Source of the DNA: Thiobacillus denitrificans
Lineage (GTDB): Bacteria > Pseudomonadota > Gammaproteobacteria > Burkholderiales > Thiobacillaceae
Direction of reading: 5' to 3'
Assembly: GCA_020723405.1 (NCBI GenBank)
Contig: DYIY01000001.1
Coordinates: 248,001 to 312,000, forward strand
Length of the DNA stretch: 64,000 bases
Position 1 is the stretch's first letter; every line of letters starts with the position of its first letter. The position numbers were made by a program, and so were the translations under genes. Shown here one piece after another: positions 1 through 64,000 of this stretch. The notes below the pieces were generated by a model that was not told the origin of the DNA, made no database searches, and worked only from the letters and a program-made list of their open reading frames with translations.

Positions 1-34
1 TGCCACGTATCTGAGTATCGCCTTGAGTTGAGAT

Positions 35-61
35 TAAACTTTTCCCGGCCTTCTCCGATAT
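35..61 (+). promoter_or_regulatory. Probable sigma-28 (FliA) promoter of the PAS/chemoreceptor pair
   Basis: TAAA at 35-38 is followed after 15 bases by TCCGATAT at 54-61, close to the FliA consensus TAAA-N15-GCCGATAA (6 of 8 in the -10). It lies about 55 bases before a PAS gene that leads into a chemoreceptor, the class of gene FliA usually drives. No competing sigma-70 promoter is obvious. Confidence 0.6.
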
Positions 62-114
62 AACCAAAGTCATAAACCCGAGCGGACCCCGATCCGGCTT
101 GCGGAGGAGAAGGC

Positions 115-633
115 ATGAAGCAGGGGATCACGCCCACTTCGGTGGAGAAGGTGATGCGCGAGGACGATTTCATCGTCTCCAAGACCGACCTGAAGGGTCG
201 CATCACCTATGGCAACCGCATTTTCATGGAGTTTTCCGGCTACGCCGAAGGCGAACTCCTCGGCACCCAGCACAACATCATCCGCCACCCGGACATGCCC
301 CGGGCGGTCTTCAAACTGCTCTGGGACACCATCCAGGCCGGGCGGGAGTGCAACGCCTACGTGAAGAACCTGGCCAAGGACGGCAGCTTCTACTGGGTGT
401 TCGCCAACGTGACCCCCAGCTACGACAAGGACGGCAAAATCACCAGCTACCTCTCCGTGCGGCGCAAGCCCAAGGCCTCGGGCGTGAAGACCGCCGGGGA
501 ACTCTACCGGGCCATGCTGGACGCCGAGAAACGGGCCGGCGCCCGGGACGCCATCGCGGTTTCCACGAAAATCCTCACCGATCTCCTGGCGGAAAAGGGC
601 ATCAGCTATGACGAACTGGTCCTTGCTATCTAA
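115..633 (+). CDS. Aer/CetB-like PAS domain redox sensor protein
   Basis: A 172-residue soluble protein that is essentially one PAS domain. The N-terminal half carries the Aer-type signature: [14 protein letters not shown] near residue 30, then [14 protein letters not shown] near residue 60, and a PAC-like stretch ending about residue 120. Aer PAS domains bind FAD and sense redox or oxygen. The protein has no membrane segment or signalling domain of its own, and its 3' end overlaps the chemoreceptor gene by 26 bases. This suggests it passes its signal to that receptor, as CetB does to CetA in Campylobacter. A strong Shine-Dalgarno (GGAGGAGAAGGC) precedes the ATG. FAD binding is inferred from the family. 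Confidence 0.85.
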
Positions 634-2056
634 GTGCCTGGCCCTGCTTTGGGGCTTTTCCGCGCTGATCCTGGCCACCATCCTGGGCACCTGGGTGCTC
701 CATGGTTTCGACTGGGTGATGCTGTCCTTCCTGCTGCTGGGTGTGGGACTGTCGGCCTGGGGCCAGGTGGTGGTGCGCCAGTGGCTGGCGCCCCTGGCCC
801 AACTGGACCGGATCACCGGGGAGGTCAGTGCGGGGCGCTTCAGCGAACGCATCACCGGCATCGCCGCCGACAACGAGATCGGCCGCCTGTGCTGGCGGAT
901 CAACGACATGCTCGACCAATTGGAAACCTACTTCCGCGAGGAGACCACCACCTTCCGCATGCATCTGGACGGCAAGTTCTTCCGCAAGACCTTCCCCTCC
1001 GGCCTGCACGGCGGCTTCAAACGGGGCCTGGACAGCCAGAACGTGCTGCTGGACGCCATGGCCGACCAGAACCAGAGCCAGATGCGCAACCAGTTGCTGG
1101 GCCAGGTCCACGAACTCAACACCGGCAATCTGCTCAACAACCTGGCTTCCAACCAGGCCGACCTGAAGAACATCACCGACGCCATGAAGCAGGTGGTGGA
1201 TCTGGCCACCCGCACCACGGCGGACGCCGAGGAGAGCAGCGATGCGGTGAAACTGGTGGTGGAAAAGCTCACCGAGATCAGCGGGCGCATCGACCACATG
1301 GCCGACGCCATCGTGGAACTCAACAACCATAGCCATGAGATCACCGACGCGGTGCAACTCATCACCGCCATCGCCAACCAGACCAACCTGCTGGCCCTCA
1401 ACGCGGCCATCGAGGCGGCCCGGGCCGGCGAGGCCGGACGGGGCTTCGCCGTGGTGGCCGACGAGGTGCGCAAACTGGCGGAGAACACCAAGAGCGCCTC
1501 GGAATCCATCGGCCGGACCATGGAAACCCTCAACGGCGAAGCCGAGCAGATGCTCGAAGATTCCCACGCCATGCGCGACATGGCCGGTTCCTCCCGACAG
1601 GTGATCGGTGCCATGGAGGGCCGCTTCGTGCATTTCGCCGAATCCGCCCGGCAGACCCAGGGCCATGCCGCCCTGGCCCTGGACATGAGCTTCGCCTCCC
1701 TGGTGAAGGTGGACCACGTGATCTACAAGCAGCGGGCCTACATGACCCTCAACAGCCGGGATGAGAGCTATCGCAAGGCGGTCCACGTGGACCACAACGG
1801 CTGCCGCCTGGGCAAGTGGTACGCGGACGAGGGCCGGGAACTGTTCGGCCGCCTGCCGTCCTATCAGGCCCTGGAACGGCCCCACGCCCTGGTCCACGCC
1901 AGCGTCCACGCCATGCTGCCCTACCTGGACCAGGGCTGGGAAAAGGATCTGGCCAAACAGCAGGCCATGTTCGAGCACATGAAGGCCGCCGAGGATGCCA
2001 GCCACGAGGTCATGACCCTGATTGACCGTCTGGTGCGGGAAAAACATCCGGCCTGA
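608..2056 (+). CDS. Methyl-accepting chemotaxis protein with HAMP and C-terminal zinc-binding (CZB) domain
   Basis: A 482-residue chemoreceptor. Two hydrophobic segments lie in the first 50 residues with almost no periplasmic loop, followed by HAMP to about residue 100. The cytoplasmic signalling coiled coil has the conserved hairpin ([18 protein letters not shown], near residue 255). From about residue 355 there is a CZB domain with the pattern HNGCRLGKW, which in this family binds zinc and can respond to oxidants such as hypochlorous acid. With no ligand-binding domain, its input is probably the PAS protein encoded just upstream, with which it overlaps by 26 bases. Start 608 is the first ATG in frame and has AAGGG about 9 bases before it. 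No methylation sites were checked. Confidence 0.9.
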
Positions 2057-2090
2057 GGCCGGCCCGGGCCTATCCCAGGTTCATCCGGGC

Positions 2091-3413
2091 TTATTCCATG
2101 CCCAGCCGTTCCATGCGGTAGCGCAGGGAGCGGAAGGTGACCCCCAGCAGACGGGCAGCGGCGGTCTTGTTGTGGCTGGTCTTGCCCAGGGCCTCCTGGA
2201 TGGCCTTGCGCTCCGTGGCATCCAGATAGGCCTGCAAGCCGCCGGGTTCCGTCTCTCCGCCGGCCATCTGGTCGGCAGGCAACAGGTTCAGATCCTCGGC
2301 CTGGATGATCTGGCCGTCGGCCAGGGCCAGGGCCCGTTCCAGGATGTTCTCCAGTTCCCGCACGTTGCCGGGAAAGTCGTAGCGGCCCAGGGCTTCCAGG
2401 GCGGCGGGGGCCAGCACCGGATTGGGACAGTGGTTGGCCTGGGCCAGACGGGCCAGGATGAACCGGGTCAGATCCGCCAGGTCTTCCCGCAATTCCCGCA
2501 GGGGGGGCATGCGCAGAGTGATGACGTTGAGGCGGTAAAAGAGGTCGTGGCGGAACCGGCCGGCAGTGACGGCGGCCTGGAGGTCCTGGTGGGAAGCGCT
2601 GATCAGGCGCACGTCCACGGCGTCCTCGCTGACCCCTCCCACCTTGCGCACTTTCTTTTCCTGGATGGCCCGCAACAGTTTCACCTGCATGGCCAGGGGC
2701 AGGTCCGCCACCTCATCGAGGAACAGGGTGCCCCCCTGGGCAGCCTGGAAGAAGCCGTCCCGGTCGGCGTCGGCACCGGTGAAGGCGCCCTTGCGATAGC
2801 CGAAGAACTCGCTCTCCATGAGGTTTTCCGGGATGGCACCGCAGTTCACCGGCACGAAGGGGCCCTCGGCCCGGGTGCCCATGGCATGGATCAGCCGGGC
2901 CGCCACCTCCTTGCCGGTGCCCGTCTCGCCGGTGACGAACACCGGTGCCTGACTGCGCGCCACCTTCTCGATGAGGCCCCGCACCTGGGCCATGGCCGGC
3001 GACTGGCCCACCAGGGGACGCTGGGTGCGGGACAGGGTCACCGGCTCGGGCACCTTCAGGGCGGAGCGCACCAGGCCCCGCACCTTCTCCGGCGTCACCG
3101 GTTTTTCCACGTAATCGAAGGCCCCGGCCTTGAGGGCCGCCACGGCGTTCTCGGCGGAGCCGAAGGCGGTGATCACCGCCACCGGCGTGGCCGGGGCGTG
3201 TTCGGCGATGTGCTGGACGATGCCTAGTCCTTCCCCGTCGGGCAGCCGCATGTCGGTCAGGCACAGGTCGAAGCTGCCCTTGGCCAGCAGGGCCAGGGCT
3301 TCGGCCACGCTGGCCGCCCGGGCGCTGTCCAGGCCCATGCGCAACATGTCCATCTCCAGCAGGTCCAGGAGGTCCGGTTCGTCATCCACCAGCAACACGC
3401 GGGGGCGTTTCAT
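2091..3413 (-). CDS. pilR: Sigma-54-dependent response regulator, PilR-like
   Basis: A 440-residue NtrC-family activator. The receiver is at residues 4-115 (LLVDDEPD; acceptor Asp in LCLTDMRLPDG). The AAA+ domain spans about 140-305, with Walker A GETGTGKE and the sigma-54 contact loop GAFTGA. A Fis-type helix-turn-helix ends the protein. Length matches Pseudomonas PilR, about 445. It sits 18 bases downstream of a six-segment membrane kinase of PilS length, so the two form a two-component pair. In the family PilR activates pilA for type IV pili; no pilA is in this window, so the target is inferred. Confidence 0.85.
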   Translation of the reverse strand: MKRPRVLLVDDEPDLLDLLEMDMLRMGLDSARAASVAEALALLAKGSFDLCLTDMRLPDGEGLGIVQHIAEHAPATPVAVITAFGSAENAVAALKAGAFDYVEKPVTPEKVRGLVRSALKVPEPVTLSRTQRPLVGQSPAMAQVRGLIEKVARSQAPVFVTGETGTGKEVAARLIHAMGTRAEGPFVPVNCGAIPENLMESEFFGYRKGAFTGADADRDGFFQAAQGGTLFLDEVADLPLAMQVKLLRAIQEKKVRKVGGVSEDAVDVRLISASHQDLQAAVTAGRFRHDLFYRLNVITLRMPPLRELREDLADLTRFILARLAQANHCPNPVLAPAALEALGRYDFPGNVRELENILERALALADGQIIQAEDLNLLPADQMAGGETEPGGLQAYLDATERKAIQEALGKTSHNKTAAARLLGVTFRSLRYRMERLGME

Positions 3414-3431
3414 GTTCGGGGCTCCATCCGC

Positions 3432-5021
3432 TCAACAGGGGGAAGCCTGGCAGGTCAGGCGAAAAGTGGCGCTGTCCGGATTATCCACGTAACGCAGGTG
3501 GGCCCGGTTGGCCTCGGCCAGTTCCCGGGCAATGTACAGGCCCAGGCCGGTGCCCTGCTTGTCGGTGGTATAGAAGGGTTCGAAGAGGTGGGCCTGGACG
3601 TCCGGGGAGATGGGCGGGCCGTCGTTGCCCAACTCGATCTCCACCTGCCGGCCCGCCACACCCACCGCCAGGCGCATGCTCTCCGGACGCCGGCTGCAAT
3701 AGCGCCAGGCATTGCGAAACAGGTTCCAGAGGATCTGCTCCAGATGGTCCGGGTCCATGCAGACCCGGGCCTCGCCGTCCACCCGGACCAGGATCACCCC
3801 GTCCGGTACCGCTTCCCGTTGACTGAAATGCTGCACGAAGGCCGCCAGGAATGAGGCCACGTGCAGCTCCTGGCGATTCATCCGGTCACGCCGGTTGAGG
3901 GCCAGCACGTCCTCCACCAGGCCGTTCAGGCGGCGGACGTTGTCCTCGATGATGCGGGTGAGCTTGGGCCCCATGCCGGCCTGGGCATCCTCCTTGAGCA
4001 GGCCTGCGGCATGGCGGATGGCGGACAGGGGATTGCGGATTTCGTGGGCCAGGTTGGCGGTGAGCATGCCCAGGCTGGCCAGCTTCATCTTCTGGGCCTG
4101 GGCCTCCAGATCGGTCATGTCCTCCAGCACCACCACCACACCCTCGCCCCGGGAGGGTTCCAGTTCGATGAAGCGGGCCCGCAGGCGGCGGCCGTCCTGG
4201 CCGGCCATGAAGGGGTGGCCCGGCAGTTCCCTCCCCTGGCGCCAAAGACGCCACAGTTCCGCCAGGGATGGACAGCATTCGGCCAGGTAGCGGCCGGGCA
4301 TGAAGGGGGCGCCCAGCAGGATCTCGGAGCGGGCATTGAACTGCAACACTTCACCGCCGGGCCCCACCGTCACCACGCCGTAGGGCAGTTCCTGGATCAC
4401 CCGCTCATTGATGCGCGCCAGGCTTTCCGCCTGGCGGGACTTTTCCTGGGCCAGGCGGGCCGCCGCCAGGGTGCCCTGGGCCAGGGCGTGGGACAGCAGC
4501 GCGACGCCGAAGAATCCCATGGAGAGCAGCCCCGCCCGCACATAACCGCCAGCGCCCGAGCGCAGGGCGATGAGTTGCAGGGTCTGTTCCCCCAACACGG
4601 TCAGCGAAGCCATGGCCGCCCAGAACAACACCACCCGGGTATCGCGCAACATGCCCACCGCCGCCACGGTGACGATGAGCAACAGACCCATGCCGCTGGC
4701 GTTGCCGCCGGACAGGTGCATGAGCAGGCCCAGACAGGCGATGTCGGCCAGGACCTGGCGCACCACCTGGCGGTCGAACTGTTCCGAACGCTCCAGCAAC
4801 GGCGGACGGAACAACAGACCGGCCAGCAGATAGCCGGCACAGGTCAGGGTAAACAGAAGGGGATGGTCCAGCCGGGTGAAGGGCTGGCCGGACATGAGTC
4901 CCGTGGCACCCAGGGCCAGGGCCAGGAACAGGCGGAAATGATTCAGGTGGACCAGGGAGCGCCAGAAACTCTCCGGCACCTCGGCCCTGGCCGGGTCAGG
5001 CATCCTGACGGCGATGCTCAT
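3432..5021 (-). CDS. pilS: Membrane sensor histidine kinase, PilS-like
   Basis: A 529-residue kinase. About six hydrophobic segments lie between residues 25 and 190, a PAS-like domain at about 205-310, the H-box (LAHEIRNPLSAIRHAA) near 325, and an HATPase domain ends the protein (DKQGTGLGLYIARELA). Architecture and length agree with PilS, which in Pseudomonas controls PilR through its membrane domain. The start is ambiguous: ATG 5021 overlaps the upstream small gene by 26 bases, while ATG 5003 overlaps it by only 8. Neither has a clear Shine-Dalgarno, which suggests translational coupling. Confidence 0.85.
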   Translation of the reverse strand: MSIAVRMPDPARAEVPESFWRSLVHLNHFRLFLALALGATGLMSGQPFTRLDHPLLFTLTCAGYLLAGLLFRPPLLERSEQFDRQVVRQVLADIACLGLLMHLSGGNASGMGLLLIVTVAAVGMLRDTRVVLFWAAMASLTVLGEQTLQLIALRSGAGGYVRAGLLSMGFFGVALLSHALAQGTLAAARLAQEKSRQAESLARINERVIQELPYGVVTVGPGGEVLQFNARSEILLGAPFMPGRYLAECCPSLAELWRLWRQGRELPGHPFMAGQDGRRLRARFIELEPSRGEGVVVVLEDMTDLEAQAQKMKLASLGMLTANLAHEIRNPLSAIRHAAGLLKEDAQAGMGPKLTRIIEDNVRRLNGLVEDVLALNRRDRMNRQELHVASFLAAFVQHFSQREAVPDGVILVRVDGEARVCMDPDHLEQILWNLFRNAWRYCSRRPESMRLAVGVAGRQVEIELGNDGPPISPDVQAHLFEPFYTTDKQGTGLGLYIARELAEANRAHLRYVDNPDSATFRLTCQASPC

Positions 5022-5217
5022 CGCAACAATAGAACCGGCCTTTGCTCAGAATCGCTTCGGAACGGGGCATGTTCACCCCGCAGACCTGACAGCGCACCAT
5101 GTCCTCCACGCCCTTTTCCCGGGGCGGCTCCGGCGGCGGCACCCGTTTCCCGGCCATGCGCCGGAACAGGTACACCCCCAGCACCACCAGAATGGCGATG
5201 GTGATGAGCTTACTCAC
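4996..5217 (-). CDS. PP0621-family small membrane protein with zinc-ribbon-like tail
   Basis: A 73-residue protein with one N-terminal membrane helix (residues 3-19) and a cytoplasmic tail holding cysteines in the order VRCQVCG ... FYCCDEH, a likely metal-binding knuckle. Short proteins of this kind are commonly found just upstream of pilS in pseudomonads and betaproteobacteria. It overlaps pilS at its 3' end and the next upstream gene at its own start, so it belongs to the pilSR operon. Function is unknown; a part in PilS sensing is only a guess from position. Confidence 0.75.
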   Translation of the reverse strand: MSKLITIAILVVLGVYLFRRMAGKRVPPPEPPREKGVEDMVRCQVCGVNMPRSEAILSKGRFYCCDEHRRQDA

Positions 5218-5524
5218 GGGACAGGCCGTCCTTGTGGGCCGTGTTGATCAGCACCAGCAACTGCTTGAACGGCACCTCGCGGCCCCAGCGGTTGAGGAAC
5301 TGCATGTAGGGCAGGTCCTTGCCGGTGGGAAATTGGTATCTATCCGAGATCATGTCGTCGTAGAGCTTGCGCAGCACGCCGTCCAGGTGATCCAGGATGC
5401 CGGCCCAACGCTCGGCGTTCTCCGGGTCGTAGTCGATGCCGGCGCGCATCTCGTCCACCTCGTACACCGCCTGGTGCACCAGATCCACGTATTCGTCGTA
5501 GGTTGCGGGGCCTTTGATCTTCAT
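5210..5524 (-). CDS. Conserved hypothetical protein at the head of the pilSR operon
   Basis: A 104-residue acidic, probably all-helical protein with no signal peptide, membrane segment or cysteine cluster. The start chosen (ATG at 5522-5524) has AGGA about 6 bases upstream. A longer open frame extends to 5635, but that extension lacks gene-like composition. Its stop overlaps the start of the next small gene by 8 bases, so it is probably co-transcribed with pilS and pilR. I do not recognise the family. Confidence 0.7.
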   Translation of the reverse strand: MKIKGPATYDEYVDLVHQAVYEVDEMRAGIDYDPENAERWAGILDHLDGVLRKLYDDMISDRYQFPTGKDLPYMQFLNRWGREVPFKQLLVLINTAHKDGLSRE

Positions 5525-5727
5525 GCTGTGTTCCTGGGATTCGCAGAATTGCCAAAGGTGTAAAGATACACGAGGGCAGCAGGACTGGACGGGCTTTCCG
5601 CCCGGGATACCCCGGGCCCGTGGGAGACACCTCAAGAGATTCCCCGACGGGCCGTAATTGAAACCAGAATGACCTGCCGCCGGGGATCTTCGTCCCGGCT
5701 ATCCCACCATGAACTGAGTGGACAGAC

Positions 5728-8676
5728 ATGCGCTCGCTGGCGTTGACCGGGTATCTCAGACGCATCACCCTGTTCGGCTGGCCCCCAGTGTTCCTGCTGA
5801 GCGTCGGCCTGGCCTGGGCTGCCCCGGGCGCCCCTCCGGTTCCCGCGCCCCCCAGCGATCTGGAGGGCACGGTGCGCATCGCTGTGTTGGCCTACCGGGG
5901 CGCCGATCATGCCAGGAAGCACTGGGGCCCCCATGCTGATTATCTGAATGGCCAACTGGCACCACGACACTTCGAAGTCGTGCCCATGTCCTACGCGGAA
6001 ATGACCGGCGCCGTGCAGCGGCGGGAAGTGCAACTGGTCATCACCAACACGGGCCATTACACCGAGATGGAACTGGCCGGCAACCTGAGCCGCATCGCCA
6101 CCCGTCTCATGGTGGGGCCCAACGGCCCCCTGGACCGCTTCGGCGGCACGGTGGTGACCCGGGCCGAGAACAGCCGGCTCAACCGCTATGCCGACCTGAA
6201 GGGCCTGCGCCTCATGGTGCCGGACAAGTCCAGTCTGGGGGGCTGGCAGGTGCACCTGCGGGAAGCCCTGGACCAGGGCCTGGTCCTGGAAGAGGACATG
6301 GCGCAGATCAGCGAGACGAAGAACCACGAGAAGGTGGTGGAAGGGGTGCTCTCCGGCCAGGCGGACGTGGGCTTCGTGCGTTCCGACCTGGTGGAATCCA
6401 TGGCAGCCGATGGACGCATCCGGCTCTCGGACCTGCACATCGTCAACCAGAAGCAGGCCCTGGGCTACCCCTACCTGCTCAGCACCCGGCTGTACCCCGA
6501 GTGGCCCCTGGCCCGGGTTTCCGGGGTACCCGACCAACTCGCCAAGGACGTGCTCATCAGCCTGCTGGCCCTGCCATCGGACCATACCGCCGCCCTGGCC
6601 GCAGGCATTCAGGGCTGGACGCTGCCGCAGAACTACCAGAGCGTCCACGACCTGTTCCGGGAAGCCCGTCTGGGCCCTTATGCCAACGTGCCCGTGCGCT
6701 TCACGGACCTGCTGGTCGGCTACGCCATCCCCCTGGCCGTCGTGGGCCTGGCCATCATCCTGGCCCTGGCCAGTACCGCTTCCTACGTGTTGCGGGCCAA
6801 CCATTCCCTGAAGGGTGAAATCCGCCGCCGCCAGGAGGCCGAACAGCGTCAGGAGGAAAGCGACAGCCGCTTCCGGGACCTGACCGAACACCTGCCCAGC
6901 CTCATCTGGATGGCCGGCCCGGACAAACTGTGCACCTATTTCAACCGGGCCTGGCTGGAGTTCACCGGCCGCACCCTGGAACAGGAGTTGGGCAACGGTT
7001 GGGCCGAAGGGGTGCATCCGGATGACCTGGCCCGCTGCATCGCCACTTACGAAGCCGCCTTCGACGCGCGCCGTCCCTTCGAAATGAAGTACCGGCTGCG
7101 CCATGCCAACGGTGACTACCGCTGGATCATCGACGCCGGAACCCCCAGGCTGGGCCCCGACGGCCAATTCCGGGGCTATTTCGGCCACTGCCTGGACGTC
7201 ACCGAGATGCAGCGCCTCACCGAAGCCCTGTCGGCTGGACGTGAACGATACGCCCTGGCCCAGCGGGCCGCCCACATCGTCAGCCTGGACCTGGATCTGG
7301 CCAGCGGCCGACTGCAATTTTCCGAGGAGATCGAGCCCATGCTGGGGCTGGCGCCTGGCAATCCCCTACGGACCCTGGAAGCCTTTCTGGCCAGAGTCCA
7401 CCCCGACGACCGGACCACGGTGGAGCGGGTCCTGGAGGAGGCCCTGGCCGGAACGGGCAACCTTTCCCTGGAACTGCGCGTGGCCAGACCGGATGGCGGG
7501 GAACGCTGGCTGGCCGTCACCGGTGAGGTGGTGAGGAACACGGGGCAGGAGCCCGTCCGCCTGCTGGGTATCCTCCAGGACGTGACAGACCGCCGCCAAG
7601 CCGACGAAAACCTCCGCCAGAGCAATGAGAAGCTGAGCGATTCCCTGGCCGCCCTGCGGGTCCATACCCGGGACCTGACCCGCATCAACGAAATGAACGA
7701 ACTGCTCCAGACCTGCGTGCGGGAAGAAGAGGTGCACCGCATCTTCAGCCACGTGGCTCAATCCCTGGAACTGGGCAACGGCGGCATGCTGGCCCTGGCC
7801 AAGCCCCCCCGTCGGGGCATGCAGGGTGTCTCCACCTGGGGTGACAGCACAGGCATGGACACCGCTTTCGCCCTGGACGACTGCTGGGGCATCCGCCGGG
7901 GCCAGGCCTACGAACCGGGCCAGACCCGTCCCCCCCTGCATTGCAGCCATCTGCATGCCACCGGGGAACAGCACTGCCTGTGCCAGCCTCTGGTGGTCCA
8001 GGGGGAGACCCTGGGACTCATCACCGTACGGGCCCCCCTCGACAGCAGCGAGACCGCCTGGCAGCGCATCCGCCAGCTCACCGTCACCCTGGGCGAGGCC
8101 CTCAAGCTGGCCTTGTCCAACATCCGTCTGCGGGAAGCCCTGCGCGAGCAGGCCACCCGGGATCCGCTCACCAGCCTGTTCAACCGCCGCTACCTGGACG
8201 AAACCCTGCCCCGGGAATTGCACGCCAGCGCCCGGGAGAACCACCCGCTGGCCCTGGCCATCCTGGACATCGACCACTTCAAGAACTTCAACGACACCTG
8301 GGGCCACGAAGCCGGCGACCAGGTGCTCATCGAAGTGTCCCGCATCCTGCGTGACCATCTGCGCGCATCCGACATCGCCTGCCGCTACGGCGGCGAAGAA
8401 CTGGTGGCCGTCATGCCCGGCGCCGAACTCGAAGAGGCCCGGGACCGCCTGCAACGCATCGCCGATCTGGTCCGCCACGCCCAGGTACACACCCAGGATC
8501 GGGCGCTGCCACCGGTCACCTTCTCCGCCGGCATCGCCCTGGCACCCCAGCACGGCAAGGACGCCGATACCCTGCTGCGGGCGGCGGACCAGGCCCTCTA
8601 TGCCGCCAAGCAGGCCGGGCGGGACCGGATTTTCCTGGCAGGCGCGAAGCCCGATTCGGCCGACCCATTGCGTTGA
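5728..8676 (+). CDS. Membrane diguanylate cyclase with PhnD-like periplasmic sensor, two PAS and a GAF domain
   Basis: A 982-residue sensor. It has a signal-like hydrophobic N-terminus (to about residue 32) and a periplasmic PhnD/phosphonate-binding-like domain at about 45-310, similar in type to the TtrS sensor region. A membrane helix lies near 333-355. PAS domains begin near 378 and 504, a GAF-like domain near 659, and the GGDEF domain near 809. The active site reads RYGGEELVAVMPG (GGEEL is a catalytically competent variant) and is preceded by RASD, an intact RxxD inhibitory I-site. It should make c-di-GMP in response to a periplasmic ligand. It stands alone between pilSR and a secreted protein gene. 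The ligand is unknown. Confidence 0.9.
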   Translation: MRSLALTGYLRRITLFGWPPVFLLSVGLAWAAPGAPPVPAPPSDLEGTVRIAVLAYRGADHARKHWGPHADYLNGQLAPRHFEVVPMSYAEMTGAVQRREVQLVITNTGHYTEMELAGNLSRIATRLMVGPNGPLDRFGGTVVTRAENSRLNRYADLKGLRLMVPDKSSLGGWQVHLREALDQGLVLEEDMAQISETKNHEKVVEGVLSGQADVGFVRSDLVESMAADGRIRLSDLHIVNQKQALGYPYLLSTRLYPEWPLARVSGVPDQLAKDVLISLLALPSDHTAALAAGIQGWTLPQNYQSVHDLFREARLGPYANVPVRFTDLLVGYAIPLAVVGLAIILALASTASYVLRANHSLKGEIRRRQEAEQRQEESDSRFRDLTEHLPSLIWMAGPDKLCTYFNRAWLEFTGRTLEQELGNGWAEGVHPDDLARCIATYEAAFDARRPFEMKYRLRHANGDYRWIIDAGTPRLGPDGQFRGYFGHCLDVTEMQRLTEALSAGRERYALAQRAAHIVSLDLDLASGRLQFSEEIEPMLGLAPGNPLRTLEAFLARVHPDDRTTVERVLEEALAGTGNLSLELRVARPDGGERWLAVTGEVVRNTGQEPVRLLGILQDVTDRRQADENLRQSNEKLSDSLAALRVHTRDLTRINEMNELLQTCVREEEVHRIFSHVAQSLELGNGGMLALAKPPRRGMQGVSTWGDSTGMDTAFALDDCWGIRRGQAYEPGQTRPPLHCSHLHATGEQHCLCQPLVVQGETLGLITVRAPLDSSETAWQRIRQLTVTLGEALKLALSNIRLREALREQATRDPLTSLFNRRYLDETLPRELHASARENHPLALAILDIDHFKNFNDTWGHEAGDQVLIEVSRILRDHLRASDIACRYGGEELVAVMPGAELEEARDRLQRIADLVRHAQVHTQDRALPPVTFSAGIALAPQHGKDADTLLRAADQALYAAKQAGRDRIFLAGAKPDSADPLR

Positions 8677-8866
8677 CCCGGATTCCCCGGTTGAACCTGC
8701 CGGAAGGTATGGCGGTGAGCGGTTGACCGGCGCGGCCGACATCCAGCCAGTGATGGCAAAACCCCACAGGCTCCTGGGGGCCAGGGTTAATGCTCCTTTA
8801 AGCCGGTTAACCCAGCATGGGTCCCGTTGCTTGCCCAACCCGGGCATCCACTCAACGGAGGTCGCC

Positions 8867-10171
8867 ATGCAATCCCTGAAACCCGCCACCCTGACCCGCT
8901 GTGCCGCCGGTCTGGCAGCCACGATCCTTCTCATCGCCGGCACGGATGCCCTGGCCGGCGCCACCTGGTCCCCCGCCGCCACCCTGGCCACTGCCAGCCA
9001 GCCGGCCACCCTGTACAACCCGGCAATCGCGGCCAATGGGGCCGGCAAGCAAGTAGCCGTCTGGGTCCAGGATGGCCAGGTGCAGGCGCGCATTCAGGAA
9101 AGCGGCGTATGGGGACCGACCAGCCCCCTATCCCCGGCCACCGGTGGCGGATCGTCGCCCAGCGTCGCAGTGGCCGCCGACGGCAGCGTCACCGTGGCCT
9201 GGATTCAGGATCAGGGCAACGGCCACTCCACCCTGGAAGCCGCCTTCCTGAACGCAGGCCAATGGGGCCTGCCGGCCACCGTATCCAATGCGGGGATCAG
9301 CGTCACCAGCCCCAGGGCGGGTGTGGACGGCACCGGTCAGGCCACCCTGGCCTGGGCTGAAGCCGATGCCGCGGGCACCACCTGTGCCATCCAGACCGCC
9401 ACGGGCCGGGCCGCCACAGGCTGGAGCCAGCCCCTGACCCTGGCCAATACCTGTCATGGCTTCGTCTATCTGGACGTGAACGGCGCCGGTGAAGCCGTGG
9501 TGGGCTGGAGCGATCAGGGCTATCTCAGCGGTGAAGGCATCTACGCCGCCACCCGGGACGCTTCCGGCCTCTGGTCGGCCGTGAGTGAACTGGCCATTCC
9601 CAAATACCGCCAATATCTGCCCGGCGTAGCCATCGGTGAAGACGGTACCGCCGTGGTGGTCTGGGACGAGACCTACACGGGCCTCAACTACAGCCGCAAA
9701 CGCCGGGACGGCGCCTGGAGCCCCACCGCCGTGGCCTATGCAGGAATCTACAGCATCGCCAGCCTGGCCGACGTGGCCGTGGACGGCCAGGGCAACGCCA
9801 CTGCCGTCTTCCTCATCTGGACCATGCTGCCCTCCGGCGCCATGGCCTACCCGCTGCAATCTGTCCAGTTGAAAAACACGTCCGGGACCTGGAGCAAGCC
9901 GATCTACGTCACCGCGAAGAGCCAGAACATCAGCGATTTCACGGTGGAAGCCAGTCCCGGCGGCAGCGTGGCTGTCGCCTGGTTGGACTACATGACCGGC
10001 AAATCCGGCGTCGCCTCCATGCTCCCCGGCGAAACCCGCTGGAGCAACGTCACACTGGGCAAGGGCAGCAGCGAAGTGGCCCTGGACATGGCGGCCGGCC
10101 ATGCCGCCACGCTCTGGACCAGCGGCTATTCAACCACGAGCCTCAACGTCAGCACGGCTGTGGCCCCCTGA
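8867..10171 (+). CDS. Secreted beta-propeller-like repeat protein
   Basis: A 434-residue protein with a signal peptide (cleavage probably after DALAG, about residue 27). The mature part has seven or eight copies of a repeat of about 50 residues whose core reads like V-x-x-x-G-x-A-x-V-x-W, for example VAADGSVTVAWIQ, VDGTGQATLAWAE, VNGAGEAVVGWSD and IGEDGTAVVVWDE. That periodicity fits a beta-propeller of the sialidase or FG-GAP kind. The chosen ATG has ACGGAGG about 7 bases before it. No catalytic residues are recognisable. It could be a periplasmic or surface binding protein; the preceding diguanylate cyclase is in the same direction but 190 bases away. Confidence 0.8.
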   Translation: MQSLKPATLTRCAAGLAATILLIAGTDALAGATWSPAATLATASQPATLYNPAIAANGAGKQVAVWVQDGQVQARIQESGVWGPTSPLSPATGGGSSPSVAVAADGSVTVAWIQDQGNGHSTLEAAFLNAGQWGLPATVSNAGISVTSPRAGVDGTGQATLAWAEADAAGTTCAIQTATGRAATGWSQPLTLANTCHGFVYLDVNGAGEAVVGWSDQGYLSGEGIYAATRDASGLWSAVSELAIPKYRQYLPGVAIGEDGTAVVVWDETYTGLNYSRKRRDGAWSPTAVAYAGIYSIASLADVAVDGQGNATAVFLIWTMLPSGAMAYPLQSVQLKNTSGTWSKPIYVTAKSQNISDFTVEASPGGSVAVAWLDYMTGKSGVASMLPGETRWSNVTLGKGSSEVALDMAAGHAATLWTSGYSTTSLNVSTAVAP

Positions 10172-10184
10172 CACCGCCTTGGAC

Positions 10185-10224
10185 AGGCTCCGGATACCGG
10201 CCACGGCCGTGTCCGAGCCTTTCC
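10185..10224 (+). terminator. Possible terminator of the beta-propeller gene
   Basis: AGGCTCCGGA at 10185-10194 pairs, with one bulge, with TCCGAGCCT at 10212-10220. A further CGGCC/GGCCG stem lies inside and a short T/C tract follows. It sits just past the stop codon. The weak T-tract makes it uncertain. Confidence 0.35.
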
Positions 10225-10332
10225 CCACCGAAAAAAATGCGACCACCCGCCCTGTCTGATGGGGATGACCGGCATGCCTCACCGTGGGTCAAGCCGCGCT
10301 GCCAGCGGGTTATTGCATAGCAAAATCAGCAG

Positions 10333-10613
10333 CCACTTATGCACAGAGCCTCTTGACAGACAACCCGGACAGGGGATAGCCCAACACCCCGCCCATATGC
10401 CATGCAACCCTTTGTATTTATTGAGTAAATTTGTTGCCTAAAAGCTAGGCTATAGGGTTAACTACGGGTTTCTAAAGCTTTTTTTACACTTTCACCGCAC
10501 GCTGTCCACAGTGTTATCCACAGGGGTGGTGGACAACCGGAAAAGCCATTGTTGATTGAGGTGGTTCGTTCTCCTTCTTGGCAAATCACTTTAACTAACG
10601 CTGCCAGGTGGCG
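10333..10613 (+). repeat. DnaA-box repeat, copy A (281 bp)
   Basis: This stretch is an imperfect copy of 34314-34594, in the same orientation and of the same length. Shared landmarks are TTATGCACA at offset 4, TTGACA at offset 20-22, an A/T-rich middle, a GCTTTTTTTAC block, TTATCCACA at offset 181, GTGGTGGACAACC, CACTTTAAC and GCTGCCAGGTGG at the right end. TTATGCACA (10337-10345) and TTATCCACA (10514-10522) fit the DnaA box TTWTNCACA. Copy A lies between two convergent genes and runs into the last codons of yedK, so it cannot be just a promoter. Confidence 0.8.
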
Positions 10614-11277
10614 CCAACGCGTCGAGGGAGATGGGGTCCATCAGGCCCGGATCGTCGTCCGCCGTCCGGTTCACCCGCCGATCCACGGGCCAGGCGCGCA
10701 AATCCGCGTCGGGACAAGGCCTGAGCAGGTCCTGCACCGCCGCTCCCGGCGCCGTCAACCAACGCTCCCAATCGGCCGGCGCCACGATCACCGGCATGCG
10801 GTCGTGGATGGGGGCCATCACCCCGTTGGGTCCGGTAGTGATGATGCAGCAGGTGCGCAGAACCCCGCCATCCGGTTGGCGCCAGGAGGACCATAGGCCG
10901 GCCATGGCGAAGGTGTCGTCCTGGTGGATGAAATAGGGTTGCTTGTCCTTGCCCCGGGTCTGCCACTCGTAGAAGCCATCGGCAGGCATCAGGCAGCGGC
11001 GGCAGCGGAAGGCGTCCCGGAAGGAAGGCTTGTCGGCCACCCCCTCGGCCCGGGCGTTGCTCAGTTTCGCCCCGATGGCCGAATCCTTCGCCCAATGGGG
11101 CACCAGGCCCCAACGCAGCAGGTGCAGGACCCGCTTTCCTTCCGGCGACACCCGGATGGCGGCAACCTCGGTACCCGGCGGGATGTTGTAACGGGGTACC
11201 AGATCCATGCACTCGGCCAGACCGAATCGCTCGCTCAGCCGGGCTCGGGGGGTCTTCAGCGCAAAGCGGCCGCACAT
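10591..11277 (-). CDS. yedK: SRAP/HMCES-family abasic-site processing protein
   Basis: A 228-residue member of the SOS-response-associated peptidase family. The start MCGRFAL gives the invariant Cys2 that forms a thiazolidine crosslink with abasic sites in single-stranded DNA after Met removal. Other family motifs are PRYNIPPG near 29, WGLVPHWAKD near 56, NARAEG near 74, and the catalytic-region stretch ADGFYEW near 99 and HDRMPVI near 158. It protects abasic sites at stalled forks. The last codons lie inside DnaA-box repeat copy A, so the C-terminal tail (about GSVS) may come from the repeat. Confidence 0.93.
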   Translation of the reverse strand: MCGRFALKTPRARLSERFGLAECMDLVPRYNIPPGTEVAAIRVSPEGKRVLHLLRWGLVPHWAKDSAIGAKLSNARAEGVADKPSFRDAFRCRRCLMPADGFYEWQTRGKDKQPYFIHQDDTFAMAGLWSSWRQPDGGVLRTCCIITTGPNGVMAPIHDRMPVIVAPADWERWLTAPGAAVQDLLRPCPDADLRAWPVDRRVNRTADDDPGLMDPISLDALAPPGSVS

Positions 11278-11447
11278 GGCAGGGCCCGTCCCTCAAAGTG
11301 CCGCTTCGCGGCACGTCATGGGGAGGAAGAAGTCACATCCGGACCCATGCGCCATGGTTCGACTGCTGGTTGGAAAGCCTTCGTATCGATGGCAATCCGG
11401 ACCAGCGGCGGTGAAGCGGAAGTGGGCCGCGCCACCCACCGGGTCCC

Positions 11448-12143
11448 TCAACCCCCGCAACACTTCTTGAATTTCCTGCCGCTGCCGCAGGGACAAGGAT
11501 CGTTGCGCCCCACCTTGGGCGTCTCCCGCTCGATGGTGGAGCCGGCCTTGCGAAAGGGCAGCCAGTAATCGCGGATGGCCAACACGCAGGGGGGGATGGC
11601 GTCGATGAAATCCTGGCGGCGAGCCTGCAATTCCGGGGTTTCCTCCATTTGCTTCCAGCCGTCCACGGTGCCGAACAGGAGCATGGGAGAAAGCAGGGCC
11701 CCTTCATCCTCCGGTGATGCCGTAAGCAGGGAATGCCAGCCCTCCGCATCCACCTGGATGCCGGTGACGAAGCCGGTGCACCACTCATCCAGGATCATCT
11801 CCCTCCGCCCATCCACCTCGTGTTCATAGACCAGGGGTTCGTACACGTCGATGTCCCCGGCCAGACTGTGGAAACGGTCGTTGTAGAAGCGCAGCACCAG
11901 CCCACTGATACGCCGGGCCTCTGCCGGATCGGCAAACAGGTTCGGGCTCGTTTCCCCTGGTTCCGGCTCCCCCCAAACCAGGGGCAGCCAATCCTCCGGA
12001 TTGCTCAGGTTGGGGCCGATGGCCAAGGCGGTGCAGAATCCGTCCAGCATGGACAGGTCCATACACGATTCGGGCAGATCCTCCCGGGTGAAGAAGGCTT
12101 CCAGTTGGTCCAGCTCGATTTCGGAAAGAGGTAGATCGTTCAT
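11448..12143 (-). CDS. YecA/UPF0149-family protein with SEC-C zinc motif
   Basis: A 231-residue protein. The UPF0149/YecA domain covers about residues 5-190. The C-terminus is a classical SEC-C metal-binding motif, [17 protein letters not shown], the same kind found at the end of SecA. In E. coli YecA this motif binds metal, and the protein has been linked to SecA and ribosomes; the role here is by homology only. It is a single gene, divergent from the small gene at 12236 and transcribed toward yedK. Confidence 0.85.
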
Positions 12144-12235
12144 GTGAATCCCGTGTGAGAGTCAGGCGCACCACAAGCCGGCACCGGCCCGGCTGCATCT
12201 CCCGTTACTATGGCATGCCACCCAGGAGACCCGCC

Positions 12236-12592
12236 ATGTCCCAATCCCCCCTCCATGACATTGAGTCAGCCGGCTGGTCCTCCCTGGACCTGCTCTACGA
12301 CATGGCCGACGGCCACGACGAAATGGCCATGCTCTGCGATCTGGCCGAAGTCATGTCCCCCCGGGGCCTCATCCCCCAGCAACTGGAACCCGGCGAACTG
12401 GTCCTCTTCCGCCAGGACGGCACCTGGTGCAGCGACGAAGACCTGGACACCCTGGCCGCCTGGCTTGCCACCCGCCAGGATTTGCGGGACCCGGAAGTGA
12501 TCCCCCAATGCGCCTCGCGTCCCTATCGGCCCCGGGGGCTGGAGAACCAGGAAGGGCGGACGATCCTGCTGATCGCACCACACCTCCATTGA
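12236..12592 (+). CDS. Hypothetical acidic protein
   Basis: A 118-residue soluble protein, acidic in its first two-thirds, with no signal peptide, membrane helix or known motif. The start was chosen because AGGAG lies about 8 bases before ATG 12236; an in-frame start at 12155 would overlap the divergent yecA-like gene's leader and lacks a ribosome site. Codon use is like the neighbours. I do not recognise the family. Confidence 0.6.
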   Translation: MSQSPLHDIESAGWSSLDLLYDMADGHDEMAMLCDLAEVMSPRGLIPQQLEPGELVLFRQDGTWCSDEDLDTLAAWLATRQDLRDPEVIPQCASRPYRPRGLENQEGRTILLIAPHLH

Positions 12593-12671
12593 GGCAGACA
12601 GGGGCGCTCCCAGCATTCCCCCCCCTCACTCCAGGGCGCGACACCGGCCTTGAGCCTGCCGGACGCCCCAT

Positions 12672-12697
12672 GAAAAACGGGCGCCGCAGCGCCCGTT
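12672..12697 (-). terminator. Rho-independent terminator of the ComEA-like gene
   Basis: A perfect 9-bp stem, AACGGGCGC (12676-12684) with GCGCCCGTT (12689-12697) and a 4-base loop, is followed on the minus strand by a short T-run. It lies just downstream of the stop of the gene at 12715. Confidence 0.85.
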
Positions 12698-12714
12698 GAA
12701 GTTCAACCTGATAG

Positions 12715-12993
12715 TTACTTTTTTTCCGTCTTGTCTGCGGCCTTGGCGACCGTCAGCTCATTCTTGAGTTTGTCCACGCTGGCCTTGCCGAACCCCTTGA
12801 CTTCGGCGAGGCCGTCCAGGGTCTTGAAGGGACCGTTTTTTTCACGGTGCACCACAATCGCCTTGGCCTTGGCGGGACCGATTCCCCTGACCGCTTCGAG
12901 TTCAGCCTGGGTCGCCGTGTTCAGATCCACGGCGGCCCAGCTCGAGGCATTCAACAACAACATCAGCACAACACTCCCTAACCATCTTTTCAT
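12715..12993 (-). CDS. ComEA-like helix-hairpin-helix DNA-binding protein
   Basis: A 92-residue protein with a signal peptide (to about residue 20, SSWA) and a tandem helix-hairpin-helix: VDLNTATQAELEAVRGIGP, then LDGLAEVKGFGKASVDKLK. This is the short ComEA form of Gram-negative bacteria, which binds incoming DNA in the periplasm during natural transformation. The Lys-rich tail (KAADKTEKK) adds positive charge. It is single, with its own terminator. Some members of this family have no shown competence role, so function is by homology. Confidence 0.85.
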   Translation of the reverse strand: MKRWLGSVVLMLLLNASSWAAVDLNTATQAELEAVRGIGPAKAKAIVVHREKNGPFKTLDGLAEVKGFGKASVDKLKNELTVAKAADKTEKK

Positions 12994-13500
12994 ATGTCCT
13001 CCACTGAGTTGTTTTGCGCAACGCTGCGCAGACGTAATTTAAGACATATCGATCTTCTTGAAAATCTAACAAAAGTTATATCGCCTTGCTGTTCCGCCCC
13101 ATGATCGGGTGCCCCCCCGGAACTGTCGTGCGCGTAGCCGGCATGTTCGGACGGCCCGGCCACATCGTGGCGAGCGCCGGGATGGCGTCGCCCGGACAGG
13201 GTCGTTTTCGTCACGGCCAGCCCCGCCCAACTCCGGACAAGATGTCAGCCCTTGTCCACCCAGGCCGACGGGGCAGGCCAGTTGGCCTGAATGGTATTGG
13301 CCAGGTCTGGCCAATGCATATGGCTCATCGACTGAGCCATATGGAAACCGGAACACCGGTGGATCGCACAGCCGACCAGGGAAATGCACGAATGCATCGA
13401 GGTCATGCGCTGCTGACGAAGCGTCGCTGATGGTTGGCACCGCCACGCAACCCCCGGTACGTCCATGCGCTGCTTCCAGGTTGCAACGCGGGTTTGGCAC
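12994..13500. other. Intergenic region with palindrome cluster
   Basis: About 500 bases between the divergently placed ComEA-like gene and the terminator of the histone-like gene. Open frames here (for example 13245-13520 on the minus strand and 13086-13430 on the plus) have no recognisable protein character or ribosome site. The notable content is three adjacent perfect inverted repeats at 13274-13343, described separately. The AT-rich part next to 12993 probably holds the comEA promoter. Confidence 0.5.
13274..13343. repeat. Three adjacent perfect inverted repeats
   Basis: CAGGCCA-GT-TGGCCTG at 13274-13289, ATTGGCCAG-GT-CTGGCCAAT at 13296-13315 and CATATGGCTCA-TCGAC-TGAGCCATATG at 13317-13343. 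The first two share the core GGCCA-N2-TGGCC or its close variant. None is followed by a T-run, so these are more like protein-binding sites or a structured RNA than terminators. No gene is evident within 150 bases on either side. Confidence 0.6.
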
Positions 13501-13528
13501 AAAATAAAAAGGCCGCCCAAGGCGGCCT
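13501..13528 (-). terminator. Rho-independent terminator of the histone H1-like gene
   Basis: AGGCCGCC (13510-13517) and GGCGGCCT (13521-13528) form a perfect 8-bp stem with a 3-base loop. On the minus strand it is followed by TTTTTATTTT. It lies 21 bases past the stop of the gene at 13550. Confidence 0.9.
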
Positions 13529-13549
13529 GTGAACAACGGAGGCGCCGAC

Positions 13550-14116
13550 TCAGGCGGCTGCTTTCTTGGCAGCGGCCTTCTTGGGCGCGGCAGCAGCCTT
13601 GGGGGCGGCGGCCTTCTTGGCAGGCGCAGCAGCCTTGGGCGCAGCGGCCTTCTTGGCGGGCGCAGCAGCCTTGGGCGCAGCGGCCTTCTTGGCGGGCGCA
13701 GCAGCCTTGGGGGCGGCGGCCTTCTTGGCAGGCGCAGCAGCCTTGGGAGCGGCGGCCTTCTTGGCGGGCGCAGCAGCGGCCTTGGGGGCGGCGGCCTTCT
13801 TGGCGGGGGCGGCAGCAGCCTTGGGAGCGGCGGCCTTCTTGGCGGGCGCAGCAGCCTTGGGGGCGGCGGCCTTGGGAGCGGCGGCCTTCTTGGCGGGGGC
13901 GGCAGCAGCCTTGGGAGCAGCGGCCTTCTTGGCGGGGGCGGCAGCAGCCTTAGGGGCGGCGGCCTTCTTGGCAGGCGCAGCAGCCTTGGGTGCGGCGGCC
14001 TTCTTGGCGGGCGCGGCAGCGGGTGCTGCGGCGGCTACGGGTTTCGCGGCCGCAGGGGCAGCGGCCTTCTTGGCGGTGGATTTGGCAGAGCTTTTTGCGG
14101 TCTTTGCAGCGGGCAT
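13550..14116 (-). CDS. Histone H1-like Ala/Lys/Pro-rich nucleoid protein
   Basis: A 188-residue protein of almost only Ala, Lys and Pro. After a short leader (MPAAKTAKSSAKSTAKK) it consists of about a dozen copies of a unit close to PAKKAAAPKAAA, with one or two extra Ala in some copies. Composition matches the H1-like/AlgP-type C-terminal tails that bind DNA non-specifically and compact it. There is no globular domain. The DNA repeat (about 36-39 bp) makes length change by slippage likely. A sigma-70-like promoter and a 5' leader hairpin precede it and a strong terminator follows, so it is monocistronic. Confidence 0.85.
   Translation of the reverse strand: MPAAKTAKSSAKSTAKKAAAPAAAKPVAAAAPAAAPAKKAAAPKAAAPAKKAAAPKAAAAPAKKAAAPKAAAAPAKKAAAPKAAAPKAAAPAKKAAAPKAAAAPAKKAAAPKAAAAPAKKAAAPKAAAPAKKAAAPKAAAPAKKAAAPKAAAPAKKAAAPKAAAPAKKAAAPKAAAAPKKAAAKKAAA
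13590..14015. repeat. Coding tandem repeat of the histone-like gene
   Basis: Units of 36-39 bases, each with GCGGCCTTCTTGGC and GCAGCCTTGGG blocks, repeated about ten times with small variations. They encode the Ala/Lys/Pro repeats on the minus strand. Unit lengths differ by whole codons, so the frame is kept. This is coding microsatellite-like DNA, not a CRISPR array. Confidence 0.85.
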
Positions 14117-14175
14117 ATCTGACTCCTCTGGTGTTGAAGGGTGATCGGCCGAAAAGCCTTATGCCTCAAGCATTT

Positions 14176-14231
14176 CCACGCGCTCATGAGGCGTGGGCTG
14201 ATTGTAGAACAAAAAAAAGGGGCTACAGCAA
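14176..14231 (-). promoter_or_regulatory. Promoter and leader hairpin of the histone-like gene
   Basis: On the minus strand TTGCTG (14226-14231) and TACAAT (14201-14206) form a -35/-10 pair with a 19-base spacer. The spacer contains a run of eight T that may also act in ending lysA transcription. The leader then has CCACGC (14176-14181) pairing with GCGTGG (14191-14196) around CTCATGAG. Confidence 0.5.
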
Positions 14232-14246
14232 GTGTTTATGCGGCTC

Positions 14247-15518
14247 TCAGGGATTTTTTGTCGCGCAAGCCCCGTCGCCACTCACTTTCTCATCCGCAAA
14301 CAGTTGTTCGATGCGCTCTCTGGCCCTGATTTCATGGGCCAGCCCGTCATCCACCATGACCTCAGCCGCCCGGGGCCGCGTGTTGTAGTTGGAGCTCATG
14401 CTCATGCCGTAGGCGCCACTGGAACACACGGCCAACAGGTCGCCTTCCCGCAGGGCCAGGGCCCGGTCGTGGCCGAGGAAATCGCCGCTCTCGCATACCG
14501 GTCCGACGATGGAATAGCTGCGCGTGGCGCCGCTGTTCTCGCGCACCGGCAGGATGTCGTGCCAGGCGTCGTAGAGGGCCGGCCGCATGAGGTCGTTCAT
14601 GGCCGCATCGACGATGGCAAAGTCCTTCGCCTCGCCATGCTTGAGGTATTCCACGCGGGTGAGCAGCCAGCCGGCGTTGCCCACCAGCGAGCGGCCAGGC
14701 TCCACGACGAGGGTTTCGCTGCGCCCGCTCAGGCGGGAAAGCAGAACCCCGGCGTAATCGGCCAGGGCAGGCGGCTCCTCGTCGCGATAGCGGATGCCCA
14801 CGCCGCCGCCGATGTCGATGTGCTGGAGGGTGATGCCGATGCGTTCCAGTTCGCTCACCAGTTCCAATACCCGGTCCAAAGCTTCGGCAAAGGGCGCGGC
14901 TTCGGTGAGCTGGGAACCGATGTGGCAGTCGATGCCCACCACGCGCAGATGGGCCAGGGATGCGGCTTCACGATAGACGCGCAGGGCCTGGTCGTGGGCG
15001 ATGCCGAACTTGTTCTCTTTCAGGCCGGTGGAGATGTAGGGATGGGTCCGGGCATCCACGTTGGGATTCACCCGCAGGCTCACCGGAGCGATCCGGCCCC
15101 GCTCGCCAGCCACCCGGTTCAGGCGGGCCAGTTCGCTTTCCGACTCCACGTTGAAGCAGTGGATGCCGGCATCCAGGGCCGCGCCCATTTCCACTTCGTT
15201 CTTGCCTACGCCGGAGAACACCACCTTGCCGGGGTCGCCGCCGGCCGCCAGGACCCGGGCCAGTTCACCGCCGGAGACGATGTCGAAGCCGGCCCCCAGG
15301 CGGGCGAACACGTTGAGGATGGCCAGTGAGGGGTTGGCCTTCACCGCGTAGCAGACCTGATGGTCATGGCCGGCCAGGGCCTGGTCGTAGGCCCGGTAGG
15401 CCGCCTCCAGCATGGCGCGGGAATAGACGTAGGTGGGCGTACCGAATTCGGCGGCGATGCGCTCGAGCGGCACGTCCTCCACATGGAGCAGGCCGCCCCG
15501 ACGGGAGAGGGCGTTCAT
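14247..15518 (-). CDS. lysA: Diaminopimelate decarboxylase
   Basis: A 423-residue PLP enzyme that decarboxylates meso-diaminopimelate to lysine. Fold-type III motifs are in order: CYAVKANP near 56 (PLP lysine), HIGSQ near 200, GGGVGIRY near 240, EPGRSLVGN near 283 and CESGDF near 350. The length is typical. It follows lptM so closely that the lptM stop TAA and the lysA ATG are adjacent, the usual proteobacterial lptM-lysA arrangement. The 3' end extends to GACATKNP, and GGGGCT in the last codons could pair with AGCCCC before a T-run at 14211-14222. Confidence 0.96.
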   Translation of the reverse strand: MNALSRRGGLLHVEDVPLERIAAEFGTPTYVYSRAMLEAAYRAYDQALAGHDHQVCYAVKANPSLAILNVFARLGAGFDIVSGGELARVLAAGGDPGKVVFSGVGKNEVEMGAALDAGIHCFNVESESELARLNRVAGERGRIAPVSLRVNPNVDARTHPYISTGLKENKFGIAHDQALRVYREAASLAHLRVVGIDCHIGSQLTEAAPFAEALDRVLELVSELERIGITLQHIDIGGGVGIRYRDEEPPALADYAGVLLSRLSGRSETLVVEPGRSLVGNAGWLLTRVEYLKHGEAKDFAIVDAAMNDLMRPALYDAWHDILPVRENSGATRSYSIVGPVCESGDFLGHDRALALREGDLLAVCSSGAYGMSMSSNYNTRPRAAEVMVDDGLAHEIRARERIEQLFADEKVSGDGACATKNP

Positions 15519-15641
15519 TTATTTCTGGCTGGGCGTTGACTGGGCCGGTGCGTCGGGCAGATAGAGCGCGCCCTTCTTGCCGCAGCCGGCCAGGAAGGAA
15601 AGGGAAAATACGAGGCTGAGAAACAGAGCGAGCAAACGCAT
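15519..15641 (-). CDS. lptM: LptM-type small lipoprotein
   Basis: A 40-residue lipoprotein. The signal peptide MRLLALFLSLVFSLSFLAGC ends in the lipobox LAGC (Cys20), followed by GKKGALYLPD, the conserved LptM (YifL) signature. LptM helps the LptD/LptE lipopolysaccharide translocon mature. It lies directly upstream of lysA, its usual place, and divergent from cyaY, as in E. coli. Stop and lysA start are adjacent with no gap. Confidence 0.92.
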   Translation of the reverse strand: MRLLALFLSLVFSLSFLAGCGKKGALYLPDAPAQSTPSQK

Positions 15642-15685
15642 GGCAAACCCTTAAAATGCGCCCGGAGTCTAGCATGGAGACCCCC

Positions 15686-15970
15686 ATGGATGAACGCGAG
15701 TACCACGAGCGGGCCGACGCGGCCCTGGCGGCCATCGAGGCGAAACTGGAAGCGGCCGAGGTCGATTTCGAGTTCGCACCCGGCGGCGTCCTGGAAATCG
15801 AGCCCGTCGGCGGCGGCACCATCGTTGTCAACAAGCAGTCCGCCACCCGGGAAATCTGGGTGGCAGCGAAGAGCGGCGGGTTCCATTACCGTTGGGATGG
15901 CAACGTCTGGGTGGACACCCGTAGCGGCGAGCCCCTGGACGCGGCCATGGCCCGCCTGGCAGGCTGCTGA
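15686..15970 (+). CDS. cyaY: Bacterial frataxin, iron-sulfur cluster assembly protein
   Basis: A 94-residue CyaY. The N-terminal helix is acidic (MDEREYHERADAAL; iron-binding acidic ridge), and the beta-sheet signature follows: GGGTIVVNKQ near 43 and REIWVAAKSGGFHYRW near 55. It binds iron and modulates the IscS machinery. Start 15686 was preferred over 15674 and 15656 because family members begin just before the EYH motif and GGAG lies about 8 bases upstream. Divergent from lptM-lysA. Confidence 0.93.
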   Translation: MDEREYHERADAALAAIEAKLEAAEVDFEFAPGGVLEIEPVGGGTIVVNKQSATREIWVAAKSGGFHYRWDGNVWVDTRSGEPLDAAMARLAGC

Positions 15971-16015
15971 GCGTGCGCCCGATCAGCGCCTAAACTGGAA
16001 GGGGACGAACCGCTC

Positions 16016-16570
16016 ATGATCGAACAAGCCCTGTTCAAGCACCTGCCGGAACTCACCGACCAGCTCGGGGTGGAGCACATCAAGCCCCTGCTGGACCGGA
16101 TCACCATCCATGGCGTCTCGGCAGGCACCACCGTGCAGCGGGACCAGGAACCGGTGGACGCCTTCCATCTGGTGCTCTCCGGCCGGCTTTCCCTGGCCGT
16201 GGAGGCCGGGGGGCGGAGCGTCGTGCTGGGTGAGTTGCTGCCCGGCAACTGGTGCGGCGAACTGGCCTACTTCAGCGGTGTGCGGCGGGCCTCCAGCACG
16301 GTCACCGCCGTGGAGGAAACCGACGTGGCCCGCTTGGCCTTCAGCGATTTCGAAGCCCTCATGGCCGAGGATTCGGTGGCCGTGTGCCGCCTGACCCACG
16401 CCTTCATCAAGATGATGATGCGCCGCCTCCATGCCACGGCCAACAACCCCATCATCGACCCCAACGGCCAGATGCTCATCGCCGGGGATCTGTCCGTGCC
16501 CTGGGATGAACTGGGCCAACCGCCCCATGGGGTGGTGGAATTCATCAAGTCCCTGCTGGGAGTCCGTTGA
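16016..16570 (+). CDS. Cyclic-nucleotide-binding-domain protein 1
   Basis: A 184-residue protein with one Crp-type cNMP-binding beta-roll (about residues 20-135: DAFHLVLSGRLSLAV, LGELLPGNWCGELAYFSG). There is no DNA-binding helix-turn-helix. The C-terminal 45 residues are unique and include PNGQMLIAGDLSVPWDE. The phosphate-binding cassette has GELAYFSGVRRAS in place of the canonical GE(L/I)(A/G)L...PRAA pattern, so nucleotide binding is uncertain. Its stop overlaps the start of a second such gene (TGATG). It may work as a partner subunit rather than a transcription factor. Confidence 0.8.
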   Translation: MIEQALFKHLPELTDQLGVEHIKPLLDRITIHGVSAGTTVQRDQEPVDAFHLVLSGRLSLAVEAGGRSVVLGELLPGNWCGELAYFSGVRRASSTVTAVEETDVARLAFSDFEALMAEDSVAVCRLTHAFIKMMMRRLHATANNPIIDPNGQMLIAGDLSVPWDELGQPPHGVVEFIKSLLGVR

Positions 16571-17052
16571 TGCTGCTGCGCAATTTCCTGCGATCCCTGC
16601 CGAGCTTCCAGTACCTCTCCGATGCCGACGTGGACCACGTGGCCGCCGCCATGCGGGTGGAGGAATACGCCAACCACCACGTCTTCATCTACCAGGACAA
16701 GCTGAACAAGGAGCTGTTCCTGCTCCTGGACGGCAAGGTGAAGGTGGGCCACTACGGCACCGGCGGGCGCTACTACACCCTGAAGACCATCCAGCCCGGT
16801 GAATTCTTCGGCATCCCCTCCCTGTCCGAGGGCAAGCCCGCCAGCACCACCTGCCAGGCGGACGGACCGGTCACCGTGGCCAGCATGCCCTTCTCCGCCT
16901 ATCTGCTGCTCTACCAGCCGGACTCGGACATCGGCTGCCGCTTCCAGTTCGTCATTGCCAGCCAGTTGGCCCGGGATCTCCACGACCGCCACGATGCCCT
17001 GCGCCGTCTGCTCGCCCAGGTTTATGGAGATGGCACCAGGCTCAATCCCTGA
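16570..17052 (+). CDS. Cyclic-nucleotide-binding-domain protein 2
   Basis: A 160-residue protein with a single Crp-like beta-roll (about residues 10-125: HHVFIYQDKLNKELFLLLDGKV, PGEFFGIPSLSEGKPASTT) and a short helical tail. There is no DNA-binding domain. The ATG overlaps the stop of the preceding paralogue, indicating coupled translation. Both proteins are about the size of one regulatory domain. A heteromeric sensor is possible, but the partner output is unknown. Confidence 0.8.
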   Translation: MLLRNFLRSLPSFQYLSDADVDHVAAAMRVEEYANHHVFIYQDKLNKELFLLLDGKVKVGHYGTGGRYYTLKTIQPGEFFGIPSLSEGKPASTTCQADGPVTVASMPFSAYLLLYQPDSDIGCRFQFVIASQLARDLHDRHDALRRLLAQVYGDGTRLNP

Positions 17053-17101
17053 GCCCCCCGCGGACACCCGCCGCACCCGCAGTCCGAGCGGCTGATCGCC
17101 C

Positions 17102-17998
17102 ATGGCCATCGCCCTGGTCATTCTCCCCATCTTCGCCCTGATCCTGCTGGGCTGGCTGCTCAAGCTCCGGGCAGGCGTGTCCGAGGAGGGTTGGCGGGGT
17201 TTGGAGCGACTCATCTATTTCGTCTTCTTTCCCGCCCTGCTGTTCCATTCCCTGTCCCGGGCGGTCATCGACTTCACCGCCGCCCTGCCCATGCTCCTCA
17301 CCGGCCTGGCCGTGACCCTGGCCGGCATGGGCCTGGGTACCCTGAGCCGCTTCCTGTTCCACGATCCGCCCCTGGTGTTCGCCTCGGCCTTCCAGTGTTC
17401 CTTCCGTTTCAACAGCTACGTGGGTCTGGCCGTAGCCGGCGCCCTGCACGGCCAGGCAGGCATCGCTGCCATCGGTCTGCTCATGGGCTTCATCGTGCCC
17501 CTGGCCAACGTGGCCTCGGTGGCCATGCTGGCCCGCCATGGGGAAGCGGACTGGCTGCGGGAAATCCTCGGCAACCCGCTGATCCTGGCCACCGCCGGGG
17601 GGGTGGGCTTCGCCCTGCTGGGCTGGTCCCTGCCTGAGCTGCTGGCCCAGACCCTGGCCATGCTGGCCCAGGCCTCCCTGCCCCTGGGGCTGGTGGTGGT
17701 GGGAGCCGGCCTGCGCCTGGACAGTCTGTCCCATGCCCCGGGCCATCTCTGGTATGGGGTGGTGGTCAAACTGCTGGCTTTGCCCGCTCTGGCCTGGTGG
17801 CTGGGACGGGCCCTGGGGCTGGATGCCCCGGGCTTCGAAATCGCCCTGCTGTTCGCCGCCCTGCCCACCTCCACGGTGGCTTACGTGCTGGCGGTGCGCA
17901 TGGGCGGAGACGGTCGCGTCACCGCCGCCCAGGTGGCTCTGACCACCCTGCTGTCCATGCTCACCCTGCCCCTCTGGCTGGCCGGGGCCCGAGGTTGA
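17102..17998 (+). CDS. AEC-family (auxin efflux carrier-like) transporter
   Basis: A 298-residue membrane protein with about ten hydrophobic segments split in two halves, typical of the AEC/BASS-like fold. Family-like sequence includes FQCSFRFNSYVGLA near 100 and the C-terminal half FAALPTSTVAYVLAVRMGGD near 245. Bacterial AEC members export small carboxylates such as malonate or malate, or are uncharacterised; the substrate here is unknown. It lies 49 bases after the cyclic-nucleotide-binding pair in the same direction and may be co-transcribed. Confidence 0.85.
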   Translation: MAIALVILPIFALILLGWLLKLRAGVSEEGWRGLERLIYFVFFPALLFHSLSRAVIDFTAALPMLLTGLAVTLAGMGLGTLSRFLFHDPPLVFASAFQCSFRFNSYVGLAVAGALHGQAGIAAIGLLMGFIVPLANVASVAMLARHGEADWLREILGNPLILATAGGVGFALLGWSLPELLAQTLAMLAQASLPLGLVVVGAGLRLDSLSHAPGHLWYGVVVKLLALPALAWWLGRALGLDAPGFEIALLFAALPTSTVAYVLAVRMGGDGRVTAAQVALTTLLSMLTLPLWLAGARG

Positions 17999-18007
17999 CG
18001 ACGGAGA

Positions 18008-18517
18008 TCAGGGCCGGCGCGGCACCAGTTCGTCGTCCAGCATGCGCTCGATGCGCGAGAACAGGTCGAAGCGGCTGAAAGGCTTGCGCAGGATGGCGTC
18101 GGCACCGTAGTCCGCCCGGGCCAGTTGCCGCAGGGACTGCTTGTTGCCGCTCATCATGATGACGGGAATGCGTCTGGCCAGAGGGTCCTTGCGGATTTTT
18201 CTGAGCACGTCGAAGCCGTTCATGCCCGGCATGCCCACGTCCAGCACCACCAGATCCGGCTTCTCGAAGCAGGCCTTGAGCAGGCCCTGCTCGCCATCCC
18301 TGGCCTGGAGGGTCACATAGCCCGCCGAGGCGAACATGTTGGCCAGCTCGGCACGGGACTTGGAGGAATCGTCGATGACCAGCACCCGGGTGCCCTGGCG
18401 GGCGTTGACTCGGCGATGGCGACGGCGCTCGTCCTCCACGCCGGCCGCGCCGCCCAGCCCGGGACGGAAGCGTCTTCCGCTACGGAAAGCCTCCTTCAGA
18501 TGGTTCAGCAGTTCCAT
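18008..18517 (-). CDS. Single-domain response regulator with basic N-terminal extension
   Basis: A 169-residue protein. Residues 1-45 are basic and Arg-rich (FRSGRRFRPG, RRRHRRVNAR), then one receiver domain runs from about 46 to 165: VLVIDDSSKSR, acceptor Asp in LVVLDVGMPGMNG, and Lys in ILRKPFS. The start (ATG 18517) has GGGAGAA 5 bases upstream. There is no output domain, so it may act by protein contact. Convergent with the AEC transporter. The kinase partner is not adjacent. Confidence 0.8.
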   Translation of the reverse strand: MELLNHLKEAFRSGRRFRPGLGGAAGVEDERRRHRRVNARQGTRVLVIDDSSKSRAELANMFASAGYVTLQARDGEQGLLKACFEKPDLVVLDVGMPGMNGFDVLRKIRKDPLARRIPVIMMSGNKQSLRQLARADYGADAILRKPFSRFDLFSRIERMLDDELVPRRP

Positions 18518-18679
18518 GTGTTTCTCCCGCGACTTATGGCGACTTATGGCTTGATGTTCGTGCTGACGTGACCGATCGATGTTCCTGTCGCCGCCAGGCG
18601 ACAAGAATATCCTTATAAACTGATGGGCCACAACACCCCGCGACGATCTTCCTGTGTGATAGCACACGCACCGGGCACG

Positions 18680-20002
18680 TCAGCCGCGGGCCACCGCCAG
18701 ACCGTCCCAATCCGTCGTGTAGCCGGCCGTCAGCCTCTCCCGGCGCATGCCCCAGGACTGGGCCACCCCCTCGGCGGCAAAGCGCAGGGTCCCCCGGCCC
18801 ATGCGTGCGTTGAGGCTGTCCAGGGCCTCCAGCAGGCGCCCCCGCCGCTCTTGGCGGGGCTCGCCCCCCACCTCGAACAGTTCCCCCTGGCGGACGCCGG
18901 CGGGCAACAGATCCACCAGCATCACCCCGGCCTTCTTGTAGCGGTAGCCAGGCTTGAAGATGCGCCCAAGTCCGGCCCGGGCGGCCTGGATGAGCCGGGC
19001 CGTGTCGGCGGTGGGCGCGGCGAAGCCCAGCAAAGTGGCCGGGTGGTATTGGGGTTCGCCGGGAATGAAGGGATTGGTGGCCAGATAAACCTGAATGGCC
19101 CCCGCCGCCAGGCCGTCCCGGCGCAGCCGCACCGCCGCCCGGGCGGCGTAGGTGGAGACGGCCTCCAGCAGTTCCGCCTTGGCGATGACCGGATGGCCGA
19201 AGCTGCGGGAGGCGATGATCTGCTGGCGGGCCGGCGGCGCCTCCTCCAGGGGGATGCAGGACAGGCCGTTCAGCTCCCGGATGGTCCGCTCCAGCACCAC
19301 GCTGAAACGGCGGCGCAGGGTTTCCGGGTCGGCCTGGCGCAGGTCCTGGGCGGAATGGATGCCCAGTTCCCCCAGCCGGGCCGCCCAGCGGGGCCCCACG
19401 CCCCACACTTCGCCCACGTCCACTTCCGAGAGGTAGCGGATCTGGTGCCAGGGGGCCAGATCCTGGAGGTTGCACACGCCTCCCTCCCGGAAGTCCGGAT
19501 GCTTCTTGGCCAGGTGGTTGGCCAGCTTGGCCAGGGTCTTGCTGGGGCCGATGCCCACCCCCACCGGGATGCCGGTCCACTGCCGCACCTGGGCGCGCAG
19601 GCGGCGGGCGTGGGCAGTGAGATCCCAGTGGCCGAAACCGGCGAAGCGGAGAAAGCATTCGTCGATGGAATAGACCTCCTGTTCCGGGCTGTAGTGGGCC
19701 ACCACGCTCATCATGCGCCGGCTCATGTCGCCGTACAGGACGTAGTTGCTGGACAGGGCCACCCCGCCGTGGCGGGCCAGCAGTTCCCGGATCTGGAAGT
19801 AGGGGGCCCCCATGCGGATGCCCAGGGCCTTGGCCTCGTCGCTGCGCGCCACGGCGCAGCCGTCGTTGTTGGACAGTACCACCACCGGCCGCCCCTCCAG
19901 GCCGGGGTCGAACACCCGTTCGCAGGAGACGAAGAAGTTGTTGCCGTCCACCAGGGCGTATTGCTGAGGAAGGCGACGGGGGTGAGGCATGGCATCAGGC
20001 AT
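18680..20002 (-). CDS. umuC: Y-family DNA polymerase V catalytic subunit
   Basis: A 440-residue UmuC. Catalytic motifs are [17 protein letters not shown] near 17 (metal Asp), YSIDECFL near 110 (catalytic D-E) and [15 protein letters not shown] near 146. The little-finger and C-terminal UmuC region ([13 protein letters not shown] near 355) is present. It performs translesion synthesis with UmuD'. Its ATG overlaps the stop of the REC-HD-GYP gene by 8 bases (ATGCCTGA). ATG 19990 is an alternative. umuD is on the same strand 13.6 kb upstream, with ten signalling genes between the two. Confidence 0.95.
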
Positions 20003-21308
20003 CGCGACAGATGTAAACGTTCATGGTGAGGTGCTCGGCGACTTCGATCTTGACGAGTTGGCTGATCACCGCCTGGTCCACCACGTAACCCTTGGCCAGC
20101 AGCATGTAGCCGTCCCGGTGTATCAGGTCCCGGGAAAGCACCATGCCGGGTTTGAGGGCTGCCGGCCGCACCGGCACTTCGTCGATGACGTGGCGAAGCT
20201 GCTCACCGAGAATTTCCGCGAACCGGTCCACTACAGCCGGGTCATAGCGCTTGCCCCGGCTCTCGACCAGATAGGTGAGGGCATCCTTGGGGCGCATGGG
20301 CTGCTGGATCAGCGTGCCGCTGATCAGACCGTCATATTCGTTGGCCACCGCGATGATGCGTGCACCCATGGGTATCGCCAGTCCCGCCAGGTGATCCGGA
20401 TAGCCGCTGCCATCGTAAAGTTCGTGATGGTGGCGAATCAGCAGCGCGGCGCCCTTGAGCTGGTCGATCTGCATGAGGGCCTGTTCACCCCGCTCGGGAT
20501 GGCGCATGAGTTCGCTGCGCAATCCCGAGGACAGCGTGCTCAGGGGCCGGTCCAGCGCCTCGTCGGGCAGGCCGATCTTGCCGATGTCGTGCAACAGGGC
20601 AGCGAACAGCACGTCCTGCTGCGCCGCCTCGTCCAGATCCAGCATCCTGGCCAGGATGCGCGCATGGTCGGCAACCCGCCGGGCATGGCCGGACAGGTTC
20701 TTGCCACGCATCTCCACCAGACCGGAAAAGGCCTGCACCGTGGCAACGAACCCTGTCTTCAGCTTGCCATGGGCCGCCTGCACCAGTTTGAGGGCTTTCT
20801 TCAATTCCTCGGTACGCGCAGCCACCTTTTGTTCCAGCCCGGCATTGAGGGCGCGCAGTTCGGCGTTTTGGGCCTCCACCACGGAATTGAGGCGGCCGTT
20901 TTCCCGTTCCAGGCGCTTGCGTTCCAGGGCCTCACGCACGATGAGCACGATTTCCCGATCGTCCCAGGGCTTGTTGATGTAACGATAAACCTCGCCCCGG
21001 TTGATGGCGGCAACTGTTGATTCGATGTCCGCATAACCGGTCAGCAGAATGCGGATGCTATCCGGCCAGCGCAGGCGGACCTGTTCCAGGAAGCGGGCAC
21101 CATCCATCTTGGGCATGCGCATGTCGGAAATGACCAGGTCAATCCGTTCCTGTTCCAGGACGGCCAGTCCCTGCTCACCACCCTCTGCGGTAAGGATGCG
21201 GTAATCGTGGGGGCGAAACAGCCGTTTCAGGGAAGAAAGGATCGACGGTTCGTCATCGACCAACAGAAGCGTGGCGGCGGGCGCCTGGGCAGAGACATGA
21301 TCATTCAT
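19995..21308 (-). CDS. REC-HD-GYP response regulator, c-di-GMP phosphodiesterase
   Basis: A 437-residue RpfG-like protein. The receiver spans about 12-125 ([11 protein letters not shown]; acceptor in [22 protein letters not shown]). A coiled coil follows to about 165, then the HD-GYP domain at about 175-330 with [12 protein letters not shown] and [15 protein letters not shown], and a C-terminal extension. The catalytic HD and GYP residues are intact, so it should hydrolyse c-di-GMP once phosphorylated. Start ATG 21308 overlaps the stop of the kinase upstream by 8 bases, and its own stop overlaps umuC. Confidence 0.93.
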
Positions 21309-22374
21309 GGTCGGCATCCTCATCCACGCTGGAATGGAGTGGCAGATTGACACGGAATACGGTGCCCCGGCCAGGTTCGCTCTTCACCTCGATGTGGCCA
21401 CCATGCTTGTGCACGATCCCGTAGGAGATGGACAGCCCGAGGCCCGTCCCTTTGCCCACCGGTTTGGTGGTGAAGAAAGGGTCGAAGATGCGGGTAAGCA
21501 GGGCTTCGGGAATTCCACAGCCGGTATCGGCGACCTCCACCCATACATCATCGCCCTCAACGCCGGTACGGACGGTGATCACCCCCTGCTTGTCGATGGC
21601 GTGGGCGGCATTGACCAGCAGGTTCATGAATACCTGGTTCAACTGCGACGGCAGACAGCGCACCATCGGCAAATCCCCGTACAGCTTCTCCACCCTGGCC
21701 TTGTACTTGATCTCGTTGTTGACCACGTTGAGCGTGGAGTCCAGTCCCTTATGCAGGTCGGCCAACACCCATTCCCCCCGGTCGGCATGGGAGAAATCCT
21801 TGAGGTCCTGGACAATGCGGCGCACCCTGGCGATGCCATCGCTGGATTCGTCCAGCAGAGCGACCACGTCGGCCTTGAGATAATCGAGCTCGGCGGCGCG
21901 CTTGGCGGCCAGGACATCTTCCCGTTCCCCGCCGTCCGGCAACAGGGGTTCCGCCCGCTCATAGGCATCCAGCACGGCAAGCATCTGCCGCACGTAGTCC
22001 CGCAGAGAGGCCAGATTGGAGTTCACATAGCCGATGGGATTGTTGATCTCGTGGGCGACCCCGGCCGCCAGTTGGCCAATGGAGGCCATCTTCTCCGATT
22101 GCAGCAACTGGTTGTGGGCCTCCTCCAGCCGTTTGATCAGGGCCGCCTGCTCAGCCTCGGTTCGTTGCTTTTCGACGAGTTGCCGCTGCAATTCCCGGTT
22201 GCGCTCCGTCAGTTCGCGGGACATCTGGTCCAGGGCGTGCTCCACCAGACGGCGGTCCGCGTCGGCGTGCTCGTAGGCTTCGCCGATGGCCTGGAACAGG
22301 GCATGCATGGCCTCCGGGATGGCGGTGGCATCGCCCAGGTGGCGCCGGATCTGGCGTTCGAGCAAAGGGTGCAT
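21301..22374 (-). CDS. Soluble histidine kinase
   Basis: A 357-residue cytoplasmic kinase without membrane helices. The N-terminal 50 residues are helical, a coiled coil reaches about 90, the H-box is MASIGQLAAGVAHEINNPIGY near 95-115, and the HATPase domain has the N-box VFMNLLVNAAHAI, DTGCGIPE and GKGTGLGLSISYGI. The same subfamily (ZraS/NtrB-like) recurs in the 678-residue kinase of this operon. It lies between FIST and REC-HD-GYP, with a 1-base gap and an 8-base overlap. The pair order suggests FIST as input and the HD-GYP receiver as output. Confidence 0.9.
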   Translation of the reverse strand: MHPLLERQIRRHLGDATAIPEAMHALFQAIGEAYEHADADRRLVEHALDQMSRELTERNRELQRQLVEKQRTEAEQAALIKRLEEAHNQLLQSEKMASIGQLAAGVAHEINNPIGYVNSNLASLRDYVRQMLAVLDAYERAEPLLPDGGEREDVLAAKRAAELDYLKADVVALLDESSDGIARVRRIVQDLKDFSHADRGEWVLADLHKGLDSTLNVVNNEIKYKARVEKLYGDLPMVRCLPSQLNQVFMNLLVNAAHAIDKQGVITVRTGVEGDDVWVEVADTGCGIPEALLTRIFDPFFTTKPVGKGTGLGLSISYGIVHKHGGHIEVKSEPGRGTVFRVNLPLHSSVDEDADHE

Positions 22375-22375
22375 C

Positions 22376-23506
22376 TCAATCCTCGCTCAGGGTGGTGATG
22401 GTCATGGTCTGATTGTGCAATTCGCAGCGTGCCGTGGGGGTGTAAGGTGAAATTTCCCCATAGGAGTAGAACCCGGCCAGGACGGTCTCCTCCCCCAGCA
22501 CATCGCGCACGCCCTCCACCTCCTCCTCGATCCGCTGGGCCAGCACCAGCTTGCGGGCCACGCAACTGATCAGCAGGGCCAACTGGGGGCGGCTTTCCGC
22601 CATGCCGAACCGGGCCTGGCGGGCGGCACCCGAGGCACCTTCCACCAACCGGTCGAAATTGGCGCGCATCATGCGCGCGTACTGCCCTTCGGGAACGTCG
22701 CCGGCAAAGGTCATGGACTGATCCGCCTCGTTCACGGCCAGGACCGCGCGCACCAGGGCCGCGTCCGCCTCGCCTTCCCTGTGCAGGGCCAGCGGGAACA
22801 ACAGGGCGGAAGCAGGCAACTGGGCCGCATGTTCGCCCAGATATTGCTTGTACAGATCCAGGGCGGAATGCCCATCCAGCTCATAAAGCACATTGCCCCT
22901 GGAACGGGTGATGAGACGATCCGGACCGAAGGGGTCCCAGCCCCCCAGGCAGCCATGGCCGATCCGGATACGCGACCCGTAGAGGCCGAGTGCCGCCACC
23001 CCATGCTCCACCGGCGGACCATCGGCGATCACCAGGGTACGCTGGAAGCGGGCGCCATCCCCGGTCAGACCACCGGTCAAATCCACCCCTTCCGGAAGGG
23101 CCGACTTGAGTCCATCCACCAGTTCCGTTCCGTTCACGTCCAAACCGGTGGTCAACACCAGCACGTGGGCAAGATCCTCCCGGGGAAGCCGCGCGGCCAG
23201 TGCCTGTCCGGCGGCATGGCTGGCAGCGGCGTCAGGCACCGGCTGACTGGCAATATGAAGGCGGGTATCCGCGAAACGGATGGCGGTCGCCACAATGCTG
23301 TCGTCGTACACGCCCGCCCCCAGGATTTCTCCCGCCGTGGAACCGCCAAACAGAAGCGCTCTGGGATAACGCCGTTGCAAATCGGCCAGAACGTCCTCGG
23401 TAAGCAGGTCGGTGCCACCAAAGACAAGGACCAGGCCTGCATCCGTCAGGACAGCCGGTTTCGTCCAGCCGGTGCCGGGCAACCATTGCGTCTGTTCGAT
23501 CTGCAT
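22376..23506 (-). CDS. FIST-domain sensory protein
   Basis: A 376-residue soluble protein with FIST N and FIST C domains. Family-like features are LVLVFGGTDLL near 30, FGGSTAGEILG near 55, GLTGDGARFQ near 145, and the C-terminal stretch ALLISCVARKLVLAQRIEEE, followed by ETVLAGFYSYGEISP and CELHNQT. FIST proteins are predicted to bind small ligands, possibly amino acids, and are often paired with kinases or chemoreceptors. The start has GAGGAGAA 6 bases upstream. It sits between two histidine kinases of one subfamily, so it may feed either. Confidence 0.9.
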   Translation of the reverse strand: MQIEQTQWLPGTGWTKPAVLTDAGLVLVFGGTDLLTEDVLADLQRRYPRALLFGGSTAGEILGAGVYDDSIVATAIRFADTRLHIASQPVPDAAASHAAGQALAARLPREDLAHVLVLTTGLDVNGTELVDGLKSALPEGVDLTGGLTGDGARFQRTLVIADGPPVEHGVAALGLYGSRIRIGHGCLGGWDPFGPDRLITRSRGNVLYELDGHSALDLYKQYLGEHAAQLPASALLFPLALHREGEADAALVRAVLAVNEADQSMTFAGDVPEGQYARMMRANFDRLVEGASGAARQARFGMAESRPQLALLISCVARKLVLAQRIEEEVEGVRDVLGEETVLAGFYSYGEISPYTPTARCELHNQTMTITTLSED

Positions 23507-23528
23507 GTTTTCTCCTCGTTGGATGCCT

Positions 23529-25565
23529 TCACGACGGTGTGGCTGCATCGGGGATGTGGGTCACCGGCAGGGTGATCCGGAAAGTGGTGCCTTTGCCCAC
23601 TTCGCTGGACACTTCGATGCGGCCGTTGTGCTTCTGAACGATGCCATAGGCCAGGGATAGCCCCAGGCCGGTACCCTGCCCCACCGGCTTGGTGGTGAAG
23701 AAGGGATCAAAGATGCGGACGAGGACGTCTTCGGGAATACCTTTGCCGGTATCGGATACTTCAACCCAGACATCGTCCCCTGAGCAGCCGGTGCGCACGG
23801 TAATGGTGCCCCGCGGCCCCTCGATGGCATGGGCGGCGTTGACCAACAGGTTCATGAACACCTGGTTCAATTGCGAGGGCAGGCATTCGACTTCTGGAAT
23901 GTCTCCATAATCCCGTACCACCTCGGCCCGGTACTTGATCTCGTTCTGGACGATGTTGAGGGTACTGTCCAGCCCACGATGGAGATCGGCCTTCTGCCAA
24001 TCCGGCGAACTATCCAGACGGGAGAAATCCTTCAGGTCCTGGACGATCTTGCGCACCCGTGTGATGCCTTCCCGGGACTCGTTCATGAGTACGGGGATGT
24101 CCTCCTTCAGATAGGGCAGATCCAGGCGCCGCCTGATTTCCGCCACCTCCGCGCAAGCCTCCGTTTCAGCGGCCAGTTTCCGCTCGGCGGCCTCATAGAC
24201 CTCGATGATGCTGAACAGGTCACGGATGTAGTTCTCCAGGCTGCCCAGGTTGGAATGGACGTAGCCGATGGGATTATTGATCTCGTGGGCGACGCCGGCG
24301 GCCAACTGGCCGATGGAGGCCAGCTTCTCCGATTGCAGCAACTGGCCCTGGGCTTCCTGGAGCTGGCGGTGCAAGGCTTCCAGTTGCTGGTACTGCCGCT
24401 TCAGTTCAGCCTGGGCTTGGTTGCGCGCGGCAATATCCTCCTCCAGTTGGCGCAAGGCCAGGGAAAGCTCTGCGGTACGTTCATCCACCCGCCGCTGGAG
24501 TTCCTCGTTGCTGTCCTGGAGGGATGCCTCCATCTGCTTGCGGGCACTGATGTCGGTACGGATGGCGATGTACTGGTAAGGCTTACCGGCTGTATCCAGG
24601 AACGGCACGATGGTGGAATCCACCCAGTAATGCCCGCCATCCTTGCGCCGGTTGCGTATTTCCCCATGCCAGACCCGACCTCCGGCTATGGTGCGCCACA
24701 TGTCCTCGAAGAACGCCTGCCCATGCAGGCCGGAGTTGACGAGCCGATGGTTCCGGCCCAGCAATTCCTCCCGGGTATAGCCGGAAATCCCACAGAACTT
24801 GTCGTTCACATAGGTGATGTCGCCTGCGGTGTCGGTAATGCTGACGATCGCGTGTTCATCCAAAGCAAGCTTTTGTGCCCGCAGTTCCTCTTCGTTCCGT
24901 TGCAGCATCCCCATCAGCCGCCCCTGCCGGGTGATCACCACTGCCGCGATGGCAAGGGCCAGCAACAGGGCCACGGTGGCACTGGCAAGCATCAATCCCT
25001 TGGCCAGGCGATAGGCTTCCTTCGCCTCGGCGGCTGCATCCTGGCCATTGCGAATCTGAAAATCCAGGAAGCGCCGCAATTGCACCGTGGCCAGGTTTTG
25101 GGCCGGAATGGCCTGGTCGATCAACCGGCGCTCGGCTTCCTCCCGCCTGTCGGCCAGGGCCAGATCCAGCACATCATCCTGCAAGGCCGACCCACGGGAG
25201 GTATGCCGCCCCTGCTCGTCCAGCATGGCCCGCTCCTCCCGGGAAAGGGACATGGTCAGCAGTTTTTCCCGGGCGCCCCGGAACCGCCCGGCCAATTCGT
25301 GGAAGCGGGGCACCATGGCGTCCCGCTCGAACGGGTCTGGTTCCTGGAGGATGGCGTGCAACTGCAATGCCCGCTCCCGGGCGGCGATGTACATTTCCGC
25401 CGCCAGGCGGGCACGCTCGTTGTGGTCGTCCACGATATGGATGATGGCCCCGTTCATCGCGCCGAGGTAATGCACGCCCACGCCCGCCAGAGCCAGCAAC
25501 AGGCTGATGACCATGGCAAAACCGGCCAGCAGGCCATGGGACCCGGGTTGGCGCAACGGTCTCAT
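23529..25565 (-). CDS. Membrane PAS histidine kinase
   Basis: A 678-residue kinase. A membrane helix lies at about 12-34, a helical periplasmic domain at about 35-190 (four-helix-bundle type), and a second helix near 190-213. A PAS/PAC domain follows at about 225-345 (VSITDTAGDITYVNDKFCG; NRRKDGGHYWVDSTI), then a long coiled coil, the H-box (LAAGVAHEINNPIGYV) near 435, and an HATPase end (GQGTGLGLSLAYGIVQ). The kinase core is a close paralogue of the 357-residue kinase in the same operon. It is 22 bases from the FIST gene and 12 bases after HDOD. Confidence 0.92.
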   Translation of the reverse strand: MRPLRQPGSHGLLAGFAMVISLLLALAGVGVHYLGAMNGAIIHIVDDHNERARLAAEMYIAARERALQLHAILQEPDPFERDAMVPRFHELAGRFRGAREKLLTMSLSREERAMLDEQGRHTSRGSALQDDVLDLALADRREEAERRLIDQAIPAQNLATVQLRRFLDFQIRNGQDAAAEAKEAYRLAKGLMLASATVALLLALAIAAVVITRQGRLMGMLQRNEEELRAQKLALDEHAIVSITDTAGDITYVNDKFCGISGYTREELLGRNHRLVNSGLHGQAFFEDMWRTIAGGRVWHGEIRNRRKDGGHYWVDSTIVPFLDTAGKPYQYIAIRTDISARKQMEASLQDSNEELQRRVDERTAELSLALRQLEEDIAARNQAQAELKRQYQQLEALHRQLQEAQGQLLQSEKLASIGQLAAGVAHEINNPIGYVHSNLGSLENYIRDLFSIIEVYEAAERKLAAETEACAEVAEIRRRLDLPYLKEDIPVLMNESREGITRVRKIVQDLKDFSRLDSSPDWQKADLHRGLDSTLNIVQNEIKYRAEVVRDYGDIPEVECLPSQLNQVFMNLLVNAAHAIEGPRGTITVRTGCSGDDVWVEVSDTGKGIPEDVLVRIFDPFFTTKPVGQGTGLGLSLAYGIVQKHNGRIEVSSEVGKGTTFRITLPVTHIPDAATPS

Positions 25566-25577
25566 GGTTTCCCCCCC

Positions 25578-26420
25578 TCAAGCGGAAAGCAACGCGCAGT
25601 AACTCTCATGCTCCCGAGCGACTCCGGGCAGCATTTCCGTCAGGCCGCGCTCATCCAGCCCCAGCCGTTTCCAGGCATCCATATCGATCCGTGGCACCAT
25701 GGCCCTGGCATCCCGTGCCAGATCCAGGCCATGGGCCAGGGCATCGGCCACGTGGGCCACGTCGGCATAGCCCGACGCTTCCGCCTGGATCGGATCATGA
25801 TGATGGGCCACGGCCTGGACGATTTCGGACGGAAAACGCCAACGCTCCGTCACCATCCGCCCTACCTGGGCATGATCGAACCCCAGGATGCTCCGCTCGG
25901 CTTCACGCATGGGGCAATCCCTTTCGTCCCGCCAGGCCAGTGCCTCGGCGTACTGGACTGGACGGGCCGTTACGAGCAGCAGTTGGCCGATGTCATGTAG
26001 GAGCCCCGCAGTGAACGCCGTTTCCGCCTCCAGGCCGCAATGCCGGGCCAACGCCCTGGCACACAACCCGGTGCCCATGCCATGGCGCCAAAAGACGGCC
26101 AGATCGATTCCGCTTCCTTCCGGCGGCACGAAATAGCCCGTCAGCGAAGCCGCCAGCACCAAGCTACCCACCGCTCTGAATCCGAGCACCACGATGGCGT
26201 CGTGGATGCTTGCCACCCTGTGCTGGATACCGAAGAAAGGGGAGTTGGCCACACGCAATACCCGTGCGGCCAGGGCCTGGTCCCCGACAATGCCGGCCAC
26301 CAACTCATCGACGCTGACGGATTCCTTTTCCAGGGATCGGATCAGTTCCGCCACCACGGTAGGCAACGACGGCATCCCTTCCACGTCGGCAAGAACCGCC
26401 TCCAGCGTCAATTCGCTCAT
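25578..26420 (-). CDS. HDOD-domain protein
   Basis: A 280-residue protein that is one HDOD domain (about residues 10-210). Family features are LPTVVAELIRSLEKES near 19, VARVLRVANSPFFG near 52, VLGFRAVGSLVLA near 78 and FTAGLLHDIGQLLL near 137. HDOD domains resemble HD phosphohydrolases but usually act as non-catalytic signalling modules beside c-di-GMP and chemotaxis genes. Here His-Asp is kept in LLHDIG. Its start overlaps the stop of the preceding small gene by 4 bases. Confidence 0.9.
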   Translation of the reverse strand: MSELTLEAVLADVEGMPSLPTVVAELIRSLEKESVSVDELVAGIVGDQALAARVLRVANSPFFGIQHRVASIHDAIVVLGFRAVGSLVLAASLTGYFVPPEGSGIDLAVFWRHGMGTGLCARALARHCGLEAETAFTAGLLHDIGQLLLVTARPVQYAEALAWRDERDCPMREAERSILGFDHAQVGRMVTERWRFPSEIVQAVAHHHDPIQAEASGYADVAHVADALAHGLDLARDARAMVPRIDMDAWKRLGLDERGLTEMLPGVAREHESYCALLSA

Positions 26421-26737
26421 GGCATCCGCCCCAGGTGGTATTCGAAAATGGCCTGATACAAGACCCGGTCGGCCTCCCCATCCCCACCATGGCGGAACAG
26501 ACGGGCCAGCCTTGCCGCTACGGCTTCCCGCCAGGCGGTCTCATCCGGGGCATCCTCGCCATCCGGCGGGGTGACGACGACCCAAGCCACGCCCCGGCGC
26601 AGGCAGGATGCCAGGTGGGATTCGCCAAGCACCGTGCCCTCCGGCAGGAGGACCACGCCATTGGCATCACGCAATGCCTCGCCCAGGCACATACCCGGCC
26701 TGACCTGTTCGATGGGCATTTTCACGCCGCCGGCCAT
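26417..26737 (-). CDS. Stand-alone DUF3391-like (HD-GYP N-terminal type) protein
   Basis: A 106-residue protein. Residues 8-60 (IEQVRPGMCLGEAL, VVLLPEGTVLGESHL, RGVAWVVV) match the small beta-rich domain normally fused to the N-terminus of HD-GYP phosphodiesterases. The rest is a helical tail with no HD-GYP domain. Start ATG 26737 is preferred because GAGG is about 10 bases upstream. ATG 26746 overlaps the previous stop (ATGCTGA) and is also possible. It may be a detached regulatory domain that acts with the HDOD or HD-GYP protein. Confidence 0.7.
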   Translation of the reverse strand: MAGGVKMPIEQVRPGMCLGEALRDANGVVLLPEGTVLGESHLASCLRRGVAWVVVTPPDGEDAPDETAWREAVAARLARLFRHGGDGEADRVLYQAIFEYHLGRMP

Positions 26738-26739
26738 CT

Positions 26740-27537
26740 TCAGCATACCTCGCAGGGCAACAGGGCCAGCAGTGCTCCCCGCGCGGCGGAACGCCCCCCC
26801 ATGGGGCTGTGGACAACCCGGTAGTGGCGGTCGGCAAGGACCACCCGCCCGGGTATCACTCCGCCTCCCTGAAACCAGCCGTCCATTTCACTGGCCAGTG
26901 CTGTCAGGACACTTCGTCCCAGCAGGGGGGCGCCATCCCTGGAAACCCCCATGTCCGCCGCCGAATTGGCCAACGCAATCATCCCCGTCTCGTCCACGCC
27001 CACGATGGGCCAGGGAATCAACTGGATCACCTCCTGGAGAGTTTGCAACACCGCCTCCACCTGCCGCGCCTGGCGTTCCCGCTCCGCCACCAGCACCTGC
27101 AATTCCGCGTTGGCCACTTGCAGGGCCTGGGTCAGGCGCAGATTCTCGTCGGCAATCTCCTTGCTGCGGAATGCCTCCCGGATCTGCTGGCGCAACTGAT
27201 CGTCGTCCCAGGGCTTGGTCAGGAATTTGTAAATGGCCCCCTCATTGATGGCATCGGTGATGAATTGCAGATCGGTATAACCGGACAGGACGATACGCAC
27301 CGTTTCGGGATGCGTCTTCCTCACCCGGCGCAGGAACTCCACACCACTCATGCCAGGCATACGCTGATCGGACAAGACCACATCCACGTGCTGTTCAGCC
27401 AGCAGCGACAGGGCCTTCACCGGATCATCGCAGGCCAGGATGGTGTAGCCGTCCCGACGTAGCAGACGTTGCAGGGCGGAAATGATGTTGGGTTCATCAT
27501 CCACCAGCAGCAGTGTCTGTTTGCCCGCCCCGGTCAC
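26740..27537 (-). CDS. Response regulator with coiled coil and short PAS-like tail
   Basis: A 265-residue protein. The receiver is at about 8-125 ([14 protein letters not shown]; acceptor in DVVLSDQRMPGMSG; LTKPWDDDQ), closely related to the receivers of the REC-HD-GYP protein and the C-terminus of the GGDEF-EAL protein of this operon. A coiled coil follows (about 130-175) and then a PAS-like region (QLIPWPIVGVDETGMI). There is no enzymatic output. The ATG overlaps the stop of the GGDEF-EAL gene (ATGA), so translation is coupled. Confidence 0.85.
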   Translation of the reverse strand: MTGAGKQTLLLVDDEPNIISALQRLLRRDGYTILACDDPVKALSLLAEQHVDVVLSDQRMPGMSGVEFLRRVRKTHPETVRIVLSGYTDLQFITDAINEGAIYKFLTKPWDDDQLRQQIREAFRSKEIADENLRLTQALQVANAELQVLVAERERQARQVEAVLQTLQEVIQLIPWPIVGVDETGMIALANSAADMGVSRDGAPLLGRSVLTALASEMDGWFQGGGVIPGRVVLADRHYRVVHSPMGGRSAARGALLALLPCEVC

Positions 27538-30500
27538 GCCGCACCCCTCTGGCCGGCCGGCTGGGCCGCTTCCCGATCCCGTTCGCGGGGTTTGACCACC
27601 GCTTCGTGGTAGCGGAAAGCATCCCGGATGTGGGCACGCATCAGTTCATCCTCCCAGGGCTTGATCAGGAATTTATAGATGGCCCCCTGGTTGACGGCCT
27701 GGATGATGGTATCCAGTTCCGTGAACCCCGAGAGCACAATGCGCACCGTATCCGGGTGGAGATCCTTGACCCGGCCCAGGAATTCGGTGCCACTCATTCC
27801 CGGCATGCGCTGGTCGGAGAGAATGACCTGGACGGTGTTGCGGGCCAGCAGATCAAGCCCCTCATGGGCGCTTCCCGCCGTCAGTATGCGGTACCCCTCA
27901 TTGCGCAGCATGCGCCGCAGTGCAGTCAGGATGTTGGGCTCGTCGTCCACCAGGAGCAGGGTCCGCTGTTCAGTCCCATGGATCTCCACCACAGGCAAAG
28001 CCCTGTTCTCCCGCAACATTTCGGTGAACATTTCGGCGGGTACCGGCCTGCTGAACAGGAAACCCTGCATCTGGTCGCAACCCTGCTTCCTGAGATAGGC
28101 CAATTGAGCCTCGGTTTCCACACCCTCTGCGACCACCTTGAGGCGCATCCGCTGGGCCAGTCCGATGACGGCGGCGACGATGCCTGCCGAATCCGGCTCA
28201 GTCACGATGTCGCGTACGAAGGACTGGTCGATCTTGAGGATATCGATGGGTAGGCGGCTCAGATAGGCCAGGCTGGAATAACCCGTACCGAAGTCATCCA
28301 GGGAAAGTCTCACGCCCCGTGACTTGAAACGCCCGAGCAGCCGCGTGGCCGCTTCCGGTTCCTCCATCAGCATGCTCTCGGTCAATTCCAGTTCCAGGTG
28401 CCCCAACGGTACACCAAAGCGTTCCAGGGCCTGGGCAACCGTGTCCTCGAAGTCCTCGGCGCGGAACTGGAGGGCGGAAACGTTGACCGCGACCCGGGCA
28501 TTGCCAAACCCCATGTCATGCCAGATGCGGATCTGGCGGCAGGCTGTCTCCACGACCCAGGCACCGATGGGCACGATGAGTCCGGTTTTCTCGGCCAGGG
28601 GAATGAAACGGGACGGCGGCACCGCTTCGCCGTTGCGCGCCCAGCGCAGCAAGGCTTCCGCGCCGACGATGAGGCCACTGTTCAAATCCACCTTGGGCTG
28701 GTAGTGCAGGGTGAATTCCCCCCTGTCCAAGGCCCGGCGCAAGTCCGCTTCGAGTTCCAGGATCGCCAGCGCATCCGCGTTCATGTCGGCGGTGTAGAAG
28801 CAGAATCGTCCCCGACCCCGGTCTTTGGCCCGGTACATGGCCACTTCGGCGTCCCGCATCAACTCGGCCACATCGCCACCATCATCGGGAAAAACGCTGA
28901 TGCCGATGCTGGCCCCCAGATACACCTCGTGCCCCCCCGAACACGAGAACGGGGCGGCCAACTCGGAGAGCAGGTCCCGCGCCACGTCCGCAGCCGCCTG
29001 GGATTCCTGCATGGACTCCAGCACAAGCATGAATTCATCGCCCCCCAACCGGCCCAGGGTGTCCTCCTTGCGCACCCGGGCGCCCAGCCGGTCCACTACC
29101 GCCAGCAGCAGCCCGTCGCCCGTCTTGTGGCCCAGACTGTCGTTCACGGTCTTGAAATGGTCCAGATCGATGTACAGCACGCCGATCCGCCCGCCATTGC
29201 GCCTGGCCCGCTCCAGGGCATGGGCCAGACGCAGTTGCAGCAGTGAACGGTTGGGCAGATCGGTGAGGGGGTCATGGTGGACCAGATGGTCGAGCCGCTC
29301 CTCACTGAAACGGATCTGGCTGAGGTCGGTGAACACACCCACGAAACACCGATCAAGGACGCCGTGCCCGTTGTCCACCCGGCTGATGGTCAGCCATTGG
29401 GGATAGACCTCCCCGTTCTTGCGCCGGTTCCAGATCTCCCCCTGCCAGTAACCGGTGTCTTCGATGCTTTTCCACATGGCCTGGTAAAAGGCGGGATCAT
29501 GCCGCCCGGAGCGGAGGATGTTCGGGCGCTTATGCAGGACATCGTCCTCGCCGTAGCCGGTGATCTTCGAGAACGCCTGGTTCACCGCCTGGATGTAACC
29601 GTGGACATCGGTAACCATGACTCCGTCGCGGGTGTTGTCGAACACCATGGCAGCCTGCCGCAGCTTCTCCTCGGCCCGTCGGCGCTCGGTGATGTCGAAG
29701 AATGTGGCCACCGAGCCCACGACACGGCCATCGCGGTGCATGGGATAGGACCAGTACTCCACTGGCACGGGCTGCCCATCCTTGCGCCAGAACACCTCGT
29801 CGTCGCGGTGGATCGCCTCGTCCCGAAGGTAGGCCCGGTAGATGAGGCATTCCTCCGCAGGATAGGGGCTGCCATCGGCATGGGTATGGTGGATCAGATC
29901 ATGGATCCGCCTGCCGATCAGCTCCTCGGCCCGGTCGTAGCCGAGAATGCGCAGGCAGGCCGGATTCACGAATGTGCAGGTGCCCTCGATATCCACGCCA
30001 TAGATGGCTTCCGCAGCGGAATCGAGCAGCAGCCGCGCCCGGGTCTCGCTTTCCTGAAGGGATATCCGTTCCCGGAGCAGGTCGGCCCGGTGGCAGTTGC
30101 TCTCGATGGTGGCGGGCAATTTGTGCAGATAGCCCTCGCTCTTCACCAGATAGTCATCCACCCCGAGAAACAGGGCTTCGGCTGCCACTTCCTCGCTACC
30201 CTGGCCGGTCACCAGGACGATGGGCAGTTCCACGCCCCGCTCGCTGCGCAGAATCCTGACGAGGTCCAGGGCGTTGCATCCGGGTAGCAGATAATCCAAA
30301 AGCACCACGTCGATATCCGGGGGCAGTGCGCCCCCCACGGGAAACCGATCCAGTACGCCCTGGGCTTCCGCCGCCACCTGGAGTTGGATATGGGGCGCAT
30401 GCTGGGCCAGATGGCGCCGGGTCAGGTTGGCATCGGCCGCGTTATCCTCGGCATAGAGTACCCGGATGGGGCGCGCCCGCCGGAATGCGGCGGAATGGAA

Positions 30501-30866
30501 ATGGGCCATCGCCCGGGCCAGAATTCCCGGCAGATTTTCGACGGAATACTTTCCCTTGATGAGATAGGCATCCGCCCCCGCCTTGAGGGCGGCTGACACG
30601 GCCTCCTGGTCACCCGTTCCCGTCAGGATGACCACGGCCAGGGGCAGGTTCCGGGACCGGATATGGCCCAGCACCTCCATCCCCGAACCATCCGGCAACG
30701 TCAGATCGCAAAGTACCGCATCCACCCCGGAAATGTTTTCGAGGCGCTGACGTGCAACCGTCAGATTCGTGATCACTTCCACAGCAATATCAGGCGCCAG
30801 TCGCGCCAAGGCACCACGGATGAGCTCCGCGTCGATGGGGTCGTCCTCAATGTAGAGTATTTTCAC
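27534..30866 (-). CDS. REC-REC-PAS-PAS-GGDEF-EAL-REC hybrid c-di-GMP regulator
   Basis: A 1110-residue protein. Two N-terminal receivers (about 1-120 and 140-260), two PAS domains (about 275-395 and 400-520), and GGDEF (RLGGDEFMLVL near 607, preceded by RKED as an I-site) are followed by EAL (GAEALLRW near 737; ELTESMLMEE; DDFGTGYSS) and a third receiver at the C-terminus from about 967. Both enzymatic motifs look intact, so it could make or break c-di-GMP. The GTG at 30866 is chosen because GGAGAGG lies 4 bases upstream and the receiver begins at once (VKILYIEDD). An upstream in-frame extension to 31022 overlaps the previous gene and lacks domain character. Confidence 0.92.
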   Translation of the reverse strand: MKILYIEDDPIDAELIRGALARLAPDIAVEVITNLTVARQRLENISGVDAVLCDLTLPDGSGMEVLGHIRSRNLPLAVVILTGTGDQEAVSAALKAGADAYLIKGKYSVENLPGILARAMAHFHSAAFRRARPIRVLYAEDNAADANLTRRHLAQHAPHIQLQVAAEAQGVLDRFPVGGALPPDIDVVLLDYLLPGCNALDLVRILRSERGVELPIVLVTGQGSEEVAAEALFLGVDDYLVKSEGYLHKLPATIESNCHRADLLRERISLQESETRARLLLDSAAEAIYGVDIEGTCTFVNPACLRILGYDRAEELIGRRIHDLIHHTHADGSPYPAEECLIYRAYLRDEAIHRDDEVFWRKDGQPVPVEYWSYPMHRDGRVVGSVATFFDITERRRAEEKLRQAAMVFDNTRDGVMVTDVHGYIQAVNQAFSKITGYGEDDVLHKRPNILRSGRHDPAFYQAMWKSIEDTGYWQGEIWNRRKNGEVYPQWLTISRVDNGHGVLDRCFVGVFTDLSQIRFSEERLDHLVHHDPLTDLPNRSLLQLRLAHALERARRNGGRIGVLYIDLDHFKTVNDSLGHKTGDGLLLAVVDRLGARVRKEDTLGRLGGDEFMLVLESMQESQAAADVARDLLSELAAPFSCSGGHEVYLGASIGISVFPDDGGDVAELMRDAEVAMYRAKDRGRGRFCFYTADMNADALAILELEADLRRALDRGEFTLHYQPKVDLNSGLIVGAEALLRWARNGEAVPPSRFIPLAEKTGLIVPIGAWVVETACRQIRIWHDMGFGNARVAVNVSALQFRAEDFEDTVAQALERFGVPLGHLELELTESMLMEEPEAATRLLGRFKSRGVRLSLDDFGTGYSSLAYLSRLPIDILKIDQSFVRDIVTEPDSAGIVAAVIGLAQRMRLKVVAEGVETEAQLAYLRKQGCDQMQGFLFSRPVPAEMFTEMLRENRALPVVEIHGTEQRTLLLVDDEPNILTALRRMLRNEGYRILTAGSAHEGLDLLARNTVQVILSDQRMPGMSGTEFLGRVKDLHPDTVRIVLSGFTELDTIIQAVNQGAIYKFLIKPWEDELMRAHIRDAFRYHEAVVKPRERDREAAQPAGQRGAA

Positions 30867-30973
30867 ACGCCCTCTCCGGGTGGATCGCGCTGGGTCCTGA
30901 ATACACCAGGCTTGAAGCCTCCTCAGGGTTTCCCGGATATCGGATGCACCACCGGCAAACTTGAGTGCATTTC

Positions 30974-31420
30974 TCAGACACCAGCAACCCAGGACATCCT
31001 CTCTGACCCCGGAGACGCGCATGCCCGCGACAGCACCTGATCACACATCCCGAGGCACGCCACGGCTTCCATGCATTCGGCAAAGTCCAGGGGTTTGCGC
31101 ACCAAGTTGTTCGCACCGTTCGCATAGCACGCGAGACGGTCTCGTTCCTCGTCGGAGGAGATAAGGATGACCACCGGCAACAATGCGGTGCGCGGCGTTG
31201 CGCGCAGGCGCGAGAGCACTTCCAGGCCGGGCGGGCGGGGCAGACCGCAGTCCAGCAGCGCGATCGCTGGCAACGGGGCCGCCAGCGGCAGCAGAACGTC
31301 CAGGGCCTGCGGTCCATCCCTGGCCACATGGATGGAATTGGCCAGGTGGGCCCGGCGCAAGGCGCGCAGGGTCAGCAATTCATCCTGGGTGTTGTCCTCC
31401 ACAAGCGGGATCGTACGCAT
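30974..31420 (-). CDS. Single-domain response regulator (Rcp-like)
   Basis: A 148-residue protein that is one receiver: PLVEDNTQDELLTLRALRR near 7, acceptor Asp in AIALLDCGLPRPPG near 58, and Lys in VRKPLDF near 108. The EDN...DELLTLRAL type resembles phytochrome-linked Rcp1 receivers. Start ATG 31420 is preferred over GTG 31426 because GGGGAGG is 7 bases upstream. It overlaps the end of the 704-residue kinase gene, so the pair is translationally coupled and this protein is its likely phosphate acceptor. Confidence 0.87.
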   Translation of the reverse strand: MRTIPLVEDNTQDELLTLRALRRAHLANSIHVARDGPQALDVLLPLAAPLPAIALLDCGLPRPPGLEVLSRLRATPRTALLPVVILISSDEERDRLACYANGANNLVRKPLDFAECMEAVACLGMCDQVLSRACASPGSERMSWVAGV

Positions 31421-31422
31421 GC

Positions 31423-33534
31423 TCACGCCTCCCCTTCAGCGGATACGTCCCTGCCTGCCGGGGCCAGGCTGAAACAGAACGTGGCACCCCGGCCCGGCTG
31501 AGCTGTAACGTGGATTTCACCGCCATGGCGGTGGACGATGCGGTGCACGGTGGCCAGACCGATGCCGACGCCGGGAAACTCATCCTGGCGATGCAGCCGC
31601 TGAAAGGGCTTGAACAGGCGACCGGCATGAGCCATATCGAAGCCGACACCGTTGTCGGCCACGCAAAACTTCCGCTGCCCATCCTGCTCCGTACCGTACA
31701 GATGGATCTCCGCCGGCAGCGCATCACGGGTGTACTTCCAGGCATTGGACAGCAGGTTGCGCAAGAGCGCCTCGATCATCCGCTCGTCCCCATTTGCCGT
31801 GAGGCCGGGCTCCACAAACCATGCCACCTGGCGCACGGGTTCTCCGCGCAGCAGATCCGCCAGCACCTCTTCCGCAAGAAGGGAAAGGTCCACCGCATCC
31901 CTGCGGATATCCCCCCGCGTCACGCGGGACAAGGTGAACAAACCGTCGATCAGGGTCCCCATCCTTCGTGCGGCAACGACGATCTGGGCAAGATCTTCAC
32001 GGGCTTCCCCATCCAGCCGATTGCCGAAGTCCTCCTCCAGAGCCTGGGCGAAGCCGGCCATGGCACGCAATGGCGCGCGCAGATCATGCGAAACCGCATA
32101 AGCAAAACTGTCGAGTTCGGCATTGGCTGCTTCCAACTCGGCCGTCCTGGCGCGCACCCGCGTCTCCAGATCCCGGTTTAGGGCGGCGAGTTCTGCCTCG
32201 GCGCGTTTGCGCGCAGTGATGTCCCGGGTCACCACCACGGCCAGTATCTGCTCGCCCCGGCCATTCCGCACGGGCGCCCCACTGAAGCTGAAATACCATT
32301 CCCGGCCGGTATCGCGGCGACGGCCGCGCAGTTCCAGTTCGGACAGGGTCTCGCCGCGCAGGATCCGACTGATTGGCCATTCATCCACCGGAACCGGTTG
32401 GCCATCGGGAAAGGCCAATTCGTACAGATCCGCATACAAGGCAAGGTTGGCCTTCATCGCCTCGGGAGAAGGGAAGCCGTTGATGCGCGCCTGGGCCTCA
32501 TTGATCAGAAAAAAATTCCCCTCCATGTCGGACACCACGATGCCATCCTGGATGGACTGGAATACGGCCTCAAGCTGTGCCTGTTCCCTGGATGCCTGCT
32601 CCTTTGCCTGTTTGCCCTCACTCACGTCCAGGACGACACCGATCCTGGCCGGCGCGCCCTGAAATTCCAGATCCCGGCCATGGGCTTCCACCTCCACGCA
32701 GCCGCCATCGCGGCGCATCCCGGCAAAACTGAAACGCATGGCTCGACCTTCCTTCCCTCCCCCCGGGTACAGGAACCCGATCACCCTCTCCCGGTCTTCC
32801 GGCGCGATCAACGCCATCACAGGCAAACGGTCGATCAGGGCCTGGGGCGCGGGATAACCGAAAATGTCGCAGAACCCCTGGTTCACGTAGCGAAAACGCC
32901 CCCCCTGAATGATGTACATCCCCACCAGGGACTGCTCCACCAGCGCCCGGAAACGCATGTCAGCCGCCTTGCGTTCCGCGCGGCGCAGACGTTCGTGGGT
33001 GAGGCTGAAAAGCACGCCCATGGCAAAAAACACCCCGATGGAAAACAGGGAGATGGGAGATTCCAGGGTGAAGGAAAGACGGGGAGGGATGAAAAAAAAC
33101 CAGACCAGGATCGTGGACAGAAAGGTGGCCGCCACGCCGCTCCCCAGTCCCCCGATCCAGGAACTGAGAAAGACCGCCGGAAAAAAAAGGAGCCACACGT
33201 AGGGCTTGATGAAATCCCAGAACCCCCATTGCACGCCGAAAGCGACCAGGGGCAGGAGGATGGCCAGGAACCGACGCTGGGCGGAAGTTGCATGCCGGGT
33301 TTCCGCTGGCGGCAGGTCATCCCGCTCTGGTGGCACCGCCTGCAAAGCCAGAAACAGCAGGGCCGCCGTCACGATGATGAACAGCAGCCCCTTGGCCATG
33401 GACAGCCGTAACGCAGCCTCGGCATCCGCAACATCCGCCAGCAGCCGGTCGGAAAACACGATCCATAACATGGAACACCCGGCATAACCCACCGTCATAC
33501 CGGCGATGTATCGGGACCGCTTCGTCATGGCCAT
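31423..33534 (-). CDS. Membrane PAS histidine kinase with DUF4118-like sensor region
   Basis: A 703-residue kinase from ATG 33534 (AAGGA 6 bases upstream). Six hydrophobic segments in the first 200 residues include a DUF4118/KdpD-type block (WLLFFPAVFLSSWIGGLGSG, then LVWFFFIPP). Two PAS/PAC domains follow (about 225-345 and 350-480), then an H-box of the phytochrome-kinase kind (SFAYAVSHDLRAPLRAMAGF) and HATPase (FPGVGIGLATVHRIVHRHGG). It is the first signalling gene after umuD, with a 107-base gap. An upstream in-frame extension to 33603 has no ribosome site. Confidence 0.9.
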   Translation of the reverse strand: MAMTKRSRYIAGMTVGYAGCSMLWIVFSDRLLADVADAEAALRLSMAKGLLFIIVTAALLFLALQAVPPERDDLPPAETRHATSAQRRFLAILLPLVAFGVQWGFWDFIKPYVWLLFFPAVFLSSWIGGLGSGVAATFLSTILVWFFFIPPRLSFTLESPISLFSIGVFFAMGVLFSLTHERLRRAERKAADMRFRALVEQSLVGMYIIQGGRFRYVNQGFCDIFGYPAPQALIDRLPVMALIAPEDRERVIGFLYPGGGKEGRAMRFSFAGMRRDGGCVEVEAHGRDLEFQGAPARIGVVLDVSEGKQAKEQASREQAQLEAVFQSIQDGIVVSDMEGNFFLINEAQARINGFPSPEAMKANLALYADLYELAFPDGQPVPVDEWPISRILRGETLSELELRGRRRDTGREWYFSFSGAPVRNGRGEQILAVVVTRDITARKRAEAELAALNRDLETRVRARTAELEAANAELDSFAYAVSHDLRAPLRAMAGFAQALEEDFGNRLDGEAREDLAQIVVAARRMGTLIDGLFTLSRVTRGDIRRDAVDLSLLAEEVLADLLRGEPVRQVAWFVEPGLTANGDERMIEALLRNLLSNAWKYTRDALPAEIHLYGTEQDGQRKFCVADNGVGFDMAHAGRLFKPFQRLHRQDEFPGVGIGLATVHRIVHRHGGEIHVTAQPGRGATFCFSLAPAGRDVSAEGEA

Positions 33535-33615
33535 GGAAATCCTTGCCGTCCGGCCATCATCTGCCTGCCTGACATGCATCCTCCCGCACGGTGCATTCAC
33601 CACTCCACCTTAGCC

Positions 33616-33632
33616 CCGGAAACCCCTTCCGG
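33616..33632 (-). terminator. Weak hairpin between umuD and the signalling genes
   Basis: CCGGAA (33616-33621) pairs with TTCCGG (33627-33632) around a 5-base loop, just past the umuD stop on the minus strand. No T-run follows, so it probably only attenuates, and read-through from umuD into the kinase gene is possible. Confidence 0.3.
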
Positions 33633-33641
33633 AAAGCAATC

Positions 33642-34229
33642 TCAGCGCAGCTTGCGCACCACACCCTTCACCACACCCCAGATGGTCAGCTCCTGGCCCG
33701 GCCGGGGCTCGATGGGGGGGAAGTCGGGGTTGCGCGGCAGGAGGCGCACCACGCCGCCCTCACGGTGCAGTTCCTTCACCGTCAACTCGCCGTCGATGAC
33801 CGCCAGCACGATGTCCCCGTGGCGGGGCTCCAGGGCCCGGTCCACGGCGATGACGTCACCGTCCAGAATGCCCGCGCCCACCATGGACTGGCCCTTCACC
33901 CGCACGTAGAAGGTGGCCGCCTCGTGCTCCACCAGATAGTCGTTGAGGTCCAGGCGCCCCTGGGCGTAGTCTTCGGCCGGGCTGGGAAAACCGGCGGGCA
34001 CCCGGGCGGCGAACAGAGGCAGGGCGAGAGGGGATTCCCGGGTGGGCTCCCCCAGGTATTCCACCATGCCCCAGGAACGGAAACGGGGTTCTACCGGCGC
34101 AGCGTCCGGCGGCGTGCGCAGGAAAGCCCGCACCGCCTCCACCCGGCTGGCGGGCACCCGAAGGGTCTTGCTGGGTTCGGCGCCGGGCTTGCGCCCGGCC
34201 CCGGGACGGCGTCCGCCATGGGGTGGCAT
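33642..34229 (-). CDS. umuD: UmuD-like LexA-family protein (polymerase V subunit)
   Basis: A 195-residue S24 peptidase-like protein. The N-terminal 75 residues are basic and unusual (PHGGRRPGAGRKPG). The cleavage site is Ala-Gly in VPAGFPSPAEDY, as in UmuD, followed by the catalytic Ser in VKGQSMVGAGI and Lys in LTVKELH. RecA-stimulated self-cleavage gives UmuD', which joins UmuC. It lacks the LexA winged-helix. No E. coli-type LexA box (CTG-N10-CAG) was found by eye in its leader. It lies divergently from the exonuclease gene across DnaA-box repeat copy B. Confidence 0.9.
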   Translation of the reverse strand: MPPHGGRRPGAGRKPGAEPSKTLRVPASRVEAVRAFLRTPPDAAPVEPRFRSWGMVEYLGEPTRESPLALPLFAARVPAGFPSPAEDYAQGRLDLNDYLVEHEAATFYVRVKGQSMVGAGILDGDVIAVDRALEPRHGDIVLAVIDGELTVKELHREGGVVRLLPRNPDFPPIEPRPGQELTIWGVVKGVVRKLR

Positions 34230-34313
34230 GGGGTTCTCTTGATTGTTGTGACGATATTCAAGTTATCATGGGCCAGAGGGGAAACCAAGGGGATTTTTTA
34301 CCCATTTTCATCC

Positions 34314-34594
34314 CCACTTATGCACACGGCGGGTCTTGACAGCCCCACCCCGGCAGAGTAGCCGGATGCTCCCAGGGGTTTTACGCAAGCCCATGTTTTT
34401 TAATGTGAAATCTACTGCATAAAATTTATGCCGTGGGTATAAGCTCCCGTTTCTTAAGCTTTTTTTACGGATATGCGCGAACTTTTCCACATCGTTATCC
34501 ACAGGAGTGGTGGACAACCCGGAAAGCCCCTTCCGGATGAAGTGGTTCATTCGTACTTCTGCCAAAGCACTTTAACAATCGCTGCCAGGTGGGG
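34314..34594 (+). repeat. DnaA-box repeat, copy B (281 bp)
   Basis: The same-length, same-orientation partner of 10333-10613; identity over the right-hand 145 bases is about 70% or more by eye. It has three exact fits to TTWTNCACA: TTATGCACA (34318-34326), TTTTCCACA (34483-34491) and TTATCCACA (34495-34503). It has an A/T-rich middle (34385-34430) and a GCTTTTTTTAC block. Copy B lies between the divergent umuD and exonuclease genes and ends just before the latter, so it may also hold their promoters. Confidence 0.8.
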
Positions 34595-34621
34595 ATGGCG
34601 TACACCGGGCCTCCTGTTTCC

Positions 34622-36028
34622 ATGATGCCCCCGCGCCTGGCTTTCGTGGATCTGGAGACCACCGGGGCCAATCCCCTGCGGGATCGGGTGACGGAGATCG
34701 GCGTGGTGGAAGTGGATGGAGATGGCCTGCGCACCTGGAGCACCCTGGTCAATCCGCAGCAGCCCATTCCCGGCTTCATCCAACAGCTCACCGGCATCAG
34801 CAACGAGATGGTGGCCGGTGCGCCCACCTTCGCCCAGGTGGCGGAGACGTTGGCGGAACGTCTGGAGGGCCGTCTGTTCATCGCCCACAATGCCCGCTTC
34901 GACTACGGCTTCCTCAAGCAGGAGTACCAGCGCCTGGGCCGGCGTTTCCGGGCCGAGGTGCTGTGCACCGTGCGCCTGTCGCGCAAGCTTTTTCCCGAGC
35001 ACCACCGGCACAACCTGGACAGCCTCATCGCCCGCCACGGCCTGTCCGTGGGCAGCGACCGGCACCGGGCCCTCACCGATGCGGATCTCCTCTGGCAATT
35101 CTGGCAGGTGGCCCAACGGGAGCGGGGCGAGGAGGCCCTGGCCGAGGCCGTGGCCGGCTTGCTCAAACGGCCCACTCTGCCGCCCCACCTGGACCCGGGC
35201 CTGGCCGATGACCTGCCGGAAGGCCCGGGGGTCTATCTCTTCCACGGCGAGAACGATCTGCTGCTCTACGTGGGCAAGAGCGTGAACCTGCGCAAGCGGG
35301 TGCTGGCCCATTTCGCCGCCGACACCCGGGAATACAAGGAGATGCGCCTGGCCCAGGAAGTGCGCCGGGTGGACTGGCGGGAGACGGTGGGGGAACTGGG
35401 CGCCCTGCTCATGGAATCCCGCCTGGTGAAGGAGGGCCAGCCGCTGCACAACCGGCGCCTGCGCCGGGCCTCGGAACTGTGCGCCTGGCGCCTGGAAGAA
35501 CGGGAGCCGGGAGACTTCCGCCCCCGTCTGAGCGGTGGCCACGAACCGGGATTCGCCACGGCCGGCACCACCTACGGCCTGTTTTCCAGCCGCCGGGAGG
35601 CCCACCAGGCCCTGCGCAAGCTGGCCGAAGCCCACGGCCTGTGTCCCCAGGTGCTGGGCCTGGAGGCCGCCGGCCGGTCGGGCCGGCCCTGCTTCGCCCA
35701 TCAGGTGGGCCAATGCCGGGGGGCCTGCGTGGGCAAGGAATCCCTGGCCACCCACGGTGCCCGGCTCATGGCCGCCCTGGCCAGATTGCGCCTGGCGGCC
35801 TGGCCCTACCCCGGCCCCATCGGCCTGGTGGAGCGGGATGAATTCAGCGGCCGGGAGGAGGTCCACGTGATCGACGGCTGGCGCCACCTGGGTACGGCCC
35901 GGGACGAGGCGGACCTGGCCGACATCCTGGCCGGCGGCCACCAGGTGGCCTTCGACGCCGACACCTACAAGCTGCTCAAGGCCCACCTGGGCAAGGGCAA
36001 GGCCCTGGTGCGCCCCCTCCATGGTTGA
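34622..36028 (+). CDS. DnaQ-like 3'-5' exonuclease fused to GIY-YIG (UvrC/Cho-like) nuclease
   Basis: A 468-residue fusion. The N-terminal DEDDh exonuclease spans about 5-170 (FVDLETTGANPLRD; HNARFDYGFL; HRALTDADLLW). It is followed at about 205-285 by a GIY-YIG domain like the N-terminus of UvrC or Cho (PGVYLFHGENDLLLYVGKS; NLRKRV), and a C-terminal region with C...C...C (PCFAHQVGQCRGACVG) as in Cho/UvrC. Such fusions are annotated as polymerase III epsilon-like but more likely serve repair. ATG 34622 starts right before the exonuclease fold. ATG 34595, with AGG 5 bases upstream, is an alternative. Confidence 0.9.
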   Translation: MMPPRLAFVDLETTGANPLRDRVTEIGVVEVDGDGLRTWSTLVNPQQPIPGFIQQLTGISNEMVAGAPTFAQVAETLAERLEGRLFIAHNARFDYGFLKQEYQRLGRRFRAEVLCTVRLSRKLFPEHHRHNLDSLIARHGLSVGSDRHRALTDADLLWQFWQVAQRERGEEALAEAVAGLLKRPTLPPHLDPGLADDLPEGPGVYLFHGENDLLLYVGKSVNLRKRVLAHFAADTREYKEMRLAQEVRRVDWRETVGELGALLMESRLVKEGQPLHNRRLRRASELCAWRLEEREPGDFRPRLSGGHEPGFATAGTTYGLFSSRREAHQALRKLAEAHGLCPQVLGLEAAGRSGRPCFAHQVGQCRGACVGKESLATHGARLMAALARLRLAAWPYPGPIGLVERDEFSGREEVHVIDGWRHLGTARDEADLADILAGGHQVAFDADTYKLLKAHLGKGKALVRPLHG

Positions 36029-36096
36029 ACTTGGGCGCCTGTCACAGACCGGCCTTATCCTTCCCTCCCACCATCGTCCCCTTCCGGAGCTCCCCC

Positions 36097-36801
36097 ATGC
36101 GCCTGCTGCCCCTTGTCCTGCTGATGGCCACCCTCGTTCCTGCGGCCCGGGCTGAACCGACGCCCCCCGCCAGCGAGCGGGAGAAAATGAGCTACAGCCT
36201 GGGCCACCAGGTGGGTGCGGGCTACCGGAAGCAGATGCTGGAGCTGGACCCGGAGATGTTCCGCCGGGGGCTCCAGGACGGCTTGACGGATAACCCGTCG
36301 CCATTGACCGAGGCCGATATGAACCGGTTGCGCAACGAAGCCCGCCGCCTGGCCCAGGAGGCCCAGCGCAGACAGGCAGAGGCGGAATCCGAAAGCCGGC
36401 GTACGGCCGGCCGGCAATTCATGGCGGAGAACGGCAGGCAGCCCGGCGTGATCACCCTGGCCAGCGGCCTGCAATACCGGGTGCTCCGGGAGGGCTCGGG
36501 GCCCAAGCCCGGCCCCCGGGACCAGGTGACGGTGCATTACCGGGGCACCCTCCTTGACGGCAGCGAATTCGACAGTTCCCACCGCCGCCAGCAGCCGGCC
36601 ACCTTTCCCCTGAACGGCGTCATCCCCGGCTGGACCGAGGGCTTGCAGCTCATGGGCGAAGGCGCCCGCTATCAGTTCGCCATCCCGCCGGACCTGGCCT
36701 ATGGCAACCGGGGCCGCCTGGCCGACCAGACCCTGCTGTTCGAGGTGGAACTGATTGCCGTGCTCCCGGCCGCCGCCCCGCCGGCCAATCCCGCACGGTA
36801 G
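36097..36801 (+). CDS. FKBP-type peptidyl-prolyl isomerase, periplasmic (FkpA/Mip-like)
   Basis: A 234-residue protein with a signal peptide (cleavage after ARA, about residue 19). The N-terminal dimerisation region is helical (KMSYSLGHQVGAGYRKQ, EARRLAQEAQRRQAEAE), and the FKBP domain runs from about 115 to the end (VTVHYRGTLLDGSEFDSS; GVIPGWTEGLQLM; YGNRG). Length and order match Mip/FkpA chaperone-isomerases of the periplasm. GGAG lies 8 bases before the ATG. Convergent with the fisR-like gene. Confidence 0.93.
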   Translation: MRLLPLVLLMATLVPAARAEPTPPASEREKMSYSLGHQVGAGYRKQMLELDPEMFRRGLQDGLTDNPSPLTEADMNRLRNEARRLAQEAQRRQAEAESESRRTAGRQFMAENGRQPGVITLASGLQYRVLREGSGPKPGPRDQVTVHYRGTLLDGSEFDSSHRRQQPATFPLNGVIPGWTEGLQLMGEGARYQFAIPPDLAYGNRGRLADQTLLFEVELIAVLPAAAPPANPAR

Positions 36802-36810
36802 TGATGTCCC

Positions 36811-38118
36811 CTACTTGAGACCCAGATTGCCCAGTTTGCGGTAGAGGGTCCGTTCGCTGATGCCCAGCAGGTCGGCCACGGTGCGCCGGTGGCCGCCGTG
36901 GCGGGCCAGCAGGCGGGCGATGTGCTCCCGCTCGGCACCCTTCAGATTGCCGGCTCCGGCCCGGGTGCCCGGGGAAAGAGCGGGCGGAACATCCTGCTGG
37001 AAGACGATGTCCTCGGCGCGGATGGCCCCCTCCTGGCAACGCAACATGGCCCGTTGCAACAGATTGCGCAGTTCCCGCACATTGCCCGGGAAGGCGTAGT
37101 TGCGCAGTTTCTGCTGGGCCCCCTTGTCCAGGCGGCAGGGCGGCCGGCCCGGGCTGCTCAGGCGCACCAGCAGCGCTTCAGCCAGGGGCTGGATGTCTTC
37201 CCGCCGCTCCCGCAGGGGGGGCAGGTTCACCTCGATGCCCGCCACCCGGTAGTAGAGATCCTCCCGGAAGCGGCCCTGCTCCACCCAGTCCAGCAGATTC
37301 CGGTTGGTGGCGCAGACCAGGCGCACGTTGGCGCGCAGGGTGGCCGTGCCCCCCACCCGGCGGAACTCCCCCGTCTCCAGCACCCGCAACAGCTTGGCCT
37401 GCTGGGCCAGGGGTATCTCCGCCACTTCATCGAGGAACAGGGTGCCACCGTGGGCCAGCTCGTAGAGCCCCTGCTTGCGCCCCGTGCTGCCGGTGAAAGC
37501 ACCCTTTTCGTGGCCGAACAGTTCGCTTTCGAACATGGCTTCGGGCACCGCCGCGCAGTTGATGGGCAGGAAGGCCCCGCCGGTACGCCGGGAACGATCG
37601 TGCAGGAAGCGGGCGGCCAGTTCCTTGCCCACCCCGCTTTCACCACGCAACAGGACCGAGGCCTCGGAATCCGCTGCCCGGGCCAGGTTGTCCATACAGG
37701 CCAGGAAGACGGGGGACTGGCCCACCATGCGCATGTCCTCGCAGCCCAGGGACCGTTCCGCGTCCAGGGAGACCAGCATCTCGCCCAGATACAGGCGGCC
37801 GTCCAGCCCGCGCAGGGCATGGCCCCGGATGCGGGCCCGGCAGGCATGGCCATGACCGTCGTAGTGGATGTGCAGCACCTCGCCGGACTGGCCGTCGCGG
37901 AACAGGGCCAGGTGGGGACACAACTCGCCGCTTTCGTGGCAGGGCCGGGGTGAGTGGTGGGAGACCTCGTAACAATGCCGATGCAGCACGTCCTGCCGCT
38001 CCCGGCCATGCTGCCGGCAATAGGCTCCGTTGGCGGCCACGATGCGGTAATCCTGGTCGATGACCACGAAGGGCTGCTCGTGGGTCTCGATGATGGCGTG
38101 CAAGTTCACAGGCAACAT
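36811..38118 (-). CDS. fisR: FisR-like sigma-54 activator, probable sulfane-sulfur sensor
   Basis: A 435-residue activator. An N-terminal PAS-like domain (about 5-115) has Cys49, Cys60 and Cys67 in [15 protein letters not shown] and ELCPH; the 11- and 7-residue spacing equals that of the sensing cysteines of Cupriavidus FisR (Cys53/64/71). The AAA+ domain has GESGVGKE and GAFTGS, and a Fis-type HTH ends the protein. FisR detects sulfane sulfur and turns on sqr and related genes. Here the divergent target is an SQR operon with a visible sigma-54 promoter and two palindromic sites just in front of this gene. Sensing is inferred from the cysteine pattern. Confidence 0.88.
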
Positions 38119-38134
38119 GGCATCCCCCTGATGT

Positions 38135-38166
38135 TGTCATGACACATACTAGTCGCGTCATGACGC
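38135..38166. promoter_or_regulatory. Paired operator (upstream activating sites) for the FisR-like protein
   Basis: TGTCATGACA (38135-38144) and GCGTCATGACGC (38155-38166) are perfect palindromes with the same core GTCATGAC. Their centres are 21 bases apart, two helical turns. TGTCAT at 38170-38175 may be a third half-site. They lie about 60-90 bases before the sigma-54 promoter and 17 bases before the activator's own start, so autoregulation is possible. Confidence 0.7.
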
Positions 38167-38227
38167 TACTGTCATACCCGGACCACAATCCCCGGGTAAT
38201 GCGCTGTTTTGTCAGTGTACTACCGGC

Positions 38228-38243
38228 TGGCATGGGGCTTGCA
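38228..38243 (+). promoter_or_regulatory. Sigma-54 promoter of the sulfide operon
   Basis: TGGCATG-N4-TTGCA fits the -24/-12 consensus (TGGCAYG-N4-TTGCW), with GG (38229-38230) and GC (38241-38242) exactly 10 bases apart. It is followed by the 67-residue gene and sqr. An NtrC-family activator gene lies divergently upstream. Confidence 0.85.
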
Positions 38244-38278
38244 CTATCCGTTGACCCGACACCAACAAGGATGGAGAC

Positions 38279-38482
38279 ATGACAGACAAAAAGAACTGGC
38301 ACCTGCAACCCGGGATCCAGATGCCACCGCAAGTAGCCGAAGACGTGGCGCGGATCGCCTGCGCCCTCAAAAGCCTGTCCGCCTACACCACCCTGGTGAT
38401 GGAGCGGGAGGACTGCCCCGAAGACCTGCAAAAGCTGGTCGAGGAAGGACTGGACGCCATGGCCCGCGTGTTCGTCTGGTAG
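38279..38482 (+). CDS. Small helical protein co-transcribed with sqr
   Basis: A 67-residue soluble protein, probably two helices, with a single Cys (IACALKSL) and another in the acidic stretch EREDCPEDL. GGAG lies 5 bases before the ATG. It is the first gene behind the sigma-54 promoter, and its stop is 35 bases before sqr. I do not recognise a family. Its first place in the operon suggests a role in sulfide or sulfane-sulfur handling, perhaps as a carrier or accessory protein, but this is inference. Confidence 0.75.
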   Translation: MTDKKNWHLQPGIQMPPQVAEDVARIACALKSLSAYTTLVMEREDCPEDLQKLVEEGLDAMARVFVW

Positions 38483-38517
38483 ACCCGTACCCCATAACGA
38501 CAAGGAGATAGACCCAG

Positions 38518-39786
38518 ATGGCACGCATCGTGATTCTCGGCGCCGGTATCGGCGGCATGTCCATGGCCTTCGAAATGCGCGAAAAGGCGCGTCCCGAAGA
38601 CCAGGTCATCGTGGTATCGGACCAAACCTATTTCCAGTTCACACCCTCCAATCCCTGGGTGGCGGTGAACTGGCGCACCCGGCAGGACATCACCCTGGAG
38701 GTGGCGCCCCTGCTGGAACGCAAGGACATCGAATTCATCGCCCGGGGGGCCATCCGGGTCCATCCCCAGCGCAACGTGGTGGAGCTGGAAGGGGAACTGG
38801 ACCTGGAATACGACTTCCTCATCATCGCCACCGGTCCCAAGCTGGCCTTCGACGAAGTGGAAGGCCTGGGCCCGGGGGGCCATACCCGTTCCATCTGCCA
38901 CGTGGACCATGCGGTGGAAGCCGGCCAGGCCTGGGAACGCTTCGTCGCGGATCCGGGTCCCGTGGTGGTAGGGGCCGTGCAAGGCGCCTCCTGCTACGGT
39001 CCGGCCTACGAATTCGCCTTCATCATGGATACCGACCTCAAGCGGCGAAAAATCCGCGACAAGGTACCCATGACCTTCGTTACCGCCGAACCCTACGTGG
39101 GCCACCTGGGCCTGGGCGGGGTGGGCGATTCCAAGGGCATGCTGGAATCGGCCATGCGTGAACGCCACGTGAAGTGGATCTGCAACGCCAAGGTCACCAA
39201 GGTGGAAGCCGGACAGATGTTCGTGGCCGAACACGATGAAGAGGGCAAGGTGAAGAAGGAACACGTGCTGCCCTTCAAGTTCTCCATGATGCTGCCCGCC
39301 TTCAAAGGGATCGACGCGGTGCGCGACGTGGAAGGACTGGTCAATCCCCGGGGCTTCATCAGCATCGACGAATATCAGCGCAACCCCCGCTTTCCCAACG
39401 TCTATGCCGTGGGCGTGTGCGTGGCCATCCCTCCCGTGGAAGCCACCCCGGTGCCCACCGGCGCCCCCAAGACCGGCTACATGATCGAGACCATGGTCAC
39501 CGCCACCGCCCACAACATCCGCAGGGTTCTGGAGGGCGGGGCCCCCGACCAGAAGGCCACCTGGAACGCCATCTGCCTGGCCGATTTCGGCGACACCGGC
39601 GCCGCCTTCGTGGCCCTGCCCCAGATTCCGCCGCGCAACGTGAACTGGTTCAAGGAAGGCAAATGGGTGCACCTGGCCAAGGTGGCCTTCGAAAAGTACT
39701 TCCTGCGCAAGTTGAAGAAAGGGGAGACGGAGCCCCTCTACGAGAAATACGTGCTGGGCATCATGGGCATCAAGAAACTCAAGTAG
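38518..39786 (+). CDS. sqr: Sulfide:quinone oxidoreductase
   Basis: A 422-residue FAD disulfide-oxidoreductase family protein. GAGIGG near 8 binds FAD, and ATGPKLAFDEVEGLGP near 104 follows. Cys127, Cys159 (VQGASCYG) and Cys353 (AICLADFGD) lie almost exactly where the three catalytic cysteines of Acidithiobacillus SQR fall (128, 160, 356). The C-terminal helices are amphipathic for peripheral membrane binding. It oxidises sulfide to sulfane sulfur and reduces quinone. AAGGAG is 8 bases upstream of the ATG. It is controlled with the 67-residue gene by sigma-54 and the FisR-like activator and ends at a strong terminator. Confidence 0.93.
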   Translation: MARIVILGAGIGGMSMAFEMREKARPEDQVIVVSDQTYFQFTPSNPWVAVNWRTRQDITLEVAPLLERKDIEFIARGAIRVHPQRNVVELEGELDLEYDFLIIATGPKLAFDEVEGLGPGGHTRSICHVDHAVEAGQAWERFVADPGPVVVGAVQGASCYGPAYEFAFIMDTDLKRRKIRDKVPMTFVTAEPYVGHLGLGGVGDSKGMLESAMRERHVKWICNAKVTKVEAGQMFVAEHDEEGKVKKEHVLPFKFSMMLPAFKGIDAVRDVEGLVNPRGFISIDEYQRNPRFPNVYAVGVCVAIPPVEATPVPTGAPKTGYMIETMVTATAHNIRRVLEGGAPDQKATWNAICLADFGDTGAAFVALPQIPPRNVNWFKEGKWVHLAKVAFEKYFLRKLKKGETEPLYEKYVLGIMGIKKLK

Positions 39787-39813
39787 GTTCCAGGGTTGCG
39801 ACGCAGCCCATTG

Positions 39814-39838
39814 AGGCGCTCATCGAGCGCCTTTTTTT
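39814..39838 (+). terminator. Rho-independent terminator of the sqr operon
   Basis: AGGCGCTC (39814-39821) pairs with GAGCGCCT (39825-39832) around a 3-base loop and runs into seven T. It lies 27 bases after the sqr stop. Confidence 0.92.
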
Positions 39839-39941
39839 ATGCCCCGGCGCATCAATGTGCGTCCTATACAAACAAGATCGTCAGGAACTTTTGTCCCACC
39901 CCGGCATCTTTCCTGGGTAAACAATCCACCCGCCCGTGAAC

Positions 39942-40640
39942 ATGACCCACCACACCCTCCTGCCCAATCTGCTCATTCTGGGACTGGCCCTGCCCGCCTC
40001 GGCTGGGCAACCGGCCACCGCAACACCCCCCGCCACGAGCTCCCAGATCACCGCCATGGCAGATCGCTGCACCGACTGCAACAGCAACAGTTGGGGCTTC
40101 AAGACGCCGCGCAATTTCCTGAAATGGCTGGACGTGTTCAGCGACCCGGGCATCTACCTGGAATTCGGCCGGCGGGCCATGGAACCCCGCTACGTCATTG
40201 CCGCCGTGGACAGCTTCATGGACCCGGGCACACCGCGCAACTACCTGGAATGGACCAATCCGGAACTCTACGTCCGCTGGGGGGAATCCCTGGCCCAACC
40301 CGAGTTCTACACCGCCGTGAACAGCATCCTGTTCGACCCCGGCCGAATGATGCGCTGGATCATGCTGCCTCTGGACGGCAAGACCTGGGAACTGGCAGGC
40401 ACGGCCATCAACCCCGCCACCTGGGTCAAATGGCTGAACGCCCCCACCTCACCGGAAGCCCAGGCCCTGTTTGCCCGGGCCAGCAATCCGGACACCGCGC
40501 GGCTATGGCTGGAAGCCCTGGGGGACCCGAAGAACGCGCCCTGGTTGTACCCGACCCGGGATATTCCGGTGGTGGCCGCGCCCTCCCTGCCCCAGACGGA
40601 TCAGCCGGCCACGGGCAAGGAAACGGGGCTTGCCCTCTGA
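39942..40640 (+). CDS. Secreted Trp-rich repeat protein
   Basis: A 232-residue protein with a signal peptide (cleavage after ASA, about residue 22). The mature part has a CTDC pair and several loosely repeated units of about 25-30 residues with W, DPG or P and aromatic residues: NFLKWLDVFSDPGIY, NYLEWTNPELYVRW, TWVKWLNAPTSPEAQ, ARLWLEALGDPKNAPW. GTG 39936 two codons earlier is an alternative start; neither has a clear ribosome site. It is separated from sqr by a terminator. I do not recognise the family; a periplasmic or surface location is likely. Confidence 0.7.
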   Translation: MTHHTLLPNLLILGLALPASAGQPATATPPATSSQITAMADRCTDCNSNSWGFKTPRNFLKWLDVFSDPGIYLEFGRRAMEPRYVIAAVDSFMDPGTPRNYLEWTNPELYVRWGESLAQPEFYTAVNSILFDPGRMMRWIMLPLDGKTWELAGTAINPATWVKWLNAPTSPEAQALFARASNPDTARLWLEALGDPKNAPWLYPTRDIPVVAAPSLPQTDQPATGKETGLAL

Positions 40641-40688
40641 CCCCCTGGACGGACAAGCCCGGGGCTGACCCGGCGAAGCCGAAAGGCA

Positions 40689-41702
40689 TCACCCCGCGAT
40701 GCCGTGGTACTCCCGATACCAGGCCGCCCAGTTGGCGATGCCGGTGGCCAGTTCCGTCCTGGGCTCGAAACCCACGTCCCGGCGCAGATCTTCCACGTTG
40801 GCATAGGTGGCCACCACGTCGCCGGGCTGCATGGGCAGGTAGTTCTTCTTCGCTTCCTTGCCCAGGCTGTCTTCGATGGTCTTGATGAAGGTCATCAGCT
40901 CCACCGGCTGGTGGTTGCCGATGTTGTAAACCCGGAAAGGGGCATAACTGGTGCCCGGGTCCGGATCGTCGGCGCGGAAATCCGGGTTGGGGGTGGCGAC
41001 CTTGTCCAGCACCCGCACGGTGCCTTCGGCGATGTCGTCGATGTAGGTGAAGTCCCGCTGCATCTTGCCGTGGTTGAACACGTCGATGGCCCGGTCTTCC
41101 AGGATGGCGGAGGTGAACAGCCAGGGGGACATGTCCGGCCGGCCCCAGGGGCCGTAGACGGTGAAGTAGCGCAGGCCGGTGGTGGGCAGGCCATAGAGGT
41201 GGCTGTAGGTGTGGGCCATCAGCTCGTTGGCCTTCTTGCTGGCGGCGTAGAGGCTCACCGGGTGGTCCACGTTGTCGTGCACCGAGAAGGGCATTTGGGT
41301 GTTGGCGCCGTAGACGCTGGAGGAACTGGCGTAGACGAAGTGCTCAACGCCGTTGTGCCGGCAACCCTCCAGCAGGTTGCCGAAGCCCACCAGATTGGTC
41401 TGGATGTAGGCGTAGGGGTTCTTCAGGGAATAGCGCACGCCGGGCTGGGCGGCCAGGTTGATGACCCGGTTGAATTTCTCGGCGGCGAACAGGTCTTCCA
41501 CGGTGACCCGGTCGGAGATGTCGCCACGCACGAACTTGAACCTGGGGAAGGGCTTGAGCCGCTCCAGGCGGGCCAGCTTGAGCTGGGGATCGTAGTAATC
41601 GTTGAGATTGTCGATGCCCACCACTTCATCGCCCCGCTCCAGCAGGATCTTTGCGACATGCATGCCGATGAAGCCGGCGGCGCCGGTGACCAGGATTTTC
41701 AT
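40689..41702 (-). CDS. NAD-dependent epimerase, UDP-glucuronate 4-epimerase type
   Basis: A 337-residue extended SDR protein. GAAGFIGMHVA near 7 binds NAD; SSSSVYGAN near 125 and YAASKKANE near 152 hold the catalytic Tyr and Lys. PWGRPDMSPWLFTSAI near 185 is typical of the UDP-glucuronate/UDP-galacturonate 4-epimerase group (CapI/LspL-like). It provides UDP-galacturonate for polysaccharide or lipopolysaccharide synthesis, which fits the adjacent divergent waaA. Exact sugar specificity is not decided by the sequence. Confidence 0.9.
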   Translation of the reverse strand: MKILVTGAAGFIGMHVAKILLERGDEVVGIDNLNDYYDPQLKLARLERLKPFPRFKFVRGDISDRVTVEDLFAAEKFNRVINLAAQPGVRYSLKNPYAYIQTNLVGFGNLLEGCRHNGVEHFVYASSSSVYGANTQMPFSVHDNVDHPVSLYAASKKANELMAHTYSHLYGLPTTGLRYFTVYGPWGRPDMSPWLFTSAILEDRAIDVFNHGKMQRDFTYIDDIAEGTVRVLDKVATPNPDFRADDPDPGTSYAPFRVYNIGNHQPVELMTFIKTIEDSLGKEAKKNYLPMQPGDVVATYANVEDLRRDVGFEPRTELATGIANWAAWYREYHGIAG

Positions 41703-41869
41703 GTTTGGCTCCTCGAAGATCGGGCGATGCTACTCGGGAATGGGGCGGGAAGGCCACTGGGCCAGTGTGTGATGGCGCGGCCCAGGGGGAGGCCGTCCGT
41801 CCAACCCTCTCCCCGGGGGACAAGGGCGTGCGCCTGGGGCGGATGGCCGGGGAACACTACAATGGGCGG

Positions 41870-43129
41870 ATGCCGCCTTCCCTCGTGACCCTGCTCTACG
41901 CCCTGCTCTGGCTGCCGGTGCTGCCCCTGGCCCTGGTCTACCTGCTCTGGCGGGCCCGGCGCCAGCCGGACTACCTGGCCCACTGGGGGGAACGGCTGGG
42001 CTGGGGCCCGGTGGCGGGCAAGCGACCGCGCATCCTGGTCCACGCGGTGTCGGTGGGCGAGACCCGGGCGGCGGAACCCCTGCTGCGGCGGCTCATGGAG
42101 CGTTATCCGGGCCACGAGATCCTGCTCACCCACACCACGCCCACGGGGCGGGAAACGGGCTTCAGCCTGTTCGGCGACAGGGTCCGCCAGGCCTACCTGC
42201 CCTACGACTTCCCGCCCCTGGTGGCCCTGTTCCTGGCCCGGGCCCGGCCGGCCATGGTGGTGGTGATGGAGACCGAGATCTGGCCGGGGCTGTTCCTGGC
42301 CTGCCGGCGCCGGGGCATTTCCGCCTTCCTGGTGAACGGCCGGCTGTCCGAACGCTCCTTGCGCGGCTACGGCCGGGTACGGGCTCTGGTGGCCCCGGCC
42401 CTGGCCGGTTTGACCGGGGTGGCGGCCCAGACCCGGGACGACGCGGAACGGCTCGCCCGCCTGGGGGCCCGGGCGGTGCATGTCACCGGCAACCTGAAGT
42501 TCGACGTGGCCCCCGGGCCGGCCGGGGAACTGGCCGCCCGGATCCGGGAACGCTATCCCCGGCGCTTCGTCTTCCTGGCCGCCAGCACCCGGGACGGGGA
42601 GGAGGCGGACCTGCTGGACCTGCTCCCCCGGGCGCCCGCCGACGTGCTCCTGTTGCTGGTGCCCCGCCACCCCCAGCGCTTCGCGGAAGTGGGCCGCCTG
42701 GTGGCCCAGCGGGGCCTGGACTGGGGGCAACGCAGCGCCCTGGACCAGGCCCCGGCGGACGCCCGGGTGCTACTGGGCGACAGCATGGGCGAGATGGCCG
42801 CCTACTACGCGGCCGCCCGGCTGGCCTACATCGGCGGCAGCCTGGTGCCCCTGGGGGGCCAGAACCTCATTGAGGCCGCCGCCCTGGGCTGCCCGACCCT
42901 GGTGGGGCCCCACACCTGGAACTTCGCCGAAGCCACGGAACAGGCGGTGGCCGCCGGCGCCGCCCGGCGGGTGGCGGATTTCGCGGAACTGGGCGAGGTC
43001 CTGGCCCGCCTGCACCAGGCCCCCGGGGAACTGGCAGCCATGGCCGAAGCCGGGCGGGCCTTCGCCGAGGCCAACCGGGGGGCCGCGGCGCGGACCCTGG
43101 ACCTGCTGGAATCGGCCCGCCTCAACTGA
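41870..43129 (+). CDS. waaA: 3-deoxy-D-manno-octulosonic acid (Kdo) transferase
   Basis: A 419-residue glycosyltransferase family 30 protein. An N-terminal membrane anchor (LLYALLWLPVLPLALVYLL) is followed by HAVSVGETRAAEPLL near 51, TPTGRETGF and the PYDFPP region near 105. The C-terminal half has GGSLVPLGGQNLIEAAALG near 320 and VGPHTWNF. It adds Kdo to lipid A precursor at the inner membrane. Length agrees with E. coli WaaA (425). Start 41870 was chosen because the anchor begins right there. Its stop overlaps by 8 bases the stop of the convergent lyase gene. Confidence 0.93.
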   Translation: MPPSLVTLLYALLWLPVLPLALVYLLWRARRQPDYLAHWGERLGWGPVAGKRPRILVHAVSVGETRAAEPLLRRLMERYPGHEILLTHTTPTGRETGFSLFGDRVRQAYLPYDFPPLVALFLARARPAMVVVMETEIWPGLFLACRRRGISAFLVNGRLSERSLRGYGRVRALVAPALAGLTGVAAQTRDDAERLARLGARAVHVTGNLKFDVAPGPAGELAARIRERYPRRFVFLAASTRDGEEADLLDLLPRAPADVLLLLVPRHPQRFAEVGRLVAQRGLDWGQRSALDQAPADARVLLGDSMGEMAAYYAAARLAYIGGSLVPLGGQNLIEAAALGCPTLVGPHTWNFAEATEQAVAAGAARRVADFAELGEVLARLHQAPGELAAMAEAGRAFAEANRGAAARTLDLLESARLN

Positions 43130-44114
43130 AGAAGGCCGTCTCCGCCTCGGCCGGCAGCTTCACCCCGGTGACCCGGGCCTTTTGCAGCACTTCCCAGTAA
43201 TAGCGGTAGGTGGCCCGGTCGTGGAGTTCGCCGGCGTGCTGGATGGGCCCCCAGTCGGCCTTCTGGGCGGCCAGCAGGATGGCGGCGCCGGTTTCCACTT
43301 CCGAATAGTCCGGCTTCATGGCGTCGACGATGGGCTGGATCTGGGTGGGGTAGATGCTCCACTGGCGCAGGAAGCCGAACTCCATGCGGGCCCGCCGGGC
43401 GTCCTGGTAGGTGGTGTAGGGGTTCTTCAGGTCCAGGGTCACGTTGTGGGCGGGGATCACGCCGTTGGCCAGGGCCGCCGCCACCACTTCCGCCTTGGCC
43501 CGGGCGATGAGCCGGTGCTCGAACTGGCCCGGGCTGCGCATGGCGCTGGCGGGGATGGCGCCGTGGTGGCCGGAGACGAAGTCCATGAGGCCGAAGTCCA
43601 GCACCTGGAGCCAGGGCAGGGTGGCGATGCGCTGCACGTCGCGCAGGGCCCCGTGGGTCTCCACCAGGATGTGGATGGGGATGTCCCGGCCGATGTCGTG
43701 CCGGGCCGCCACGCTCTGGATGTAGCCGATCATCTCGGCGGCGTGGTCGTATTCCGTGCATTTGGGGAGGGTCAGGTAGGCCAGCAGCCGGCCCGCGCCG
43801 CCCACCAGGATGTCCACGTCCTGGCGCCAGGCCGGGTGGCTGTAATCGTGGATGCGGGCCCCGGCCATGTGCTGGTGGTTGGCGTCGGTGGCCAGCACCC
43901 GCACGATCATCTCCGCGTGCTCCCGTTCCCGGCCGGCCGGTGCGCCGTCCTCGCAGTCGCAGGTGACGTTGAACACCGGGCCCAGCTTTTCCATCTGCTC
44001 CAGGGCCTTGAGGATCAGCTTCTCGCTGCCGGCGAAGTGCTCGCAGGCAGGGATCACCGGAAAGGGCTTCTCTCCGGCGAACAGGGCGGCGTTGGGATGG
44101 ACGGGGAGGGTCAT
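43122..44114 (-). CDS. HpcH/HpaI-family CoA-ester lyase 1 (malyl-/methylmalyl-CoA lyase type)
   Basis: A 330-residue TIM-barrel lyase. The metal and substrate region reads NVTCDCEDGAPAG near 50, PIHILVETHGALRDVQ near 145 and LDFGLMDFVSGHHGA near 170; GEMEL-type Arg/Glu positions are kept. Proteins of this group cleave or form L-malyl-CoA, beta-methylmalyl-CoA or citramalyl-CoA with Mg2+. Its neighbours (a mesaconyl-CoA hydratase-like gene, two more lyases, a ligase) support beta-methylmalyl-CoA chemistry, giving glyoxylate plus propionyl-CoA. Specificity is inference. A paired palindromic repeat lies between it and the hydratase gene. Confidence 0.82.
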   Translation of the reverse strand: MTLPVHPNAALFAGEKPFPVIPACEHFAGSEKLILKALEQMEKLGPVFNVTCDCEDGAPAGREREHAEMIVRVLATDANHQHMAGARIHDYSHPAWRQDVDILVGGAGRLLAYLTLPKCTEYDHAAEMIGYIQSVAARHDIGRDIPIHILVETHGALRDVQRIATLPWLQVLDFGLMDFVSGHHGAIPASAMRSPGQFEHRLIARAKAEVVAAALANGVIPAHNVTLDLKNPYTTYQDARRARMEFGFLRQWSIYPTQIQPIVDAMKPDYSEVETGAAILLAAQKADWGPIQHAGELHDRATYRYYWEVLQKARVTGVKLPAEAETAFFS

Positions 44115-44183
44115 GGGTGCTCCTGGGGGGGCTGGGGTGAGGTGGTGGAATTAGTAAGGTCGGGTGGGGTGTGACAGGGGGGC

Positions 44184-44219
44184 AAATCCCCCCCCAGCCC
44201 CCCTTTACAAAAGGGGGGA
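44184..44219. repeat. GC palindromic repeat element, copy 1
   Basis: The unit is AATCCCCCC-N-AGCCCCCC followed by CTTTACAAAAGGGGGG. The CCCCCCTTT...AAAGGGGGG core is a hairpin and the preceding AATCCCCC block is the second part of the element. Copy 2, in opposite orientation, lies 60 bases away. In translation the unit would encode a peptide like PPFTKGG. Confidence 0.85.
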
Positions 44220-44277
44220 GACAGGCGGGCGGGCGTGTTGCGCCCAGAGGCATTGGCAAGCATGCGCTTGCGGGGGG

Positions 44278-44314
44278 TTCCCCCCCTTTTGTAAAGGGGG
44301 GCCAGGGGGGATTC
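44278..44314. repeat. GC palindromic repeat element, copy 2 (inverted)
   Basis: TTCCCCCCCTTTTGTAAAGGGGGG then CCAGGGGGGATT, the reverse complement arrangement of copy 1. The two copies with their spacer form an inverted repeat at 44184-44314 just after the hydratase gene on the minus strand; together they could act as a strong transcription barrier or as a small mobile unit. Confidence 0.85.
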
Positions 44315-44337
44315 AAAGGCGTGCATGACCACTCCCC

Positions 44338-45405
44338 TCAACTCCGCTTCGGCATCAACACGGTGTAATCCAGATCCAGCACCACGCTGGGGTGATATTT
44401 CCGCTTGCCGGCAGACTCCACCATGGGGTCCGCCAACTCCCCCGGCGTCAGGTTCTTGATGCCCAGCATGCGCAGGCGCAGGGCGCCCAGGTCGGCCCGG
44501 TCGGGCAAATCCCATTTGTCCAGCACTTCCGTGCGGGTGTAGAGGGTGTCGCCGGCGAAGGTGGGGTTGCAGTGGCTGCCACTGTTGATGGCGGCCACCA
44601 GCAGGGCGTTTTCCAGGCCCTCGTAGGACAGGGCCCGGCACAGGGAAATGACGTGGCCGCCGTAGACCAGACGGCGGCCGAAGGGGGTGTCCTTCATGAG
44701 GTGGGCGTCGAAATGGAGCCGCGCCGGGTTCTGGTAGAGGCGGGTGGCGAAGGTGTGGTCCGGCTCGTCCAGGGTCATGCCGGCCGGGTGGTCGATGCGC
44801 TCGCCGGGGGCATAGTCGTCCCACAGCCGGGAGCCGCCGGTGAGGCGGGTCTCGTAGTCGCGCACGTCCAGGAAGGCAGGCACCGCCAGACGCTGGGGCA
44901 CCACGAAGGGCGGGGTCTCGGGCACCAGGGCCGGGGGGGCCGGGCGGGCGGTGTCCCGCTTCTTCACCATGACCCAGCGGATCCAGGTGAGCACTTCCCG
45001 GTCGTCCTGGTTCACCGCCGTGGAACGCACCCAGACCACGCCGGATTCGCCGGTGCTGTTCTCCTTCAGGCCGATGACCACGGATTCGGCGGCCAGGGTG
45101 TCGCCCACGTAAACCGGCTCCAGGAAGCGCACGTCGGCGTAGCCCAGGTTGGCCACGGCGTTGAGGGAGATGTCGGAGACGGTCTTGCCGAAGGCCAGGT
45201 GGAAGGCCAGCAACTCGTCCAGGGGCCGCTTCGGATAGCCCAGGGCGTGGGCCACCGGCGCGGCGCAGCCCAGCACGTGGCGGGATCCGGTGAGGGCCAG
45301 GTAGAGGGCCATCTCCCCTTCCCCCACGGTGCGCGGCGTGGGATGCAGGAAGGTCTGCCCCAGGTGGAAATCCTCGAAGAAATTGCCGGCGGATGCGTTG
45401 CTCAT
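44338..45405 (-). CDS. mch: MaoC-like double hot-dog dehydratase, mesaconyl-CoA hydratase type
   Basis: A 355-residue protein with two MaoC/hot-dog halves (about 10-160 and 190-345). FFEDFHLGQTFLHPTPRTV near the start, DISLNAVANLGYADVRFLEPVYVGDTL near 95 and DAHLMKDTPFGRRLVYGGHV near 235 match the mesaconyl-C1-CoA hydratase group (about 345 residues) of the 3-hydroxypropionate bicycle and ethylmalonyl-CoA pathway. It would interconvert mesaconyl-CoA and beta-methylmalyl-CoA. The stop of lyase 2 upstream is 3 bases before this start, so they are co-transcribed. Confidence 0.85.
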   Translation of the reverse strand: MSNASAGNFFEDFHLGQTFLHPTPRTVGEGEMALYLALTGSRHVLGCAAPVAHALGYPKRPLDELLAFHLAFGKTVSDISLNAVANLGYADVRFLEPVYVGDTLAAESVVIGLKENSTGESGVVWVRSTAVNQDDREVLTWIRWVMVKKRDTARPAPPALVPETPPFVVPQRLAVPAFLDVRDYETRLTGGSRLWDDYAPGERIDHPAGMTLDEPDHTFATRLYQNPARLHFDAHLMKDTPFGRRLVYGGHVISLCRALSYEGLENALLVAAINSGSHCNPTFAGDTLYTRTEVLDKWDLPDRADLGALRLRMLGIKNLTPGELADPMVESAGKRKYHPSVVLDLDYTVLMPKRS

Positions 45406-45408
45406 GGC

Positions 45409-46296
45409 TTACTCCTGGGCCACCACTTCAGCCTCCATCTTCCCGATCAACTCGTGGATCATCAAGGTGCGCCGGGCCGCCTCCACGTGCAGGGTTTCCA
45501 CCAGGCGGCCGTCCACCACCGTGACCCCCCGGCCCTCGGCGTTGGCCTCGGCGAAGGCGGCGATGATCTTGCGGGCCCGCTCCACGCTGGCCTGGCGAGG
45601 GGTGAAGGCGTCGTTGGCGTATTGCACCTGCAGGGGGTGGAGCACGGTCTTGCCGTCGTAGCCCAGGTCCCGGGCCATGCGGCAGGCGTATTCGAAACTG
45701 GTCATGTCCTTCATGTCCAGGTGCACGCCGTCGACGATGGGCAGGCCGTGGGCCCGGGCCGCCAGCAGGCAGTGGGACAGGCTGTGGAGGATGGGCAGCC
45801 GGTCCGGCGTGATGCGGGCGTGGAGTTCGTTGGTGAGGTCGGACGTGCCCATGACCAGGCAGACCAGCCGGTCCGACGCGCCGGCGATCTCCTCGGCGCG
45901 CAGCACGGCCATGGGGGTCTCCAGCATGACCATGATGGGGATGTCGGCGCCGCCGGCTTGGTCCAGGGCATGCAGGGCGTCCAGCACGTCCTGGCGGCTT
46001 TCGATGCGCGGGAAGAGGATGGCGTGGGGCTTCAGGGGCGCCACGGCGGTCAGGTCGTCCAGGCCCCAGGGGGAATCGTGGCGATTCACCCGCACCACCA
46101 CTTCCCGGCAGCCGTAACCGCCTTCCTGGAGGGCCGCCACTGCGTTGCGCCGGGCCTCGGTCTTGCGCGCCACCAGCACCGATTCCTCCAGGTCGAAGAT
46201 GAGGGAATCCACCTTGAGGCTCCGTCCCTTGGCCAGGAAGCGGGGCACGCAGGCGGGCACGTAGAGCATGGAGCGGCGGGGACGGTATTGGGACAT
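45409..46296 (-). CDS. CitE-type CoA-ester lyase 2
   Basis: A 295-residue CitE/malyl-CoA lyase-like protein: RRSMLYVPACVPRFLAKG at the start, SLIFDLEESVLVARKTEAR near 30 (family pattern D-x-E-D-x-V...K..AR, here DLEESV) and LVCLVMGTSDLTNEL near 150. This group includes L-malyl-CoA, citramalyl-CoA and citryl-CoA lyases. ATG 46296 has AGGAG 6 bases upstream; an extension to 46353 has none. It is 3 bases from the hydratase gene. Glu in place of Asp at DLEES is within family variation. Substrate undecided. Confidence 0.82.
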   Translation of the reverse strand: MSQYRPRRSMLYVPACVPRFLAKGRSLKVDSLIFDLEESVLVARKTEARRNAVAALQEGGYGCREVVVRVNRHDSPWGLDDLTAVAPLKPHAILFPRIESRQDVLDALHALDQAGGADIPIMVMLETPMAVLRAEEIAGASDRLVCLVMGTSDLTNELHARITPDRLPILHSLSHCLLAARAHGLPIVDGVHLDMKDMTSFEYACRMARDLGYDGKTVLHPLQVQYANDAFTPRQASVERARKIIAAFAEANAEGRGVTVVDGRLVETLHVEAARRTLMIHELIGKMEAEVVAQE

Positions 46297-46420
46297 GGCA
46301 ACTCCTGGGTCGCAGGCCCGGGGGATCAGGGTGTCGGGCAGGCGGTCGTTCATGGTGTCGGGGCCTTCTGGGAGGACTTGGCGGTAAGGGCGAGGACGGG
46401 CAAACGAGCCACCGCCCTGC

Positions 46421-46455
46421 TCCCCCCTTTCGTAAAGGGGGGTTGGGGGGGATTT
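46421..46455. repeat. GC palindromic repeat element, copy 3
   Basis: CCCCCCTTTCGTAAAGGGGGG followed by TTGGGGGGGATTT. Same element as copies 1 and 2. With copy 4 it forms an inverted pair in the gap between the ligase gene and lyase 2, here with the GGATT ends facing inward. Confidence 0.85.
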
Positions 46456-46487
46456 AGCACGGGCAGAGGACCAGGATGCGGCATCGA

Positions 46488-46523
46488 AATCCCCCCTAGC
46501 CCCCCTTTTTCAAAGGGGGGAAT
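46488..46523. repeat. GC palindromic repeat element, copy 4 (inverted)
   Basis: AAATCCCCCCTAG then CCCCCCTTTTTCAAAGGGGGG, opposite in orientation to copy 3, 32 bases away. The pair 46421-46523 fills most of the intergenic space before lyase 2. Confidence 0.85.
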
Positions 46524-46600
46524 CACCTTGGCGGTCTGGGCAACGCGCCAGACTCTTTCACTTTTGTGAGCAAGCCAGGAGGCACGCTGCCAAAGGCTCA

Positions 46601-48340
46601 TCACGCCGACCGCCCCACGGCGATCTCCGGGCGCAACTGCTTGCGGATGATCTTGCCGTTCTTGGTCCTGGGGAAATCCGGGGCCAGGTAAACAATCTTC
46701 GGCGCCTTGTACCCCGCCAGGTGTTCCCGGCCGAAGGCGGCCAGTTCGTCGGCACTCACGTCGGCACCGGAATGCAGCATCACGTAGGCCACCACCAGCA
46801 CCTTGTCGGCGGCCAGTTCTTCTCCGGTCGCAGCGCAGTCGGCCACCGCCGGGTGGGTCTTCATCACCCGCTCGATCTCGTGGGGCGACACCCGGTAGCC
46901 GAAGGAGTTGATGATGTCGTCCTTGCGGCCCAGGAACCAGATATAGCCGTCTTCATCGAACCGCGCGTAGTCGCCGGTGAGGAACCAGCGCTCCCTGAAC
47001 ACCTTGCCGGTCTCCTCGGGCAGGTTCCAGTAGCGCATGAACAGGCCCGGGTCGTCGGCGGGCAGGCAGATCATGCCCTCCTCCCCCGCCGCCACTTCCT
47101 TCAGGGTTTCCGGGTCCAGCAGGCGCACGTCGTGGCCGGGCTGGGGAAAGCCGGCGGAGCCCGGGCGGATGGGCCGGTAGATGTTCTCGGACAGGTAGTA
47201 GGACACCTCGGACATGCCCACCGCCTCGTAGATGTCCACCCCGAAGCGTTCCCGCCACAGGCCCAGCATCTCGTCCGACAGGTGCTCCCCGGCGCTCATG
47301 CAGTGGCGCAGGGTGGGCACGTCGGCGCCGGTGAAGGCGGTCTTCTGCAGGATCTGCCGGTAGATGGTGGGCACGCCGATGAAGATGGTGGCGCTGTGCT
47401 TGGCGATGAGGCGGATCCAGCCCTCGGCGTCGTTCTTCCCTTCGTGGACGATGACCGTCTTGCCCCGGTAGAGCGGGTCCATCAGGCCGGAGCCCAGTAC
47501 GTAGGTCCAGTTGAACTTGCCGGAATGGACGATGCGGTCGTCCTCGGCGTTGAAGTCGAACCAGTACCTGGCCGCCGGCTCCCGGCCCAGCATGGCCCGG
47601 TGGGCGTGCAGCACCCCCTTGGGATAGCCGGTGGTGCCGGAGGTGTAGACCAGGTAGGCCGGGTCGTGGGAACGGGTGGGGTGGGGCGCTTCCCAGGTGT
47701 CGATGGCGGCCAGGGCGGATTCCAGGCTGATCACCGTGAGGCTGCCTTTGGCCAGGGCGGCTTGGGAGGCGTTCCGGCCGTTGCCGTTCATTTCCGCCCG
47801 GTAAATCCCCCCTGGCCCCCCTTTTTCAAAGGGGGGAACACCGCCTTCAGCCAGCAGCACGTATTTCAGGCTGTCCAAGCCCTTGAGCCGGTCCCGCAGG
47901 CCGGCCCACATGGTCTTGTCGGTGACCAGTACCGTGGCGCCGGAGTCCCGGGCCAGGTAGAGCACTTCCTCGGCGGTGAGCAGGGTGGAGGTGGGCACGG
48001 CAATGGCACCCCGCTTCATGGTGCCCAGGAAGGCGGTGGGATAGGCCAGGGAATTGGGCAGGCGGATCAGCACCCGGTCCTCGGTGCGCACCCCCAGGTT
48101 GCGCAGCAACTGGGCGAAGCGGGAGGTGGCCTCGGCCAGATCCTGGTAGGTGGCGGTGGACACCCCCAGTTCATCGTCCTCCACGATCATGGCCAGCTTG
48201 TCCGCCACGGCCGTACCCAGGTGGGCATCGGTGCAGGCCACGCCGATGTTGAAGTGGCTGGGCAGGTTCCAGCGCCAGGGCTCGAAGGAAGGAAAGGACA
48301 TGGCGGGCTCCAGGTGTTCCGGACGTTCAGGGGCGTTCAT
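46601..48340 (-). CDS. AMP-forming acyl-CoA ligase
   Basis: A 579-residue ANL-family ligase that activates a carboxylate with ATP and CoA. Motifs are YTSGTTGYPKGVLH near 230 (phosphate loop), YEAVGMSEVSYYLSEN near 378, GRKDDIINSFGYRVSP near 470 and the catalytic Lys in TKNGKIIRKQLRPE near 560. The best likeness is to benzoate/propionate-type ligases; the cluster suggests a C4/C5 dicarboxylate such as mesaconate. ATG 48340 has AAGGAG upstream. Residues about 168-185 (VPPFEKGGPGGIYR) come from a palindromic repeat element inserted in frame. Confidence 0.88.
   Translation of the reverse strand: MNAPERPEHLEPAMSFPSFEPWRWNLPSHFNIGVACTDAHLGTAVADKLAMIVEDDELGVSTATYQDLAEATSRFAQLLRNLGVRTEDRVLIRLPNSLAYPTAFLGTMKRGAIAVPTSTLLTAEEVLYLARDSGATVLVTDKTMWAGLRDRLKGLDSLKYVLLAEGGVPPFEKGGPGGIYRAEMNGNGRNASQAALAKGSLTVISLESALAAIDTWEAPHPTRSHDPAYLVYTSGTTGYPKGVLHAHRAMLGREPAARYWFDFNAEDDRIVHSGKFNWTYVLGSGLMDPLYRGKTVIVHEGKNDAEGWIRLIAKHSATIFIGVPTIYRQILQKTAFTGADVPTLRHCMSAGEHLSDEMLGLWRERFGVDIYEAVGMSEVSYYLSENIYRPIRPGSAGFPQPGHDVRLLDPETLKEVAAGEEGMICLPADDPGLFMRYWNLPEETGKVFRERWFLTGDYARFDEDGYIWFLGRKDDIINSFGYRVSPHEIERVMKTHPAVADCAATGEELAADKVLVVAYVMLHSGADVSADELAAFGREHLAGYKAPKIVYLAPDFPRTKNGKIIRKQLRPEIAVGRSA
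47804..47838. repeat. GC palindromic repeat element, copy 5, inside the ligase gene
   Basis: AAATCCCCCCTGG then CCCCCCTTTTTCAAAGGGGGG, the same unit as copy 4, located within the acyl-CoA ligase reading frame. On the minus strand it is read as VPPFEKGGPGGI, keeping the frame. It is the only complete copy in the window that lies in a gene. Confidence 0.9.
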
Positions 48341-48409
48341 GGGCGGGCTCCTTCGGGCAGGAGAGTGAGGGGTGGGGGGAACGGGGAGGAGTCCGGCGCC
48401 GGGGCTTTG

Positions 48410-49507
48410 TCACAGGATCACCCCATAGGGCCAGTTCTCTCTCACCACCTGGGCCGGCAGCATGCCCAGCACCTTCAGGGCGAAATCGGTGTCGGCCTCC
48501 GACAGGGCCCGCAGGGCATGGGCCCGCAGCAGCACCTGCAGGGCCTTGCCGAACATGGGCGGGTCCAGCATCTCGCCTTCGAACTTGATGGCGCCGCCCA
48601 GCAGGGCGTCGGCTTCCACGGCGGCCTGGAGCACCCGGATGTTGCGCGCCACCTCGGTGGGGGACGGGGTGTAGGCCACCTTGCACAGGTGGATGTGGCT
48701 GGGGTGGATGACCTGCTTGCCGGTCAGTCCCATGGCCGCTTCCTCGCAGGCGTGGCGGTACACCACCCGGGATTCCTCGTCGCCGTGCAGGTCCAGCCAG
48801 CGGCGGATGTCGTGGGGCTCCAGGAAGGTCTCGGGCATGGACGCCTGGCCGATGAGCACTTCCACCCCGCCGATCACCCCCACCCCGTTGATGCGCGCCT
48901 CGAAGATGATCTGGTGCAGGAAGTAGGACAGTTCCTGGGTCCAGCCCCGGGGGGTGATGTGGATGCCCATGGCCTTGGAGAAGTCGTGGATGCCGAACAC
49001 CACGTGTTTCACCGTGGGGTAGGCCATGATGTCCGGCGCCACCTTCAGGGACTTGGGATGCTCGATGATGGGCTGGATGGTGATGCGCGGATTCATCCCT
49101 GCCAGGCAGGCGGACAGGTCGCGGATCTCCGCCGCTCCATAGGCCTCGCCGGCCTTGGCCAGCATCACCACGTCGATGTGGTCGGCCAGGTCCCGCAGCA
49201 TGAGCAGGTCCTTCTCGTACTCCTCGGTGCGGAAGGGGTTGATGCGCACTGCCACGGCCAGGTCGTCCCGGTTCAGGCCCGGCAGTTCCCGGCGCAGCAG
49301 GTCCCGGGACAGGGCCTTCTGCCGGCAACCGTCCTCCAGGTCAAAGAGCAGGGTCTGGGCGTGGCAGTGGCGGGCGTGTTTCTGGAAACGCTGGGCAGCG
49401 GCTTCCAGGTCTTCGTAGAGACCCAGGGCCGGCGCGTACTTCACCGGCGGGTAGTAGAGCTGGATGCCGGGCCAGTAATCCCCCAGCACGCGGCTTGCCA
49501 CGGCCAT
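48410..49507 (-). CDS. CitE-like C-C lyase 3
   Basis: A 365-residue HpcH/CitE-superfamily protein, longer than the other two. QTLLFDLEDGCRQKALSRD near 50, VAVRINPFRTEEYEKD near 85, PRITIQPIIEHPKSLK near 140 and VVFGIHDFSKAMGI near 170 are the barrel motifs. GLTGKQVIHPSHI near 262 is the conserved C-terminal part. The substrate is unknown. It sits 69 bases upstream of the ligase gene, same direction, and divergent from the fumarase. It is probably the first gene of the minus-strand acyl-CoA operon. Confidence 0.8.
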   Translation of the reverse strand: MAVASRVLGDYWPGIQLYYPPVKYAPALGLYEDLEAAAQRFQKHARHCHAQTLLFDLEDGCRQKALSRDLLRRELPGLNRDDLAVAVRINPFRTEEYEKDLLMLRDLADHIDVVMLAKAGEAYGAAEIRDLSACLAGMNPRITIQPIIEHPKSLKVAPDIMAYPTVKHVVFGIHDFSKAMGIHITPRGWTQELSYFLHQIIFEARINGVGVIGGVEVLIGQASMPETFLEPHDIRRWLDLHGDEESRVVYRHACEEAAMGLTGKQVIHPSHIHLCKVAYTPSPTEVARNIRVLQAAVEADALLGGAIKFEGEMLDPPMFGKALQVLLRAHALRALSEADTDFALKVLGMLPAQVVRENWPYGVIL

Positions 49508-49756
49508 GTCGAACTCCTCGTCTCGCGATCGTCCTGACGGTGGGTCTTTGCCCGCCGCCTCGTTGACCTGAACGCTAGCCCCTTATCGGCTGTTGCGCCG
49601 CACAAATATTTCAAGCATGGTTATTGAAAAACCCAATAAATTAGTCGGGTTTGGCGCGTGGTTTTCGGCGGGGATTTGAAAGGCCATACTTGACCCAGCC
49701 CATCCCCTCACCCCCAGCCCCTCTCCCGCTTGCGGGCGAGGGGAGCAGGAGCCCCC

Positions 49757-51280
49757 ATGACCACCATCCGCCAGGAAGACTTCATCCAGTCCGTCGCCGA
49801 CGCCTTCCAGTTCATCGCCATCTACCACCCTCTGGATTTCATCCGCGCCATGCACGCGGCCTACGAGGCGGAAGAATCCCCGGCGGCCCGGGACGCCATG
49901 GCCCAGATCCTCGTCAATTCCCGCCTCTGCGCCGAGGGCCACCGGCCCATCTGCCAGGACACGGGCATGGCCGTGGTCTTCCTGAAGATCGGCATGGACG
50001 TGCGATGGGACGGCGACCTGTCCATCCACGACATGGTCAACGAGGGCGTGCGCCGGGCCTACACCCACCCGGACAACCCCCTGCGCGCCTCGGTGCTGGC
50101 CGACCCGGCCGGGGCCCGGAAAAACACCCGGGACAACACCCCGGCCGTCATCTACATGGACCTGGTGCCCGGCCACACGGTGGACGTGAAACTGGCGGCC
50201 AAGGGCGGCGGCTCGGAGAACAAGGCCCATTTCACCGTACTCAACCCCTCGGATTCCATCGTCGACTGGGTGCTCTCCGTGCTCCCCGAAATGGGCGCCG
50301 GCTGGTGCCCCCCGGGCATCCTGGGACTGGGCATCGGCGGCACCCCGGAGAAGGCCCTGCTCCTGGCCAAGGAAGCCCTGCTGGACCCCATCGACATCCA
50401 GGAACTGAAGGCCCGGGGCCCGCAAAACCGGGTGGAGGAACTGCGCCTGGAGATCCTCGACAAGGTCAACGCCCTGGGTATCGGCGCCCAGGGCCTGGGA
50501 GGCCTCACCACGGTGCTGGACGTGAAGATCAAGGACTACCCCACCCACGCCGCCAGCCTGCCCGTGGGCCTCATCCCCAACTGCGCCGCCACCCGGCACA
50601 TCCACTTCACCCTGGACGGCTCGGGCCCCGCCAGCTTCACGCCCCCGGCCCTCAGCGAATGGCCGGAGATTGCCATGCAGGGCCCCGCCACCGCCCGCCG
50701 GGTGAACCTGGACACCCTGAGCAGGGCCGACACCGCCACCTGGCAGGCCGGCGAACAAATGCTGCTCTCCGGCACCCTCCTCACCGGCCGGGACGCCGCC
50801 CACAAGAAACTGGCCGACCTGGTGGCCAGGGGCCAGCCCCTGCCCGTGGACTTCCACGGCCGCTTCATCTACTACGTGGGCCCGGTGGACCCGGTCCGGG
50901 ACGAAGCCGTGGGCCCCGCCGGCCCCACCACCGCCACCCGCATGGACAAGTTCACCGACCTGATGCTGGAGGAACCCGTGGGCCTGCTGGGCATGGTGGG
51001 CAAGTCGGAACGGGGCCCGGAAGCCATCGCCTCCCTCAAGGCCCACGGCGGCGTCTACTGCATCGCCGTGGGCGGCGCCGCCTACCTGGTGGCCAAGGCC
51101 ATCAAGTCCGCCCGGGTGCTGGCCTTCCCGGAACTGGGCATGGAAGCCGTCTACGAATTCCAGGTGGAAGACATGCCGGTCACCGTGGCCGTGGACAACC
51201 AGGGGAACTCGGTCCACGACAGCGGGCCCCGGGAATGGCGGATGAAGATCGGCAAGATTCCGCTGGCGGGGCGGGGGTGA
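49757..51280 (+). CDS. Class I fumarase, possibly a mesaconase
   Basis: A 507-residue iron-sulfur hydratase combining the alpha (about 1-290) and beta (about 310-500) domains of class I fumarase. It has ICQDTGMAVVFLKIG near 73, and cluster cysteines near 76, 194 (WCPPGILGLGIGG) and 281 (PNCAATRHIHF). It hydrates fumarate to malate; relatives in Burkholderia also hydrate mesaconate to citramalate, and the adjacent acyl-CoA cluster makes that plausible here. ATG 49757 was chosen because the protein fold starts there and GGAGCAGGAG lies upstream. Divergent from lyase 3 across 249 bases. Confidence 0.9.
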   Translation: MTTIRQEDFIQSVADAFQFIAIYHPLDFIRAMHAAYEAEESPAARDAMAQILVNSRLCAEGHRPICQDTGMAVVFLKIGMDVRWDGDLSIHDMVNEGVRRAYTHPDNPLRASVLADPAGARKNTRDNTPAVIYMDLVPGHTVDVKLAAKGGGSENKAHFTVLNPSDSIVDWVLSVLPEMGAGWCPPGILGLGIGGTPEKALLLAKEALLDPIDIQELKARGPQNRVEELRLEILDKVNALGIGAQGLGGLTTVLDVKIKDYPTHAASLPVGLIPNCAATRHIHFTLDGSGPASFTPPALSEWPEIAMQGPATARRVNLDTLSRADTATWQAGEQMLLSGTLLTGRDAAHKKLADLVARGQPLPVDFHGRFIYYVGPVDPVRDEAVGPAGPTTATRMDKFTDLMLEEPVGLLGMVGKSERGPEAIASLKAHGGVYCIAVGGAAYLVAKAIKSARVLAFPELGMEAVYEFQVEDMPVTVAVDNQGNSVHDSGPREWRMKIGKIPLAGRG

Positions 51281-51361
51281 GGCATCCCGGCGCCTGGGGC
51301 GCTACCCCGCTGGTGGCCTCCAGGCGGCTGTTCCGACCTTGGATTGCTAGTGACCGCCAGG

Positions 51362-51673
51362 CTACCGGGTCACCTCGAACGGGTGAACCTGGATATCGGC
51401 ATCGGGAAACGAAGCCACCAACTTCAACTCGCCGCCGAGTGCCCTGACGTACTCCCGCAGGGTACTGACATACATGTCCTCGCGCCGCTCCAGTTTTGAA
51501 ACGGCGGCTTGCTCCACGCTCATGGCCTTGGCCAGCTCAACTTGAGTCACATTCCGGGCCTTGCGCAGTTCCTGGAGCTGCATTTCCACCTGCATGGCCT
51601 CAGCCCGGGCAGCAGCCCGGGCTTGTGCCTCAGGCGACATCCTGGCGCGCAATTCGGTGAATTTCCTAGCCAT
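51362..51673 (-). CDS. higA: HigA-like antitoxin
   Basis: A 103-residue protein with an XRE helix-turn-helix (about 35-90: LRKARNVTQVELAKAMSVEQAAVSKLERRED). The N-terminal 30 residues are Ala/Arg-rich and helical. Its gene follows the toxin gene with an 8-base overlap, the toxin-first order of HigBA. It should neutralise the toxin and repress the shared promoter. The region has a slightly lower GC content than its surroundings, in line with acquisition. Confidence 0.88.
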   Translation of the reverse strand: MARKFTELRARMSPEAQARAAARAEAMQVEMQLQELRKARNVTQVELAKAMSVEQAAVSKLERREDMYVSTLREYVRALGGELKLVASFPDADIQVHPFEVTR

Positions 51674-52037
51674 TGATCTGCCCTTCCTTTCTCAAAGTTT
51701 CGATATGTGTGTCGTATAGCCTGTCGGCGATGGGCACATGCACGTCATACCAGCGGCCATCCCCTGTCTTGTCGCCACCAAGCAGGAGAATGGCGCAACG
51801 GCGAGGATCGAACGCATACAGGATCCGATAGGGCCGGCCCTCGTGTTGCACGCGTAGCTCGCGCATGTGGGTGTGCTTTGACCTTTCGACCCCTGAGGTG
51901 TGGGGAAACCCCAGATTCGGCCCTTTTGCTTCGAGAAGCCGGACTGACGCGTCAATGGACTCCTGTTCCGCCTCGGAGAGATCAGCCCACCACTCGCCAA
52001 GCTCGTCGGTGTATTCCACTTCCCATTCATTGGACAT
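51666..52037 (-). CDS. higB: HigB-like (RelE/Gp49 family) toxin
   Basis: A 123-residue Gp49/HigB-family protein: EWWADLSEAEQESIDASVRLL near 15, LRVQHEGRPYRILYAFDPRR near 65 and LLGGDKTGDGRWYD near 90 are the family pattern. Members are ribosome-dependent mRNA interferases. ATG 52037 has GGGGGG 5 bases upstream; the frame runs to 52049. Overlaps its antitoxin. The 200 bases upstream are AT-richer and should hold the autoregulated promoter. Confidence 0.88.
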   Translation of the reverse strand: MSNEWEVEYTDELGEWWADLSEAEQESIDASVRLLEAKGPNLGFPHTSGVERSKHTHMRELRVQHEGRPYRILYAFDPRRCAILLLGGDKTGDGRWYDVHVPIADRLYDTHIETLRKEGQING

Positions 52038-52211
52038 TATTCCCCCCAAGCTATATTCCGTCTAGTTCATATTATGATGTGGAACGGCCGGCGAGGTAAC
52101 TTGTCCATGTTCCATTCCCCCAGGGAAGTCCAATTGCCGCACCGCACTGTTGGTGACGGAAAGACCATCCCCGGGTGACGATCGAACCTGTCGCTTCCGT
52201 GCCCGGCGTGG

Positions 52212-52239
52212 AAAAAGCAAACCCCGCCGAAGCGGGGCC
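52212..52239 (-). terminator. Terminator of the PEP-CTERM gene
   Basis: CCCCGC (52222-52227) with GCGGGG (52232-52237) and a CGAA loop, extended by the flanking GGC; on the minus strand it is followed by TTTGCTTTTT. It is 24 bases past the stop at 52264. Confidence 0.8.
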
Positions 52240-52263
52240 TCCGATGGGGATGAAGCAGATTGG

Positions 52264-52929
52264 TTATGCCACTTGCTGCATGCGGCTTTGCCTGTTGCCG
52301 AGCCTTAGACCGACCAACCCCAACCCGGCCAGCAACATGGCGTAGGTTTCTGGTTCGGGCACGGCGGCGGTGAAGGACTCGACGCGCAGGCCCATGCCGT
52401 TGGTCGCGTAGTTCCCTTGTACGCGAAAGTCGATGTGGTTCATCCCCGACACGAACCCGGATGACAACTCCACAAGATTGCTTCCGATGGCATAGCCGGT
52501 AGCCGTCCCACTCCCCTGGAACGCACCCCCGTTGATCGAAAACTGCGGCATGAACCCGACCGCCCCGGGGATGTCATCCGCACCCCAGTAGAACTGAAGG
52601 TTTGCGCTGGATGCGTCGTACCCCGTGAGGTCGAAGTATTGCCGGAAGGTAAAGTACTGGTCTTGGGGTTTGGTGACCGGGGCCGAGTAGTCGGTGTCGC
52701 TGATCCAGGCCTCACTGCCGTGCACCCACGTGTTGGCCTGCACAAAGTTGGCGGTGTTGAAGCTGCCGTACCCAGTCGAAACCCACCAGTCCGTGTCGAG
52801 CACTCCACTTACATGGGTCCCGGTCGAGTAAAAGTTCGGTGCTGCAATGGCGGGCGAGGCAAGCAGAACACAGGACGTGGCCGCTACGCATCCCAACAAG
52901 GCACTGCGATTCCATGCGAAGGCAAGCAT
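52264..52929 (-). CDS. PEP-CTERM sorted extracellular protein
   Basis: A 221-residue secreted protein. The signal peptide ends at about residue 29 (SPAIA). The middle is beta-rich, with Gly, Ser, Tyr and Trp. The C-terminus is a typical PEP-CTERM sorting signal: VPEPETYAMLLAGLGLVG followed by RLGNRQSR. Such proteins are processed by exosortase and released to the exopolysaccharide matrix. No exosortase or EPS genes lie in this window. It has its own terminator, so it is monocistronic. Its exact role is unknown. Confidence 0.9.
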   Translation of the reverse strand: MLAFAWNRSALLGCVAATSCVLLASPAIAAPNFYSTGTHVSGVLDTDWWVSTGYGSFNTANFVQANTWVHGSEAWISDTDYSAPVTKPQDQYFTFRQYFDLTGYDASSANLQFYWGADDIPGAVGFMPQFSINGGAFQGSGTATGYAIGSNLVELSSGFVSGMNHIDFRVQGNYATNGMGLRVESFTAAVPEPETYAMLLAGLGLVGLRLGNRQSRMQQVA

Positions 52930-53315
52930 TTTGAAACTTCCTTTCTGTGGCGACGTGACTCATCCACTCGGGGTCGATCGTCCAGCCGGCAGGCGGGCAG
53001 TTGTTCAAGCCCTCCATGAATCCTCAGGTTCCCCCACGGGGCTCAACGCTGCACCAATTGCCGCAACGCCCACGACCGGACAAGGATGAGACGTTGCAGC
53101 ATTCAGGATGCGTGAAGCAAACCCTATTCCAAGACGGAGAATCAACGAGTTGGAGCATCCCTGGCGTCAGCATGGCTTAGAGATGTAAATTTTTTCGACA
53201 GATGCGGCGTGGATTTCCGTGGGGCCTGCGCACCATCTTGCATTCCGGGCCGGGTGGTCAGCGCTTTGCATGTCCGGCCAAGGCGCTTCGGTGCGCACAC
53301 CCTGCGATGGACGAT
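52930..53315. other. Intergenic region without recognised gene
   Basis: 386 bases between the PEP-CTERM start and the HD-GYP stop, both on the minus strand. Open frames crossing it have no ribosome site or family character. It should hold the PEP-CTERM promoter; no convincing terminator for the HD-GYP gene was seen. Confidence 0.5.
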
Positions 53316-54545
53316 TCACTTCACCCAGCGCGCCGGGTCGATGCCCCAGTCCTCGTATTCCTCGTGCCCCACGATGCGGTCCTGGCAATTCGGCGCCGCC
53401 AGGTCCAGGTCTTCCGGCGGCAGGTAGCCGTTCTTGCGGGCGTGGTACATGACCGTCACCCGGGGCTGCATGAGCTTGTCCGGGTGCTGTTCCCGGACCA
53501 CCGCCAGGCGGCCGCTGTCCAGTTTCACCAGGGAGCCGGTGGGGTAGATGCCCAATGACTTCACGTAGATGCGCACCAGCTTGGGGTCGAAGTGGTACTT
53601 GCTCCACTCCAGCAGGCGGCCCAGGGCGGCGGTGGGGGCCATGCCCTTGTGGTAGACCCGCTCGGAGGTGATGGCGTCGTAGACGTCCACGATGGCCGCC
53701 ATGCGGCCATAGAGGTTGATTTCCTCACCCTTGAGCTTGTTGGGGTAGCCGGTGCCGTCGTAGCGCTCGTGGTGCTGGGCGGCCACGTCCAGGGCGATCC
53801 GGCTGATGCCCGGGGTGTGTTGCAGGATCAGGTTGCTCTGCACCACGTGGGACTTCATCTTGCCGAACTCGGCCTCGGTGAGCTTGGCCGGCTTGTTGAG
53901 GATCTCGTCGGGCACCTTGGCCTTGCCCACGTCGTGGAGCAGGCCGCCGATGGCGATCTGCTTGATCAGGTCCCGGTCCATGTCCAGGCCCCGGGCGAAG
54001 GACACCAGCAGGGCGCACACCGAGACCGAATGCTGGAAGGTGTAGTTGTCGTGCTGTTTCAGGCGGGCCAGGGGCAACAGGGCGTCCTGGTTGCGGAAGA
54101 TGGAGTCGATCATGTTCTCCACCATGGGCTCCAGGTGCTCCATCTCGATCTGTTTGCCCAGGCGGATGTCGTGCAGCATGTCCTTCACCACCTGGTTGGC
54201 CTCCTTGTGCAACAGGCGGGCCCGGTGGATTTCTTCGGCCAGCTCCACCCGGGGTTCATCCAGGCCGATTTCGTCGGCCAGGGCCTCCATGCGCTGATCG
54301 ATCTCTTCCCTGACCTCGGCTTCGGTGGGGGCGTTCGACACGTCCAGCCCCTTGTCCGTGTCGATGTACAGTTCCCGGATGCCCAGGGAGCGGATCTCCT
54401 GGATGCGCTTGTCGTCCTTGACGGCGAAATGGCTGGCGACGAAGGGATGGTCCAGCCAGGAACAGTTCACGTCGGCCACGTACATGCCGGGCCGCAGGTT
54501 GTCCACCGGGATCAGCTTGATGGTGGCGGAGCCTGGTTTGGACAA
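53316..54545 (-). CDS. HD-GYP c-di-GMP phosphodiesterase with DUF3391 domain
   Basis: A 409-residue protein. An N-terminal DUF3391 domain (about 10-130: IPVDNLRPGMYVADVNCSW) is followed by an HD-GYP domain (about 160-320: LLHDVGKAKVPDEILNKP; QHHERYDGTGYPNKLKG; AIVDVYDAITSERVYH) and a beta-rich C-terminal part. The metal-binding HD and GYP residues are present, so it should hydrolyse c-di-GMP. It has no receiver. Single gene, downstream of the lipase/ABC operon in the same direction with a 49-base gap. Confidence 0.92.
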   Translation of the reverse strand: MSKPGSATIKLIPVDNLRPGMYVADVNCSWLDHPFVASHFAVKDDKRIQEIRSLGIRELYIDTDKGLDVSNAPTEAEVREEIDQRMEALADEIGLDEPRVELAEEIHRARLLHKEANQVVKDMLHDIRLGKQIEMEHLEPMVENMIDSIFRNQDALLPLARLKQHDNYTFQHSVSVCALLVSFARGLDMDRDLIKQIAIGGLLHDVGKAKVPDEILNKPAKLTEAEFGKMKSHVVQSNLILQHTPGISRIALDVAAQHHERYDGTGYPNKLKGEEINLYGRMAAIVDVYDAITSERVYHKGMAPTAALGRLLEWSKYHFDPKLVRIYVKSLGIYPTGSLVKLDSGRLAVVREQHPDKLMQPRVTVMYHARKNGYLPPEDLDLAAPNCQDRIVGHEEYEDWGIDPARWVK

Positions 54546-54594
54546 GGCGTCTCCCCCGCTTTGAGGTTGGCTGGTGCCGCCACCTTAAATGAAA

Positions 54595-57102
54595 TCAGCC
54601 CTGGCGCACCACCCTCCAGGCAGGTTCCTGCAACAAAGGCCGGGTGGACAGCAGCCCGGCGGACGCCACCAGCACCAGGCCGCCCCCCAGCCCCGCCAGC
54701 CAGATGAGGGGATCGGGCTGGTGGGGCAGGTTGAAGGCCCGGGTGGCCAGCAGCCAGCCCAGGCCGCTGGCGGCGGCGGCGGCCACGGCCCCGGCCAGCA
54801 GGCCCAGGCAGGCGAATTCGGTGGCCAGGGCCCAGCGCACCGTGGCCCGGGAGGCCCCCAGGGTGCGCCACAGGCCGATCTCCCGGGCCCGTTCGTCGCG
54901 CCGGGCATAGAGGGCAGCCAGCATGACGGTGAGGCCGGTGCCCAGGCTGAACAGGAAGATGAGCCGCACCCCGTCCCCCACCCGGTCCAGCAGGTCCCGC
55001 ACCTGGGCCATGGCCTGTTCCACGTCGATGACCGGCACGTTGGGGAAGGCCGCCACCAGGCCGTGCAGCAGGCCGGCCTGGTCCCGGGGCAGGTGGAAGG
55101 CGGTGATGTGGCTCAAGGGCACGCCATCCAGCGTGCCCGGGGGCCCCACCACGAAGAAATTCACCCGGAAGGAATCCCAGTTGACCTTGCGCAGGCTCAA
55201 CACGGTTCCCTGCAAGGGCAGGCCGCCGGCATCGAACTCCAGGGTGTCTCCCAGGCGGATGCCCAGGGTCTTGGCCAGGCCTTCCTCCACCGAGAAACCC
55301 GAGGTCTCCCCGGGGCGCCACCAGCGGCCGGCCAGCAGTTGGTTGTCCGGCGGCAGGGCCGCCAGGGCGGACAGGTTGAACTCCCGCTCCGCCAGGCGGC
55401 GGGCCCGGCCCTCCGGGTAGTCGGCGGGGCTCACCGGCCGCCCGGCGATGGCCATGAGCCGTCCCCGGGCCATGGGATACAACTCGGCCTGGGCCACCCC
55501 GCCCCGGTCCAGATAGTCCTTCAGGGGGGCCACCTGTTCCGGCTGGATGTTGATGAGAAACCGGTTGGGCGCCCCGACGGGCACCTGGCTCTTCCAGTTG
55601 TCCAGCAAGTCGTCCCGGGTCAGGGTGAGCACCAGCAGGGCCAGCAGCCCCAGGCTCAGAGCCATGGCCTGGAGGGTGGTCTCGCTCCCCCGCCGGCCCA
55701 GACTGCCCAGACCCAGACGCAGGCCCAGGCGCCAGGGGGTCGTGGTGGCAGGCAGGGCGCGGGCAGCGGCGGCCAGGGGCGCCAGCAGGCCCCGGGCCAA
55801 CAGGCCGGCGGCGGCCATGGCGGCCACCACGCCCCCCAGCACCATGGCCCCCAGTTTGGGCTCCCCCGCCTGCTGGAAGATGAGCCCGGCCACCAGGGCC
55901 AGACCGGCTCCATGGGCCAGCCAGGCACCGCCCCCCGGCGGCCCCAGATCCTTGCGCAGCACCCGGGCCACCGGCACCCGGCCCAGGCGCAGCAGGGGCG
56001 GCAGGCTGAATGCCAACACCAGGGCAAGACCCGAGCCCAGGCCCAGCAACAGGGGCCACACCGTGGGGGCCGGCAGGCCCAGGTGCAAGGCGTCCCCCAA
56101 CAGGGCGGCAAGGGCTTCCTGGGTCAGCCAGCCCAGGCCGCTGCCCAGCAGGCCCGCCGCCAGGCCCAGCAGGGCCATCTGCTGGAAATGCAGGCTGATC
56201 AGGCGCCGCCGGGGCGCCCCGAAACAGCGCATCAGGGCGAAACCGTCGTAATGGCGGGTGGCATAGCGGCGCAGGGCCAGATGGGCGGCCGCGGCGGCCA
56301 GCACCACCGCCAGCACGGACGCCAGGCCCAGATAGCGGCGGGCCTGGTCCAGCACCTCGCGCAATTCGGGTCGGGCGTCGCGCACCCCTTCCAGCAACTG
56401 GCCCCTCTCCAGCCGGCGCGTGAGCCAGCCCCGGAAAGCGTCCACCGCCCCGGGTTCGCCGGCCACCAGCAGCCGCCAGGTGATGCGGCTGCCCTCCTGG
56501 ACCAGGCCGCTGCGGGCCAGGTCTTCCGGACTCAGCATCACCCGGGGCGCCAGGGCCATGAAGTTGCCCCCCCGTTCACCCTCGAAGGTGAGGATGGCCC
56601 CCACCCGCAGCGTCACCGCCCCCACCTTGACCCGGCCCCCCACGTCCAGGCCCAGCCCGCTGGCCAAGCGCTCGTCCACCCAGGCCTCGCCGGGCCCGGG
56701 CAGGCGCCGGGTGGGCCCGTCGGGGCCGAACAGGGCGGAGGCCACCCGCAGGCTGCCGCGCAGGGGATAACCCGGCTCCACCGCTTTGATGCCGGACAGT
56801 AGGGGCTGGTCCCCCGCCATGGCCATGCTCAGGAAGGTGGTGGTGCCCAGGACGGCAAGACCCCGCTGCCGGGCCTCGGCAGCCACTTCCGGCCCGATGG
56901 GATGGTCCGAGGACAGGGACAGATCCGCCGCCAGCAGGGTGTTGGCCTCCCGCTCCAGGGCGCCGGCCACCCGGTCGGTGAAGAAGGCCACGGCGGTGAG
57001 ACTGGCCACCGCCAGGGAAACCGCCAGGAGGAGCACCCGCACTTCCCCGGCCCGCCATTCCCGGGCCAGCAGGCGCAAGGCCAGGGGCAGGCGGTCAAGC
57101 AC
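54595..57102 (-). CDS. FtsX-family ABC transporter permease (YbbP-like)
   Basis: An 835-residue membrane protein with N-terminal helix (EVRVLLLAVSLAVASLTAVAF), a long periplasmic MacB-like domain, a central group of helices (about 265-400), a second periplasmic domain and three C-terminal helices. The repeated FtsX core (LASVLAVVLAAAAAHLALRR; RLIFLFSLGTGLTVMLAAL) marks the YbbP/lipoprotein-release type. Length is close to E. coli YbbP (804). Together with the downstream-named ATPase at 57268 it should form an ABC complex whose substrate is unknown, commonly linked with TesA and lipid handling. Confidence 0.9.
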   Translation of the reverse strand: MLDRLPLALRLLAREWRAGEVRVLLLAVSLAVASLTAVAFFTDRVAGALEREANTLLAADLSLSSDHPIGPEVAAEARQRGLAVLGTTTFLSMAMAGDQPLLSGIKAVEPGYPLRGSLRVASALFGPDGPTRRLPGPGEAWVDERLASGLGLDVGGRVKVGAVTLRVGAILTFEGERGGNFMALAPRVMLSPEDLARSGLVQEGSRITWRLLVAGEPGAVDAFRGWLTRRLERGQLLEGVRDARPELREVLDQARRYLGLASVLAVVLAAAAAHLALRRYATRHYDGFALMRCFGAPRRRLISLHFQQMALLGLAAGLLGSGLGWLTQEALAALLGDALHLGLPAPTVWPLLLGLGSGLALVLAFSLPPLLRLGRVPVARVLRKDLGPPGGGAWLAHGAGLALVAGLIFQQAGEPKLGAMVLGGVVAAMAAAGLLARGLLAPLAAAARALPATTTPWRLGLRLGLGSLGRRGSETTLQAMALSLGLLALLVLTLTRDDLLDNWKSQVPVGAPNRFLINIQPEQVAPLKDYLDRGGVAQAELYPMARGRLMAIAGRPVSPADYPEGRARRLAEREFNLSALAALPPDNQLLAGRWWRPGETSGFSVEEGLAKTLGIRLGDTLEFDAGGLPLQGTVLSLRKVNWDSFRVNFFVVGPPGTLDGVPLSHITAFHLPRDQAGLLHGLVAAFPNVPVIDVEQAMAQVRDLLDRVGDGVRLIFLFSLGTGLTVMLAALYARRDERAREIGLWRTLGASRATVRWALATEFACLGLLAGAVAAAAASGLGWLLATRAFNLPHQPDPLIWLAGLGGGLVLVASAGLLSTRPLLQEPAWRVVRQG

Positions 57103-57183
57103 GGGGGAATCCTCCCGGACTGGGGACCACGGTCAGCAGCGAGAGGTTGGCCAGATTCACCCGAACACCAGCCACCCGCGGCT

Positions 57184-57207
57184 TCCCCCTTTCGTAAAGG
57201 GGGGAGT
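57184..57207. repeat. Half GC palindromic repeat element, copy 6
   Basis: CCCCCTTTCGTAAAGGGGGG, only the hairpin part of the element seen at 44-48 kb, in the 165-base gap between the ABC ATPase and permease genes. It may be a decayed copy. Confidence 0.7.
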
Positions 57208-57267
57208 ACTCATCCCCATACGCCGATGGGAGCCGACCAAACAGGCGGGGTCTGACCGCATGCCACC

Positions 57268-57942
57268 TCATTCCACCACCCTCCCCCCATCCAGCCGCAG
57301 CTGCCTGCCGCACCGCCCGGCCAGGGCCGGGTCGTGGGTGACGATGACCAGGCTGGCCCCCTGGCGCCGGTTCAGCTCGAACATCAGGTCGATGACCTGG
57401 GCCCCGGTGCGGGCGTCCAGGTTGCCGGTGGGTTCATCGGCCAGAAGGATGCGCGGTTCAGCGGCAAAGGCCCGGGCCAGAGCCACCCGCTGCTGCTCGC
57501 CGCCGGAGAGCTGATCGGGCCGGTGCCGGGATCGGCCGGCCAGGCCCACGTCGGCCAGGTGCCGTTCCGCCGAGGCCTTGGCATCCCCCCGGCCGGCCAG
57601 TTCCAGGGGCAGCATCACGTTCTCCAGGGCGGTCAGGCCGGGCAGCAACTGGAAGGACTGGAACACGAAGCCCATGGCCCGGCCCCGCAGGGCGGCCCGG
57701 GCATCCTCGTCCAGGGCGAACAGGTCCTGGCCGTCGATGCGCACCGTGCCCTGGCTGGGCAGGTCCAGCCCGGCCAGCAGGCCCAGCAGGGTGGACTTGC
57801 CGGAACCGGAACCACCGACGATGGCCACGGTCTCCCCAGGGTTCACGGCAAACGAAACATCGGCGAGGATGTCCAGGGTTTCCGCCCCTTCGCTGCCCGC
57901 CACTTCCACGGACTTGCCCAGATTGACCACTTCGATGCGCAT
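57268..57942 (-). CDS. ybbA: ABC transporter ATPase (YbbA/LolD-like)
   Basis: A 224-residue ATPase of the MacB/LolD group: Walker A GGSGSGKST near 44, Q-loop FQSFQLLPG near 94, signature LSGGEQQRVALARAF near 145, Walker B ILLADEPTGNLD near 167 and His in VTHD near 200. It powers the FtsX-type permease downstream, from which it is separated by 165 bases holding a repeat-element remnant. Its start codon overlaps the divergent tesA gene. Confidence 0.93.
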   Translation of the reverse strand: MRIEVVNLGKSVEVAGSEGAETLDILADVSFAVNPGETVAIVGGSGSGKSTLLGLLAGLDLPSQGTVRIDGQDLFALDEDARAALRGRAMGFVFQSFQLLPGLTALENVMLPLELAGRGDAKASAERHLADVGLAGRSRHRPDQLSGGEQQRVALARAFAAEPRILLADEPTGNLDARTGAQVIDLMFELNRRQGASLVIVTHDPALAGRCGRQLRLDGGRVVE

Positions 57943-58549
57943 TCGTCTCTTCAGCCTCTTCCTGTTGTTGCTTGCCGGCGCCCCCGCCTGGGCGGAGCCG
58001 GTGCTGCTGGTGTTCGGCGACAGTCTATCCGCCGCCTACGGCATTCCCCGGGAATCCGGCTGGGCGGCCCTGCTGGCCCGCCGCCTGGAAGCCCGCCAGC
58101 CGCCGGTGAAGGTGGTCAACGCCAGCGTGTCCGGGGAAACCACCGCCGGCGGCCTGACCCGCCTGCCCAGGCTGCTGGACGCCCATCGCCCTGCCCTGGT
58201 GATCCTGGCCCTGGGCGCCAACGACGGCCTGCGGGGCCTGCCCCCGGAAGACACCGCCCGCAACCTGTCGGCCATGATCCGCCTGGTCCGGGACAAGGGG
58301 GGCCGGGTACTGCTGGTGGGCATGCGCCTGCCGCCCAACTATGGCGGGGCCTACACCGGGAAGTTCCAGGCCCTGTTCGGCCAGGTGGCGAAAAAGGACA
58401 AGGTGCCCCTGGTGCCCTTCCTGCTGGCCGGGATGGCGGAACGGCGGGAACGCTTCCAGACCGATGGGCTGCATCCCGACGCCCAGGCCCAGCCGGTGCT
58501 GCTGGAGAACGTTTGGCGGGGACTGGCCCCCCTCTTGCCACGGAAGTAG
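57935..58549 (+). CDS. tesA: Periplasmic SGNH esterase, thioesterase I/lysophospholipase L1
   Basis: A 204-residue protein with a signal peptide (cleavage after AWA, residue 20). SGNH blocks are complete: LVFGDSLSAAYG (Ser), NASVSGETTAGG (Gly), LGANDGLRG (Asn) and DGLHPDAQAQP (Asp-His). It hydrolyses acyl-thioesters and lysophospholipids in the periplasm. Its ATG (57935-57937) lies inside the first codons of the divergent ybbA gene; starts overlap by 8 bases. The tesA/ybbA/ybbP neighbourhood is conserved in proteobacteria. Confidence 0.93.
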   Translation: MRIRLFSLFLLLLAGAPAWAEPVLLVFGDSLSAAYGIPRESGWAALLARRLEARQPPVKVVNASVSGETTAGGLTRLPRLLDAHRPALVILALGANDGLRGLPPEDTARNLSAMIRLVRDKGGRVLLVGMRLPPNYGGAYTGKFQALFGQVAKKDKVPLVPFLLAGMAERRERFQTDGLHPDAQAQPVLLENVWRGLAPLLPRK

Positions 58550-58561
58550 CCGAAACCGGAT

Positions 58562-58924
58562 TCAGGCACTCGGCTCATCGTCTTGGGCGCGCTTTGCCCG
58601 TCTGCCGGGAATCACCCAACCGTAGACCAGGGCCTCGAATAGGATTCGCACCTTGTCGCCAAGGGTGTAACGCCCTGATTCCACGGCGCCTTCTCCGGGT
58701 GCAGTGAAATCGGAAAGCAGCACCCGTGCATCCGCAAAATCCGCATACCGAACCATGAAGGTCTGGGTGTTGTAATTCTGAATAAGCGGGCCCGGGTACA
58801 GTTTGGCGAAGGCGCCACCCCGGATGAAGTACCTGATTTCGCAGGCATCGAGCAAACCGGCGATCACTGCCGCCTCGGCTTCGCTGGCCGGCGAGTAAAG
58901 CGGGACCAGTTCTTCGGCCTCCAT
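58562..58924 (-). CDS. DUF2007-like small protein
   Basis: A 120-residue protein. Residues 6-75 ([25 protein letters not shown], then [16 protein letters not shown]) have the pattern of a DUF2007 fold, a small alpha-beta putative signalling domain of unknown ligand. The C-terminal 40 residues include a hydrophobic part ([18 protein letters not shown]). ATG 58924 with GGGAG 5 bases upstream is preferred over an extension to 58987. Convergent with tesA and divergent from lipB. Confidence 0.7.
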
Positions 58925-59001
58925 GGCGCTCCCTTTCCTCTGTGCTCCAGGTTTGGCGCGGGCCTGCGCGCAAGCGCGGCCGCCCATGCCAGAATTCCAG
59001 C

Positions 59002-59652
59002 ATGTCTTCCCCTCCCATTATCCGTACCCTCGGCCGCGTCGACTACGCCACCACCTGGCAGGCCATGCAGGGCTTCACCGCCGCCCGCACCTCCGACACA
59101 ACCGACGAGATCTGGCTGCTGGAGCATCCGCCGGTATTCACCCTGGGCATGGCCGGCAAGCGGGAACATCTGCTGGCCGACGTGGGCATCCCGGTGGTGC
59201 CCATCGATCGGGGCGGCCAGGTCACCTACCACGGCCCCGGCCAGGTGGTGGCCTACCTGCTCCTGGACCTGCGCCGGCGGGGTTACGGCGTGAGGGAACT
59301 GGTGCGTCGCCTGGAGCAGGCGGTGATCGACCTGCTGGCGGAACTCGGCCTCAACGCCCAACGCCTGGAGGGCGCCCCCGGGGTCTACGTGCCCCGGCCC
59401 GACGGCAGCCCGGCCAAGATCGCCGCCCTGGGGCTGAGGGTGAAGCACGGCTGTACCTACCACGGCCTGGCCCTCAACGTGGACCTGGACCTGGCCCCCT
59501 TCCAGGCCATCAACCCCTGCGGTTACGCCGGCATGGCGGTGACCCGCCTGGCCGACCTGGTGCCGGGCATCGGCATGGAAGCCGCCCAAGACGGCCTGAT
59601 CCGGCACCTGCTGGCCCACTTGGGCGAGTCACCCCGCGCAGACCAGGGTTGA
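59002..59652 (+). CDS. lipB: Lipoyl(octanoyl) transferase
   Basis: A 216-residue LipB. It transfers octanoate from acyl carrier protein to lipoyl domains. Motifs are [13 protein letters not shown] near 40, [18 protein letters not shown] near 70, the Lys in [13 protein letters not shown] near 135 and the catalytic Cys in INPCGYAGM near 170. ATG 59002 fits the usual N-terminus; an extension to 58942 has no ribosome site. lipA is not adjacent; a CbbQ-like gene follows 60 bases on. Confidence 0.94.
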
Positions 59653-59711
59653 AAGCCCACGCCGCTGGGCGAGAATCCTCCCCTCTTCCGCCACATTTCA
59701 CCGAGCCCGCC

Positions 59712-60524
59712 TTGGACGCCCACGCCCTCCCCCCCGAAGAACACTACATCCGCACGGAACCCTATTACGAAGCCGTCGGCAACGAGATCGCCATCTTCGA
59801 GGCCGCCTATGCCCACGGCCTGCCCGTGCTGCTCAAGGGCCCCACCGGCTGCGGCAAGACCCGCTTCATGGAATACATGGCCTGGCGCCTGAAACGTCCC
59901 CTCATCACCGTCTCCTGCCACGACGACCTCACCGCCTCCGATCTGGTGGGCCGCTACCTGGTGAAGGGCGGCGAGACCGTCTGGGTGGACGGTCCCCTCA
60001 CCCGGGCCGTGCGGGTGGGCGGCATCTGCTACCTGGACGAGATCGTGGAGGCCCGCAAGGACACCATGGTGGTCATCCACCCCCTGGCCGACGACCGCCG
60101 CACCCTGCCCATGGAAAAGCTGGGCCAGCTCCTGGAAGCCCCCGCCGATTTCTGCCTGGCCATTTCCTACAACCCGGGCTATCAAAGCGTGTTGAAGGAC
60201 TTGAAGCAATCCACCCGGCAGCGCTTCGTGGCCCTGGAGTTCGACTACCCGGCCGCCGACCTGGAACGGAAGATCGTGGCCAACGAATCGGGCCTGGCCC
60301 CGGAGCTGGCCGACAAGCTGGTCAAGTTCGCCCGCATGACCCGCAACCTGAAAGGCAGCGGCCTGGAAGAAGGCGCCTCCACCCGCCTGCTGGTCCACGC
60401 CGGTAAACTCATCAAGGGCGGCATCGACCCGGTCACCGCCTGCCGCAGCGCCGTGGCCCAGGCCGTCACCGACGACGGGGACATGCTGGCAGCCATCCAG
60501 GAGCTGTCGTCTTCGGTGTTTTGA
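59712..60524 (+). CDS. cbbQ: CbbQ/NorQ-family AAA+ ATPase
   Basis: A 270-residue MoxR-type ATPase: [13 protein letters not shown] near 43 (Walker A), [13 protein letters not shown] near 110 (Walker B), and [19 protein letters not shown] near 155. CbbQ works with CbbO to reactivate Rubisco; NorQ does the like for nitric oxide reductase. Neither cbbO, Rubisco nor norB is in this window, so it is an orphan. The start is uncertain: TTG 59712 gives the usual N-terminus (before [17 protein letters not shown]), but no ribosome site is clear, and no ATG lies nearby in frame. Confidence 0.85.
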
Positions 60525-60884
60525 CCTGCCCCGCCAGCGGGTCATCGGTTGGGGGCCCGCCATGCTGGACGTCCACTTCCATGTAGCCAAGGTACCGATC
60601 AGGTTGGAGCCACGTCTCCGCGGGACCGTTGCCGGGGCGGGTCGGCCCCCTCCGTGATGACCGTCGTGTGGTCGTCAATGGGCAGCACGGATCTGGCCGG
60701 AGAACGGCATCGCTACCGAGCAAATCATCTGCTCGCCGCCTGTTCCGCCCAGCGTTGTACAACAGGACGCATGGGGGTCGGATAAGGCGGATAGAAATAT
60801 TTCATCCATGATTGTTGATCGATTTTATCGGGCTTTTGTCTGAGCACCATGAGCAGCGCGGGATTTCTGAAGGAGGTGCGGCAA
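60525..60884. other. Intergenic region with small palindromes
   Basis: About 360 bases between cbbQ and the next gene. There is no open frame with coding character. It contains CGAGCA-N7-TGCTCG at 60717-60735 and a perfect GTTGTACAAC at 60754-60763, likely operator or promoter parts for the gene at 60885. The last 100 bases are AT-richer, fitting a promoter. Confidence 0.5.
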
Positions 60885-61340
60885 ATGACGGAGTTGATCC
60901 ATGGTTTCAAGCCGGATGGCGTGGTGACCGTCAACCGGGTGATCCTCAAGCCCGAGTACGACGTGGATGAACTGGAGATGCGGGTGGCGGAATTGTGCGA
61001 GAACGTCAAGACCTACCACTCGGAAACCGGTTTCGTGGGAGGTTACGTGGCGCTGAATTCGGGTGAGATATCCAACGAGGGCTCCACCCTGGGCAAGGCG
61101 GTGGCCTCTCCCCTGAAGGACAAGGAGGCGCTGATCGTCACCTTCTGGCAATCCTTCGCCGACCATGAACGATCCCATCGTTCCGCGACCTTCCAGCCCT
61201 TGTTCGCCAGGGTTCTGATGCTGTGTGAAAACGGCAACGAGGAAATCGCCTACCGCATGCTCTGGTTAGGTAAGGCGTACACGCCTAGACAGGCCCGGGA
61301 AGCACGCGCGGCCAAGGAACGCTATCTCCGAAGGGCCTGA
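60885..61340 (+). CDS. ABM-like dimeric alpha-beta barrel protein next to apr
   Basis: A 151-residue protein. Residues 5-105 fit the dimeric alpha-beta-barrel (ABM) pattern: TVNRVILKPEYDVDELEMRV, GFVGGYVALNSGE, ALIVTFWQSFADHERSH. The tail is helical and basic. ATG 60885 has the near-perfect ribosome site AAGGAGGTG 6 bases upstream, so an in-frame start at 60849 is rejected. It converges on aprA. ABM proteins include monooxygenases, heme enzymes and simple regulators. Position suggests a sulfur-related role, but nothing proves it. Confidence 0.7.
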   Translation: MTELIHGFKPDGVVTVNRVILKPEYDVDELEMRVAELCENVKTYHSETGFVGGYVALNSGEISNEGSTLGKAVASPLKDKEALIVTFWQSFADHERSHRSATFQPLFARVLMLCENGNEEIAYRMLWLGKAYTPRQAREARAAKERYLRRA

Positions 61341-61367
61341 CGCCAGGCCTTGGCCTGGGGATCCGGC

Positions 61368-63212
61368 CTAGCTGACGATGTGGTGCACGGGTAGCGTGCT
61401 CATCTGCCAATCGCCACTTTGCACGTCGTATCGGGAGGCGGTGAAGACATGCCAGTCCGTGTCGTCCAGCCGCGGATAATCAGCACGATAGTAGTAGCCG
61501 GGCCAGCGGGTTTCCCGCCGATACAGCGTGTGTCTGAGCACGGCCTCCGCGGTCCAGACCCGGTGCTGGAGTTCCCAGGCACGCTGCAATTGGTGCAGGT
61601 TCTCGGCGCCGATATGGTCGAGGTCCTCTCTGAGCATGGCCATCAGTTCCAGGCCCCGGGTGAGCATCGGTTCGTTGGTCACGTAATAGGTACTGATGCC
61701 GCCGACGTACTCGTCCATCAGCTTCTCCAGCCGTTGCAGGCCCTGCAACGGTGAGATGTAGCTCGGCGAGACGGTCCCGGCGACGATCTCGTTGCGCCCG
61801 ATGTCATAGTTGTCCAGGGGCTTGAAGATGGCTTCGCGGAGCTGCCTGAGCCGTGTCTCGTCCACGCGCGGCGGGTTGCCGGCCATGTCCATGACGTATC
61901 TGACGGCCGACTTTCCGGCAATCCTGCCCTCGGTGAAGGATCCCGAGGAAAATTTGTGCGCGGAACCGCCGATGGTGTCGCCGGCGCCGAACAACCCCTC
62001 CACGGTGGTCATACGGTTGTAGCCCCATTGGTAATCATCCGGCGCGCAGTCTTCCGGCCCACTCGCCCAGGCGCCGGAACAGGTGGCGTGGGAGCCCATG
62101 ACATAGGGCTCGGAAGTGATCAGTTCGGAGGGCTTTTCCTTCGGGTCGATGTTCTGTGAAGCCCAGACCACTGCCTGGCCGACCGTCATATCGAGGAAAT
62201 CCTCCCAGCCGATTTCCTCCTTGGCTCGGCTATCGAGAATCTCCTGGGTGTGCATGTAGATCGGGCCGTTGCCGGCCTTGATCTCCTGCAGCATGGCGTG
62301 GTTGCGCAGGCAGGTCGGCAGCGGCGTAATCTCGGCGTATTTCCCGACCAGGGCCTTGATCTCATCGATGCGCGTGGCTTCGTAATCGACCCCGTAGGCG
62401 TTGGTGGCATAGGCCTTGAGCAGCAGGAACCAGGCGCCTACTGGACCGTAACCGTCCTTGAAACGCGCCAGCACGATGCGGTTCTCCATCTGGATCATCC
62501 TGGCGCCGGCGTGCAGCACCAGACCATAGGCCGACGCGCTGCTCCATGGCGCGTACCAGGTCCGACCAACGCCCTCGCCGATGGAGCGGGGCCGGAAGAT
62601 GTGGGAGGCGCCCCCGGCGGCGACGATGACCGCTTTCGCCCGAAACACGTAGCAGTGTCCATCGCGCACGCTGAAACCGATGGCGCCGGCGACCCGGTTG
62701 GGACGGTCCTGGTCCAGCAACAGATGGGTCACCATGATCCGGTTGTACACCTCGCTGGCGGATTTCCGCGCCGCCTCGGCGATGATGGGCTTGTAGCTCT
62801 CGCCGTGGATCATGATCTGCCATCTGCCCTCCCGCTGATAGCGGCCGGTCTCCGGGTTGAGCATGATCGGCAGACCCCACTCCTCGAATTTGTGGACTGT
62901 GGAATCCACGTGCCGGGCGATGTCGAAGATCAGGTCCTCGCGAACCAGGCCCAGCAGATCGCCACGGGCGTAGCGCACGAACTCGTCCGGCTGATTCTCG
63001 CCCCAGCGCATGCCCATGTAGCAATTGATCGCCGACAGGCCATGGGCCACGGCACCGCTACGCTCGATGTTGGCCTTTTCGACCAGGGTGATCTTCAGGT
63101 TGCGTCCCCAGTAGCGCGATTCATAGGTGGCGCCGCAACCGCCGAAGCCTCCACCAATCACCAGGATATCGGTGTCCACGAAGCGGGTCTTGGTGGCGGA
63201 GAACAGGCCCAT
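61368..63212 (-). CDS. aprA: Adenylylsulfate reductase alpha subunit
   Basis: A 614-residue flavoprotein. GGGFGGCGATYESRYW near 17 binds FAD, and VAHGLSAINCYMGMRWGE near 55 is a hallmark of AprA. FRPRSIGEGVGRTWYAPW near 207 and GAGDTIGGSAHKFSSGSF near 405 complete it. In sulfur oxidisers AprBA runs in reverse, making APS from sulfite and AMP. Order aprM-aprB-aprA with a membrane AprM is the oxidiser type, as in Thiobacillus. It starts 3 bases after aprB, so they are co-transcribed. Convergent with the ABM-like gene. Confidence 0.97.
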   Translation of the reverse strand: MGLFSATKTRFVDTDILVIGGGFGGCGATYESRYWGRNLKITLVEKANIERSGAVAHGLSAINCYMGMRWGENQPDEFVRYARGDLLGLVREDLIFDIARHVDSTVHKFEEWGLPIMLNPETGRYQREGRWQIMIHGESYKPIIAEAARKSASEVYNRIMVTHLLLDQDRPNRVAGAIGFSVRDGHCYVFRAKAVIVAAGGASHIFRPRSIGEGVGRTWYAPWSSASAYGLVLHAGARMIQMENRIVLARFKDGYGPVGAWFLLLKAYATNAYGVDYEATRIDEIKALVGKYAEITPLPTCLRNHAMLQEIKAGNGPIYMHTQEILDSRAKEEIGWEDFLDMTVGQAVVWASQNIDPKEKPSELITSEPYVMGSHATCSGAWASGPEDCAPDDYQWGYNRMTTVEGLFGAGDTIGGSAHKFSSGSFTEGRIAGKSAVRYVMDMAGNPPRVDETRLRQLREAIFKPLDNYDIGRNEIVAGTVSPSYISPLQGLQRLEKLMDEYVGGISTYYVTNEPMLTRGLELMAMLREDLDHIGAENLHQLQRAWELQHRVWTAEAVLRHTLYRRETRWPGYYYRADYPRLDDTDWHVFTASRYDVQSGDWQMSTLPVHHIVS

Positions 63213-63215
63213 GCA

Positions 63216-63671
63216 TCACCCCGGTTTCGTGATCGAGGGCGGCAGCCCGGGAAGCGCCGCCACCATGAGCGCGTCAGGCTCGTGGGCAAGCAGGGGGCTA
63301 CGCAGCGCGTTGAGATCAGGCAGGTCGTAGTTGTCCGGGGGCTTGATGGAACCCCAGGGAGTGGTCCGTATCGGGAAGGTAAATTCCTTCACCCGCCCGT
63401 CGCGGTAGCGGATCTTCCAGGAGATGGTGCCCTTGGCTTCTTCCCTGAGCACCCGGACGCTGTGGCCCAGCGGGGCGAAATCGGCGTAGCCACGCACGTC
63501 GATGGCATGTTGCGGACAGGCCTTCACACAGGAATAGCATTCCCAGCAGAAATTCGGTTCGATGTTGTAGGAGCGCCGGTAGACCGGGTCGATGTGCATG
63601 ATGTCGGACGGGCAGATGTCCACGCACTGACCGCAGCCATCACAGCGGGCCATGTAGGTGAAGGTGGGCAT
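63216..63671 (-). CDS. aprB: Adenylylsulfate reductase beta subunit
   Basis: A 151-residue ferredoxin-like subunit with two [4Fe-4S] sites, CDGCGQCVDICPSD near 10 and CWECYSCVKACPQH near 42, and the C-terminal beta-stretch FPIRTTPWGSIKPPD near 105. It passes electrons between AprA FAD and the membrane. ATG 63671 gives the family N-terminus (MPTFTYMARCDGCG); an extension to 63884 overlaps aprM. Gap to aprA is 3 bases and to aprM 4 bases. Confidence 0.96.
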   Translation of the reverse strand: MPTFTYMARCDGCGQCVDICPSDIMHIDPVYRRSYNIEPNFCWECYSCVKACPQHAIDVRGYADFAPLGHSVRVLREEAKGTISWKIRYRDGRVKEFTFPIRTTPWGSIKPPDNYDLPDLNALRSPLLAHEPDALMVAALPGLPPSITKPG

Positions 63672-63675
63672 GGTG

Positions 63676-64000
63676 TCAGGTCCGTTCCTGCCGGGCGTCC
63701 GCCGGGCGCGGCAGATCGGACGACCCGTTTGCCTCGTCCAGCCGCTTCTGGAAGGCCACCACCGGTTTGTAGAACATGTGCGCGAACTTGGACCAGGGCA
63801 CGGAAATGAACAGCAGCGTCGTGAACAGAATGTAGAGGCTGGCAAAGAGTTTGGTGGCGGCCCCGTTGAAGACGGACTGCACAAGTCCGAACAACAGCGC
63901 TGAAGTCACGCTGGCGAGCAACAGGACGATGAAGATATCCGCCCGTTCAAGGCGCCAGAGCGAATGGCCGTCATGGGTGACGTTGACCCGGAGACAGAAG
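63676..64000 (-). CDS. aprM: AprM-like membrane anchor subunit (partial)
   Basis: Only the C-terminal part, at least 108 residues; the frame stays open to the window edge. Two hydrophobic segments are visible (IFIVLLASVTSALLFGLVQS and FASLYILFTTLLFISVPW), followed by KFAHMFYKPVVAFQKRLDE and a polar tail. Position directly before aprB and the membrane character mark it as AprM, which links AprBA to the quinone pool in many sulfur oxidisers. The N-terminus is outside the window. Confidence 0.85.
   Translation of the reverse strand, partial: FCLRVNVTHDGHSLWRLERADIFIVLLLASVTSALLFGLVQSVFNGAATKLFASLYILFTTLLFISVPWSKFAHMFYKPVVAFQKRLDEANGSSDLPRPADARQERT

Follow-up and report, generated by a model that had tools for sequence, protein, structure and literature searches.

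Ten signalling genes lie between umuD and umuC, behind a putative UmuDAb-like operator, in a Thiobacillus genome

In the umuDC (Pol V) operon, umuD directly precedes umuC. The accessible part of one report on Acinetobacter UmuDAb indicates a long UmuD with an additional N-terminal domain carrying GRK and RVP motifs (PMC4807011); the accessible part of another gives its operator as TTGA/TCAA arms and a GTnAC core with 4-nt spacers (PMC11332147). The NosP-NosK-NosR operon, as described in the accessible text of PMC12570481, places a FIST protein, a sensor-less kinase with an H-E-I-N-N motif, and a REC-HD-GYP protein with degenerate catalytic motifs side by side. Finally, a cluster of EAL-REC, REC, HDOD, kinase, and HD-GYP genes, for which we found no name, occurs in Betaproteobacteria. 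Here we describe a locus in a 64,000-nucleotide stretch of DNA (the window, in whose positions all coordinates are given) in which umuD and umuC are separated by ten signalling genes.

The separation, reported by a first-pass annotation of the window, is confirmed. ORF coordinates and Pfam matches place umuD and umuC on the minus strand, 13.6 kb (13,643 bp) apart, and the ORF list places all ten intervening genes on that strand at the positions first given. From umuD to umuC, Pfam matches recover the order kinase, REC, REC/PAS/GGDEF/EAL protein, REC, 109-aa ORF, HDOD, kinase, FIST, kinase, and REC-HD-GYP (Table 1). In the kinase preceding the HD-GYP gene, HATPase alone exceeded the Pfam cut-off, with a partial HisKA match below it. 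The first-pass label DUF3391-like for the 109-aa ORF was not borne out by Pfam or NCBIfam, neither of which gave a match at E 0.001; its one support is a likeness, judged by eye, to the C-terminal region of the HD-GYP protein. The genes of the resulting 12-gene run mostly overlap or abut, as originally described; however, the 8-base overlap of umuC with the HD-GYP gene depends on the first umuC ATG, and the second ATG, an alternative start at 19990, gives none. The first residues of umuC are not conserved.

Table 1. Features of the umuD–umuC run and its surroundings (window positions)
Feature	Position	Strand	Remarks
Putative UmuDAb-like operator	34239..34261	-	TTGA-N5-GTCAC-N5-TCAA; 9 bp upstream of umuD start
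umuD	33642..34229	-	195 aa; Peptidase_S24 PF00717; NCBIfam NF007621 154 bits, cut-off 110
Histidine kinase	31423..33603	-	DUF4118-PAS-PAS-HisKA-HATPase (Pfam); start perhaps 33534
Single receiver protein (REC)	30974..31426	-	Pfam
REC-REC-PAS-PAS-GGDEF-EAL-REC protein	27534..31022	-	Pfam; GGDEF and EAL motifs recognisable by eye
Receiver protein	26740..27537	-	Pfam; marker gene for the cluster genome scan
109-aa protein	26417..26746	-	Recurs within the cluster of relatives
HDOD protein	25578..26420	-	Pfam
Histidine kinase	23529..25565	-	PAS + HATPase (Pfam); 4HB_MCP match below cut-off
FIST/FIST_C protein, NosP-like	22376..23548	-	PF08495, PF10442
Histidine kinase, NosK-like	21301..22374	-	H-E-I-N-N motif; no recognised sensor domain
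REC-HD-GYP protein, NosR family	19995..21353	-	NCBIfam NF053512; HD and GYP motifs present
umuC	18680..20002	-	IMS, IMS_C, DUF4113; NF002955 446 bits, cut-off 431
Receiver protein	18008..18517	-	Downstream of umuC after ~160 nt; belongs to extra block
Extra block	17998..34300	.	16.3 kb; absent from the empty site of G013 and G015

An assembly artefact joining unrelated pieces would also place these genes together, and the assembly is a draft of 42 contigs. We regard this as very improbable: the run sits on a contig of 407,822 bases, and single matches in the genome were obtained for umuC (the one IMS-family match there at E 0.001), the FIST gene, and the 109-aa gene, so that no repeat was seen that might produce two erroneous joins falling precisely at the ends of genes.

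The expectation that umuD and umuC are normally adjacent in related bacteria was upheld in a sample of 399 genomes of the order. Matches to umuC at E 1e-60 were present in 126 genomes (144 listed copies). Of these copies, 118 could be judged because a umuD was listed on their contig, and 26 stayed undecided; umuD lies directly upstream in 102 of the 118. In the five closest relatives with the same umuC (G011, G013, G015, G027, G044), the umuD and umuC matches are 7–24 bp apart. The 16 non-adjacent copies comprise the window (13.6 kb), eight with gaps of 0.3–10.4 kb, two of which (G181, G419) carry umuD on the opposite strand, and seven with the genes more than 30 kb apart. Sequence was retrieved for five of the eight gapped genomes (G157, G259, G452, G447, and G383, but not G181, G419, or G439); the intervening genes were listed for all of these except G383 (L250), and tested for domains in G259 and G452 alone, so signalling genes may be present within the unexamined gaps. 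Other inserts between umuD and umuC do exist: G016 (L248) has integrase-family genes there, and two further genomes from the order have genes of DNA-repair type (RNase_T exonuclease, SRAP). No second case of a signalling cluster inside umuDC was found in any genome open to judgement. A plasmid search with the HD-GYP/umuC junction matched 399 of 72,556 records, none of which covered 80% of the query. With the arrangement in one genome only, there is no conservation in support of a function.

The signalling genes themselves are more widely distributed. Three genomes of the same genus (G020, G021, G023) contain seven of the ten in the same order, with no umuDC in the retrieved stretch; their clusters lack counterparts of the first kinase and the single receiver, and match the large GGDEF-EAL protein only at its EAL-REC end, the REC-PAS-GGDEF part having no counterpart. 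The cluster recurs more broadly in Betaproteobacteria: across 80 named loci surrounding the cluster's receiver gene, HDOD, kinase, and HD-GYP genes share one strand in 49, while FIST matches occur at two, a umuD-like match at one, and umuC at none. Given both the umuDC-free occurrence of seven genes within the genus and the presence of the cluster elsewhere in Betaproteobacteria, the set of ten is no SOS invention. A module dedicated to SOS is not supported, the distribution of its genes away from umuDC coming close to what the first-pass annotation had itself named as evidence against its proposal.

Local alignments of the window with the empty site in two relatives run up to 17983 and pick up again at 34300 (G013) or 34309 (G015). 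The extra block consists of the receiver gene, umuC, the cluster, and umuD with its box, and sits after the stop codon of a permease gene. That all 16.3 kb, beyond the ten genes, is extra in the window relative to these two genomes had not been foreseen. When ORFs of umuDC and cluster loci were compared with those of the window, gene order beyond the run proved not to be shared, so neither parent site could be traced. No sharp G+C edge surrounds the run in 1-kb steps over 12–40 kb (60.8–65.8% across 20–34 kb; 60.7–71.9% in the remainder). We regard it as almost certain that, in this lineage, umuD and umuC were separated by the insertion of a betaproteobacterial c-di-GMP cluster whose members include a NosP/NosK/NosR-like trio.

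That trio, not foreseen in the earlier reading, comprises the last three cluster genes, whose products resemble the nitric-oxide/c-di-GMP relay at the level of sequence. The HD-GYP protein matches the NosR model well above its threshold (NF053512, 559.9 bits; cut-off 400), and the NosK-like kinase, sensor-less and with an H-E-x-x-N motif (HEINN), adjoins the FIST gene. In contrast, the FIST protein falls far below the NosP equivalog (NF041558, 61.6 bits; cut-off 450), and a comparison with PDB sequences returned no match at E 0.1. One reading of the trio is a selected SOS/nitrosative-stress operon, in which a NosP-like sensor was joined to Pol V since NO damages DNA, and a single operon would sense NO, adjust c-di-GMP, and bypass lesions. 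The position of the trio as the three genes nearest umuC is consistent with this, as are the exonuclease and SRAP genes between umuD and umuC in the two genomes noted above. We nonetheless consider it unlikely, given that no second genome has the arrangement and that the FIST protein, with its score below the NosP cut-off, is only a putative heme/NO binder.

The upstream end of the run offers a different link to DNA damage. The umuD product has a recognisable cleavage site and S/K residues (motifs, by eye), and its C-terminal peptidase aligns to UmuD chain 8gmt_B; it also contains an additional N-terminal domain with GGRRPGAGRKPG...RVP. These extra ~65 residues match no Pfam domain, and the GRK..RVP pattern within them is common to the relatives; hand translation of primers in the accessible part of PMC4807011 gives the same pattern in the UmuDAb residues that they encode. 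The putative operator is found at the same place in G011 (exact) and as one-arm or core variants in G013, G015, and G027, though not in G044, also among the five closest relatives. The exact box is a single site in its own genome; across 117 genomes it occurs at 14 sites, eight of them just upstream of umuD, and a box precedes only 14 of the 23 umuD genes that encode the N-terminal domain, a count that includes the umuD of the window. With one mismatch allowed, the related pattern occurs at 11 sites in the genome (the exact umuD site and ten mismatched ones) versus one in a reversed control, as compared with roughly 18 one-mismatch sites expected by our own estimate (12 fixed bases, 4.15 Mb, equal base use); the ten mismatched sites may include targets besides umuD.

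The canonical SOS box CTGTN8ACAG showed no sign of use, with 15 sites in the genome and 14 in the reversed control. A genus devoid of LexA is among the traits of a UmuDAb-type self-repressor; here, one further S24-family match is present in the genome, for which Pfam gives Peptidase_S24 only, and the run may be under LexA control. The UmuDAb-like N-terminal domain and operator, together with the association of the box with umuD, suggest that a damage-responsive promoter probably stands at the head of the 12-gene run. The first-pass proposal of a signalling module in an SOS operon thus stands in part: the module lies inside a normally adjacent umuDC, with such a promoter likely ahead of it, but its dedication to SOS is not supported.

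Whether such a promoter would serve the whole run bears on a further explanation, a neutral rearrangement in which the cluster landed in umuDC by chance and retains its own promoters, either in the gap after umuD or inside genes. Damage and c-di-GMP would then be uncoupled, and umuC poorly expressed or driven by a signalling promoter. The widest gap in the run separates umuD from the first kinase; it measures 38 nt if the kinase starts at GTG 33603, or 107 nt if it starts at ATG 33534, whose ribosome site appears better by eye, and has room for a promoter. The restriction of the arrangement to one genome, the cluster genes found elsewhere without umuDC, and the other inserts, such as the integrase-family genes, are consistent with chance. 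However, all 12 genes share one strand and mostly overlap or abut, both junctions fall at gene ends with reading frames and motifs intact, and a scan of 17000–36900, covering sigma-70-like sites only, found no promoter (mean 3.0 in shuffles). Terminator-like sites in the same interval are at chance level (11 versus a mean of 11.4 in shuffles), one weak hairpin overlapping the umuD stop. A neutral rearrangement is a real possibility, if somewhat short of an even chance.

We favor an inserted cluster within a damage-released read-through operon as the overall best explanation, with a probability of about one half. Under this explanation, the composite running from umuD to umuC, with one receiver gene, would have settled as a 16.3-kb block behind the permease gene, umuD retaining its own promoter with the UmuDAb-like operator. 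UmuD would repress that promoter, and by analogy with UmuDAb such autorepression at the box is fairly likely; DNA damage would lead to RecA-assisted self-cleavage of UmuD and release of the promoter. Transcription would then cross the signalling genes into umuC, a read-through that we judge somewhat better than even. Damage would thereby raise the GGDEF-EAL and HD-GYP enzymes and the kinases along with Pol V. A physiological change in c-di-GMP upon DNA damage is a tentative prediction, which we rather doubt; still more tentative is the complete proposal, that the 12 genes form one operon under a promoter repressed by UmuD and released through RecA, in which damage raises an NO/c-di-GMP phosphorelay together with Pol V, so that damage would be tied to c-di-GMP directly at the level of transcription, bypassing LexA.

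Should the whole run be transcribed as a unit, damage would directly determine how much is made of the c-di-GMP enzymes and of a relay of the nitric-oxide type, and mutagenesis would be linked to choices governed by c-di-GMP, such as biofilm or motility. Additionally, the presence of a UmuDAb-like box ahead of umuD in this family suggests that self-repression by UmuD extends beyond Acinetobacter. Judging by titles and abstract openings, we found no published description of the arrangement, and none of UmuDAb with Burkholderia or of a UmuD repressor in Betaproteobacteria.

Compared with the umuDC operon, the window has a umuD and a umuC that belong to the expected families and share one strand in the customary order, but 13.6 kb and ten signalling genes intervene where umuD would directly precede umuC. 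The betaproteobacterial cluster shares the order of seven genes with the window and differs in the absence of umuC from all 80 of its loci. As in the accessible accounts of UmuDAb, the window UmuD is long, with an extra N-terminal domain bearing GRK and RVP motifs, and would by inference bind DNA; the box has the same arms and core with spacers of 5 rather than 4 nt, whereas umuC following in the same direction sets the window apart from Acinetobacter. Relative to the NosP-NosK-NosR operon, as far as its accessible description extends, the same three kinds of protein are encoded side by side; in the window, however, the HD-GYP catalytic motifs are present, and the trio forms part of a ten-gene cluster inside umuDC.

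In the genome under study (4.15 Mb in 42 contigs), whose contig C42 carries the window at 248001-312000, umuD and umuC lie on the same strand, separated by 13,643 bp. Domain searches agree with the first-pass annotation of ten intervening minus-strand genes, in the order kinase, REC, REC2-PAS2-GGDEF-EAL-REC, REC, a 109-aa gene, HDOD, kinase, FIST, kinase, and REC-HD-GYP; inspection by eye shows the GGDEF, EAL, HD, and GYP motifs, as well as an H-box in each of the three kinases. The label "DUF3391-like" proposed for the 109-aa gene found no support in family searches. Its product has no match to any family, and in relatives' clusters the gene again sits with REC on one side and HDOD on the other. 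As umuC is the sole IMS-family (Y-family polymerase) match in the genome, a separate DinB-like gene was undetected. An RNase_T exonuclease gene adjoins umuD divergently.

Coordinates of the features discussed (window positions)
Feature	Position	Strand
Receiver gene 18008	18008-18517	
umuC	18680-20002	minus
109-aa gene	26417-26746	minus
Receiver 26740 (REC gene)	26740-27537	minus
umuD	33642-34229	minus
Dyad upstream of umuD	34239-34261	
RNase_T exonuclease gene	34589-36028	plus

Synteny comparison bore out the expectation that umuD and umuC are normally adjacent in relatives: in the five closest genomes of the family sample (117 genomes) carrying this umuC, at 65-76% identity, the two matches lie 7-24 bp apart. 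Across the order sample, umuC was matched in 126 of 399 genomes, with 144 copies listed; 118 of these copies have a same-contig umuD among the matches listed, and adjacency was judged for those 118 of the 144. With "adjacent" defined as umuD directly upstream of umuC, in the same orientation and no more than 300 bp away, 102 of the 118 copies qualify, among the matches listed. Of the remaining 16, one is the window, eight show gaps between 0.3 and 10.4 kb, and in seven the distance exceeds 30 kb.

Five of the eight intermediate gaps were fetched (G259, G452, G157, G447, and G383). G259 (locus L246) carries umuD, an RNase_T-domain exonuclease gene, and umuC in a row, and G452 (L247) has an SRAP (SOS-associated peptidase) gene between the pair; umuD and umuC can therefore be parted by other genes. 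The gaps in G383 and G439 equal that of G259 in size, and in G011 (L108) an SRAP gene is divergent from umuD. G157 (L245, contig C4) has a same-strand umuD 10.4 kb from umuC with mixed-strand genes between, and the two are possibly unrelated partners; the G447 gap holds no ORF of 80 aa. No second case of signalling genes between umuD and umuC was seen in the gaps of G259, G452, G157, or G447. At a further locus (L248, G016:C23), two phage-integrase-family genes and their neighbors separate a umuD with a umuC fragment from a longer umuC copy, an arrangement suggestive of the insertion of a recombinase-trio element.

Two of the close relatives, G013 and G015, are colinear with the window through a decarboxylase-like gene, gene 15515, a cNMP-binding gene, gene 16567, and a permease gene; in these two relatives the exonuclease gene comes directly after the permease. 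Local DNA alignments stop at 17983, just short of the permease stop codon at 17998, and restart at 34300 (G013) or 34309 (G015); a block of ~16.3 kb, from receiver gene 18008 to ~70 bp upstream of umuD, is therefore extra in the window genome. Both relatives carry umuDC as an adjacent pair at another place in the genome. Those proteins of the block that were scanned yielded no integrase domain. An early arrival of umuDC may have been followed by its splitting, or the already split unit may have moved as one piece.

Three genomes of the same genus (G020, G021, and G023) carry seven of the ten cluster genes in the same order at 43-76% identity (the EAL-REC end of the large protein, REC, the 109-aa gene, HDOD, kinase, kinase, and HD-GYP), with umuDC absent from the fetched stretch around the cluster. 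These clusters lack anything corresponding to the first kinase, the single receiver, the REC-PAS-GGDEF part, or FIST. Receiver 26740, used as query against named genomes, gave 565 confirmed matches, the best 80 of which were assessed; some of their loci are truncated by contig ends. Within these 80 loci, HDOD was present in 69, HD-GYP in 61, an EAL match in 64, the kinase in 70, and the 109-aa gene in 20; HDOD, kinase, and HD-GYP shared one strand in 49. None of the 80 contained umuC, and one (L151) had a umuD-like match, on the opposite strand. Judged by record titles, Betaproteobacteria such as Duganella, Massilia, Rhodoferax, and Azospira make up most of the carriers among these best 80, and a few are Gammaproteobacteria. 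Because its genes occur without umuDC both in the three congeners and in the named loci, the cluster is a signalling unit in its own right, present in enlarged form in the window.

The FIST gene, found in two of the best 80 of 565 loci (L138 and L177), may have a history different from that of the rest of the cluster. Its product is closest to proteins of another genus (g7; 60-64% identity), where the FIST gene also adjoins HDOD and 109-aa genes; matches from its own genus stand at 43-50% identity, leaving aside a 31-residue fragment in G029 at 71% and, in G028, a second match that is short and weak.

Nine base pairs upstream of umuD lies a 23-bp dyad, TTGA-N5-GTCAC-N5-TCAA. It is at the same position in G011; in G013 and G015 the right arm differs, in G027 the core does, and no such dyad was found upstream of umuD in G044. 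Across the 117 family genomes the exact box has 14 sites, one in each of 14 genomes, as against three sites for the reversed control; eight of the 14 lie upstream of a umuD match by at most 36 bp. A slightly looser box was sought at 34 loci (the 30 best-scoring loci from the family search plus four order-sample loci fetched for their gaps). It precedes 14 of 23 umuD genes with an extra N-terminal domain (the window, L033-L036, L041, L043-L046, L049, L050, L246, and L249) and none of the 11 S24 genes lacking that domain; the rows are related to each other, and among the 23 the domain of L054 is degenerate. Its random-window rate of 3.4% overstates chance, since true sites are counted in. With one mismatch, a related pattern gives 10 further sites in the window genome (L235-L244) versus one in the reversed control. 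The promoter may alternatively be under LexA control; this genome shows no enrichment of the canonical CTGTN8ACAG box.

The predicted damage-released promoter of umuD probably heads the 12-gene run formed by the cluster, umuD, and umuC. Read-through from it would let damage raise the phosphorelay, the c-di-GMP enzymes, and Pol V (the UmuD/UmuC polymerase) at once. If the run is not read through, this would be a chance insertion in one genome, with signalling genes under private promoters.

No published description of umuDC combined with such a cluster was found, judging by titles and abstract openings; the component parts of the arrangement are already known. According to PMC11332147, the operator of the Acinetobacter UmuD-type repressor UmuDAb has TTGA/TCAA arms, a GTnAC core, and 4-nt spacers; arms and core match the box at umuD, whereas the spacers are 5 nt in the window. 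By analogy, umuD is probably self-repressed and freed by damage, as UmuDAb is, and the looser box before umuD genes with the N-terminal domain suggests UmuD self-repression beyond Acinetobacter. A second likeness is to the NosP/NosK/NosR proteins. The HD-GYP protein belongs to the NCBI NosR family (559.9 bits vs. a cut-off of 400), while FIST, at 61.6 bits, falls below the NosP cut-off of 450 and is thus NosP-like, not NosP by that test; FIST domains are perhaps NO sensors, according to a review (PMC8846402). The kinase between them has H-E-I-N-N and no recognized sensor domain, and in both respects is like NosK as PMC12570481 describes it.
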